The notes below the pieces were generated by a model. The model was not told the origin of the DNA, searched no databases, and saw only the letters and a list, made by a program, of their open reading frames with translations. Source: an uncultured Clostridia bacterium (GTDB lineage Bacteria; Bacillota; Clostridia; Oscillospirales; UBA644). From it: a stretch of DNA of 40,351 nt. Position numbers and translations under genes: made by a program. The stretch is from NCBI GenBank assembly GCA_944386295.1, contig CALXAO010000103.1, forward strand, positions 1-40,351. The letters run 5' to 3'. Below, one piece after another: positions 1-40,351 of this stretch. The stretch's first letter is position 1. Each line of letters starts with the position of its first letter.

Positions 1-40
1 GCTGTTTTAGTTTTTTCTCATCTGTCATAAAAATTACCAT
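1..40 (-). CDS. possible start of a further minus-strand gene, cut by the window edge
   Basis: Downstream of truA on the minus strand there is an in-frame pair of ATG codons, at 40-38 and 28-26, followed by an open frame that runs off the window (residues MTDEKKLKQ after the second ATG). A purine-rich AAAGG lies about 13 bases before the second ATG, which is a poor ribosome site. Too little is visible to name a product. It does not look like the start of rplM, a common neighbour of truA. It may be a chance frame. Confidence 0.25.
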   Translation of the reverse strand, partial: MVIFMTDEKKLKQ

Positions 41-99
41 ACCTTTGCAGAGCAAAAACTTCCTTTTCGCCGGAATTTGTACCGATAAAACTACAAAAA

Positions 100-840
100 T
101 CAGATTCTGTCGTAAAACACATGTTCCAGATACAGGCCGCAGGCAGGAGCTGTAGGACCGGCCAATTTTCGGTTCTTTCCCTGCAGAATCAAGCGAATCT
201 GTTCTGCCGGGTATTTCCGAGGAACAGCCAAAAGCGTGCCGACCATAATCCGTACCATATGATATAAAAAACCATCCGCCCGAACCCGGAACAAAAGCAA
301 ATCTCCATTCCGTTCAAATCCAGCAGACACCACTGTCCGGACAGGATCCGTAATCTTGCTTCCGGCCGCCATAAACGAAGAAAAATCATGTGTTCCAACC
401 AACAGCGAAGCCCCGCGGTTAAGCTGCCCCAAGTCCGCAGAATAAACATCCTGCAATGCCAATCCCTCCCAGAATGGAGAACGAACCGGTGAAATACGAA
501 TCCGGTAAACATATTCCTTGGAAACTACATCATATCGAGCGTGAAAATTCTCCGGAACCAAAAGGACCTGAACCACTGCAAGATCCGCAGAAAGATTGGC
601 ATTTAAAGCTTTTTGTATCATAGAGCAATCCATTCGGGTTTCTGCCGCAAAGGAAACACAGTAATCCAGGGCATGCACTCCGCTGTCCGTCCGGCTGCAG
701 CCGGCCAAATCCGAAAACGTCCCAAAAATACGCCCCAATGTCCGCCGGAGTTCGCCCTGTACTGTACGACCGTTTTTCTGCATCTGGGAACCGCAAAAAT
801 TCCGACCGTCAAACTGTATGCGTAGAAGAAACTTCGGCAT
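100..840 (-). CDS. truA: tRNA pseudouridine(38-40) synthase TruA
   Basis: TruA isomerises uridines 38-40 in the anticodon arm of many tRNAs. The 246-residue product has the usual family length. It carries the catalytic motif GCSRTDSGVHA with the nucleophilic Asp at about residue 52, and later the substrate-channel motif MVRIMVGTLL. The open frame extends upstream to 906, but that extension lies inside ecfT and has no TruA-like sequence. I chose the ATG at 840-838, which overlaps the ecfT stop as TAATG, a translational-coupling arrangement. It is the last gene of the methyltransferase-ecfA1-ecfA2-ecfT-truA operon; ecf genes followed by truA is the standard Firmicutes order. Confidence 0.95.
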   Translation of the reverse strand: MPKFLLRIQFDGRNFCGSQMQKNGRTVQGELRRTLGRIFGTFSDLAGCSRTDSGVHALDYCVSFAAETRMDCSMIQKALNANLSADLAVVQVLLVPENFHARYDVVSKEYVYRIRISPVRSPFWEGLALQDVYSADLGQLNRGASLLVGTHDFSSFMAAGSKITDPVRTVVSAGFERNGDLLLFRVRADGFLYHMVRIMVGTLLAVPRKYPAEQIRLILQGKNRKLAGPTAPACGLYLEHVFYDRI

Positions 841-1661
841 TATACATGCCCCCACAACTGCAACTGGTTCAGTCCGAGAATAAGCCCAATTAATGCAGCA
901 CAGCAAACCAAAGCTACATAATCCCGGGCTTCCATCTGATACCGGACATATCGAGTTCGGCCTTTGCTGTCACCAGTATAGCATCGGCATTCCATTGCAA
1001 CAGCAAGTTCCTCGGCTCGCTGAAAGGCAGAAACAAAAAGAGGAATCAAAATCGGAAGCATTGCTTTTGCCCGGCGAAAAAGATTTCCGCTTTGAAAATC
1101 AGCCCCCCGCGCCTTTTGGGCGTTCATGATTTTTTCCGTTTCGTCCAAAAGAGTAGGTATAAATCGGAGCGCGGTCGACATCATCATAGAAAACTCGTGC
1201 ACGGGAAACCGAATTTTTTTCAAAGGAGAAAGCAGACGTTCCAGTCCCCCAGTTAGCAACAGCGGTGAGGTTGTATAAGTCAAAATCGACATGCTCATAA
1301 CCATCAACATAATCCGCGCAACCATAAATATTGCCGTAATCACACCTTCCAAGGTCACGGTAAACACCCAGAATGAAAACAAAACCCGATCGCCGTTGGT
1401 ATAAAACATGTTTAAAATTCCGGTAAAACACATAATCAGCAGCAACGGTCGAAGCCCTTTAAAATAAAACCGAAAAGGAACCCCTGAAAGGAAGATTAAG
1501 GCAAAGGTTCCGACACCCATTACCAAATAACTGAAAATAGTCGATGCTAAAAAAAGCGCAGTAATATATAGAACTGTCATGACGATTTTTGCCCGGGGAT
1601 CCAGACGGTGAAGCAACGAATGACCTGGAAAATACTGTCCAAGCGTAATATCTCTGATCAT
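840..1661 (-). CDS. ecfT: energy-coupling factor transporter transmembrane protein EcfT
   Basis: Membrane scaffold of a group II ECF vitamin/micronutrient importer. It couples the EcfA1-EcfA2 ATPases to interchangeable substrate-binding S components. The 273 residues begin with the family-typical GQYFPGHSLLHRLDPRAKI segment, then several hydrophobic helices, then the cytoplasmic coupling region. That region has one Ala-Arg-Gly motif (QKARGADF) and, where a second is expected, the variant AMECRCYTG. The start ATG overlaps the ecfA2 stop by four bases (ATGA). No S component is in this window, so the substrate cannot be stated. ECF modules of this type normally serve several S components encoded elsewhere. 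Confidence 0.95.
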   Translation of the reverse strand: MIRDITLGQYFPGHSLLHRLDPRAKIVMTVLYITALFLASTIFSYLVMGVGTFALIFLSGVPFRFYFKGLRPLLLIMCFTGILNMFYTNGDRVLFSFWVFTVTLEGVITAIFMVARIMLMVMSMSILTYTTSPLLLTGGLERLLSPLKKIRFPVHEFSMMMSTALRFIPTLLDETEKIMNAQKARGADFQSGNLFRRAKAMLPILIPLFVSAFQRAEELAVAMECRCYTGDSKGRTRYVRYQMEARDYVALVCCAALIGLILGLNQLQLWGHV

Positions 1662-2518
1662 TGTGGCCGCCCCGCTTTTCTTAATATTTCATCAGCGGCC
1701 CGTGCTACCGAAAAGACGGAAGAAAGATCATATCCTTTTTGGGAAAGCGTCAGAAATACCCGGGTAATCTGAGGAACACTCAGTCCCATTTCAGACAGCT
1801 CCCCGGCACGGGCAAACACCTCTTCGGTCGGCGCAAACATAACAAGATGGGCCTGGTGAAGAACCATAACCTTTTGGGCATTGGCACAAATATCTTCCAT
1901 ACTGTGCGAAACTAAAATCACCGTAATTTTTTCGGTCTGCTGATATTCCCGAATCCGAGATAAAATTTCATGGCAGCCACGGGGATCCAAGCCTGCAGTA
2001 GGTTCATCAAGAATCAAAACCTTAGGCCGCATGGCCATAATTCCGGCAATGGCGGCACGGCGCTTCTGACCGCCGGACAATTCAAAGGGAGATCGTGTCC
2101 GGAACCGGTCGGGAAGTCCTACAAAATACATGGCTTCTTCTACCCGCTGCCGAATTTCCTCTTCCGAAAGTCCCATATTTTTTGGGCCAAACGCAATATC
2201 TTTTTCCACAGTTTCCTCAAAAAGTTGATACTCCGGATATTGAAACACCAATCCCACCCGGAACCGCAATTCCCGTTGAGAAAAACCTTTTTTCCAGATA
2301 TCCTGCCCTTGATAGAAAATCTGTCCGGAGGAAGGTTTCAGAAGTCCATTGAGGCTCTGAATCAACGTGGATTTTCCCGAACCGGTATGACCGATCACAC
2401 CAATAAATTCATTGTCCCCGATTTCAAAGGAAACATCCGCAACCGCCGCTTTTTCAAAGGGAGTTCCGGCACTGTACACATGGGTCAGGCAGGATGCGCG
2501 GAGCAAAGCCTCACTCAT
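1658..2518 (-). CDS. ecfA2: energy-coupling factor transporter ATPase EcfA2
   Basis: Second ATPase of the ECF transporter. Motifs in order: Walker A GHTGSGKST (about residues 43-51), Q-loop FQYPEYQLF, signature LSGGQKRRAAIA, Walker B VLILDEPTAGLDP and switch His in VSHSM. The frame is open to 2530, but the ATG at 2518 is preferred because it begins with the family-like MSEALL and overlaps the ecfA1 stop by only eight bases. The product is then 286 residues. It forms a heterodimer with EcfA1 and docks on EcfT, the next gene. The Q-loop FQYPEYQLF distinguishes A2 from A1, which has FQNPDNQ. Confidence 0.95.
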   Translation of the reverse strand: MSEALLRASCLTHVYSAGTPFEKAAVADVSFEIGDNEFIGVIGHTGSGKSTLIQSLNGLLKPSSGQIFYQGQDIWKKGFSQRELRFRVGLVFQYPEYQLFEETVEKDIAFGPKNMGLSEEEIRQRVEEAMYFVGLPDRFRTRSPFELSGGQKRRAAIAGIMAMRPKVLILDEPTAGLDPRGCHEILSRIREYQQTEKITVILVSHSMEDICANAQKVMVLHQAHLVMFAPTEEVFARAGELSEMGLSVPQITRVFLTLSQKGYDLSSVFSVARAADEILRKAGRPQ

Positions 2519-3359
2519 CTTCCCACGCAACCTTTCCGTTCAAGATATCTTCCACAACTGATACACATTCCTCTTCGGTAAGAACCGCCAGCGGTACCTT
2601 TAGCCCGCCAGCCCGCAGCCGAAACATTAAATCGGTACTCTGGGGAACATCCAATCCGATACTCCACAAATAGCCGGCATTCTGGAACACATAATGAGGT
2701 GACCCATCCAAAACAATATCACCATCATCCATCACAACTACCCGATCCGCCTGTGCAGCTTCATCCATAAAATGAGTAATCAAAACAATTGTCATCCCCT
2801 GTTCCCGGAACCGACGAATAACCGCCATCACTTCCTGCCGCCCCCGAGGATCCAGCATAGCAGTGGGCTCATCCAATACTAAAATCCGAGGCTGCATAGC
2901 GATCACTCCAGCAATGGCCACCCGCTGTTTCTGCCCTCCGGACAGCTGATGTGTCGCATGAGAAGCAAAGGATTCCATCCCCACAATCCGCAGGGCTTCA
3001 GCTACCCGCTGATGCATTTCCTCGTAAGGGACACCTGTGTTTTCCAACGCAAAGGCAACATCCTCTGCGACAATCGTGGTTACAAGCTGATTGTCCGGAT
3101 TCTGAAATACCATTCCTACTGTCCGGCGAAGCTGGGACAGATTTTCCTCACAAACCGAAATTCCAGCAACCGTCAATTTTCCAGAGGTAGGAAGACAAAT
3201 TCCATTTAAATGCTTGGCCAAAGTGGATTTTCCGCTGCCGTTGTGCCCAAGAACAGCAACAAATTCCCCTTCGCAAATTTCCAGATCCACCTGCTTCAGT
3301 ACCGGTTCCGAATTCTCTTCGTACTGAAATGTAAGCCCTTTTGCTTCTATGATATTCAA
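2511..3359 (-). CDS. ecfA1: energy-coupling factor transporter ATPase EcfA1 (TTG start)
   Basis: First ATPase of the ECF transporter. Visible motifs: Walker A GHNGSGKST (about residue 40), Q-loop FQNPDNQ, signature LSGGQKQRVAIA, Walker B ILVLDEPTAMLDP and switch His in ITHFM. The frame is open to an ATG at 3434, but that start would overlap the upstream methyltransferase and add about 25 unrelated residues. A TTG at 3359-3357 has the ribosome site AGAAAGGG nine bases upstream and gives the normal N-terminus NIIEAKGLTFQY, so I chose it (282 residues). It starts 35 bases after the methyltransferase stop and is co-transcribed from the promoter at 4290-4318. Confidence 0.93.
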   Translation of the reverse strand: MNIIEAKGLTFQYEENSEPVLKQVDLEICEGEFVAVLGHNGSGKSTLAKHLNGICLPTSGKLTVAGISVCEENLSQLRRTVGMVFQNPDNQLVTTIVAEDVAFALENTGVPYEEMHQRVAEALRIVGMESFASHATHQLSGGQKQRVAIAGVIAMQPRILVLDEPTAMLDPRGRQEVMAVIRRFREQGMTIVLITHFMDEAAQADRVVVMDDGDIVLDGSPHYVFQNAGYLWSIGLDVPQSTDLMFRLRAGGLKVPLAVLTEEECVSVVEDILNGKVAWEDE

Positions 3360-3394
3360 GGTTAGGATCCCTTTCTCTTTCAAAATTAAAACAA

Positions 3395-4246
3395 TCAGTT
3401 CTGCCAACGGGCAGTTGCTCCGCAGGGAAGGCACAACCCATCCCTTCCTACCGGCAAACCAATTTCAGAAGCGGTTACCCGGCCGCCGAAACGCCGTTCC
3501 ACCGTACAACGTAACAGATATTCCATACATCCAGCCGACAGTCCGGTTGTATAAGAATTTAAAAGAAAAAACAAAGGCTGTTGGCTGAGAACATCCAGAC
3601 AGAGCTCCAGCAACCGGAACAGCTCGTTTTCCAACTTCCAAACCTCACCGTCAGGCCCCCTTCCATAGGAAGGAGGATCCATAATCAGAGCGTCATACCG
3701 CCGTCCTCGCCGAATTTCCCGGGAAACAAACTTCACACAGTCATCCACAATAAAACGAACATTATCTAAGCCGCACAACTGAGCGTTTTCCTTCGCCCAA
3801 GCCACCATGCCTTTAGACGCATCCACGTGACAGACCGACGCGCCTGCTTTCGCACAGGCCACAGAAGCCCCGCCAGTGTAAGCAAACAGATTTAAAACCG
3901 ACACAGGACGTCCAGCACTGGAAATCTGTTCTGCCGCCCAGTCCCAATTGACTGCCTGCTCCGGGAACAAACCCGTATGCTTAAAATTCATAGGCTTAAT
4001 CTGAAACACCAAATTTCCATATCCCACATGAAACACAGGAATTTCCTGTCCCTTCCAATGCCCTCCGCCGGAAGAAGAGCGATAATACGCCGCCGAAGGA
4101 GTTGTCCATCCCGGATGAAATCGGGGCGTACTCCAGATCACCTGCGGGTCCGGCCGAACCAGAGTATACGTTCCCCAGCGTTCCAGCTTTTCGCCGTCCG
4201 AGGCATCTAAGACCTCAAAATCCCGCCAATGTTCCGCCATCCACAC
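3395..4246 (-). CDS. class I SAM-dependent methyltransferase, RlmI/RlmK-like without PUA domain
   Basis: Rossmann-fold methyltransferase of the COG1092 type, whose studied members (RlmI, RlmK) methylate 23S rRNA cytosine or guanine. Motifs: SAM-binding motif I NLFAYTGGASVACAKAGA, acidic VDASKGM, VDDC, then the catalytic-loop motif MDPPSYGRG. At 283 residues it is about 110 shorter than RlmI and lacks the N-terminal PUA RNA-binding domain. It begins directly with the segment preceding the catalytic domain. A GTG start at 4246-4244 is chosen because GGAGG lies nine bases upstream; an ATG two codons later is the alternative. It is first in the ecf operon. An rRNA target is inferred from family, not shown. 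Confidence 0.8.
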   Translation of the reverse strand: MWMAEHWRDFEVLDASDGEKLERWGTYTLVRPDPQVIWSTPRFHPGWTTPSAAYYRSSSGGGHWKGQEIPVFHVGYGNLVFQIKPMNFKHTGLFPEQAVNWDWAAEQISSAGRPVSVLNLFAYTGGASVACAKAGASVCHVDASKGMVAWAKENAQLCGLDNVRFIVDDCVKFVSREIRRGRRYDALIMDPPSYGRGPDGEVWKLENELFRLLELCLDVLSQQPLFFLLNSYTTGLSAGCMEYLLRCTVERRFGGRVTASEIGLPVGRDGLCLPCGATARWQN

Positions 4247-4289
4247 GGCATTTGCCCTCCTATTGTTTCAGTGTGTTTAATCAAAGAAC

Positions 4290-4318
4290 ATTATACCATT
4301 TTTTCTGCGTTCAGTCAA
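4290..4318 (-). promoter_or_regulatory. sigma-A promoter of the methyltransferase-ecf-truA operon
   Basis: Minus strand: -35 TTGACT (4318-4313), 17-base spacer, -10 TATAAT (4295-4290) preceded by TGG, an extended -10. The predicted start is near 4283, leaving a leader of about 37 bases before the GTG. That is too short for a riboswitch or T-box. Confidence 0.85.
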
Positions 4319-4349
4319 GGCTTTTCACGAAAAATTCCACAAATGCTTA

Positions 4350-4377
4350 AAGCCGGGAGAATATTGTCTCCCGGCTT
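4350..4377 (-). terminator. intrinsic terminator after clpC
   Basis: Perfect 11-base stem (AAGCCGGGAGA with TCTCCCGGCTT) and a six-base loop, five bases after the clpC stop. The U tract on the minus strand is short (TTTAAG), so efficiency is uncertain. It separates the clpC operon from the promoter of the next operon. Confidence 0.7.
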
Positions 4378-4382
4378 CAAGA

Positions 4383-6836
4383 TTATTGCGCTTGTTTTTC
4401 GAAATTCAGAACCCCTTCCGTCTCACTCACCTTTACCTTATCGCCTTTAGTAAAGGCGCCTTCCAGCATTTTTTCCGCAATTTTATCTTCCAAAAGACTT
4501 TGAATTGCCCGCTTCAAAGGCCGAGCACCGTATATTGAGTCAAAGCCCTTATCCGCAAGAAGAGCAACTGCACCCGCTGTTACTTCCAACTGAACCCCCA
4601 TATCCGCCAAACGGTGGCAAACCTGGGCAACCAAACGGTTGGCAATTTCACAGATATCCTCTTTGCGCAGTTGGGTAAAGACAATAATATCATCGATCCG
4701 ATTTAAAAATTCCGGACGAAAAGTTCCTTTCAGATCGTCCAAAACTGACGCACGGATTTTTTCCTGTGTCTGAGAAAATTCCTCTGTCTGCGGAGCAAAT
4801 CCCAGTTGTTTGCGCTCGGTAATATTCCGAGCCCCCACATTGCTGGTCATAATAATAACCGCATTTTTGAAATCTACCTTCCGGCCCTGACCATCGGTCA
4901 GCTGACCATCGTCAAGAATTTGAAGAAGAACATTAAAGACATCGGGGTGGGCCTTTTCAATTTCATCGAACAGAATCACCGAATAAGGCTTCCGACGAAC
5001 CTTTTCAGTCAGCTGACCGCCTTCTTCGTAACCCACATACCCTGGAGGAGATCCAATCAGCCGGGAAACGGTATGCTTCTCCATATATTCCGACATATCA
5101 ATACGGATCATAGCGTTTTCATCTCCGAACATTACCTCCGCCAAAGCTTTGGACAATTCGGTCTTCCCAACACCTGTAGGCCCGAGAAATAAGAAAGAAC
5201 CAATGGGCCGCTTAGGATCTTTTAACCCGACCCTGCCACGGCGAATAGCCTTAGCTACAGCACTGACAGCCTCCTCCTGCCCCACCACACGTTCGTGAAG
5301 AATCTGCTCCATGTTTAGTAAACGCTGGCTTTCCTCCCGGACCAGTTTCCGAACCGGAATTCCAGTCGCCTGGGAAATCACTTCTTCAATCTCTTCCGAA
5401 GTCACCACCAATTCCTTAGATGCTGCAGACTGATTCCATTGACTACGCAGCTGTTCTAACTCCTCACGGGATTGTTTTTCCGCGTCCCGGAGACGGGCAG
5501 CCTCTTCGAAATTCTGATTCCGAACCGCATCTTCTTTTTCGGCATTTAGCCGAGTCAGAGCTTCTTCTTTTTCTTTCAGATCCGGCGGCGAAATCAAGTT
5601 TTCAATTCGCAATTTGGATGCAGCTTCGTCCATCAGATCAATGGCCTTGTCAGGCAGGAACCGATCCTGAATGTAGCGCTTGCTCAGTTTGACAGCCGAA
5701 TCGATAGCCTCATCGGTAATCCTAACTTTGTGATGCGCCTCATATTTATCCCGGATTCCTTTCAAAATTTCAATAGCATCCTCCACTGAGGGTTCGTTGA
5801 CAATAATTGGCTGGAAACGGCGCTCCAACGCAGCATCTTTTTCAATATTTTTATGATACTCGCTCAGCGTTGTTGCCCCAATTACTTGCAATTCTCCTCG
5901 CGCCAGTGAAGGCTTCAGAATATTAGCAGCGTCCACAGCTCCTTCAGCAGAGCCTGCACCGATCAGCACGTGAAGTTCGTCAATAAATAAAACAACATTC
6001 CCAGATTTCTTAACCTCTTCAATAACATTTTTAATCCGTTCTTCAAAATCTCCCCGGTACTTAGAACCAGCAATCATAGAAGCAATATCCAATGTTACAA
6101 CCCGCTTCCCTTTCAGGGTTTCTGGAACCTTCCCCTCTACAATATGCTGCGCAAGACCTTCAGCAATGGCAGTTTTCCCTACACCAGGTTCCCCGATTAA
6201 ACAGGGATTGTTTTTTGTTCTTCGGGAAAGAATTTGAATTACCCGGGCAATTTCATCCGAACGGCCGATTACAGGGTCAATTTTATGCTCTGAGGCCATT
6301 TCAGTCAGTTCCCGGCCAAATTGATCCAAGGTCGGCGTATCTTTATGCCCGTGTTTTGCAGCGGTGTTTCCTCCGGATTTCCGGTTTCCAGCCGTGGACG
6401 CGGCAAGTCCCATCAATTCCAGAATATCGGAATAAATATCCCGAGGATCAGCTCCCTCGCTTTGCAAAATTTCCACCGCCTTGCAATCTCGCTCCCGCAG
6501 CAAAGCAATTAATAGATGCTCTGTCCCAATAATCCGGTGTCCCAACTGGCGAGCTTCCACATAGGCTTGCTCCAGAATTTTTTTCATTCGGGGCGTCATA
6601 TCCTGCCCAGACACCTGAGAGGGTACCCCGGTGCCAATGGTTTCTGCAATCCGCGTTACAATTCCGTCTACCGTAATCCCCGATTTAGACAAAGCTTTCT
6701 GAGACACCGAATCCTCCGTCTGAGCAAGACCAATCAACAAATGTTCGGTTCCCACATAGGAATGCCCCAGCTCCCGAGCCGCTGCCAGCGCATGATTCAA
6801 TGCATAAGTTGCTTTTTCCGAAAAATTATTCAACAT
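4383..6836 (-). CDS. clpC: ATP-dependent Clp protease ATPase subunit ClpC
   Basis: Hsp100 unfoldase that, with adaptors such as McsB, feeds proteins (including arginine-phosphorylated ones) to ClpP. The 817-residue protein has the normal order. Two Clp_N repeats cover about residues 1-145. D1 has Walker A GEPGVGKT (about 215-222) and Walker [10 protein letters not shown] coiled UVR-like middle domain lies around 420-470. D2 has GPTGVGKT near residue 550 and [14 protein letters not shown]. The start ATG is three bases after the mcsB stop, with GGAGG eight bases upstream. It is the last gene of the ctsR operon, so it is expected to be derepressed by heat or protein stress. No clpP is in the window. 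Confidence 0.97.
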
Positions 6837-6839
6837 AAA

Positions 6840-7844
6840 TTATTCCTCCTTTGAAAGCGCTTCCCGCACCAGCTCAGCGCGCTTTACATCTCTCTGGCCA
6901 GCTTCTAAACTTCCGCCTCCTGACAGCATCAGACTGTAAGGTTGGGAATGCATGAACAGCCGATCCAATGCACTTCGATTTAGCGAAAGCAGTCCAGCTT
7001 CCGCACCTAAACGGATTTTGGAAAATAATGCAGCAAACTCTGCTGAAGAAAGGATTCTGGCATACCGCAAAATCCCATACGCCCGAAAAATTTCATCCTG
7101 CCAGGCAGGATCCTTCAACAGCTTTTCCCGAACCGCAGCTTCCGAATGACAAATCTGCGCCGTAACCTTTGTCAGCAATTCCAGGATGTCTTCTTCCCCA
7201 ATGCCCAGGGATACCTGATTGGACACCTGATACAAACAGCCGCTGGCCTGCGTTCCTTCACCATACATACCTCGAACAGTAATGCCCAGCGGAGATACGG
7301 AATTAATTAAACGGTTCATCATTCCACTGGCTGTCATTGCCGGAAGATGCAACATCACTGAGGCACGCATTCCTGTTCCCAGATTGGTCGGACAGGTAGT
7401 TAGATACCCCAGTTTTTCGTCAAATGCATAGCCAAAAGTCTCTTCCAACCGGTCATCCAACCGATCTAACCGATCATATAGCCCTTTGAGGCAAAAACCA
7501 TTGCCCATCGCCTGAAGACGAAGATGATCTTCTTCATTGATCATAATACTTAACTGCTTAGAACGGCCTAGAAGCAAAGCCGACCCTTTTTTGCAGGAAG
7601 CAAACGCAGGGCTGATAAGATGTTCTTCCATCATGGAACCGGCTTGAATATTAGTTACCTGCTCCATTTCCAGGTAATCAAATTCCTCTTCCCGGAAAGA
7701 TTTAACAGCCTCCCGAACCGATAAACGAAGTTTTTCCCTATCAGCATCTGTCATTTTCGATTCAAAAACATATCCTTTTAAATTTCGGGCAAACCGAATT
7801 CTGGAAGAAATTACCATGGCTTCGTCAATTTTTATTTTTTCCAT
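6840..7844 (-). CDS. mcsB: protein arginine kinase McsB
   Basis: McsB phosphorylates arginine residues of misfolded proteins and of CtsR, marking them for ClpC-ClpP. The 334-residue protein shows the guanido-kinase fold: the SSRIRFARN segment near the N-terminus and the catalytic cysteine in TTCPTNLGTG (Cys151). It also carries the allosteric phosphoarginine-binding motif RDxxRA near the C-terminus, seen here as QRDVKRAE. A GTG three codons upstream is open, but AGGAGG abuts it. The ATG at 7844 lies eight bases after that AGGAGG and is chosen. Its place between mcsA and clpC is the standard order. Confidence 0.96.
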   Translation of the reverse strand: MEKIKIDEAMVISSRIRFARNLKGYVFESKMTDADREKLRLSVREAVKSFREEEFDYLEMEQVTNIQAGSMMEEHLISPAFASCKKGSALLLGRSKQLSIMINEEDHLRLQAMGNGFCLKGLYDRLDRLDDRLEETFGYAFDEKLGYLTTCPTNLGTGMRASVMLHLPAMTASGMMNRLINSVSPLGITVRGMYGEGTQASGCLYQVSNQVSLGIGEEDILELLTKVTAQICHSEAAVREKLLKDPAWQDEIFRAYGILRYARILSSAEFAALFSKIRLGAEAGLLSLNRSALDRLFMHSQPYSLMLSGGGSLEAGQRDVKRAELVREALSKEE

Positions 7845-7856
7845 TTTGCGCACCTC

Positions 7857-8327
7857 CTATACATTTTTTTCCAAATCACGAATTTTATCCCGCAGGATGG
7901 TTGCCTCTTCGAAGTTTTCCGCAGCCACTGCTTCCTCCAGCTTCCGACGAAGCTGTTCCAGTTCTGTTTCCTCTTTTCTCAATGCCTGGGGTGTTTTTCC
8001 GCAGTGCTTTTTGTTTCCGCTGACCCGTTGAATTACAGAAGCCAAATGCTCCCGAAACGCATGGTAACACTCAGGGCATCCTGTCTTTCCACCTTCAGAT
8101 AGCTCTGTAAGACTCATACCACAGGTTGGACAGACAGAAGATGGGGCAATAGATGTCCGTCCGAAAAACGGGGCAAAAACAGAATCAAATCCAAAGCCGG
8201 AAAAATTATCCGACAAACCCAATTTCGCAGCACACTCCGAACAGAGAAACACCTCACTGGTTTTTCCATTAATGGTTTGTTTAAAATAGGTTGTAGCCGT
8301 ATTTTTTTTGCAATTTTCACACAACAT
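7857..8327 (-). CDS. mcsA: McsA, zinc-binding activator of McsB
   Basis: McsA binds and activates the arginine kinase McsB. Four CxxC pairs are visible (CENC, CSEC, CPTC, CPEC), consistent with two zinc sites. A C-terminal UVR motif follows (ENFEEATILRDKIRDLE), the same type as in UvrB and in the ClpC middle domain. Two adjacent ATG codons follow an AGGAG. The second, at 8327, has eight-base spacing and gives the family N-terminus MLCENC, so it is chosen; the product is 156 residues. It begins 11 bases after the ctsR stop and ends 12 bases before mcsB. Confidence 0.93.
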   Translation of the reverse strand: MLCENCKKNTATTYFKQTINGKTSEVFLCSECAAKLGLSDNFSGFGFDSVFAPFFGRTSIAPSSVCPTCGMSLTELSEGGKTGCPECYHAFREHLASVIQRVSGNKKHCGKTPQALRKEETELEQLRRKLEEAVAAENFEEATILRDKIRDLEKNV

Positions 8328-8338
8328 CATAATCACTC

Positions 8339-8791
8339 CTATGCAATAACAGATAATAACATGTGTTTCATAATTTCCGCCCGAACCGTATCTCGACAAT
8401 CCAGGGGTATCGCAGACAAAGCGTTATCGGAAACTGCGGCGCGCATTACCCGGAACAACTGAGGAGTCAAATAAGAATAATCCAACATATTCCGCAAAAA
8501 GACCTCCGCGTTCATCGCGTTTAAGCGATTGCCAACTGCATTCACCACGTGCATAATGTGAACATTCTTATCCTGTTTGACCCGGCGAATCCGAATATAT
8601 CCTCCGCCACCCCGGCGGCTTTCGATAATATACCCGTGCTCCGGCGTAAACCGGGAAGAAATCACATAGTTAATCTGGCTGGGAACTACGTTAAATTGCT
8701 GGGCAAGCTCATTGCGCTGCAATTCCACAAGTCCGTCTGCTTTTTCAAGACTGTCCAGAAGGAAGGCAGCAATCAGATCACTGGATTTCAT
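8339..8791 (-). CDS. ctsR: transcriptional repressor CtsR
   Basis: CtsR represses class III heat-shock genes by binding tandem heptads. The 150-residue protein has the N-terminal winged helix: recognition helix region VVPSQINYVISSRFTPEHGY and the glycine-rich wing RRGGGGYIRIRR. The C-terminal dimerisation domain follows. The frame is open to 8872, but that region holds the promoter and one operator. The ATG at 8791 gives the family start MKSSDLIAAFLL. The ribosome site (AAAAGAG) is weak and distant. It is the first gene of the operon and is very probably autoregulated through the two boxes described below. Confidence 0.95.
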   Translation of the reverse strand: MKSSDLIAAFLLDSLEKADGLVELQRNELAQQFNVVPSQINYVISSRFTPEHGYIIESRRGGGGYIRIRRVKQDKNVHIMHVVNAVGNRLNAMNAEVFLRNMLDYSYLTPQLFRVMRAAVSDNALSAIPLDCRDTVRAEIMKHMLLSVIA

Positions 8792-8814
8792 TGGTGCTTC
8801 ATCTCTTTTCTGAT

Positions 8815-8831
8815 TTTGACTTTCTTTGATT
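8815..8831 (-). promoter_or_regulatory. CtsR operator between promoter and ctsR start
   Basis: Minus strand reads AATCAAA-GAA-AGTCAAA. The CtsR consensus is a direct repeat RGTCAAA-NAN-RGTCAAA. The second heptad is perfect, the first has one mismatch, and the spacer fits. It lies about 13-29 bases downstream of the -10, so bound CtsR would block clearance. Confidence 0.8.
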
Positions 8832-8843
8832 TTTTGTGTTTTT

Positions 8844-8872
8844 ATTATACACTGAATTGAAAAAAGAATCAA
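8844..8872 (-). promoter_or_regulatory. sigma-A promoter of the ctsR-mcsA-mcsB-clpC operon
   Basis: Minus strand: -35 TTGATT (8872-8867), 17-base spacer, -10 TATAAT (8849-8844). CtsR-type heptads lie on both sides. Confidence 0.85.
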
Positions 8873-8882
8873 GCTTCATTTT

Positions 8883-8899
8883 GGTCAGAAAAAGTCAAA
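8883..8899 (+). promoter_or_regulatory. second CtsR operator, upstream of the -35
   Basis: Plus strand reads GGTCAGA-AAA-AGTCAAA. One mismatch to the CtsR direct-repeat consensus in the first heptad, a perfect second heptad and a fitting three-base spacer. It sits 10 bases beyond the -35 box and is opposite in orientation to the downstream box, giving an inverted pair of operators flanking the promoter. Confidence 0.75.
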
Positions 8900-8994
8900 T
8901 TTTATATTTCTATTTTAATATATTTATATATTTTCTTTATTTTTTAATAATTTTCTTTATTTTTCTCAATTTTATAAAAATTTTATTTTTTTAA
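8900..8994. repeat. extreme AT block with a 14-base direct repeat
   Basis: This stretch has 95 bases with no G on the plus strand and only five C. It contains the identical 14-mer TTTTCTTTATTTTT at 8931-8944 and 8951-8964, a 20-base period of about two helical turns. It fills the gap between the divergent ctsR and radical-SAM promoters. No gene is visible in it. Bent or easily melted DNA, or an UP element, is possible. Confidence 0.75.
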
Positions 8995-9033
8995 CAGAAT
9001 CTCGCAATTTTTTGTGATGTCACCAATTTCCTC

Positions 9034-9062
9034 TTTACATATTCGAACAAATATGCTATAAT
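9034..9062 (+). promoter_or_regulatory. sigma-A promoter of the radical-SAM/HhH operon
   Basis: -35 TTTACA (9034-9039), 17-base spacer, -10 TATAAT (9057-9062) preceded by TGC, an extended -10. The expected start is near 9069, which gives a leader of about 28 bases to the ATG at 9097. Confidence 0.85.
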
Positions 9063-9096
9063 AAAAATACAAATGTTTGATTTTAGGAGACAAACT

Positions 9097-10368
9097 ATGG
9101 AACAAAAATTATTTACACGCATTTTTCACCAAACGGAACCTTCCCTGTCCGATCGATTTCGAATTCTGACCGAAGGGGCCAAGTATGACGTGTCCTGCTC
9201 TTCATCCGGATCCGACCGACAGGGATGCTTTGCAGGAGGAATCTGTCATACTTTTACGCCTGACGGTCGCTGTGTCTCGCTTCTAAAAATTCTCATGAGC
9301 AACGATTGCCGATACCAATGCCGATACTGTCCGAACCGCAAGGATCTGGATATTCCCCGAGCAACCCTTTCCCCCACAGAATTATGTGAAATTACCGACA
9401 GTTTTTACCGACGCAACTACATTGAAGGCCTTTTTCTATCCTCCGCCGTATTCAACACTCCAGATATTACCATGGAACGAATGCTGCAAGCAGTAATCTT
9501 ACTACGAAAGGTATACCGTTTCCAAGGATATATTCACATGAAAGCCATTCCGGGCTGTGACCCTCTACTGATTCGCCGGGCAGCGGAATATGCCGACCGA
9601 ATGAGTGTAAACACTGAACTGCCTTCCCGTGCTGGATTACAGCGTTTAGCTCCTCAGAAAAAACCCGAACACTTGGCAGCACCGATGACACAGCTGGCAC
9701 AGATTTGGCGGGAACGAAAAGAAACCGGGCAAAGAATTCTTCCAGCCGGACAAACCACACAGATGATTGTGGGTGCAACGCCGGATAGGGACGCCACGAT
9801 TTTAGCCCTGACAGAACGGCTTTATTTGCGGTACGGCATGAAACGGGTCTATTATTCGGCCTATTCTCCAGTGGGAGACCCGAAAGTACTGCCTACTGAG
9901 CCAGAAGACCGACTACGGGAAAACCGGTTGTACCAGGCCGATTGGCTGCTGCGCTTTTACGGATTTTCCGCTGGAGAGTTGCTTGCCCCGGGAGAAAATT
10001 TGGACCCAGACTTGGATCCAAAGTCAGCATGGGCCCTGCGCAATCCCCAGCAATTTCCGATTGAAATCAACACAGCCCCCTATGAGATGCTCCTTCGCGT
10101 TCCTGGAATCGGAATTCGTTCTGCCCACCGAATTTTGCAGGCCCGCAAAGAAACACAACTAACCTGTGAGGACCTGCAGAAGATGAAAGTCGTTTTGCGT
10201 CGGGCGTCTCATTTTATCCTTTGCAACGGAAAATATCAGGGCTGCGGTGAAAATCGGACAATACTCCGGTCCCGACTTCTGATTCCCGGCGCAAGGCAGG
10301 TTTCCCCAGACCAGTATTCCCTTTTTTCCACAGTACAAACAGCAATGACCCTGACAGGAGAACTATAA
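9097..10368 (+). CDS. putative DNA modification/repair radical SAM protein with helix-hairpin-helix
   Basis: Member of the radical SAM family annotated as putative DNA modification/repair proteins (TIGR03916-type). The [4Fe-4S]-binding motif is CRYQCRYC (Cys71, Cys75, Cys78 in C-x3-C-x2-C spacing). The C-terminal region has a helix-hairpin-helix, VPGIGIRSAHRIL at about residues 335-347, typical of non-specific DNA binding. The length of 423 residues is normal for the family. An upstream ATG at 9073 is in frame, but AGGAG at 9085-9089 places the start at 9097. The stop is one base before the partner gene. The reaction is unknown: DNA contact follows from the HhH, radical chemistry from the cysteines. 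Confidence 0.85.
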   Translation: MEQKLFTRIFHQTEPSLSDRFRILTEGAKYDVSCSSSGSDRQGCFAGGICHTFTPDGRCVSLLKILMSNDCRYQCRYCPNRKDLDIPRATLSPTELCEITDSFYRRNYIEGLFLSSAVFNTPDITMERMLQAVILLRKVYRFQGYIHMKAIPGCDPLLIRRAAEYADRMSVNTELPSRAGLQRLAPQKKPEHLAAPMTQLAQIWRERKETGQRILPAGQTTQMIVGATPDRDATILALTERLYLRYGMKRVYYSAYSPVGDPKVLPTEPEDRLRENRLYQADWLLRFYGFSAGELLAPGENLDPDLDPKSAWALRNPQQFPIEINTAPYEMLLRVPGIGIRSAHRILQARKETQLTCEDLQKMKVVLRRASHFILCNGKYQGCGENRTILRSRLLIPGARQVSPDQYSLFSTVQTAMTLTGEL

Positions 10369-10369
10369 T

Positions 10370-11110
10370 ATGCTCATTTATGAATATTCCGGAACCTTGA
10401 ACGGATTTCTGTGCACCGTGTTTGAAGCCTGGAAACAACGAGAATACCCAGATCTTATTACTGACAGTCAATGCATTCAAATTCCTCTGGCCTATACCCT
10501 GCGCACAGTAAAAGAAACCTCGGAACAGGCATTCAGGATCCGGACAGGAATTGGAAATCTACTGGGCAACAGCGGCCTAACAGAAATAGATCAAGGATTT
10601 TCCTCAGGCCGCTCAGATCGTAATATGATTCTATTTCATTGGATTATGGCACTATTCCGTTACGGCGAAAAAATTCAAAAAATGTTTTCCGACCAACGGG
10701 TTCTGGACTTCAAACAGATGGTTTCAGCTGTTTCACTGGAAATTCATCGAATGCATGGATTTCTTCGATTCCAGCAGACCCAGGAAGGTCTTTGGTTCAG
10801 TGAATATGCACCGGACAATGACATTACAGCATTTTTAATGCCTCATTTTTTTCGCCGCTTACCAGATCAGCCGCTACTGCTGTTAGACCGGCGCAGAAAC
10901 AAATGCGGAATTTCTAACACTCGGGAATGGAAGGTAACTACTCTGCCGGAAAACCTGCATCTGACGAAAACCGATGTGGAACAGAATTTGCAAATGTTTT
11001 GGAAACAGTATTATAAAACAGTGAACATTGCCTCCCGGAATAATTCCCGTTTGCAGGCGAATTACCTTCCTCGCCGTTACCGGTCCTTCCTGCCCGAAAT
11101 GGAGGAATAA
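10370..11110 (+). CDS. probable DNA metabolism protein, partner of the radical SAM gene (TIGR03915/DUF4130 type)
   Basis: This 246-residue protein is the usual downstream partner of the radical-SAM/HhH protein. Family hallmarks are visible in the C-terminal half: APDNDITAFLMPHFFRRLPDQ, then near the end FWKQYYKTVNIASRNN and LQANYLPRRYRSFLPEM. In other genomes a uracil-DNA glycosylase-like domain follows in the same polypeptide (known of the family); here the protein stops at PEMEE without it. AGGAG lies nine bases before the ATG, and one base separates it from the preceding stop, so the two are surely co-translated. Enzymatic activity is unknown. Confidence 0.8.
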   Translation: MLIYEYSGTLNGFLCTVFEAWKQREYPDLITDSQCIQIPLAYTLRTVKETSEQAFRIRTGIGNLLGNSGLTEIDQGFSSGRSDRNMILFHWIMALFRYGEKIQKMFSDQRVLDFKQMVSAVSLEIHRMHGFLRFQQTQEGLWFSEYAPDNDITAFLMPHFFRRLPDQPLLLLDRRRNKCGISNTREWKVTTLPENLHLTKTDVEQNLQMFWKQYYKTVNIASRNNSRLQANYLPRRYRSFLPEMEE

Positions 11111-11367
11111 TGTGTTTTCAACCGAAAGATACAGGCAAAACCGTATCACATTAGTCAAAAACCGTTCTGTCTTTATAGTAAACCCGGGAATAGAAAAAAA
11201 GAGCTGCTCCATCGTCCAGATTCTTTCCGGGCAATGGAGCAGGTTTCTGCATTCGCTGCGGCTCTCTTGTAGTTTTTCCCACCAGACACGATTCAGGAAA
11301 CCGGATTGACTCCGTTCCGGAACTGCGCTGCTTTTCGCTAAAAGGAGTACTTATATAAGCATTTCTT
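11111..11367. other. intergenic, no gene seen apart from a minus-strand terminator
   Basis: Between the DNA-metabolism gene and the decayed minus-strand gene I find no frame with family-like sequence or a ribosome site on either strand. The open frames crossing it (for example 11028-11309 plus) have no start signal and lie partly inside the upstream gene. The only structure is the hairpin at 11194-11242. It may hold the fully eroded 3-prime end of the pseudogene. Confidence 0.6.
11194..11242 (-). terminator. minus-strand intrinsic terminator beyond the pseudogene
   Basis: Minus strand: CTGCTCCAT (11242-11234), a 21-base loop, ATGGAGCAG (11212-11204), three bases, then seven T (11200-11194). 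The stem is perfect and the T run strong, though the loop is long. It would have terminated the gene now decayed at 11368-11973 and reads toward the 3-prime end of the plus-strand DNA-metabolism gene. Confidence 0.7.
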
Positions 11368-11973
11368 TTATCTCTTTACACTCCAAAGGCAAATGCCTCC
11401 GGGCTTTGTCCTCCACCCTAAAACTGTAATGCCGTCCAAATCCGGCTTCTTTTCCAAGGCTTCAAAACCTCCAGTCGGCACTCCAGTATGTTGCCTTCGT
11501 TATCGGCATTCACACCAATCTCGCCAAAATAGTAGGCATTCATATTTTTGGTATGCTAGTACATTTCTTCAGCGGTGCAGGGAACTTGGCCATAAAAAGT
11601 TCTCCTCGCAGTTTTAATACTGCAATTTTTATCTGGGATCGATTTATATAAAGCTAAAAAATCTGCCGCAGACTTGAGTGCAATTGTCTTAAAATATTGA
11701 TACTCCGCCAGTGTCAGAGGAGACTTCTCAGTCTCAAAGAGCACATCCGAATCTGCATCCCAGACTTCCAGTTCACAGGCAGCTTCCTGCACAATTATAA
11801 TTTCGGCAATGGCATCTACATCCGAGCTAACCATACAGATAGGATTTGATTTCCTTCGCCATCTTCTGCCTGGCAACTTCAAAGCGTTCGCCTCTGGTAA
11901 AGGTACCAGGAGATTGAGCAGCATAGAGTAAGGTGTCATTACCATTATGTTCACACATGCAGAGGATATTCAT
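11368..11973 (-). pseudogene. decayed gene with one nonsense codon and two frameshifts
   Basis: Coding sense continues across three broken pieces. Piece 1 starts at ATG 11973 (MNILCMCEHNGND) and stops at TAG 11829-11827. Piece 2 continues in another frame from about 11850 (DVDAIAEIIIVQEAA). It meets TAG at 11558-11556 after PCTAEEMY, where CAG would restore Gln, and goes on as HTKNMNAYYFGEIGVNADNEGN. Near 11475 one base appears lost. Piece 3 reads GFEALEKKPDLDGITVLGW to a stop at 11370-11368. From memory, pieces align in order with an intact clostridial protein, perhaps with a DinB-like C-terminal part, but I cannot name the family with certainty. No ribosome site precedes the ATG; the tRNA terminator lies six bases upstream. 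Confidence 0.75.
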
Positions 11974-11979
11974 AAGAAT

Positions 11980-12009
11980 AAAGACGACTACTTTGTAGTA
12001 GTCGTCTTT
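11980..12009 (-). terminator. terminator of the tRNA operon
   Basis: Perfect 12-base inverted repeat (AAAGACGACTAC with GTAGTCGTCTTT) and a six-base loop, three bases after the CCA of tRNA-His. It is followed on the minus strand by the T-rich ATTCTTATG. It abuts the ATG of the pseudogene. Confidence 0.8.
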
Positions 12010-12012
12010 ATA

Positions 12013-12090
<78 letters not shown>

Positions 12091-12123
12091 ATATATAAAA
12101 CCAATCCGAGAAGAATCTCCGAA

Positions 12124-12200
12124 TGGCGTGTCCGGAGGGACTCGAACCCCCAACCTACTGCTTAGAAGGCAGTTGCTCTATCCTGCTGAGCTACGGACAC
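12124..12200 (-). tRNA. tRNA-Arg (anticodon TCT)
   Basis: Minus-strand cloverleaf of 77 bases. Acceptor GTGTCCG pairs with CGGACAC, anticodon loop CTTCTAA sits in stem ACTGC/GCAGT, the T-loop GTTCGAGTC is normal, discriminator is G73 and CCA is encoded (12126-12124). It reads AGA and AGG. It is second in the operon. Confidence 0.96.
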
Positions 12201-12207
12201 ATAAAAA

Positions 12208-12281
12208 TGGAGCGGATGATGAGAATCGAACTCACACAATCAGCTTGGGAAGCTGATGTTCTACCACTAAACTACACCCGC
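12208..12281 (-). tRNA. tRNA-Gly (anticodon CCC)
   Basis: Minus-strand cloverleaf of 74 bases. Acceptor GCGGGTG pairs with CATCCGC (one G-T), anticodon loop TTCCCAA sits in stem TCAGC/GCTGA, the T-loop is GTTCGATTC and CCA is encoded (12210-12208). Anticodon CCC reads only GGG. It is first in the operon. Confidence 0.95.
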
Positions 12282-12297
12282 ATCTTTCAGCTTATAC

Positions 12298-12326
12298 ATT
12301 ATATCATAAATCCTGTCATATTGCAA
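12298..12326 (-). promoter_or_regulatory. sigma-A promoter of the tRNA operon
   Basis: Minus strand: -35 TTGCAA (12326-12321), 17-base spacer, -10 TATAAT (12303-12298). The predicted start is near 12291, about 10 bases before tRNA-Gly. Confidence 0.85.
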
Positions 12327-12433
12327 GAGGTTAAATGTGGTTTTTTTGTTAAACCCAATTTAAACAAAAAAAATTGCCATCAATAAATTTTGTTTTTCCC
12401 CGCAAAATAGAAAAGGAATGAAACGGAGCAATA

Positions 12434-12455
12434 GCGTTTTTTTCCCGCAAAACGC
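12434..12455. other. small inverted repeat upstream of the coat-like genes
   Basis: GCGTTTT (12434-12440) and AAAACGC (12449-12455) form a perfect seven-base inverted repeat with an eight-base loop, 50 bases before the ATG at 12506. It could be an operator or leader hairpin. I see no clear sigma-A, sigma-E, sigma-G or sigma-K promoter in the 12327-12505 gap. Confidence 0.35.
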
Positions 12456-12505
12456 CACAATTCCGAAAAATTCCATGTCAAATAAAAAAAACGGAGGAAT
12501 AAACC

Positions 12506-12688
12506 ATGTCCAATCTGACGTCCAAAGAGCTGACCGGTTTGGAAGACTTGCTCAGCAAAGAATCCCTTTTGATTAAAAAATTTCAGATACTGGCGGAAAC
12601 AACCAATGACGCACAAGTTAAAGACCAGCTCAACTGCATTGCAAACAAGCATCAAAATCATTACAACACCCTATTTTCTCAGCTGTAA
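12506..12688 (+). CDS. small spore-coat-associated protein (CotF-like partner), 60 residues
   Basis: A helical 60-residue protein (SNLTSKELTGLEDLLSKE...HQNHYNTLFSQL). From memory it resembles small clostridial proteins encoded just before CotF-type spore coat proteins. The motif of alternating Leu and charged residues ending in HQNHYNTL suggests a truncated two-helix ferritin-like fold. CGGAGG lies eight bases before the ATG. It precedes the next gene by 12 bases, so the two are probably co-transcribed. No secretion signal or membrane segment is seen. Function is inferred only from family and neighbour. Confidence 0.75.
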   Translation: MSNLTSKELTGLEDLLSKESLLIKKFQILAETTNDAQVKDQLNCIANKHQNHYNTLFSQL

Positions 12689-12700
12689 GGAGGGAAAAAC

Positions 12701-12979
12701 GTGAATTCGAACTGTCCGAACTGCTATAGTGAAAAAGAAATTCTCGATGACGCTTTAGACGCCCAAAAATCAGTAACATCACTGTATAACGTCTTTACAA
12801 ACGAAATGGTTCATCCTCAACTGCGGAACACTATATTGAATATTTTAAAGGAAGAACATGAGATCCAATTTAACGTGTTCGACACTATGCAAACCAAAGG
12901 ATATTACAGTATTCCTGCAGCTGAACAGCAAAAAATCGACCAGACAAAACAAACCTATCAAGCACAGGTCAATCAGTAA
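12701..12979 (+). CDS. CotF-family spore coat protein, 92 residues (GTG start)
   Basis: Short helical protein of the CotF type: CPNCYSEKEILDDALDAQKS, then LYNVFTNEMVHPQLRNTILNILKEEHEIQFNVFDTM with the paired-helix pattern and conserved EEH, and a C-terminal YYSIPAAEQQKIDQ. Such proteins are found in the coat of clostridial spores and have a ferritin-like two-helix core. The start is GTG at 12701, with AAGGAGG seven bases upstream overlapping the end of the previous gene. An N-terminal CPNC pair could form disulfides or bind metal. This gene is the main evidence that the organism sporulates. Confidence 0.8.
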   Translation: MNSNCPNCYSEKEILDDALDAQKSVTSLYNVFTNEMVHPQLRNTILNILKEEHEIQFNVFDTMQTKGYYSIPAAEQQKIDQTKQTYQAQVNQ

Positions 12980-13017
12980 ACAAAACTCACAAACAGAAAA
13001 AAATTTGTCCAAAACAA

Positions 13018-13049
13018 AAGAACGGCAGGAAATATTTCCTGCCGTTCTT
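13018..13049 (-). terminator. 32-base perfect palindrome, terminator between convergent coat and thrS genes
   Basis: A 16-base arm (AAGAACGGCAGGAAAT) is followed directly by its exact reverse complement. On the minus strand it lies three bases after the thrS stop and is followed by TTGTTTTGG. On the plus strand the following TCAGTC is not T-rich. It is therefore best as the thrS terminator, but it could block readthrough from both sides. Confidence 0.85.
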
Positions 13050-13052
13050 CAG

Positions 13053-14822
13053 TCAATCGATAGTTTTATTCTGAATTTTCTGTTGAATTTCTTCCCAAAA
13101 CGCCTCCATCGTAAGACTGCCGCGATCACCCTCTTTTCGGCTCCGGACCGACACCGTGCCAGATTCCTGTTCCTTTTCCCCCAGAATTAACATATAGGGC
13201 ACCTTTTCCAATTGCGCTTCCCGAATTTTGTAGCCGATTTTCTCATTTCGGTCGTCCAATTCACAACGCAGGCCTCGTTCGGAGAGCACTCGATAAACAG
13301 AATCGGCATAATCCATCATTTTTTCACTAATAGGCAAAATCTTCACTTGTACCGGCGCTAGCCAAGTAGGAAATGCACCTGCATATTTTTCAATTAACAA
13401 TGCCAATGTCCGCTCGTAGCAACCGATCGAAGTACGGTGAATAATATATGGATTCTTTTTGCTTCCGTCTCGATCTACATATTCCATCCCAAACTTTTCG
13501 GCCAGCATCTGATCAATTTGAATTGTGATAAGCGTATCCTCTTTTCCGTGAACATTACGGATTTGAATGTCCAACTTTGGACCATAAAAAGCGGCTTCGC
13601 CGATCCCAACAGTATAGGGAATCTGCAGATGATCTAAAATACGTTGCATTGCTCCTTGCGCCTCAGCCCACTGTTCAGGCGTACCAATATATTTTTCCCG
13701 ATTTTTAGGATCCCACTGGGAAAAGCGATAGCTTACATCTTCATACAGCCCCAGAGTTTTTAGCATATAAGCAGTTAATTCCAAACAACTCTTAAATTCC
13801 GCTTCCAACTGCTCCGGCGTACACATCAAATGCCCTTCGGAAATTGTAAACTGCCGCACCCGAATCAATCCGTGCATTTCCCCAGAATCCTCGTTACGGA
13901 AAAGTGTGGAAGTTTCATTGTAACGAAGCGGCAAATCACGATAAGATCGGTTACGATTCAAATATGCCTGATACTGGAAAGGACAGGTCATCGGCCGGAG
14001 TGCCATAACCTCGTCGTCCTTTTCCGGATCTCCGATAACAAACATTCCATCCCGATAATGGTCCCAGTGCCCGGAAACTTTATACAAGTCACTTTTAGCC
14101 ATATACGGAGTTTTTGTTAACTGCCAGCCCCGCTGTTGCTCTGTATCCTCTACAAAACGCTGCAGAGTCTGAATAATCCGAGCACCTTTGGGAAGCAGAA
14201 TCGGCAAGCCCTGTCCAATCAATTCTGAAGTAGTAAACAATTCCAACTCTCGACCTAGTTTATTATGGTCCCGTTTCTTGGCCTCTTCCACAAACTGCAA
14301 ATAAGCCTCTAAATCGGCCTGACGAAAAAACGCAGTGCCATAAATCCGCTGGAGCATTTTATTTTTGCTATCCCCTCGCCAATAAGCGCCAGTACACTGG
14401 GTCAATTTAAATGCCTTGACCTTCTTGGTATAATTCACATGGGGGCCAGCACACAAGTCCACAAATTCTCCCTGTTTGTAAAACGAAAGTTCCGCATCTT
14501 CCGGAAGATCCCGAATCAACTCCAGCTTATAGGGTTCTTTCCGCTGGGTCATTAACTCCACTGCCTCCCGCCGAGACAGAACAAACCGCTCAATTTTTAA
14601 GTTCTCCGAAACAATCTTCTTCATTTCTTGCTCCAAAGAAATCAAAACTTCTGGAGTAATACTGATGTTCAGGTCAATATCATAATAAAATCCGTTTTCA
14701 ATAGCCGGACCAATAGCAAGTTTTGCCTGTGGATACAGGCGTTTGACAGCCTGGGCTAGGATATGAGACGCACTGTGTCTGAGACAGGCCAACTCTTCCG
14801 CACTTTTTACCTCTTCACTCAT
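13053..14822 (-). CDS. thrS: threonine--tRNA ligase lacking the TGS domain
   Basis: Class II synthetase charging tRNA-Thr. It begins directly with the editing domain (RHSASHILAQAVKRLYP, then VDLCAGPHV). The catalytic core has the zinc Cys in RPMTCPFQYQ, a His in GEMHGLIRVRQFT and a third His in IIHRTSIG. The anticodon-binding domain ends the protein. At 589 residues it is about 55 shorter than the usual enzyme because the N-terminal TGS domain is absent. The frame is open to 14843, directly at the stop of the DUF4340 gene. I prefer the ATG at 14822, which has GGAAG nine bases upstream. No T-box leader is present; it sits at the end of the Gld-like operon. Confidence 0.95.
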   Translation of the reverse strand: MSEEVKSAEELACLRHSASHILAQAVKRLYPQAKLAIGPAIENGFYYDIDLNISITPEVLISLEQEMKKIVSENLKIERFVLSRREAVELMTQRKEPYKLELIRDLPEDAELSFYKQGEFVDLCAGPHVNYTKKVKAFKLTQCTGAYWRGDSKNKMLQRIYGTAFFRQADLEAYLQFVEEAKKRDHNKLGRELELFTTSELIGQGLPILLPKGARIIQTLQRFVEDTEQQRGWQLTKTPYMAKSDLYKVSGHWDHYRDGMFVIGDPEKDDEVMALRPMTCPFQYQAYLNRNRSYRDLPLRYNETSTLFRNEDSGEMHGLIRVRQFTISEGHLMCTPEQLEAEFKSCLELTAYMLKTLGLYEDVSYRFSQWDPKNREKYIGTPEQWAEAQGAMQRILDHLQIPYTVGIGEAAFYGPKLDIQIRNVHGKEDTLITIQIDQMLAEKFGMEYVDRDGSKKNPYIIHRTSIGCYERTLALLIEKYAGAFPTWLAPVQVKILPISEKMMDYADSVYRVLSERGLRCELDDRNEKIGYKIREAQLEKVPYMLILGEKEQESGTVSVRSRKEGDRGSLTMEAFWEEIQQKIQNKTID

Positions 14823-14843
14823 TTCTATCTTCTTCCTTTCCAT

Positions 14844-16328
14844 TTACTGTACACTTTCGCCCGCCAAAACTTTGAACATGTCCCGAATCACTTTATCCAC
14901 AGAAGTTCGCAACACACTGAAATGCCCTTCACCACCCACCGAGACAAATAGATTCCGAGCGTCAATCTCGTAAAATTCCACTACAACATCCGCACCGTCA
15001 ACCATGTGGTAGGTAACACGCAGATACGGTTCCTTTGCGTTTTCCGGGAGATCCGCCAACCCATAGTGGCTGATTGCCACCAGATTTCCGTACAGTGTGC
15101 GGAAATCATCACTGTTTACCGTAATTCCATCACAAGTTACCAGCATTTTATCCTTGGAATCAGCATCCTGAAGTTGGAATGCATAGTTTTTTCCTTCATA
15201 GGTAAAAACCAGTTCTTCCACATTGTAAATATATTCGCCAAAAATCAACCGAGAACAATACCAGTCGGTTCCCTGGGACAAAAATGAAAAGGTTTCATCC
15301 GAAACTGTATACACTACCGGATAATCCTCATACATCAAATAGGTTTCATGTTCCACTGTCTGTCCGATATAATAAGTCACCGTAAACTCTTCGTACACAC
15401 CGGTAGGCTTGGTTGAGTCAAAATAAACATTGATTTGATCGTTATAATACTGGGGATTGGGATCCGCGTAAACCGAAATTTTGACCTTGACTGGATTATC
15501 CAGACCATACTTGGAATAATCTGCTTCGGTTACCCCAACCGCTTCTACTCGGGACGCATTCAGTCCAACCAGACCGGAAAGAATAGTATCAACGCTGGTG
15601 CGACTGGCACTGGCCGAAAAGGGCGATGTCAGTATCACACCTTCAAAATATAGGCCAGTTTTTTGCTCCTCTTCGGTTACTGTCCGTACACACATAGACT
15701 GATCCGAGCCTGTAATTTCCAGCTGGCGAAAATCAGTTTCATAATCAAAAAATTTATAAATTTTTTTATCGCAATAATCCGCTACAGAACGAAGATACCG
15801 CTCAGAAAACAATTTATTCATCAAATACACATCATCCTCGCCCTGAACACACATATAATAGCCGTTCTTGTTCAAGGTTTCATTTCCGATAGCAAAACGA
15901 TAATCTTCCCCTTTGTCGGTGTGAATAGTAATCACCGCCTGCGGCTCTGCCAACCCATATTCTGCCAAATCAGTACAGTCTGCACGGATCAACGTATCCA
16001 GTGTAACTGTAGCAACACTGTTGAACAGCCCTTTAGAAGACGCCTGCAACAAAGGAATCGCCTCAAAACCGTCGATTACCACGCCAAGATTGGAATCAAT
16101 CCGCACCTTATATTCGCCGTATAGATTTACAATATGAAGATATTCTACCCGATTGGGGTCAAACTGATACACCCGCAGCTTTTCATCTTCATATACAATA
16201 CCCACATCGGAAATCGAGGGAGGATCGACCGGCTCTTTCTCTTCAATTCCTATTATCCACAGAATTCCGCCTACCAAGCCACCGCAAAGGAGTAGCCCCA
16301 GCAAAATCCCAATCCATTTCTTTTTCAT
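14844..16328 (-). CDS. DUF4340 domain-containing membrane-anchored protein of a Gld-like ABC system
   Basis: The 494-residue protein has a single N-terminal membrane anchor (about residues 5-26, WIGILLGLLLCGGLVGGILW), then a large beta-rich extracytoplasmic region. DUF4340 signatures include YGLAEPQAVITI and YGLDNPVKVKI, a duplicated pattern, each in a strand-turn-strand unit. DUF4340 genes commonly follow GldG-type genes in Firmicutes and other phyla. The start ATG overlaps the gldG-like stop by four bases (ATGA), so translation is coupled. Its function is unknown; a role as extracellular partner of the transporter is inference. Confidence 0.85.
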   Translation of the reverse strand: MKKKWIGILLGLLLCGGLVGGILWIIGIEEKEPVDPPSISDVGIVYEDEKLRVYQFDPNRVEYLHIVNLYGEYKVRIDSNLGVVIDGFEAIPLLQASSKGLFNSVATVTLDTLIRADCTDLAEYGLAEPQAVITIHTDKGEDYRFAIGNETLNKNGYYMCVQGEDDVYLMNKLFSERYLRSVADYCDKKIYKFFDYETDFRQLEITGSDQSMCVRTVTEEEQKTGLYFEGVILTSPFSASASRTSVDTILSGLVGLNASRVEAVGVTEADYSKYGLDNPVKVKISVYADPNPQYYNDQINVYFDSTKPTGVYEEFTVTYYIGQTVEHETYLMYEDYPVVYTVSDETFSFLSQGTDWYCSRLIFGEYIYNVEELVFTYEGKNYAFQLQDADSKDKMLVTCDGITVNSDDFRTLYGNLVAISHYGLADLPENAKEPYLRVTYHMVDGADVVVEFYEIDARNLFVSVGGEGHFSVLRTSVDKVIRDMFKVLAGESVQ

Positions 16329-17932
16329 AGATATTTTCGCCTTCTCCAGATGACAATTCCGATTACTATAAACACCGCAGGAATAACCGCTACCGTGACT
16401 ACAAATTCTGTAATTAGCTGAGCATCATTTTCAAAGTGCAACGAATCGCTAAGCAAACTGACAGGAGAAATCATTATTGTAGGATCGTCAGCCTTTGCTA
16501 CCATAAACTGAAGCATTTGATACATATACTCTGCCGTAGCTTGATTTTCCCCATCTACATTGCTGATAAAATAATCGTTGACCAAGGAAGTCGAACCGAA
16601 TACCCCAACGGTGGAAGAATACAGATCCAACCCATCGCTACGGGTTTTAAACGCCATTACACCAACATCAAATGGGCCAGTCGTGTCTCCCGTTTCCTTT
16701 TCCACACGAGATAATGCATCCGCAGACAAGTTCGTACTTGCAGTATACCGAGAAAACGCCGAATCAAAAGTTTTCAACAACGTATACACCGCGATGGAAT
16801 CCTTGCTTTCAAACGTTTTAACCACACTCCGAGCTTTGCCCAGGCGCAATTGTAAATTATACCCGCCGGTTGCAAGATCACCGGTCATTGACATGGCATC
16901 GTCGGAATACTCCACCGAAAACAACGGTACCTTCTGAGTACTAAGAGTCTTACTATGATCTGGGTCAAAAATATTTTCAGTTCCAAACGCCATACCCCAT
17001 TCGGTACTCAAAAATGATTCCAATTTTGGATTCTCCCGCATATCCAAATCGCCGAACACCAAAAGGCTCTTCCCCAACTTCTCATCATTATCCAAAAAAT
17101 CACTGAGTTTCCGAATATCCTCATCACTGTATTGCCGAACAGGGTTACAAATCAAAAGAGTCTGATATTCTGCGGGCACATTATCATGTTCAGCCAAAAC
17201 AATGGATTCTACATCGAACCCGTTATCTTCCATAACTGTCTCAAAATAATTCAACGGTTCTTCACCATGACCGGAAACAATCCCAATTAACTGCATATCT
17301 TCTCTTGTCGTATAACGAATACCTGCGTTGAGACGGTTTTCCAAAACCACAGACTGAAGATCTTCAAACACCGAATTTCGTATATACCGATAACGTCCAG
17401 TCGCTGGCGAATAAATAATCAATACCGGTGCATCGTCCAATCCGTCGCTAACCGGAAGATTATTCCGTTCTGCAAAAAAACCGGGATTAAGAACATAGTC
17501 CACATAATGAACCGTCACATTTTGATTCAGTTCCCGATAACGATCCAGTGTTTCCACTACATATTTCACAGGAGCAACACCGGCACCTGCTTCCCCGCTA
17601 CTGTTAACCGTAACAGAACGCCAAGTATCCTCATCCCCCAAAACAATCAATTCCACTGGCTGATCCAATTCCCGGACAAACTGCTCGGTGGTTTTACTAA
17701 CCGTAAAAATCTGGGAAGATGTCAGATCCAGCTTTAGTGGAAACCGTGACGAAGCTAGGCCTACAAATACATTTAAACCAATTACAACAGCAATAAAAAC
17801 AATTGTAATCACCGTAGCAGTCGTTCCGTGTCGGAACTTCGCAGCAAAACTCTTCCGCTTCGCTTTTTTTAGTTCATCTGCCGCCTGCTGGGCAGAATCT
17901 CCCTGATATAGATCTAATTTATCTCGCTTCAT
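16325..17932 (-). CDS. GldG-family ABC transporter auxiliary protein
   Basis: About 535 residues: a basic cytoplasmic N-terminus, a membrane helix at about 40-62, a long extracytoplasmic domain, and a C-terminal helix (FVVTVAVIPAVFIVIGIVIW) followed by RRRKYL. The region KLDLTSSQIFTVSKTTEQF after the first helix is characteristic of the GldG/ABC_transp_aux family. IGIVSGHGEEPLNYF is the matching core motif. In Bacteroidetes GldG works with GldF and GldA in gliding; in Firmicutes no role is known to me. The ATG at 17932 is chosen over a GTG two codons upstream, because GAGGAG lies eight bases before it. Confidence 0.88.
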   Translation of the reverse strand: MKRDKLDLYQGDSAQQAADELKKAKRKSFAAKFRHGTTATVITIVFIAVVIGLNVFVGLASSRFPLKLDLTSSQIFTVSKTTEQFVRELDQPVELIVLGDEDTWRSVTVNSSGEAGAGVAPVKYVVETLDRYRELNQNVTVHYVDYVLNPGFFAERNNLPVSDGLDDAPVLIIYSPATGRYRYIRNSVFEDLQSVVLENRLNAGIRYTTREDMQLIGIVSGHGEEPLNYFETVMEDNGFDVESIVLAEHDNVPAEYQTLLICNPVRQYSDEDIRKLSDFLDNDEKLGKSLLVFGDLDMRENPKLESFLSTEWGMAFGTENIFDPDHSKTLSTQKVPLFSVEYSDDAMSMTGDLATGGYNLQLRLGKARSVVKTFESKDSIAVYTLLKTFDSAFSRYTASTNLSADALSRVEKETGDTTGPFDVGVMAFKTRSDGLDLYSSTVGVFGSTSLVNDYFISNVDGENQATAEYMYQMLQFMVAKADDPTIMISPVSLLSDSLHFENDAQLITEFVVTVAVIPAVFIVIGIVIWRRRKYL

Positions 17933-17944
17933 ATCCACACCTCC

Positions 17945-18649
17945 TCAGCGCCACCGGCGGCGTTCAATTATCCGAACAGATAAAAATAGAAACAGCGCCG
18001 TCAAACTGAGATAATAAATCACAGATGCAAGCGAAATTTCGCCGTTCATAAAATTAGTATATTCCAGAAAAATATTGAGTCGGGCAACCACAGTACGGAT
18101 TCCAGACGGCAAAAACACCGCCACAAAATCCGCCATCATCATCAAAAAAAACACCGCAAAGGTTCCAGCAGCCGCACCAATAGAACTTTCGGTCAAAGAA
18201 GAGACAAACAAGGCAATAGAAATCAGACAGGCTCCCAGCAACAATGTTCCCAAAAGATTGGCGCAAACCAAACCATAATCCGCTTTTCCAAACCAGTCAA
18301 TAATTACTACATAGATTAGGTTAAGCAGCGTCGCCGCTGTATAAACAATCATGCCCCCAAAAAATTTTCCCAAAACAAGAGCATTTAGTCCTAGAGGTGA
18401 AGTTAAAATCAATTGATCAGTTTTATGTTTTTTCTCCTCACTGAAAAAACGCATGGAAAGAACAGATACCACTATCATACTTACCAAAGTTAACCAAATG
18501 CCGAAATAACCGCCCATATAACTGGTACTGTTCAAAATTACAAATAAATTGAAAAACAATGCTGAAAGCAACGCATAAATCGCAAGAATAAAGTAACCGG
18601 ACGGATTTTTGAAAAACCCGATCAATTCTCGTTTTAAAATCGCACCCAT
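17945..18649 (-). CDS. ABC-2 type permease, GldF-like
   Basis: The 234-residue integral membrane protein has about six hydrophobic helices. It starts with the ABC-2 hallmark LKRELIGFFKNPSGYFILAIY. It carries MRFFSEEKKHKTDQLILTSP in the second loop, the coupling region that meets the ATPase. Length and pattern fit GldF-type permeases. The ATG directly follows the ATPase stop (TAAATG), and the gldG-like gene starts 12 bases after its stop. A substrate cannot be read from the sequence. Confidence 0.88.
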   Translation of the reverse strand: MGAILKRELIGFFKNPSGYFILAIYALLSALFFNLFVILNSTSYMGGYFGIWLTLVSMIVVSVLSMRFFSEEKKHKTDQLILTSPLGLNALVLGKFFGGMIVYTAATLLNLIYVVIIDWFGKADYGLVCANLLGTLLLGACLISIALFVSSLTESSIGAAAGTFAVFFLMMMADFVAVFLPSGIRTVVARLNIFLEYTNFMNGEISLASVIYYLSLTALFLFLSVRIIERRRWR

Positions 18650-19663
18650 TTACTTCTGCTCCTCCGTTTCAGTTGTTTCGGACGGTTCCGGCATGCCGGA
18701 CGTTTCTTCCAAACGGGCGGGGCCTTCTAAATCCGGAGTCTCCACCAATTGTAGAAAAATATCTTCTAAAGAAACGCCCACTGGAGTAATAACAAGAATA
18801 TACCAACCTCGCTTAGCACACTCCTCAAACAAAGCGCGGCGGATATCAGTATCTTTTTCTGCTTCTATCATAACATCTACTGTTCCCGGTTCCATACATC
18901 CCACATATTCTACATGAAGCATTCCCGGAATGGCGGAAAAAACAGGAACCACCTGATCCTCCGGAGCCGCCACTCGAACCGCATATCGGCTGTTTGCCGC
19001 CGCACTGCGAGCAAGATCTTCAGTCAAAGCATCCGTAACAATATGACCTTCATTAATGATAATCACACGTTCACAAACCGCCTGAATTTCCGAAAGAACA
19101 TGAGAGCTGAGAATTATGGTTCGGGTTTCACCCAAACGCTTAATCAGATTTCGGATTTCCACAATTTCCTTAGGGTCCAGTCCTACCGTCGGTTCATCCA
19201 GAATTAGAATCTCCGGATTGTTAATCAGGGCCTGAGCCAGCCCTACCCGCTGACGATACCCTTTGGAAAGGTTTTTAATCATCCGATGGTATACATGAGA
19301 AATCCGAACCACCTGACAAATATCAGCGATATGGGCCTGTCGGGGAAATTTGCATCCTTTGAGATTATAAACGAAATTTAGATATTCCCGCACTGTCATA
19401 TCCATGTACAAAGGCGGTACTTCCGGCAAATAGCCAATTTGCTGTTTGGCTTGTTTTGGAAATTCCAGCAGATCGTACCCGCCAATGGAAATGGTTCCCA
19501 CATTAGAAGAAATATAACCGGTCAGCATATTCATCGTGGTACTCTTTCCAGCGCCGTTCGGCCCTAAAAAGCCTACAATCTCGCCACCCTGAATAGAAAA
19601 AGAAATGTTATCCACGGCGGTCTTTTTTCCGTAACGTTTCGTCAATCCTCTGACTTCAATCAT
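18650..19663 (-). CDS. ABC transporter ATP-binding protein, GldA-like
   Basis: Cytoplasmic ATPase of the exporter. Motifs: Walker A GPNGAGKST at about residues 35-43, Q-loop GYLPEVPPLY, signature LSKGYRQRVGLAQAL, Walker B ILILDEPTVGLDP, and His in LSSHVLSEI. After the 220-residue nucleotide-binding domain there is a roughly 115-residue C-terminal extension ending in an acidic Glu/Thr-rich tail. This is longer than minimal ABC-2 ATPases but common in the GldA/drug-export subgroup. The ATG is 22 bases after the aspS stop, with AAAGGA ten bases upstream. Confidence 0.9.
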   Translation of the reverse strand: MIEVRGLTKRYGKKTAVDNISFSIQGGEIVGFLGPNGAGKSTTMNMLTGYISSNVGTISIGGYDLLEFPKQAKQQIGYLPEVPPLYMDMTVREYLNFVYNLKGCKFPRQAHIADICQVVRISHVYHRMIKNLSKGYRQRVGLAQALINNPEILILDEPTVGLDPKEIVEIRNLIKRLGETRTIILSSHVLSEIQAVCERVIIINEGHIVTDALTEDLARSAAANSRYAVRVAAPEDQVVPVFSAIPGMLHVEYVGCMEPGTVDVMIEAEKDTDIRRALFEECAKRGWYILVITPVGVSLEDIFLQLVETPDLEGPARLEETSGMPEPSETTETEEQK

Positions 19664-19685
19664 TTTGCACGCATCCTTTCAGGAT

Positions 19686-21461
19686 TTAATCGTGTTTTAC
19701 GACAATGCGCAACTCTTTCAACTGTGTTTCATCTACCGGAGCAGGACATTCGGTCATTAATTCCGAAGCATTCTGAACTTTTGGAAATGCAATTACATCC
19801 CGCAGACTTTCACATCCCAATAACTGCATCACCAGCCGGTCCAAACCGATTCCCATACCGCCGTGGGGCGGCGCTCCAAACCGAAAAGCATCCATTAAAA
19901 AGCCAAATTTCTCATAAGCCTCGCTATCGGAAAGTCCCAGAAGACGGAACATGCGTTTCTGCAAGACCGGATCAGTAATCCGAATAGAGCCGCTAGAAAG
20001 TTCCACCCCATTAAGAACAAGGTCATACGCCTTAGCCCGAACCTTAGCTTTGTCAGTTTCCAAATATTCCAGACATTCATCCAGCGGTGCGGTAAAAGGA
20101 TGATGCATCGCCACGTAAGTATTTGCTTCTTCATCGTATTCAAAAAAGGGAAACTCCACAATCCACACTAACTGATACCCAGTTAGGGGCAACGTCAGCC
20201 GCCGTGCAAGTTCAGTTCTGAGACTGCCAAGCTGTGCCAGAACATGGGCATTTGCTTTATCCGCTAAAATTAGAACAACGTCGCCTTCCCTGGCTTCCAT
20301 TCGATCTAAAAAACGGTTCATGGAGCCTTCGGTCAGGAATTTGGAAAAAGAAGAAGAAATCCCATCCGCCGTCCAACGAATCCAAGCAAGACCTTGTGCG
20401 CCAATGCCACGGACATACTCAGTCAATTTGTCCATTTCTTTTCGAGACAAAGAAGATGCGCCTTCAGGAACACGAATTCCCCGAACACTGCCACCGCCGG
20501 CCACCGCATCCGAAAACACTGAAAATCCGCAGTCAGGAACCAAGTCGGACAAATCAACCAACTCCAGTCCAAACCGCAGATCTGGTTTATCCGACCCAAA
20601 CCGCTCCATAGCCTCCGTATAAGTCAATCGTGGCAGGGGTAAAGGGATTTCCACACCCAATGCATCCCGAAAGACTCGCTGCATAAATTGTTCGCCGATT
20701 TGAAGAACATCTTCAGTATCTACAAAAGACATTTCCAAATCAATCTGGGTAAATTCCGGCTGCCGATCAGCACGAAGGTCTTCATCCCGGAAACATCGGG
20801 CAATCTGCATATAACGATCAAAACCGGCAACCATAGAAAGCTGCTTGTAAAGCTGCGGAGACTGAGGCAGGGCGTAAAATGCGCCTGGATGAATTCGACT
20901 TGGGACCAAGTAATCCCGCGCACCCTCTGGAGTAGATTTGATCAGCATGGGCGTTTCTAGCTCAATAAAACCGTTTTCGTCAAAAAAGTCCCGGGTAATT
21001 TTAGTAACCTTGTGCCGAAACAGAAGATTGTTCATCAAATCGGGCCGACGCAGATCCAGATAGCGATATTTTAACCGTAGTTCTTCGTTTGCATTAGAAT
21101 GTTCCACGATTTCAAAAGGCGGGGTTTCCGCCTTTCCCAACAATTGTAACCGGGAAACCAACAGCTCCACACCGCCGGTCTTCATTTTTTCATTGGCATC
21201 GCTGCCCCGCTCTCGTAGCATTCCGGAAGCTCCGATTACGTCTTCGGAACGCAGGGTATACGCAAAATCAAACAGCTCTTTGTCCACTGTTTCATCAAAT
21301 GTCAGTTGAAGCAGACCGGTCCGGTCCCGCAAAGTAATAAAAATCAAACCACCCAAAACCCGGCGGCGCTGAACCCAACCGAATACCGTAATCTGCTTAC
21401 CAGCATCCGCAACACGAAACTGTCCGCAATATGCCGTTCGTTTCATTCCATTCGTACCCAT
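19686..21461 (-). CDS. aspS: aspartate--tRNA ligase
   Basis: Class IIb synthetase. The 591-residue bacterial-type enzyme has an N-terminal OB-fold anticodon domain (GWVQRRRVLGGLIFITLRDRTG), class II motif 2 (FRDEDLRADRQPEFTQIDLEM) and the bacterial GAD insertion. Motif 3 is GGMGIGLDRLVM near the C-terminus. The ATG at 21461 has AAGGGAG eight bases upstream. A separate asnS is present in this window, so direct Asn-tRNA synthesis is possible; whether this AspRS is discriminating cannot be read. hisS-aspS is a common Firmicutes order. The Gld-like ABC operon follows with a 22-base gap. Confidence 0.96.
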   Translation of the reverse strand: MGTNGMKRTAYCGQFRVADAGKQITVFGWVQRRRVLGGLIFITLRDRTGLLQLTFDETVDKELFDFAYTLRSEDVIGASGMLRERGSDANEKMKTGGVELLVSRLQLLGKAETPPFEIVEHSNANEELRLKYRYLDLRRPDLMNNLLFRHKVTKITRDFFDENGFIELETPMLIKSTPEGARDYLVPSRIHPGAFYALPQSPQLYKQLSMVAGFDRYMQIARCFRDEDLRADRQPEFTQIDLEMSFVDTEDVLQIGEQFMQRVFRDALGVEIPLPLPRLTYTEAMERFGSDKPDLRFGLELVDLSDLVPDCGFSVFSDAVAGGGSVRGIRVPEGASSLSRKEMDKLTEYVRGIGAQGLAWIRWTADGISSSFSKFLTEGSMNRFLDRMEAREGDVVLILADKANAHVLAQLGSLRTELARRLTLPLTGYQLVWIVEFPFFEYDEEANTYVAMHHPFTAPLDECLEYLETDKAKVRAKAYDLVLNGVELSSGSIRITDPVLQKRMFRLLGLSDSEAYEKFGFLMDAFRFGAPPHGGMGIGLDRLVMQLLGCESLRDVIAFPKVQNASELMTECPAPVDETQLKELRIVVKHD

Positions 21462-21480
21462 TCCGAATACTCCCTTTAAT

Positions 21481-21509
21481 TTTATAAAATAAAAATATCA
21501 AAATAACAA
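21481..21509 (-). promoter_or_regulatory. possible promoter in the hisS-aspS gap
   Basis: Minus strand: TTGTTA (21509-21504), 17-base spacer, TATAAA (21486-21481). It would give a leader of only about 12 bases, just holding the ribosome site. It lies in a very AT-rich stretch, so a chance match is possible. If real, aspS and the Gld-like operon can be expressed apart from hisS. Confidence 0.45.
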
Positions 21510-21543
21510 ACTTTCTGTATTCTTTTTCCGGAAGAAAGCCCTC

Positions 21544-22809
21544 TTATTCCACCAGCAACTCTTTCAGCCGAACCGGCAATTCTTCCGCCTTCACTTCCGT
21601 ACGGGTACCGTCCCGCATATTTCGAAGCACCAGCATTCCGCTGGCAATTTCATCCTCTCCAACCACTACAGTAAATGCGGCATTCAACTTATCGGCATAT
21701 TTCATCTGCGCTTTCAGAGAACGGCCCATCAAATCGGTTTCCGTTTTCCATCCGGCAGCCCGACAACGCATCGCCAGCGCACCGCAAAAACGAACCGCAG
21801 CCTCTCCCATAGACGCCAAATATAGATCTGGTCCCGCAGAAGGAACAAATTTTCCGTTTTGCTCCAGTACTGAAATCAAACGTTCTATTCCGGCTGCAAA
21901 CCCAAGACCGCAGATCTGCATTTTTGGATCTAATTCACGAACAAGACCATCATATCGACCGCCGCCAGCTAAAGCAAGTCCTGACTGAGGATCGGTAAAT
22001 TCAAACACTGTTCGAGTATAATAATCCAGCCCACGAACAATACGCGGATCAACTTGAAAAACAATACCATCCTGGGTCAGTCCCTGTTTGAGACTCTCAA
22101 AATGTTCCCGGCAGTCATTACAAATATAGTCTAAAATCAACGGCGCACTGGAGGCAATTTCCTTGCAGACCGGGCTTTTGCAGTCTAGAATCCGCATAGG
22201 ATTTCGTTTCAGCCTATCCTGACATGTCCCACACAGATCAACACTTCGACTTTCAAAATATGTCCGCAGAGCATCATGATATGTCTTACGACATTCCGGG
22301 CAACCAATAGAATTGATATGCAGCACTGCGTCTTTAATTTGCAGTTTTTGTAAAAAGGAACCCGCCAGTTCAATCACCTCTTTATCGGCAACAGGAGAAG
22401 CAGAGCCATACAGCTCCGCTCCAAACTGATGAAACTCCCGAAATCGACCGGCTTGGGGCTTCTCATACCGAAACGCGGAAATCAGATAAAACAGCTTCAG
22501 AGGAAGCAAACCTCCAAACAGGCCGTGTTCCAAGCAAACCCGGGCTACGGAAGCGGTTCCTTCCGGCCGCAAAGTAATGGAACGTTCTCCTTTATCCAAA
22601 AACGTATACATTTCTTTCTGAACAACATCCGTGGTATCCCCCATGCCCCGTTCAAACAGTTCCGTATACTCAAACGTGGGAAAACGGACTTCCCGGAAGC
22701 CAAAGGAGGCCGCTGTTTCTCGTGCCATCTGTTCCACCCATTGCCATTTGTAAGAATCTCCAGGAAGCACATCTCCGGTTCCTCTCGGCGCTTTCAGTTC
22801 CAATGCCAT
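21544..22809 (-). CDS. hisS: histidine--tRNA ligase
   Basis: Class II synthetase of 421 residues. Visible are the start APRGTGDVLP, motif 2 region TLRPEGTASVARV, the histidine motifs GLDYYTRTVFEF and GGGRYDGL, and the C-terminal anticodon-binding domain. The central insertion carries three Cys-x2-Cys pairs (CPEC, CGTC, CNDC), suggesting a structural zinc. The frame is open to 22854, but the ATG at 22809 gives the family start MALELKAPRGTGD, with AAAGGA about 11 bases upstream. No T-box motifs are seen in the 108-base gap to the upstream gene. Confidence 0.96.
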   Translation of the reverse strand: MALELKAPRGTGDVLPGDSYKWQWVEQMARETAASFGFREVRFPTFEYTELFERGMGDTTDVVQKEMYTFLDKGERSITLRPEGTASVARVCLEHGLFGGLLPLKLFYLISAFRYEKPQAGRFREFHQFGAELYGSASPVADKEVIELAGSFLQKLQIKDAVLHINSIGCPECRKTYHDALRTYFESRSVDLCGTCQDRLKRNPMRILDCKSPVCKEIASSAPLILDYICNDCREHFESLKQGLTQDGIVFQVDPRIVRGLDYYTRTVFEFTDPQSGLALAGGGRYDGLVRELDPKMQICGLGFAAGIERLISVLEQNGKFVPSAGPDLYLASMGEAAVRFCGALAMRCRAAGWKTETDLMGRSLKAQMKYADKLNAAFTVVVGEDEIASGMLVLRNMRDGTRTEVKAEELPVRLKELLVE

Positions 22810-22917
22810 AAACAATAAAATCCTTTCCCAATAATTTCCTGATCTATATAGCACAATGCACAGCAGGAGCGGCTCCCGGCTGGAAACCGTCCTGACTGTG
22901 ACAGATTAAACACATAT

Positions 22918-23343
22918 TTAAAATAAACGAGTAACGTCTTTTTGCTGAGGCAGATGGTACACCTCCCGCCAGGATAGGTCTCCCCGGTCCAACGCACAAA
23001 CCAAAACTTCTGCTGTTGCAATGTTTGTAGCAATTGGAACATTGTGCATATCGCACAGCCGCAAAAGCGTTTGTTCTGCATCTGACATTTGCTGTAATGC
23101 CGGATCACGAAAATACAGTACAAGATCAATCTCATCACAAGCAACTTTTGATGCTACCTGCTCAGCCCCGCCACTCTTCCCAGACAAAAAAAGGTAAACC
23201 TTCAAACCGGTTACATCCGCCACCATTTTTCCAGTAGCTGCTGTTGCAAACACCTGATGTTTGGACAAAATGCCACAATAAGCAATGCAAAACTGTACCA
23301 TCAGTTCTTTTTTTCGATCATTTGCCATCAATGCGATATTCAC
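22918..23343 (-). CDS. methylglyoxal synthase-like protein with lost catalytic residues
   Basis: The 141-residue protein matches MgsA end to end: NIALMANDRKKELMVQF at the start, LCDMHNVPIATNIATAEVL at the end of the core. MgsA normally turns dihydroxyacetone phosphate into methylglyoxal. Here key residues are changed. AHD is AND (Asn8), the phosphate-site GTTG is AATG, the catalytic-base GGD is GGA (Ala60), and the His segment PHEPD is MSDAE with one residue deleted. Asp80 in FRDP is kept. GTG at 23343 is the start, with GGAGG eight bases upstream and 19 bases after the minD-like stop. It may be an inactive or repurposed homologue; a sequencing error would not explain several changes. Confidence 0.85.
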   Translation of the reverse strand: MNIALMANDRKKELMVQFCIAYCGILSKHQVFATAATGKMVADVTGLKVYLFLSGKSGGAEQVASKVACDEIDLVLYFRDPALQQMSDAEQTLLRLCDMHNVPIATNIATAEVLVCALDRGDLSWREVYHLPQQKDVTRLF

Positions 23344-23362
23344 CGCAAGGCCCTCCTTAATT

Positions 23363-24109
23363 TTATTTAAAATGATAAAATTCTGTTTCTTTTCCTTCAA
23401 TTCGGCGGCTTATATTTTCAAACGCCCGACGGACTTTAGCCCTAGACACATCCATTAGCAAAACCCCTTCGTTTTGGGCAGCAATAATTCGATCATCGTC
23501 CGGAATCAGTCCCAACAACGGAAGACAAACACCGTCCATAATTTCATCAATGTTGGGAGCCGCACCTTTCCGAATCAAATCAGTCCGAATCCGATTTACC
23601 ACCAGACGAACCGAAGTCATACCTACAGAAAAAGCAAAGGCCGCCGTTTTTTCTCCGTCCGACACCGAAGTCGCATCCGGAGTAGCAACAATTATCAATT
23701 CAAAACGCATATCTGCCAAGCACCGTAATGCGGCACCGATTCCGGAAGGGCAGTCAATTAAAATGAAATCATACAAGGAGCGCTGCTCCAAAACAAAACG
23801 GCGCAGCGCGGAATAAAAATCAGATTCCGGTAGCTCCAAATGAAAGGGAGCAAACAGCAACGATAAATTTTCATGTTTCGGATGTGTACAAACAACCTGT
23901 TCTACAGAACATCGACCGGAAAAGAGATCCTCAGAGTCCAGAACTCGGTTCCGGCGCATTCCCAGCACAATATCCAAATTACACATTTCCACGTCGCCAT
24001 CTATGGCAAGCACCCGATGAAAGCGGGACAGGGCACCAGCAAGATTTGCTGTTAGCGTAGTTTTCCCAACACCGCCCTTGCCGGAAGCTATCAAGATAAC
24101 CCGACTCAT
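23363..24109 (-). CDS. minD: MinD-like ParA-family ATPase without membrane-targeting tail
   Basis: The 248-residue deviant Walker ATPase has GKGGVGKTT (about residues 10-18), switch I DGDVEMCNLDIVLG and switch II FILIDCPSGIGAAL. It aligns with MinD as far as SRAKVRRAFENISRRIEGK, where MinD has its NIARR-L-G segment. It then ends after eight residues (ETEFYHFK) without the amphipathic helix that anchors MinD to membrane. No minC or minE is in the window, and the next gene is the mgsA homologue. GGAGG lies nine bases before the ATG at 24109. Division-site placement is the family role, but without the tail and partners it is uncertain here. Confidence 0.85.
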   Translation of the reverse strand: MSRVILIASGKGGVGKTTLTANLAGALSRFHRVLAIDGDVEMCNLDIVLGMRRNRVLDSEDLFSGRCSVEQVVCTHPKHENLSLLFAPFHLELPESDFYSALRRFVLEQRSLYDFILIDCPSGIGAALRCLADMRFELIIVATPDATSVSDGEKTAAFAFSVGMTSVRLVVNRIRTDLIRKGAAPNIDEIMDGVCLPLLGLIPDDDRIIAAQNEGVLLMDVSRAKVRRAFENISRRIEGKETEFYHFK

Positions 24110-24156
24110 GCACCAATCCCTCCATTTCTGAATTCCGACTTAAAATATTACGTTTT

Positions 24157-24185
24157 ATTATAGCATACTTTCCAGATAAAATCAA
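24157..24185 (-). promoter_or_regulatory. sigma-A promoter of the minD-mgsA pair
   Basis: Minus strand: -35 TTGATT (24185-24180), 17-base spacer, -10 TATAAT (24162-24157) preceded by TGC (extended -10). The start is near 24150, giving a leader of about 40 bases. It shows that minD is transcribed separately from the mre operon; no strong terminator separates them. Confidence 0.85.
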
Positions 24186-24222
24186 GGACAGGATTGTAAA
24201 AAAATTTAAAACATACCATAGG

Positions 24223-26229
24223 TTAGGGAACCAGTTCCCCCGGAAGAGGCACACTGTCAAATGCATCTAAATTGGAAAAATAATAAGACAGTCCGTCTTT
24301 GACAACGGATGCTGTATAGGAATTTACATTCCGGCCGCCATTTTCAATTACCACCGCAAAGGCAATTTTCGGATTTTCCGCCGGAGCATATCCTACCATC
24401 AGCGCAGTAGGAAGGCCGTTAGATACTTCAGACGTTCCGGTTTTTACTGCAACTGAAACTACAGAAAAATCCAGAAAAGCACTATAGGCAGAGCCGCCCT
24501 GCTCAGTTACCATTTCCATTCCTCGCCGAACAATGTCCAACGTTTTCTGCGAAATCCCAGGAACAGAAAACACCGTGGAACTACTTTCCGTAACAGACTC
24601 ACCGGTTTCTCGGTTCAAAATCGATTTAATCAGATGGGGCTGCACACTGATGCCATTGTTGGCAACCGTAGCTACTGCAGAAAGAAGCTGAATAGGTGTT
24701 GCAGCATTATCGGTCTGCCCAATGGCTGCCAACAAATCTTCTCCACGATTCCACTCCCGTCCCTGAGCGTTTCGCCAAGATTCACAGGCAACAATTCCTG
24801 GCACTTCATTTTTTAGATCAATTCCCGTCAAAGAACCAAACCCCAGTTTCTTCGCATATTCCGCAAGCTTATCGCTGCCAATCTGACGTCCTATATCATA
24901 AAAAAAACAGTTACAGGATTTCTGCAGGGCCTGCGTAACATTAATGGTCCCGTGAGCAGTATAGTCAATACAGGAAGGCTGATACTGTTCATAATAAGTA
25001 TACTGGCCGGTACAGGTATACAAAGTGTTTTCAGTAATAACTCCCTCTTCCAAGCCGGCAATAGCCGTAACTATTTTATAGGTTGATCCTGGAGGGAAGG
25101 TTCCGGAAATTACCCGATTTACATAGGGATGGCCTTCATCCTTAGACAAAGTATCAAAATCTTCATAAAATGTAGACAAATTGTAATCCGGCCAAGAAGC
25201 CATCGAAAGAATTTCCCCGGTTTCAATATCCATAAAAATCGCCGCACCCGACTTTGCAGATGCTTCGCCGTTCTGCGCCCGGATGGAAGCAATCGTTTTT
25301 TCCAATGAATTCTCTGTAATTTCCTGCAAATTTTTATCCAGTGTTAAAATCACATCGTTTCCGGATTTAGCAGCATCGTCTTTCAAAATTCCCGTCACAG
25401 TTCCGGTAACATCTACCTCGGTATAGCGCGTTCCAGCTGTCCCACGCAGGTAGGATTCACAGATATTTTCAATCCCTGCCTTTCCGACAAGTTCGTTCAT
25501 TGAATATCCTTTTTCCACATAAGAATCCACCTCCGCAGAATCCATTTTTCCCAAATAGCCCAAAATATGCGATGCAAAATTCTCCTCAGTATAATTACGA
25601 GTGGACGCCATTGTTACTACAACGCCCCGAAGTTTGGACGCCCGCTCCCGAACTGCAGTAACTAAAGGAAGAGAAACATCTTCGGCAAAGGTATAAAAGG
25701 AGCCGCCGGAAGCTCGTTCAATCTCATACCGCACAGCAATTACATTCCGGGCCTGCTCCTTGGGAAGATCGGTCAGTTTATAATACTGAATCAGACTGTC
25801 CAACACTTGATCCGCCGTCTGATCAAGACTTCCGTCCCGTTTTTCCACAAAATTCCGAAAAACAGTAGAAAAATCAGTAGTTGTATAAAGAAAAGGTTGC
25901 TCAGCAGAAATAGGAAAAGTATCTCGATAATCTTCCCCATATTCTTCAAACAACCCTTCCAGAGCCGCAATTGTTCCATTTAGATCGGGACACGCGACTA
26001 GATTGATTTCCACTGAAAGTGAGGATGTATTTGTAACCAATGGTCGGCAATAACGGTCCAAAATTTCTCCCCGAACAGCCGGAAGAGTGCTCTTACTCAC
26101 CACCCGGTTCATGGACTGTTCCAGATAGGATGCTCCGTCAATCAGCTGAAGTTTAACCAAACGAAGCACGTATCCCGTGCAAATAGCCAACAAAATCCCA
26201 ATTACAAGAATTACACGACTTTTTTTCAT
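24223..26229 (-). CDS. mrdA: penicillin-binding protein 2, elongasome transpeptidase
   Basis: Class B PBP that cross-links lateral-wall peptidoglycan with RodA. The 668 residues include an N-terminal anchor (about 5-27), the dimerisation domain (AVRGEILDRYCRPLVTN at about 51-67) and the transpeptidase domain. Active-site motifs are S382-x-x-K (STYK), S438-C-N and K596-T-G. The ATG is one base after the mreD stop, with AAAGGAGG inside mreD. It is the last gene of the mreB-mreC-mreD-mrdA set. No rodA is adjacent, although clostridial clusters often carry one. Confidence 0.95.
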   Translation of the reverse strand: MKKSRVILVIGILLAICTGYVLRLVKLQLIDGASYLEQSMNRVVSKSTLPAVRGEILDRYCRPLVTNTSSLSVEINLVACPDLNGTIAALEGLFEEYGEDYRDTFPISAEQPFLYTTTDFSTVFRNFVEKRDGSLDQTADQVLDSLIQYYKLTDLPKEQARNVIAVRYEIERASGGSFYTFAEDVSLPLVTAVRERASKLRGVVVTMASTRNYTEENFASHILGYLGKMDSAEVDSYVEKGYSMNELVGKAGIENICESYLRGTAGTRYTEVDVTGTVTGILKDDAAKSGNDVILTLDKNLQEITENSLEKTIASIRAQNGEASAKSGAAIFMDIETGEILSMASWPDYNLSTFYEDFDTLSKDEGHPYVNRVISGTFPPGSTYKIVTAIAGLEEGVITENTLYTCTGQYTYYEQYQPSCIDYTAHGTINVTQALQKSCNCFFYDIGRQIGSDKLAEYAKKLGFGSLTGIDLKNEVPGIVACESWRNAQGREWNRGEDLLAAIGQTDNAATPIQLLSAVATVANNGISVQPHLIKSILNRETGESVTESSSTVFSVPGISQKTLDIVRRGMEMVTEQGGSAYSAFLDFSVVSVAVKTGTSEVSNGLPTALMVGYAPAENPKIAFAVVIENGGRNVNSYTASVVKDGLSYYFSNLDAFDSVPLPGELVP

Positions 26230-26230
26230 C

Positions 26231-26734
26231 TCAGCCTACCCTCCTTTGTCCAGGCAAACGCCGACCGTTCCGTATGCAACGTATAAAAAAATACAACAGA
26301 ATACAGGTCGGGAAATTCATAACCAGTTTCGGTAAAAGAATCGTTTGCGCAGCGAAAGTAAGCGGAACAAAAATCAGCATGCTTTCACATAAAAAAGCAA
26401 GCGCTTCGCACAACCCACAGGCAACTGTACAAGTCACTATACAGGTAAACACATTAGCAGACAAAACAGTTTTAGATAAAAAGCCCAAACTGTAACCAAA
26501 CACAAGAAATAAAATTCCATGTAGTCCAAACAGGCTACCTACGGAAAAATCACGCAGTAACCCGAAAATTATACCGTAAACGGCGCCAAACCTTTCCCCT
26601 TCCAGCAATGCGACACAACATACACCTGCCAGCAAATATCCGGGATTCAACCCACCAAATACCGGGCCTGTACAGCTTTCTAATAAAAAAAGCACAAAAA
26701 ACAATATATTGTAAATAATGATTCTATGTTTCAT
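26231..26734 (-). CDS. mreD: rod shape-determining protein MreD
   Basis: Small, very hydrophobic protein of 167 residues with about five membrane helices. It shows the family-like central motif GAVYGIIFGLLRDFSVGSLFGLHG, where Gly, Asp and Leu spacing is typical. It links MreC, MreB and the synthases in the elongasome membrane core. The ATG is 29 bases after the mreC stop. GGAGG precedes it by about 12 bases, a somewhat long spacing. Sequence identity in MreD is always low, so the call rests on length, topology and position. Confidence 0.92.
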   Translation of the reverse strand: MKHRIIIYNILFFVLFLLESCTGPVFGGLNPGYLLAGVCCVALLEGERFGAVYGIIFGLLRDFSVGSLFGLHGILFLVFGYSLGFLSKTVLSANVFTCIVTCTVACGLCEALAFLCESMLIFVPLTFAAQTILLPKLVMNFPTCILLYFFIRCIRNGRRLPGQRRVG

Positions 26735-26763
26735 GGAATATTAGGACCTCCGTCCCTTACCTC

Positions 26764-27603
26764 TTACTCTTCCAGCAAAGAAAAACTCGTAATCACCAAA
26801 ACCTCTTTCAACTGCTCAAAATCTGCCGCAGGCTGAAGAATCGCATATTGGGAAAGCCCATTCTGCTCATAGCCCAATTCCGCAATTGTCCCAAGCAGCA
26901 ACCCCTTCGGGTAAACCCCACCCAGACCGGACGTATATACTCGATCTCCCCGGTTAAGCACCGCATCCCGACTAAAATAAGAAACACGGCAAAGACTATT
27001 CCTGCGTAGCTCCAATGTACCCTCGGTCACACCAACATCCCCTGTGCTGAGAACCATTGCTCCAACTGAAATTTGAGGATCGGTAAAAGTCATGACGGTT
27101 GCCCAATTCAACCCCACATCCGAAACAATTCCAACCAGACCATCCTCGCAAATTACAACATCTTCTTTTTGAATCCCGACCGCTGTCCCTGCATTAATTC
27201 CAAAAGAAGACACCCAGCCATCTCTAGAAACAGATACGACATCAGCCGAAACATGTTCAAAACTATATTCCGTACTGACAATGGACAGCATTTTCCGGTA
27301 CCGTTCATTCTGCACCTGCATATAATAAAATTCACTTTGCTCTTTTTCCAGTTCCGCAATTCTAGCACGCAGTTCCCGGTTTTCCTCCTCTAACTGATCG
27401 TATTTGGAAAAAGTCTGAAAAAATCCGACCGCCTTGTTTTTTACCCAGGTAAATCCAGTCTGAATCGGAGTCACAATCATTCCAACCAGTTCTTTATGGG
27501 GCATTTTTCCGCCGTCTACCGCCAGATTCAGCATAAAACCCAGCAAAAAACAACACACCAACAGCAGTGCAATAAAAAACTTTCCGTGAAAAAAACCTCT
27601 CAT
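26764..27603 (-). CDS. mreC: rod shape-determining protein MreC
   Basis: The 279-residue bitopic protein has a membrane helix at about residues 8-28. A coiled coil follows (YDQLEEENRELRARIAELEKEQSEFYYMQ, about 70-100). The beta-barrel MreC core has FGINAGTAVGIQKEDVVI and VYTSGLGGVYPKGLLLGTI. It organises the elongasome outside the membrane. A TTG six codons upstream is open, but the ATG at 27603 has AAAGGG eight bases before it and is chosen. It starts 21 bases after mreB. Confidence 0.94.
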   Translation of the reverse strand: MRGFFHGKFFIALLLVCCFLLGFMLNLAVDGGKMPHKELVGMIVTPIQTGFTWVKNKAVGFFQTFSKYDQLEEENRELRARIAELEKEQSEFYYMQVQNERYRKMLSIVSTEYSFEHVSADVVSVSRDGWVSSFGINAGTAVGIQKEDVVICEDGLVGIVSDVGLNWATVMTFTDPQISVGAMVLSTGDVGVTEGTLELRRNSLCRVSYFSRDAVLNRGDRVYTSGLGGVYPKGLLLGTIAELGYEQNGLSQYAILQPAADFEQLKEVLVITSFSLLEE

Positions 27604-27624
27604 GCCCCTTGCCCTTTCCAATGC

Positions 27625-28638
27625 TTACGCTAGAATATTTTCCTGCTGAACCCCGTGCTTAATCCTTCCTTTATAATCCGGAGCGTTTCCCAAACCCGCA
27701 GCTACACTTTCCATAGGAGCCGCAGCATGAATGACTGCAATCCCCGTTTCTTTGGAAAGTAATTCTTCCCATCCATTGAGCAGACTGCCCCCACCCACCA
27801 GTGTAATACCGCTTTCAATAATATCAGAGGACATTTCCGGCGGAATTTTTTCCAAAGTCAAACGAATCTGATCCACTAAAAACCGAATCGACTCTCCCAT
27901 AGCTTCCCGAACATCATCGGTAGACAGAGCAACATTAATCGGAAGCCCCCGAACCAGATCCCGGCCACTGACAGTCATAAAATCGACCTGTCCATCGTCA
28001 TAAACCGATCCAATTGAAGTTTTCACTTCCTCTGCAGTGGATTCCCCAATTAAAATACTATGTGTACGGCGAATATAATTGATAATATCCCGGTCAAACT
28101 GATTTCCAGCACAGGTTGTTGAAGTGACAGAAACAATTCCTCCCAACGAAATCACGGCAATCTCCGTTGTTCCTCCGCCAATGTCTACAATCATTCGGCC
28201 CCGAGGTTCAAAAATAGACAGACCCGCCCCTAGAGCTCCGGCAATGGATTTTTCCAACACTGTTACCCGTTTCGCACCGGCTGCAATCACGGCATCTGAC
28301 ACCGCACGCCGTTCCACCGGAGTGGCCCGACAAGGAACTGAAACAGTAGCAATTACCGGAGAAAAACCGGTTTTAACCCTCCGAATATATTCCCGGAGCA
28401 TAATTACTATCTTTTCAAAATCGGCAACAACACCACCTATCATAGGGAAAGACGTCGCCACGGTATCCGGCGTGCGCCCCCACATTTTTTTTGCTTCCCG
28501 TCCTACAGCAACCAATTGCTTGCTGCCGTAAGTTTCCAGAGCCAGCACAGATGGTTCATTTAAAATAACACCTTTATTTCTTTTGTAAATCAGCGTATTA
28601 CACGTACCAATATCAATTCCGATTTCATTTGCACCCAT
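27625..28638 (-). CDS. mreB: rod shape-determining protein MreB
   Basis: Bacterial actin that directs lateral wall synthesis. The 337 residues show phosphate-1 motif IGIDIGTCNTLIY, phosphate-2 IVDIGGGTTEIAVIS, and adenosine motif GITLVGGGSLLNGWEELL. The protein has the usual length. The ATG lies 17 bases after the maf stop, too little for a separate promoter, so it is transcribed with the upstream two-component and maf genes. The family conserves IAGALGAGL, seen here as KSIAGALGAGLSI. Confidence 0.96.
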   Translation of the reverse strand: MGANEIGIDIGTCNTLIYKRNKGVILNEPSVLALETYGSKQLVAVGREAKKMWGRTPDTVATSFPMIGGVVADFEKIVIMLREYIRRVKTGFSPVIATVSVPCRATPVERRAVSDAVIAAGAKRVTVLEKSIAGALGAGLSIFEPRGRMIVDIGGGTTEIAVISLGGIVSVTSTTCAGNQFDRDIINYIRRTHSILIGESTAEEVKTSIGSVYDDGQVDFMTVSGRDLVRGLPINVALSTDDVREAMGESIRFLVDQIRLTLEKIPPEMSSDIIESGITLVGGGSLLNGWEELLSKETGIAVIHAAAPMESVAAGLGNAPDYKGRIKHGVQQENILA

Positions 28639-28655
28639 GGTCCGTACCCATTCCT

Positions 28656-29228
28656 TTATGATAATTTCAACAAATCAACACCAAATTCCGACAGCATTCC
28701 GTATAAAGTCCGGAGCGGAAGACCGACCACATTAAAATAATCGCCGTCAATCCGGTCTACAAACAAACTGCCTTTCCCCTGAATTCCGTATGCCCCTGCC
28801 TTATCTGCACCTTCTCCAGTTTTGAGATACGCCCGGATTTCCTCCAATGACAGAGAACGGAAAACGACCTCGGTACGGCAGATTTCGGTCCGAATTTTTT
28901 TCCCCAAGGCAACAGATACTCCACTATAAACACTATGAGAACGTCCAGAAAGAATCCGAAGCATCTCCGCAGCATCCGTCTCATCTTTAGGTTTCCCCAA
29001 AATCCGGTCGCAATAAACCACAGTATCGGCGGCAATTACCAATGAAACCGGGGATCGCTGTGCAACATCCGCCGCTTTCCGCCGGGAAAGTTCGGCAACA
29101 ACCCGAACTGGACTCTCTTCAATTAAAGACTCATCGGTTTCCGGCAGAATCACCTGAAACGGAACTCCCAACTGACGAAGAAGCTCAAATCTGCGAGGAG
29201 ACGAAGAAGCTAAAACAATATCAATCAT
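28656..29228 (-). CDS. maf: Maf family nucleotide pyrophosphatase
   Basis: Maf proteins hydrolyse non-canonical or pyrimidine nucleoside triphosphates to monophosphates (dTTP/UTP pyrophosphatase group in most Firmicutes). The 190-residue protein has the N-terminal ASSSPRRFELL loop, an ETDE motif, the catalytic ADTVV segment, and the KAGAYGIQGKG motif near the C-terminus. The ATG at 29228 overlaps the kinase stop by four bases (ATGA) and follows GGAGG by seven bases. Longer open starts upstream lie inside the kinase gene. maf next to mreB is widespread in Firmicutes. Confidence 0.94.
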   Translation of the reverse strand: MIDIVLASSSPRRFELLRQLGVPFQVILPETDESLIEESPVRVVAELSRRKAADVAQRSPVSLVIAADTVVYCDRILGKPKDETDAAEMLRILSGRSHSVYSGVSVALGKKIRTEICRTEVVFRSLSLEEIRAYLKTGEGADKAGAYGIQGKGSLFVDRIDGDYFNVVGLPLRTLYGMLSEFGVDLLKLS

Positions 29229-30988
29229 TCCGATTCCTCCTTCGGCAACGGCAGAAGCGTCGTAAAGCAAGAGCCTTTGCCCATTTTACTGGTTACACGA
29301 ATAGTCCCACCGTGCAGTTGCACAATTTGATATGCAATAGATAGTCCCAATCCGGTTCCTTCCTTTGAACCGCCCCGCGCCTTGTCTACCTTGTAAAATC
29401 GTTCAAACAAAAAAGGGAGATCCTCTTCCGGAATACCCACACCGGTATCTCGGACAGCAATCAATGCCATCCGGTCCCGGATTGCCGTAGTCAGGGTTAT
29501 CTGGCCGTTGACCGGCGTAAATTTAATCGCATTGTCCATAAAAATAATAAATAGCTGCCGCAGACGGTCATAATCCACTTCCATAATGGGAAGGCGAATT
29601 TCATTGTCAAGAACCAGCCGAATTCGTTTTCGGTCGGCAATCAGTTGCATACTGTCTCGCAAGTCCGCCAGCAACTTATTCATATCCACAGGCCGTAAAG
29701 ACAGGGTAATTTTTCCAGCTTTAAAACGGGAAATATCCAGCAAATCATTCACCAAGTGTTCCAAAGCTGTTACTTCGTTATAAATTCGCTGCTGGAACGT
29801 CACAATATCCTTGTCTTCGGTAACGGCACCATCCATAAGCGCCTCAATAGATCCTTTAATAATCGTCAAGGGTGTACGGAATTCATGAGATACATTAGAA
29901 ACAAACTCATTGCGCATTTTTTCCAATCGCTCACTTTGACTGATATCCTGGACAATAACTAACACACCAGCAATCCGGCTCCCGTCCCGGATCTGACTGA
30001 CCGTAAAACGAAGCACATTTTCCTCCCCGCAAACAACGGTACGCATCTGGCCGTCGGCCATGGAATGCTGCAGCGCCTGACGGACATCCGGAAACTCCAA
30101 CTGCCCATCTCCACACAAACGCAAAAGAGCGCTGTTATACCGATACAAATTCATGTTGCAGTCGTATGCGGCAATACCGTCAGACATGTTGTCAATAATA
30201 TTATTGAGTTTATCCCGTTCACTGTTAACCTGCCCAATGGTATTATCCAAAGCCGCCGCCATATGATTCAAGGAGGTTGCTAACGTCGACAATTCATTCC
30301 GCTCCCGTACTTTGACTTTGATTTTATAGTTACCCTCGGAAATTTCCCGGGCGGCAGAAGACATGTTTTTCAGAGGACGAGTAAACCGAAGAGAAAAAAT
30401 AACCGCCACAAAAATCGCAATAGGAACTGCAATTAAAGCAGCAATAAAAAGGATTCCCTGCGCTGATCGAAAAGTTTGATCAATATCGTCAACCGACGCA
30501 TGTAACAAAACAGCCCCGATAATAACAGTCTTCTGTCCGGCCTCATCAGTCACCCGAACAGGAACGACAACAGATATCATCGGGGTATCAAAACAAGACT
30601 CAAAGGAATTAGTAATGGTTGCAGTATTCTGAAATGCACTACGCACAATGGAAGCCTCTTCCTGTGTTAGTTGAGAAATATTAGTTCTTTCTTCTGAAAT
30701 AGGATACTTAAAGTTTCCGTCGGCATCCACTACCCACAGATCGGAGTTTACAGTACCATTTACAATTCTAGCATAATCCTCAAATACCCGGGGGCGATCT
30801 TCCCCCGAAAGCATTTCAAATTCCATTGCGCCAGCAACCTCCCGGGCACAATGGAGCATCAGATTTTGTTTTTCATTGTAGGCATAGTCGGAAAAAAGAA
30901 ATACAAAAACAATACTGGTGATCAGCGTCGCCAGCATTGTTACAGAAATAAATATTACAACCAACTTGGAGGTGATTCCTCTGAACAT
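29225..30988 (-). CDS. sensor histidine kinase (PhoR/WalK/ResE-like)
   Basis: The 587-residue membrane kinase has helix 1 at about 8-32, an extracytoplasmic sensor domain at about 33-175 and helix 2 at about 178-201. A HAMP linker follows at about 202-254 (RFTRPLKNMSSAAREISEG), then a PAS domain at about 258-350. The HisKA box NVSHEFRTP has phospho-acceptor His368. The ATPase domain has N, G1 (DTGVGIPEEDLPFLFERFY) and G2 (GTGLGLSI) boxes. It begins three bases after the regulator stop. The architecture is that of PhoR/WalK kinases. The stimulus is unknown, but co-transcription with mreBCD and mrdA points to envelope status (inference). Confidence 0.93.
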   Translation of the reverse strand: MFRGITSKLVVIFISVTMLATLITSIVFVFLFSDYAYNEKQNLMLHCAREVAGAMEFEMLSGEDRPRVFEDYARIVNGTVNSDLWVVDADGNFKYPISEERTNISQLTQEEASIVRSAFQNTATITNSFESCFDTPMISVVVPVRVTDEAGQKTVIIGAVLLHASVDDIDQTFRSAQGILFIAALIAVPIAIFVAVIFSLRFTRPLKNMSSAAREISEGNYKIKVKVRERNELSTLATSLNHMAAALDNTIGQVNSERDKLNNIIDNMSDGIAAYDCNMNLYRYNSALLRLCGDGQLEFPDVRQALQHSMADGQMRTVVCGEENVLRFTVSQIRDGSRIAGVLVIVQDISQSERLEKMRNEFVSNVSHEFRTPLTIIKGSIEALMDGAVTEDKDIVTFQQRIYNEVTALEHLVNDLLDISRFKAGKITLSLRPVDMNKLLADLRDSMQLIADRKRIRLVLDNEIRLPIMEVDYDRLRQLFIIFMDNAIKFTPVNGQITLTTAIRDRMALIAVRDTGVGIPEEDLPFLFERFYKVDKARGGSKEGTGLGLSIAYQIVQLHGGTIRVTSKMGKGSCFTTLLPLPKEESE

Positions 30989-30991
30989 CGG

Positions 30992-31681
30992 TTATTTTAC
31001 CTCAAACTTATATCCGACTCCCCATACGGTCTTAATGTCAAATCCAACCGTATCATCAATATCCAGTTTGGTCCGAATCCGCTTAATATGCGTATCCACC
31101 GTCCGGGTATCTCCAAAATATTCATACCCCCAGATATTTTCCAGCAAATGATCCCGGGTAAATACCCGACCAGGATTAGTGGCAAACAGCCACAAAATTT
31201 CGATTTCCTTTTTGGTTAAAATCACGGGTTTTCCATTGACCGAAGCCTCGTAACTATTCATATCAATCACAAGACCGGCAACTTCAATCTTTTTATTCCG
31301 TTCATCCACCGTATCATCTGCAACCCGACGCAATACAGTTTTGATCCGCATCATAACCTCGCGGGGTGAAAAAGGCTTAACCACGTAGTCGTCCGCACCG
31401 ATATCCAGACCAAGAATCCGGTCTGCCTCTTCATTTTTAGCAGTAATCATAATAATGGGTACGTTGGAAGACTGCCGGATCTGCTTACAGACATCAAACC
31501 CGTTAATTTTTGGCATCATAACATCCAATAAAATCAAAGCGGGATTATGTTCCTTATAGAATTTCAGCGCCTGCTCGCCGTCATAAGCGCAAATAGACTT
31601 GAATCCCTCTTTCTGCGCGTAGATTTTAAGTAAATCCGTGATTTCCTTATTATCGTCAGCAATCAGAATTGTTTTTTCCAT
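30992..31681 (-). CDS. OmpR/PhoB-family response regulator
   Basis: The 229-residue regulator has a receiver domain with acidic DD pocket (ADDN), phospho-acceptor Asp53 in LLDVMMP, switch Thr in MITAK and Lys in YVVKPFSPRE. Its winged-helix output domain includes LTKKEIEILWLF and the recognition segment GDTRTVDTHIKRIRTKL. The frame is open to 31696, but the ATG at 31681 follows GGAGG by eight bases and gives the family start MEKTILIADDN. It is the first gene of the seven-gene operon running to mrdA. Two TTGGTT-type repeats lie between its promoter and the ribosome site. Confidence 0.95.
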   Translation of the reverse strand: MEKTILIADDNKEITDLLKIYAQKEGFKSICAYDGEQALKFYKEHNPALILLDVMMPKINGFDVCKQIRQSSNVPIIMITAKNEEADRILGLDIGADDYVVKPFSPREVMMRIKTVLRRVADDTVDERNKKIEVAGLVIDMNSYEASVNGKPVILTKKEIEILWLFATNPGRVFTRDHLLENIWGYEYFGDTRTVDTHIKRIRTKLDIDDTVGFDIKTVWGVGYKFEVK

Positions 31682-31701
31682 ATGTGTTCCCTCCAACGTT
31701 C

Positions 31702-31729
31702 ATTGGTTTATACCTTTTTTGTTGGTTCA
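31702..31729 (-). promoter_or_regulatory. possible operator: two TTGGTT repeats in the operon leader
   Basis: Plus strand ATTGGTTTA (31702-31710) and GTTGGTTCA (31721-31729) share TTGGTT-A, spaced 19 bases apart, about two helical turns. They overlap the predicted start site just below the -10. Direct repeats at such spacing suit OmpR-family dimers, so autoregulation is possible. This is inference from one site only. Confidence 0.35.
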
Positions 31730-31757
31730 TTATAACACATTTTTCAAAAACTGTCAA
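31729..31757 (-). promoter_or_regulatory. perfect-consensus sigma-A promoter of the regulator-kinase-maf-mre-mrdA operon
   Basis: Minus strand: -35 TTGACA (31757-31752), 17-base spacer, -10 TATAAT (31734-31729) preceded by TGT (extended -10). All twelve hexamer bases match consensus. The start is near 31722, giving a leader of about 40 bases. It is the only promoter I see before mreB. Confidence 0.9.
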
Positions 31758-32028
31758 GGACAAGCCCAATTTAAAATTTAAAAAACACATAATTAATAAT
31801 ATATTCTTTTTTTTTTTCTATTTCCATCACTAAACGAACATAAACTAAAGGTGTTTCCGAACAAATTCAGGCTGTTTTTCCATGTTCTGGTTGAATTTTT
31901 ACGGCAAAAGACCGAATTGAAAACTTTTTTCGTCGCCGTTTTTCATAAAAAACCGACCTAAAAAGACCGCTTTTAACAGCCGGAAAATCCTGCAAAATGA
32001 ATTTTTTTTGAAAACAAAATTACTCCTA
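31758..32028. other. 271-base intergenic region between divergent operons, no gene seen
   Basis: AT-rich, with a run of 13 T broken by nothing near 31807-31819 and several A/T tracts. The 9-mer AAAAGACCG occurs at about 31906 and again at about 31962. I find no T-box, riboswitch or small gene with a ribosome site. The divergent promoters lie at its two edges, so most of it is upstream DNA for both. Confidence 0.5.
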
Positions 32029-32057
32029 TTGCAATAAAAGTAAATTTATGTTATAAT
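32029..32057 (+). promoter_or_regulatory. sigma-A promoter of asnS
   Basis: -35 TTGCAA (32029-32034), 17-base spacer, -10 TATAAT (32052-32057) preceded by TGT (extended -10). The start is near 32064, with a leader of about 50 bases and no T-box. Confidence 0.85.
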
Positions 32058-32114
32058 GTATAAATATAATGCTATACAAAAAAATACTCCATTTGTACGG
32101 AAAGGAACAGAAAA

Positions 32115-33509
32115 ATGGATCGAACTTATCTAAAGCAGCTCTTTGAAAAGCAGGACGAATATGCCGGGCGAGAAGTTCTTGTCTGCGGTTGGGTTCGTAC
32201 TGTAAGGAATTCCAAAGCCTTTGGTTTTATTGAATTAAATGACGGCACCTGTTTTACCGGCTGTCAGATTGTTTTTGAAGAAACAAAACTAGAAAACTAC
32301 AAGCAGATTGCAAAATTAAATGTAGGCGCAGCGATTCGGATTGTTGGAACAGTAGTTCTTACCCCGGAAATGAAACAGCCTTTTGAAATCAAAGCCACGC
32401 AAATTCAGGTAGAGGGACTATCCCAACCCGACTATCCCCTGCAAAAGAAACGACATTCCTTTGAATATCTCCGTCAAATTGCCCATCTCCGTCCCAGAAC
32501 AAACACTTTCTCCGCCGTATTTCGTCTTCGGTCAGTGGCATCCTATGCCATTCACAGCTTTTTTCAGAAACGAGGATTTGTTTATGTTAACACACCTCTG
32601 ATCACAGGAAGCGATTGTGAAGGCGCAGGAGAAATGTTCCGTGTTACAACCCTTGACCTAGAAAACCCACCCCGAACCGAAGACGGGAGAATCGATTATT
32701 CCAAAGACTTTTTCGGGAAAGGAACTAATCTGACCGTGTCTGGGCAACTGGAAGCTGAATGCTTTGCGCTGGCCTTTGACAAGGTCTACACGTTTGGTCC
32801 AACCTTCCGGGCGGAAAACTCCAATACGACTCGCCATGCGGCAGAGTTCTGGATGATTGAACCGGAAATTGCTTTCGCAGACTTGAACGACGATATGCAA
32901 CTCGCCGAAGATATGATTAAATCAGTCATTTCGGAAGTCCTGGAAAAATGCCAGGCGGAAATGCAGTTTTTTAACAAAATGTTTGACAGTGAACTACTAG
33001 AGAGACTGCAAAGCATTGTTCGAGCAGAGTTCAAGAGACTGACCTATACAGAAGCAATAGAATTGCTGAGTCAATGCAAAGATAGGTTTGAATATCCAGT
33101 CTTTTGGGGCAGTGATTTGCAAACAGAGCACGAACGGTATTTGACCGAAAACCTGTTTGACTGCCCAGTATTCGTTACCGATTATCCCAAAGAAATCAAG
33201 TCCTTTTACATGCGTCTTAACGATGATGGAAAAACCGTAGCGGCTGCAGATCTTCTGGTACCTGGTATCGGAGAAATTATCGGCGGAAGTCAAAGAGAAG
33301 AACGGTTGGATCTACTGCTTTCCCGGATTAAGGATCTAGGCCTAAAGGAAGATGACTATGCCTGGTATCTGGATTTACGAAAATACGGCGGAACAAAACA
33401 TGCAGGCTTCGGTTTAGGCTTTGAACGACTAATTATGTATTTGACCGGAATTACGAACATACGCGACGTGATTCCGTTCCCCCGTACTGTGGGTACAGCG
33501 GAATTTTGA
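32115..33509 (+). CDS. asnS: asparagine--tRNA ligase
   Basis: Class IIb synthetase of 464 residues. It has an N-terminal OB-fold anticodon domain ([22 protein letters not shown]) and motif 1 region [21 protein letters not shown]. Motif 2 includes [21 protein letters not shown], where the AsnRS-specific residues differ from AspRS. Motif 3 is [21 protein letters not shown] lies eight bases before the ATG. It charges tRNA-Asn directly, so the cell need not rely on amidation of Asp-tRNA-Asn. The aspartate aminotransferase gene follows after 32 bases and is probably co-transcribed. Confidence 0.96.
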
Positions 33510-33541
33510 TAAACTAACTGACGGAAGGAAGACAAAACATC

Positions 33542-34813
33542 TTGAAAGAATACACATATGAACAGTGGCAAGATATCCTAAGCCAGGAAACTGAAAAATA
33601 TAATACATTCTGCGCCCGGGGACTAAAACTGGATATGTCCAGAGGAAAACCCTCCTCTGAACAGCTTGATATATCTGAAGGCTTACTGACTGTAGTCGCG
33701 TCCAATGCAGATTGTTATTCCGCAAACGGTACAGATTGCCGCAATTATGGCCTTTTGTATGGTATTCCGGAAATACGGACGCTTTTTGCCGAGCTTCTTG
33801 GAGTTCGGTCGGAACAAATACTTGCCGCCGGAAACTCCAGCCTGAATTTAATGTATGACACCATTGTACGGGCTATGCTGTTTGGCGTTCCCGGAGGGAA
33901 ATGTCCCTGGGGAAAATATGAAAAAATTCGGTTTCTCTGCCCTGTTCCCGGATATGACCGGCACTTTTCCATCTGTGAAAATATGGGCATTGAAATGATC
34001 AATATTGACATGGGACCGTACGGACCGGATATGGACACCGTGGAACGACTCTGTGCCTCGGACGATACCATTAAAGGAATCTGGTGCGTACCGAAGTACA
34101 GCAATCCAGAGGGAAAAACCTACAGTGACGATACCGTGCGCCGACTGGCCCGGATGAAAGCAGCAAAAGATTTCCGCATTTTCTGGGATAATGCATATGC
34201 TCTGCATGATTTGAAAACTCCAGGCGATTGCTTACTGAATCTTCTGGAGGAGGCAGAACAAGCAGGCAATCCAGATCGGGTTTATATGTTTGCCTCCACC
34301 TCCAAAATCTCCTTTCCCGGCGCGGGAGTTGCTGTCATAGCGGCCAGTACTACGAATCTGGAAGATATTGGGAAATCCTATACTTATCAAACAATTGGCC
34401 CGGATAAACTAAACCAACTTCGGCATGTCCGGTATTTTAAAAACGCAGATGGCATACGGGCACACATGAAAAAGCATGCCGAACACCTCCAGCCCCGATT
34501 TGAAGCAGTTCTGGATACATTAAACAATCAACTGCTCCCGCTGGACATTGCGGAATGGACGGAACCGAAAGGGGGATATTTTATTTCGCTCAATGTCTGC
34601 GACGGCTGTGCAAAACGGACAGTAGAACTGATGAAAAACGCCGGAGTAATTATAACGCCGGCGGGGGCTACATTTCCCTACGGCAAAGACCCTAGAGACC
34701 GAAATATCCGAATTGCTCCCACTTATCCGCCGTTGGAAGAGCTGAAACTCTGCTGCGAGCTGCTCTGCATCTGCGTTAAAATCGCAACCGCAGAAAAATT
34801 TTTAAACCGATAA
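33542..34813 (+). CDS. class Ic aspartate aminotransferase (PLP-dependent, TTG start)
   Basis: Fold type I aminotransferase of the MocR-like subgroup Ic (PF12897 type), whose studied members transaminate aspartate and 2-oxoglutarate. The 423 residues include SRGKPSSEQLD at the N-terminus, SNPEG at about 187-191, the PLP-ring DNAY at 216-219, the Schiff-base Lys255 in STSKISFPG, and an Arg in RNIRIAPTYPP for the substrate carboxylate. There is no N-terminal GntR DNA-binding domain. The TTG at 33542 is the first usable start and has AAGGAAG about ten bases upstream. Location after asnS fits supply of aspartate for asparagine (inference). Confidence 0.88.
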   Translation: MKEYTYEQWQDILSQETEKYNTFCARGLKLDMSRGKPSSEQLDISEGLLTVVASNADCYSANGTDCRNYGLLYGIPEIRTLFAELLGVRSEQILAAGNSSLNLMYDTIVRAMLFGVPGGKCPWGKYEKIRFLCPVPGYDRHFSICENMGIEMINIDMGPYGPDMDTVERLCASDDTIKGIWCVPKYSNPEGKTYSDDTVRRLARMKAAKDFRIFWDNAYALHDLKTPGDCLLNLLEEAEQAGNPDRVYMFASTSKISFPGAGVAVIAASTTNLEDIGKSYTYQTIGPDKLNQLRHVRYFKNADGIRAHMKKHAEHLQPRFEAVLDTLNNQLLPLDIAEWTEPKGGYFISLNVCDGCAKRTVELMKNAGVIITPAGATFPYGKDPRDRNIRIAPTYPPLEELKLCCELLCICVKIATAEKFLNR

Positions 34814-34820
34814 CAAAAGC

Positions 34821-34842
34821 TCCCGGAGCATAGGCTCCGGGA
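34821..34842 (-). terminator. hairpin between convergent aminotransferase and U32 genes
   Basis: TCCCGGAGC and GCTCCGGGA form a perfect nine-base stem with a four-base loop. On the minus strand it is followed by GCTTTTGTT, so it best terminates the U32 gene. On the plus strand the tail TTCCCC is poor, though the hairpin lies eight bases after the aminotransferase stop. Confidence 0.75.
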
Positions 34843-34849
34843 TTCCCCG

Positions 34850-36820
34850 TTAGAAATATCGTCCACGGGTATACGCTGAAGGACAGGATGCCTGTGACTG
34901 ATAGGCAGCAATTACAGCAGCGGCCTCGTCCGAAGTTTCGTCGGTAAATATTAGCCGCAGAAATCCAACACCGGTCAGATCCCGGTCTGCCGTCCAAAGC
35001 ACATCAGCATTCCAAAGCTGATTCCGGCAGCCGAAATCGCAGGTCACAAGAAACTGCTTTCCAATCCGGTCGGTCAAAAATTCCGGGGTTTGATGCTGTT
35101 TTTTAATGCAATTGCGAAAAATCATAAAAGGCAAACGCCCGTAAGCAATCACCCCAGTTTGCGCATTGCTCATTTCCCGTAAGGCTGACAGTTTAGCCTC
35201 AAAAGACAACGTCAAGCTTTTCCATCCGATATCCAGCAAGGAATCTCTGGTCCGGGAATTGAATATATTGAGACCGAAGTCCCCGTGTGCTTCCATACCC
35301 GTTTCACGGCAAATTGCCAAATGCCCCGGATTGCCACAAAGAAGTGCTTTCACTCCTTTTTCTGCAGCGGCGCGAATCAGGGAAAGCACCTGTGCCCGCT
35401 CTCCGTCATGGATGATGCGGGGAAGCGCCACGCCTACACGCGAACCGTATTGTTCCAAAGCTCGTCTGACAGTGTCAGAATTGATTTCTGTCAGAGAAAA
35501 CCAAATTCGGGACAACGGAGAACAGTCCGCCGGAAGACTTTTAGCAGAAAGAAACCATCCTTCCAGACAGGATTCCCCAGGACACGCAGAAGACACCGAC
35601 TGCAAAGGGAGTTTCCGGAAAGAAGCCGATGACAAACAACGCATTTGGGTCAAACGTTCCAATAACCGTCGGCGCACCTGTTTTGCCGCAGAAAGAGGGA
35701 CAAAACAGTTTGGTGGAAGTTTTGCATCAAATGTTTGCAAAAAATAAGGAGTATTCCCTAAAGAACCAAAGGCTTTTTCCAGATCTTCTACCATCGTTGG
35801 GCGTGTCTGGGCCAGCTGAACCGGCAAAAGCTCTTCGGCGCTATACCCATCGGCAGTTCCGGTGCAAAGAAGCTCTAATTCCGAATGGGGCCGAAGATGG
35901 AAAGAAACCCCAATATGGGGATATTCTCGTTGGGGCAAAGAAAAGTGCTTTGTACTTTCTCCACGGATCCCAAACATTTCCCGACCTATTCTTCCGTGAA
36001 AATACCCGTCGGTAAATCCGGTCCGGCTGAAAATTCCAGCCAAAAATTCCTTTTGTTCCGGTTCATATATCTTACCCCTCTTTGCAGCAGCGTAGGCTGT
36101 TGTGACAGCAGCCACATATTCAGGTGATTTCATCCGTCCTTCGATTTTCAAAGACGCAACACCAATTTCTGCAAGACGGGGAACATATTCCAAAAGACAA
36201 AGATCTTTTAGACTAAGAGAATATCCCTCCCGGTATGGTAAACGGCAGGGTTGGGCGCACAACCCTCGATTGCCTGACCGACCGCCAATCAAAGAACTCA
36301 TATAACATTGGCCACTATAACACATACAAAGGGCCCCGTGAACAAATACTTCGATTTCAATAGGAGAACGCTGCACAATCTGATGTATTTCAGTTTCCGA
36401 CAACTCCCGAGCCAAAACTGCACGAGAAAATCCAGCCTCTGCGGCAGCCAGTACACCATCCAGACTATGAATTGTCAACTGCGTACTGGCATGCAGAGGA
36501 ATAGACGTGCGGCGTTTCAATTCCCGCGCCAGACCCAAATCCTGCACAATCAGCGCATCAACCCCAGCTAAAATCAGTCGTTCCGCAACATCCAAAGCTT
36601 CGGATAATTCTCGATCAGAAACCAACGTATTTAAAACCGCATGAACCTGTACACCCCGTTCCCGACAATAACGTACACAGGAAGAAAGATTGTTTTCTGA
36701 GATATTGGCTGCGTTCATCCGTGCGTTAAACGACGATACGCCAAGATACACAGCATCGGCCCCAGACAACACCGCAGCCCGGAGCGCTTCTTCCGACCCG
36801 GCAGGCGCAAGGATTTCCAT
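34850..36820 (-). CDS. peptidase U32 family protein with C-terminal DUF3656-like region
   Basis: The 656-residue protein begins with the U32 hallmark MEILAPAGSEEALRAAVLSGADAVYLG. It contains the family signature EVFVHGALCMCYSGQCYMSS, followed by SGNRGLCAQPCR. The cysteines in these motifs are those that bind an iron-sulfur centre in hydroxylating members such as RlhA and TrhP. The C-terminal half resembles the long Firmicutes U32/DUF3656 form. It was originally called collagenase-like; RNA hydroxylation is the better supported role for the superfamily, and which applies here is open. The ATG overlaps the zapA stop as TAATG. Confidence 0.9.
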   Translation of the reverse strand: MEILAPAGSEEALRAAVLSGADAVYLGVSSFNARMNAANISENNLSSCVRYCRERGVQVHAVLNTLVSDRELSEALDVAERLILAGVDALIVQDLGLARELKRRTSIPLHASTQLTIHSLDGVLAAAEAGFSRAVLARELSETEIHQIVQRSPIEIEVFVHGALCMCYSGQCYMSSLIGGRSGNRGLCAQPCRLPYREGYSLSLKDLCLLEYVPRLAEIGVASLKIEGRMKSPEYVAAVTTAYAAAKRGKIYEPEQKEFLAGIFSRTGFTDGYFHGRIGREMFGIRGESTKHFSLPQREYPHIGVSFHLRPHSELELLCTGTADGYSAEELLPVQLAQTRPTMVEDLEKAFGSLGNTPYFLQTFDAKLPPNCFVPLSAAKQVRRRLLERLTQMRCLSSASFRKLPLQSVSSACPGESCLEGWFLSAKSLPADCSPLSRIWFSLTEINSDTVRRALEQYGSRVGVALPRIIHDGERAQVLSLIRAAAEKGVKALLCGNPGHLAICRETGMEAHGDFGLNIFNSRTRDSLLDIGWKSLTLSFEAKLSALREMSNAQTGVIAYGRLPFMIFRNCIKKQHQTPEFLTDRIGKQFLVTCDFGCRNQLWNADVLWTADRDLTGVGFLRLIFTDETSDEAAAVIAAYQSQASCPSAYTRGRYF

Positions 36821-37143
36821 TAGCCTTTCTTCCCCATTTTCAACGTCAGATTTTCACCTTTCAGTTTTTCCAGCTCTTTGGTAGTCTCAGCCAATTTTTC
36901 CTGCAATTCCTCCAAAGCATTGCGGAGGTTTACCTTTTCCGCCTTTGCTTTAACGGACTCGTCACAGTAGTCCATAGCCGCTAACACAGCGGCATTGAGA
37001 GTGTGCACACCTGCCGAAGAATCTGCAATTTCCCGGATTTTACGATTGACGGCCTTGGCAATCCCCTGGGTGTATTCCTCGCTTTCCCCAGAATATACGC
37101 TGAATTCCAACCCGGCAACCGTTACTTTATAAATACTTTCCAT
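36820..37143 (-). CDS. zapA: cell division protein ZapA
   Basis: The 107-residue FtsZ-ring associated protein has an N-terminal beta-hairpin domain (YKVTVAGLEFSVYSGES), a conserved central helix with LNAAVLAAMDYCDE, and a C-terminal coiled coil (about 68-100) ending MGKKG. It bundles FtsZ filaments. The stop is fused with the U32 start, the usual Firmicutes zapA-U32 pairing. GGAGG lies eight bases upstream of the ATG. The promoter is at 37174-37202. Confidence 0.92.
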   Translation of the reverse strand: MESIYKVTVAGLEFSVYSGESEEYTQGIAKAVNRKIREIADSSAGVHTLNAAVLAAMDYCDESVKAKAEKVNLRNALEELQEKLAETTKELEKLKGENLTLKMGKKG

Positions 37144-37173
37144 TTTTTACCCTCCTGTTAATCTCTGAATTCT

Positions 37174-37202
37174 ATCATATCATATTTTCAGAAAAAAAGC
37201 AA
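37174..37202 (-). promoter_or_regulatory. probable promoter of zapA-U32
   Basis: Minus strand: TTGCTT (37202-37197), 17-base spacer, TATGAT (37179-37174). A second TATGAT at 37184-37179 has poor spacing. The start is near 37167, giving a leader of about 24 bases. Confidence 0.65.
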
Positions 37203-37256
37203 GAGGGAGATGTGTAAAAAGATTGGTAATCTTTAATTTTTAGGAGGAAAACAACG

Positions 37257-38093
37257 ATGACTATCATTCAATCATTGCTCCTTGGGCTGATTCAGGGCCT
37301 AACCGAATTTTTGCCGATTTCAAGCTCCGCCCATTTAGTGCTGGCTCAAACAGTGTTTGGACTTAGTCCGGACGGAGAAGCAGATCTGCTATTCAATATT
37401 CTGGTGCACATCGGAACCCTAGCAGCGGTCTGCGTGGCGTTCCGTAAGCTGCTGCTTCGGCTGTTTGCCGATGGCATCCGTATGCTGCAGCAAATCTTTA
37501 CTGGGAAATTCCATTGGAAAAAGGCAAGTTCTGGAAAACGCATGATTGTGTTTTTGATCGTGTCACTGTTGCCGCTTCTGGTTGTTTATCCTTTGCGGGA
37601 ACTGCTCGAACCTATAATGAGCTCGGTTCTCTGTGTCGGCATCGCGCTGATATTTAACGCAGGCATTCTGTTGATTTCCGATTTTGCGCCGGATGGAAAG
37701 AAAACTCCAGCAGATATGAGGTTCTCCGATGCCATTTTTGTCGGAGCTATCCAGGCAGCGGCAGTAATTCCGGGCATTTCCAGATCTGGCTCCACGATTA
37801 CTGCAGGTATTTCCTGCCGTCTAAAGCGCTCTTTTGCCGCAAAATATTCTTTTATTCTTTCTATTCCAACCATTTTGGCCGCAGCAGTATTAGAGATTGT
37901 TGACGCTGTTCAAGTCAGCATTCATGTTTCTGCCATTCCGGTATATCTGGTAGGAATGCTGGCCGCAGCAGTTTCCGGATTCTTTGCCATTAAACTGCTG
38001 CAATACCTTCTTAAATCCAAAAAATTTGTTATTTTTGCTGCCTATTCCCTCATTGTAGGCGTTGGGGCAATTCTCTGGAGCTTTTTCCATTGA
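37257..38093 (+). CDS. uppP: undecaprenyl-diphosphatase UppP (BacA)
   Basis: Membrane phosphatase that recycles undecaprenyl diphosphate to the monophosphate carrier for wall synthesis; it also confers bacitracin tolerance. The 278 residues have the two BacA signatures: [16 protein letters not shown] at about 15-30 and [10 protein letters not shown] at about 172-181, with catalytic Glu and Arg. Seven to eight hydrophobic helices follow the family pattern. AGGAGG lies nine bases before the ATG. A small inverted repeat AAAGATT-GGT-AATCTTT sits upstream at 37218-37234. The ftsK gene follows after 26 bases. Confidence 0.95.
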
Positions 38094-38119
38094 TTTTTAC
38101 GGAAAGGAAATTTTATTTC

Positions 38120-40351
38120 ATGGCACAAAACAAAAGCACAACAACAAAAAGGAAGTCCAGTGCGGCATCCCCTACCAGAACAAAAAAAACTGCGGCCCGA
38201 ACGACACCAAACCCAAAGTCGAAAAAAAGGACCGAAGAGGAACAAAACGTCTATAACACTGTATGTTCTCTTTTGTACGTCTTAATCGGTATTTTCTTTT
38301 TTCTGAGCATGTTCGGAATTTTAGGTCCTGTAGGCAATTGGCTTCGAGATGTAGCCTGTGGCGGATTGGGCGCCTGTTCCCTGGGAATTCCCCTGCTGTT
38401 TTTGTATATGAGCATTCTCAAAATGACCTCACAGCAAAAACCAAGAAGACATAAAATTTTGTTGGCGGCTGGATTACTATGGTGTATTGCAGCTTTTTAC
38501 ACTGTCTGTCGGATGAATCTGCCAGAGTATCAAGCCCCCTTCTCCGACTATTTTCAAGATCTGACGGTTCAACTGATTCAAACCGGCATTAGTTGGACCT
38601 CCGGTGGAATTTTAGGCGGTTATCTGGCCTATCCGCTCATGGCCCTTTGTGCAAAACTGGGCGCGGGAATTATTCTGTTTATCCTAATTATTGTACTCAT
38701 TGTACTCATCAGTGGGATTTCCTTTGCTTCTATGTTCCGGGAAACACCGGAAAAAGAGGATACCGAAGAATTACCAACGTCGGAAGAAAACGCGCACCGA
38801 TTTCCTCCCATTCCCAAAAGCCGAACGAAAAAAATGGAAAAAGAAATTGCAGGGCTGAAAAAACAAGTTGAAGAACTGAAGCGGTCCCATGATTTTAAAA
38901 TTCCAGAGATAACAGAGGAAGAACTGCTGACGCCCGCGGAACGCCGGCGGAAAAAAACAGAAAAGAAGTCCCCCCCAATTTCTGCAACCGAGATTGTTCC
39001 GGAAAATCTGTTTTCCGAAGAATTATTTCAAAATCCAGAAGAAACACCGGACAAGCCTTTGCTTTCGGAAGAAACAAAGGAGGAACTTCTGGAAGAAATC
39101 GCAAATGAAGTGAGAAAATCAGAAGAAAACGAGTCGGAGGAACAGCCCTATATTTATCCGCCATTAAGCCTACTGGTCTATAAGCCGGATGAAAATGAAG
39201 CCATGGCAATGGAAGAACGACGTCAGACCGCATCCAAACTGATGGAGGCATTGCATAGTTTTTCCGTTGATACTCGAATTTTGGACATAGTCCGCGGTCC
39301 TACGATTACCCGTTATGAACTTCAACCCAGTGCTGGCGTAAAAATCAGTAAAATTACTAACTTAGCCGATGATATTGCATTGCATTTGGCGGCTTCCGGC
39401 GTCCGGATTGAAGCGCCAATTCCGGGAAAATCTGCCATTGGAATTGAAATTCCAAATAAAGTGACAAGTGTCGTTTACCTAAAGGAAACCCTATCTAGCG
39501 ACGCATTCCGAAACGGAAAAAGCAACATTAGCGTAGCTTTAGGCAAGGATATTGGGGGAGAAAATGTTGTCATTGATCTGGCAAAAATGCCCCATCTGCT
39601 CATTGCAGGAGCCACAGGATCGGGAAAATCCGTCTGCATTAACAGTATTCTCATGAGCATTCTTTACAAAGCGTCCCCAGAAGATGTAAAACTGATTCTG
39701 GTAGATCCAAAGGTAGTAGAACTCAGTGTTTACAACGGCATTCCACATTTGCTGATCCCAGTGGTTACTAGCCCCAACAAGGCGGCGGGGGCTTTGGCCT
39801 GGGCAGTAACCGAAATGCTTAACCGTTATAAACTGTTTGCAGAAAAAAGTGTCCGAAACTTCCAAGCCTACAATCAACAAATTACGGAGGACGAAATTAA
39901 GCTTCCACAGATTGTAATTATTATTGACGAATTGGCAGATCTAATGATGGCAGCTCCCGGAGAAGTAGAAGATGCAATTTGCCGACTGGCACAGATGGCC
40001 CGGGCCGCTGGTATGCATTTGGTGATTGCGACCCAGCGTCCTTCGGCAGATGTTATTACCGGAATCATTAAGGCCAACGTGCCGTCTCGGATTGCGTTTG
40101 CAGTGTCTTCCCAGATTGATTCCAGAATTATTTTGGACCAAAGCGGAGCGGAAAAGCTCATCGGTCGGGGCGATATGTTATACAATCCCCTGGGAGCGCC
40201 CAAGCCTATCCGCGTGCAGGGCTGCTTTGTGTCAGATAAAGAAGTGGAAGATGTGATTTCCTTTATTAAGGACAACTATGAAGTCCATAGTTATGACGAG
40301 GGTATTTTGCAAAAAATTGAGCAGCTGGCACAAGATCAGCAGAAAAGCGGG
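38120..40351 (+). CDS. ftsK: DNA translocase FtsK/SpoIIIE, 3-prime end outside the window
   Basis: Frame open from ATG 38120 to the last base, 744 complete codons with no stop. A basic Lys/Thr-rich N-terminus (1-40) precedes four membrane helices (about 47-67, 80-100, 113-130, 181-203). A charged Glu/Lys-rich linker (about 205-345) follows, then the alpha domain (about 350-450). The beta motor domain has Walker [10 protein letters not shown] (496-504) and Walker [12 protein letters not shown] (about 600-610). The sequence ends just after the motor, so the gamma winged helix that reads the orienting sequence is not visible. It pumps chromosome through the septum in division or sporulation. AAAGGAA lies about ten bases upstream. 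Confidence 0.95.

Follow-up and report, generated by a model that had tools for sequence, protein, structure and literature searches.

Related Systems

Mutants in the Gld ABC transporter of Flavobacterium lose surface lipoproteins and gliding together. In F. johnsoniae, levels of the lipoproteins GldJ and GldK fell when the ATPase site or the LSKGYRQR signature was mutated (PMC9127263), and a gldG::Tn insertion left F. psychrophilum with less GldJ, GldK, GldN, and SprT (PMC5682007, whose authors call the molecular job of the transporter unknown). The four-gene module described here shares with this transporter its three subunit kinds (GldA, GldF, and GldG), the ATPase signature, and a GldG with a membrane anchor and an ectodomain. 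Unlike it, the module falls under the equivalog cut-offs, adds a DUF4340 subunit, and is without a T9SS or gliding partner; Flavobacterium, a diderm, also has other partners, whereas the host lineage of the module is presumably monoderm.

NosDFY, the ABC complex for nitrous-oxide reductase assembly, offers a model in which work would be transmitted to a protein outside the membrane. The module resembles this system in pairing an ABC-2 core with an extracytoplasmic partner and differs in that GldG and DUF4340 take the position of NosD; no copper or N2O context was seen among the module neighbors. The GIFT proteins (IFT52, OST48/Wbp1, and a site-1 protease subdomain) share the fold of GldG residues 214–486 but, unlike GldG, are eukaryotic and outside ABC transporters. 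The GIFT homology of GldG is reportedly in print already, in a 2004 paper by Beatson and Ponting on "GIFT domains" that PMC11231238 cites. The archaeal arCOG01314 (DUF4350) is, like GldG, an ectodomain protein, and was proposed in an extracytoplasmic predicted secretion complex (PMC5898192); there it is partnered by a COG0714 AAA+ ATPase and a vWA protein, whereas the partner in the module is an ABC transporter.

Locus Organization

The window, i.e., the whole 40,351-nucleotide stretch of DNA analyzed, carries the module on the minus strand among aminoacyl-tRNA synthetase genes (Table 1). An earlier note on this DNA had spoken of a Clostridium, which is too narrow: among named relatives, the closest are MAGs of uncultured Clostridia/Oscillospiraceae from herbivore guts.

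Table 1. Features of the module and its surroundings in the window.
Feature	Position	Strand	Remarks
mreB, mreC, mreD, PBP2-type transpeptidase, MinD-type ATPase, MGS-domain gene	22918..28638	(-)	upstream cell-shape/division block
hisS	21544..22854	(-)	conserved 5' of aspS
aspS	19686..21461	(-)	conserved neighbor upstream, 22 bases from gldA
GldA-type ABC ATPase, 337 aa	18650..19663	(-)	full set of catalytic motifs
GldF-type ABC-2 permease, 234 aa	17945..18649	(-)	six TM segments
GldG-type protein, 537 aa	16325..17938	(-)	TM 43-61, DUF7088-like N-terminal domain, GIFT 214-486, TM 512-530
DUF4340 protein, 494 aa	14844..16328	(-)	TM 8-26, ectodomain of three tandem repeats
thrS	13053..14843	(-)	neighbor downstream, varies among relatives
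Terminator-like hairpin, 15-bp stem	13017..13050	(-)	directly 3' of thrS; longest stem in terminator scan

The translational coupling and the spacings given in the earlier note were reproduced: 22 bases between aspS and the ATPase gene, 0 between ATPase and permease, 6 between permease and GldG, -4 (ATGA) between GldG and DUF4340, and 0 or 21 bases to thrS, depending on its start codon. GldG was called from a GTG (17938), and an ATG at 17932, preceded by a good GAGGAGG site, is likely its start. The spacing of the genes suggests that the module is transcribed together with the aminoacyl-tRNA synthetase genes, and the hairpin 3' of thrS is likely the end of the transcript. Overall, terminator-like sites (15 found vs. 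13.1 in shuffles) and sigma-70 sites (20 vs. 19.4) were at the shuffle level. Rfam at the gathering threshold found three tRNAs and no T-box.

Module Proteins

Pfam matched the module proteins to ABC_tran, ABC2_membrane_3, ABC_transp_aux, and DUF4340, and the best NCBIfam matches bore out the Gld-like ABC identity proposed earlier: TIGR03522 GldA for the ATPase (310.2 bits, under the cut-off of 402.6) and TIGR03518 GldF for the permease (93 bits, under 288.5). The ATPase motifs were intact: Walker A (GPNGAGKS), signature (LSKGYRQR), Walker B, and H-loop. With a GldA-like ATPase, a GldF-like permease, and a PF09822 protein in one operon, the module belongs to the Gld-type (ABC_transp_aux) ABC-2 systems in the broad sense.

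GldG matched ABC_transp_aux (PF09822) at 52.1 bits (cut-off 34.7) and NCBIfam GldG (TIGR03521) at 34.1 bits, under the cut-off of 389.85. The predicted fold of its residues 214–486 matched IFT52 with Z 22.3 (rmsd 2.7 over 214 residues), OST subunits with Z about 20, and S1P with Z 16–17, and a profile match to IFT52 was found at E 6.7e-08. Predicted fold and sequence similarity both identify GldG as a GIFT-domain protein. A GHGE motif (H224, E226) considered as its active site was rejected: it seemed invariant in 30 sequences but was poorly kept in 180 (H224 in 117 and E226 in 140), and no active site is therefore claimed. Residues N56, D71, E200, P266, P520, and R534 were conserved at 97–99%.

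The DUF4340 protein belongs to PF14238 (121.8 bits, cut-off 25). Its ectodomain consists of three tandem repeats at residues of about 45–185, 196–358, and 366–490. Foldseek matches were of low probability and the VIA best Z was 6.2 (a thioesterase-like protein); the protein is therefore left without an assigned fold. A weak fold match (Z 4.3, within the common background) had suggested relatedness to YycH (PF07435). This was rejected by profile comparison with 15 YycH sequences, in which hhalign gave a probability of 0.9% over 39 columns; YycH was also not associated with DUF4340 among the 146 class genomes. In Verrucomicrobium spinosum, a DUF4340 gene region scored as essential (PMC12283558). 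The earlier expectation of large outside domains was confirmed for both proteins, with outward-facing domains held by two TM segments in GldG and by one N-terminal TM segment in DUF4340.

Distribution and Descent

Co-occurrence was assessed in 146 class genomes, with association tested by family-level permutation (SpoIVA by Fisher test only). DUF4340 was present in 68 genomes and the GldG family (PF09822) in 74: 67 genomes contained both, one DUF4340 alone, seven PF09822 alone, and 71 neither. Just under half of these genomes, including those of herbivore-gut lineages, thus carry the module, a conserved but unnamed system. Of the 72 DUF4340 genes, 69 directly followed gldG, and in 62 of these cases the A-F-G block ahead was intact. 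In one family (f69; G132, G151, and G167) the gene 3' of gldG encoded a hydrophobic protein without a Pfam match and with no hidden DUF4340, probably a multi-spanning membrane protein. The same four-gene block was present in relatives, and this recurrence places the arrangement beyond chance.

GldF and GldG were fused in three genomes (L192, L205, and L214). In seven complete loci of a Ruminococcus-like lineage, full-length GldG paralogues stood in tandem and the DUF4340 protein was enlarged; an eighth such tandem-gldG locus ended at a contig edge. These fusions and tandem paralogues point to a single physical complex, and it is well supported at the sequence level that the ATPase, GldF, GldG, and DUF4340 would form one membrane complex.

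In 18 families, the window's family among them, gldA adjoined aspS, and this junction is therefore ancestral; the thrS junction is recent and variable. The location of the module between aspS and thrS, as first described, holds, but the insertion implied by the word "embedded" does not. AspS distances correlated with those of GldF and GldG (Mantel r 0.83 and 0.87, n = 40 loci). By these comparisons the module is old, vertically inherited, and widespread in Clostridia. A mobile-element origin was rejected, with one of 72,556 records in the plasmid collection, a real but distant relative on a 305-kb Subdoligranulum record (E 1e-19, 25% identity). The module was missing from 78 of the 146 class genomes, which indicates that it is dispensable in many lineages.

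Envelope Context

The order PBP2-minD-MGS-hisS-aspS was retained in same-family relatives, and in the window's family the module closes an mreBCD-PBP2-minD-hisS-aspS block; mre linkage was limited to this family and near relatives. MreC and DUF4340 were weakly associated at the genome level (p 0.036) and not at the family level (r 0.06). DUF5711 lay at most two genes downstream of the module in 16 loci from eight families, with CvpA next in 10. DUF5711 co-occurred with DUF4340 (OR 5.8, 146 class genomes), but it is common anyway (104 of 146 genomes), absent from eight of the 68 DUF4340 genomes, and unlinked to the module in the window's own genome. Among the literature matches listed for DUF5711/CvpA, none used DUF5711. 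The aspS and hisS neighbors speak for "constitutive" rather than "envelope."

Proposed Function and Alternatives

As the earlier note had supposed, no published role for the module was found in the literature searched, nor a substrate or phenotype for any Clostridia, and its function appears to be undescribed so far. The name DUF4340 occurred in two of the 5.39 million papers covered, PMC8088628 being one of them. Composition, topology, ATPase motifs, the predicted GldG fold, co-inheritance, and gene fusion can be read directly from the DNA and its translations. An envelope role is the best general guess, from the mreBCD-PBP2-minD block and DUF5711-CvpA; of the earlier proposal this part stands, while links to sporulation, wall teichoic acid, or an SLH layer are not supported. 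The module probably has a part in building or maintaining the cell surface and not in cell movement.

Our main reading, with a probability of roughly 0.45, is a growth-linked ABC-2 envelope machine whose GldG and DUF4340 ectodomains act, driven by ATP, on surface proteins or polymers, on the pattern of Flavobacterium, where GldAFG maintains normal levels of surface lipoproteins. A core of putative GldA2-GldF2 stoichiometry would carry, on the outer side of the membrane, two GldG ectodomains of GIFT fold together with the DUF4340 ectodomain and its three repeats. ATP binding and hydrolysis would move these ectodomains, which during growth may fold, place, or release (lipo)proteins of the surface or an intermediate of the cell wall. 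The module would then serve the envelope as a housekeeping machine, as opposed to gliding, sporulation alone, or drug efflux.

A mechanotransmission version of this is tentative: here the GldA-GldF core would move a dimer of GldG and the three-repeat DUF4340 arm, and these would place or fold the wall-elongation complex or (lipo)proteins of the surface. It leans on the sole PDB sequence match of GldF, a weak one to NosY (E 0.014), and on the precedent of NosDFY. If true, the Gld ABC family would gain a general, non-motility function, and the lowered levels of several unrelated surface proteins in Flavobacterium without GldAFG would be explained.

Somewhat more doubtful is a polymer or lipid exporter, in which GldF would move a glycan, a lipid-linked precursor, or a teichoic-acid-like polymer to be received outside by GldG and DUF4340. 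Polymer exporters are found among ABC-2 permeases, the class to which GldF belongs; OST subunits, which work on glycan transfer, have the same GIFT fold as GldG, and the PBP2/mre genes are neighbors of the module in the window. However, the wall teichoic acid family PF04464 was not associated with DUF4340 (both 17, DUF4340 only 51, PF04464 only 27, neither 51; p 0.28), nor was SLH (both 49, DUF4340 only 19, SLH only 46, neither 32; p 0.12), and the window's own genome, 93% complete, gave 0 matches to either. The commonest 25 of 90 and the commonest 25 of 46 neighbor families included no family for polymer synthesis, no flippase, and no glycosyltransferase. Export of a surface polymer or lipid, as suggested earlier, is thus possible but favored by no neighbor.

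A sporulation-associated machine, acting in engulfment or cortex/coat assembly, is improbable. DUF4340 was associated with Spo0A (both 64, DUF4340 only 4, Spo0A only 58, neither 20; OR 5.5, permutation p 0.005) and with SpoIVA (both 58, DUF4340 only 10, SpoIVA only 52, neither 26; OR 2.9, p 0.012), and the window's own genome has both. The module is nevertheless not confined to endospore formers: 10 of 68 carriers, in five families, were without SpoIVA, which makes a sporulation-only role unlikely, and four were without Spo0A_C. Conversely, 52 of 110 SpoIVA genomes were without the module, and no sporulation family was among the commonest 25 of 90 or 25 of 46 neighbor families.

Slightly less probable still is a drug or peptide resistance efflux pump of the DrrA/MutE-like ABC-2 type. 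The ATPase had secondary NCBIfam matches to drrA (206 bits) and a lantibiotic ABC ATPase (183 bits), and the permease one to MutE (21.5 bits), all under their cut-offs, but GldA and GldF were the top matches of both core subunits, and old vertical descent beside aspS with one plasmid record in 72,556 is unlike mobile resistance. Immunity pumps are not known to have GIFT and DUF4340 partners.

A Bacteroidota-type gliding or T9SS component can practically be dismissed: the module's best NCBIfam matches carry the names GldA, GldF, and GldG, but all three proteins score below equivalog level and GldM (TIGR03517) exceeded its cut-off in 0 of 146 class genomes; the window's own genome had no GldM match, and two weak sub-threshold matches occurred elsewhere, in keeping with the earlier statement that a gliding machine is absent. 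With no gliding or T9SS machine around it, the Clostridia module could allow the basic Gld ABC activity to be studied apart from gliding.

Conservation and organization of the block

The gene order on the minus strand of the window was hisS, aspS, ATPase (gldA), permease (gldF), gldG, DUF4340 gene and thrS. Spacings read from the sequence were 22 bases for aspS/gldA, 0 for gldA/gldF and 6 for gldF/gldG; gldG and the DUF4340 gene overlapped by ATGA, 0 or 21 bases separated the latter from thrS, and a 15-bp hairpin lay 3' of thrS. Pfam and NCBIfam concurred with the names an earlier note had given the four block genes. Its assignment of the host to Clostridium was unsupported: the closest named loci were MAGs labelled Clostridia bacterium or Oscillospiraceae bacterium, mostly from herbivore guts. 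The host draft genome was 2.39 Mb and 93% complete, the window being one 40-kb contig; this contig carried four synthetase genes.

The same frames in the same order recurred in every relative set examined, so these frames do not reflect chance. DUF4340 was present in 35 of 40 near-set genomes (own genome included) and in 20/20 of the window's family. Within the near-set locus sample (window plus 36 fetched loci), gldF occurred in 36 loci, gldG and DUF4340 followed it in 36/36, and gldA was called in 34. aspS lay at most three genes upstream in 23. thrS came next downstream with matching orientation in 12, and in 3 it had the reverse orientation. Eighty named loci were chosen by GldF similarity; four were contigs already fetched, leaving 76. 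gldG and DUF4340 stood behind gldF in 71/76; four loci stopped at a contig edge and L137 was likewise cut.

Upstream of these named, mostly Ruminococcus-like loci was either rbfA-nrnA-ribF-gltX or an Rnf operon. Because upstream neighbours differ between the window's relatives and these loci, the block moves as a unit. The Rnf operon was directly upstream of gldA in loci L067, L112, L134 and similar (some Ruminococcus-like MAGs).

The class set comprised 146 genomes (own genome included, 95% completeness requested). DUF4340 was found in 68/146 and PF09822, the GldG family, in 74/146 (71 over cut-off); 67 genomes had both, one (G058) only DUF4340, seven only PF09822, and 71 neither. Among the PF09822-only genomes, G094 and G142 had weak matches in large proteins, G132, G151 and G167 belonged to a single genus, and G086 carried gldA-gldF-gldG by itself. 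In G056 gldG was split into two frames and DUF4340 was not adjacent, as at L143, where the block is either decaying or mis-assembled. The 77 loci from class genomes held 72 DUF4340 genes: 62 after intact gldA-gldF-gldG, three after a GldF-GldG fusion, four after gldG in a block that was contig-cut or without called gldA, and three alone. At three loci a conserved membrane protein followed gldG and DUF4340 was missing (table).

Descent with aspS

aspS adjoined gldA, or lay one gene away, at 18 class loci from 10 families; the link also occurred in the window's family and seven other families of its order, hisS usually preceding aspS. Synthetases of the aspS type made up 14/46 class genes directly upstream of gldA (same strand, at most 250 bases). 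Across the 40 distinct loci having aspS, gldF and gldG, pairwise distances of AspS correlated with those of GldF (r 0.83) and GldG (r 0.87), values reached in 0/2000 permutations. The block was largely inherited together with aspS, and thrS is a newcomer beside it.

Coordinates of block variants and neighbouring features
Feature	Locus	Position	Remark
GldF-GldG fusion	L192	7809-9902	
GldF-GldG fusion	L205	1163-3256	
GldF-GldG fusion	L214	5845-7899	
Split gldG	L143	6280-7703	
Membrane protein without Pfam match	L138	7758-8819	
Membrane protein without Pfam match	L139	5912-6964	
Membrane protein without Pfam match	L140	8000-9016	
Stand-alone DUF4340 gene	L142	7206-8576	Flanked by acyl-ACP thioesterase gene and DUF5711
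Stand-alone DUF4340 gene	L150	7362-8744	Behind two BPD-type permease genes
Stand-alone DUF4340 gene	L193	7851-9233	
94-aa protein without Pfam match	L118	4067-4351	Directly downstream of DUF4340 in Ruminococcus-like loci (cluster c10, 24 members)
DUF5711, then CvpA-type gene	L144, L145, L158, L163, L165, L171, L181, L196, L207, L208		Downstream of block
tRNA-His, tRNA-Arg, tRNA-Gly cluster	Window	12013-12281	
Histidine kinase and response-regulator pair	Window	29225-31696	Upstream of maf and mreB
Additional class II D/K/N-type synthetase gene	Window	32115-33509	

Predicted proteins

Hydropathy gave six TM segments in GldF, one near each end of GldG, and one, N-terminal, in the DUF4340 protein. 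The GldG model (mean pLDDT 78.8) contained a GIFT domain at 214-486 whose fold matched IFT52 (Z 22.3), OST subunits (approximately 20) and site-1 protease (16-17); the sequence match to IFT52 had E 6.7e-08. The constituent families and the GIFT homology were already known. The DUF4340 model was confident (mean pLDDT 88.8) and had no good match among solved folds. Its strand-helix order occurred three times, and slice profiles matched R1 with R2 at 98.2% (E 4e-14), R1 with R3 at 89.3% (E 2e-6) and R2 with R3 at only 4.8%, six reversed controls giving at most 1.3%. We read the ectodomain as three putative tandem repeats.

In the three fusions, one 684-697-aa frame held a complete GldF profile match, then a GldG match. 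In eight Ruminococcus-like loci (L091, L095, L101, L107, L116, L128, L130 and L137), gldF was followed by a tandem pair of GldG paralogues. Seven of these loci were complete; there both paralogues were full-length, with 497-575 aa and two TM segments apiece, and approximately 22-29% identical over best BLAST segments, and an enlarged DUF4340 protein (705-1001 aa) came next. L137 was contig-cut. The pairs may represent a GldG homodimer become heterodimer.

Candidate function

The window ATPase had intact catalytic motifs and the signature LSKGYRQR, identical to that of Flavobacterium GldA. Co-inheritance as a module, membrane topology, the predicted GIFT ectodomain and GldF-GldG fusion are likewise evident from sequence. 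In the proposed mechanism, cycling of an ABC-2 core would do work outside the cell through GldG and DUF4340. In Flavobacterium, GldA active-site and LSKGYRQR-signature mutants have lowered GldJ and GldK (PMC9127263), and gldG::Tn lowers GldJ, GldK, GldN and SprT, its molecular role being called unknown by the authors (PMC5682007). These mutants are the strongest functional clue for the Clostridia block. In two other reports, a V. spinosum DUF4340 region was scored essential (PMC12283558) and Athe_2368, a PF09822 protein of C. bescii, changed with growth substrate (PMC5865380). Given the Flavobacterium mutants, the common signature and the V. spinosum and C. bescii data, we tentatively favour action on surface (lipo)proteins or wall machinery (probability roughly 0.45).

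The earlier note had proposed profiling against sporulation, wall teichoic acid and S-layer genes; only the first was positive, and mildly. Counts are both/DUF4340 only/other only/neither in the 146 class genomes. The wall teichoic acid marker PF04464 was not associated with DUF4340 (17/51/27/51, p 0.28), which argues against export of a polymer or lipid, an unlikely alternative; nor was SLH (49/19/46/32, p 0.12). Service in sporulation would fit the mild association of Spo0A (64/4/58/20) and SpoIVA over cut-off (58/10/52/26), but SpoIVA was absent from ten DUF4340 carriers (families f29, f33, f42, f53, f56), and this role is improbable. We consider an efflux system very improbable, and a gliding component can be set aside, GldM being over cut-off in 0/146 class genomes.

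A PMC literature search found no function for the Clostridia block, in line with the earlier note's view that its role is undescribed; two papers in that library mention DUF4340. The block, with a candidate action on surface (lipo)proteins or wall machinery, is conserved and testable.

Association with DUF5711

DUF5711 co-occurred with DUF4340 (60/8/44/34, OR 5.8, family-level p 0.005); among the 15 literature matches listed, no mention of DUF5711 was found. It lay at most two genes downstream of DUF4340 at 16 loci from eight families, with CvpA next in 10. Two genomes of family f69, which is without DUF4340, still carried DUF5711 two genes downstream of gldG. In the window's own genome, DUF5711 was on a different contig from the block.
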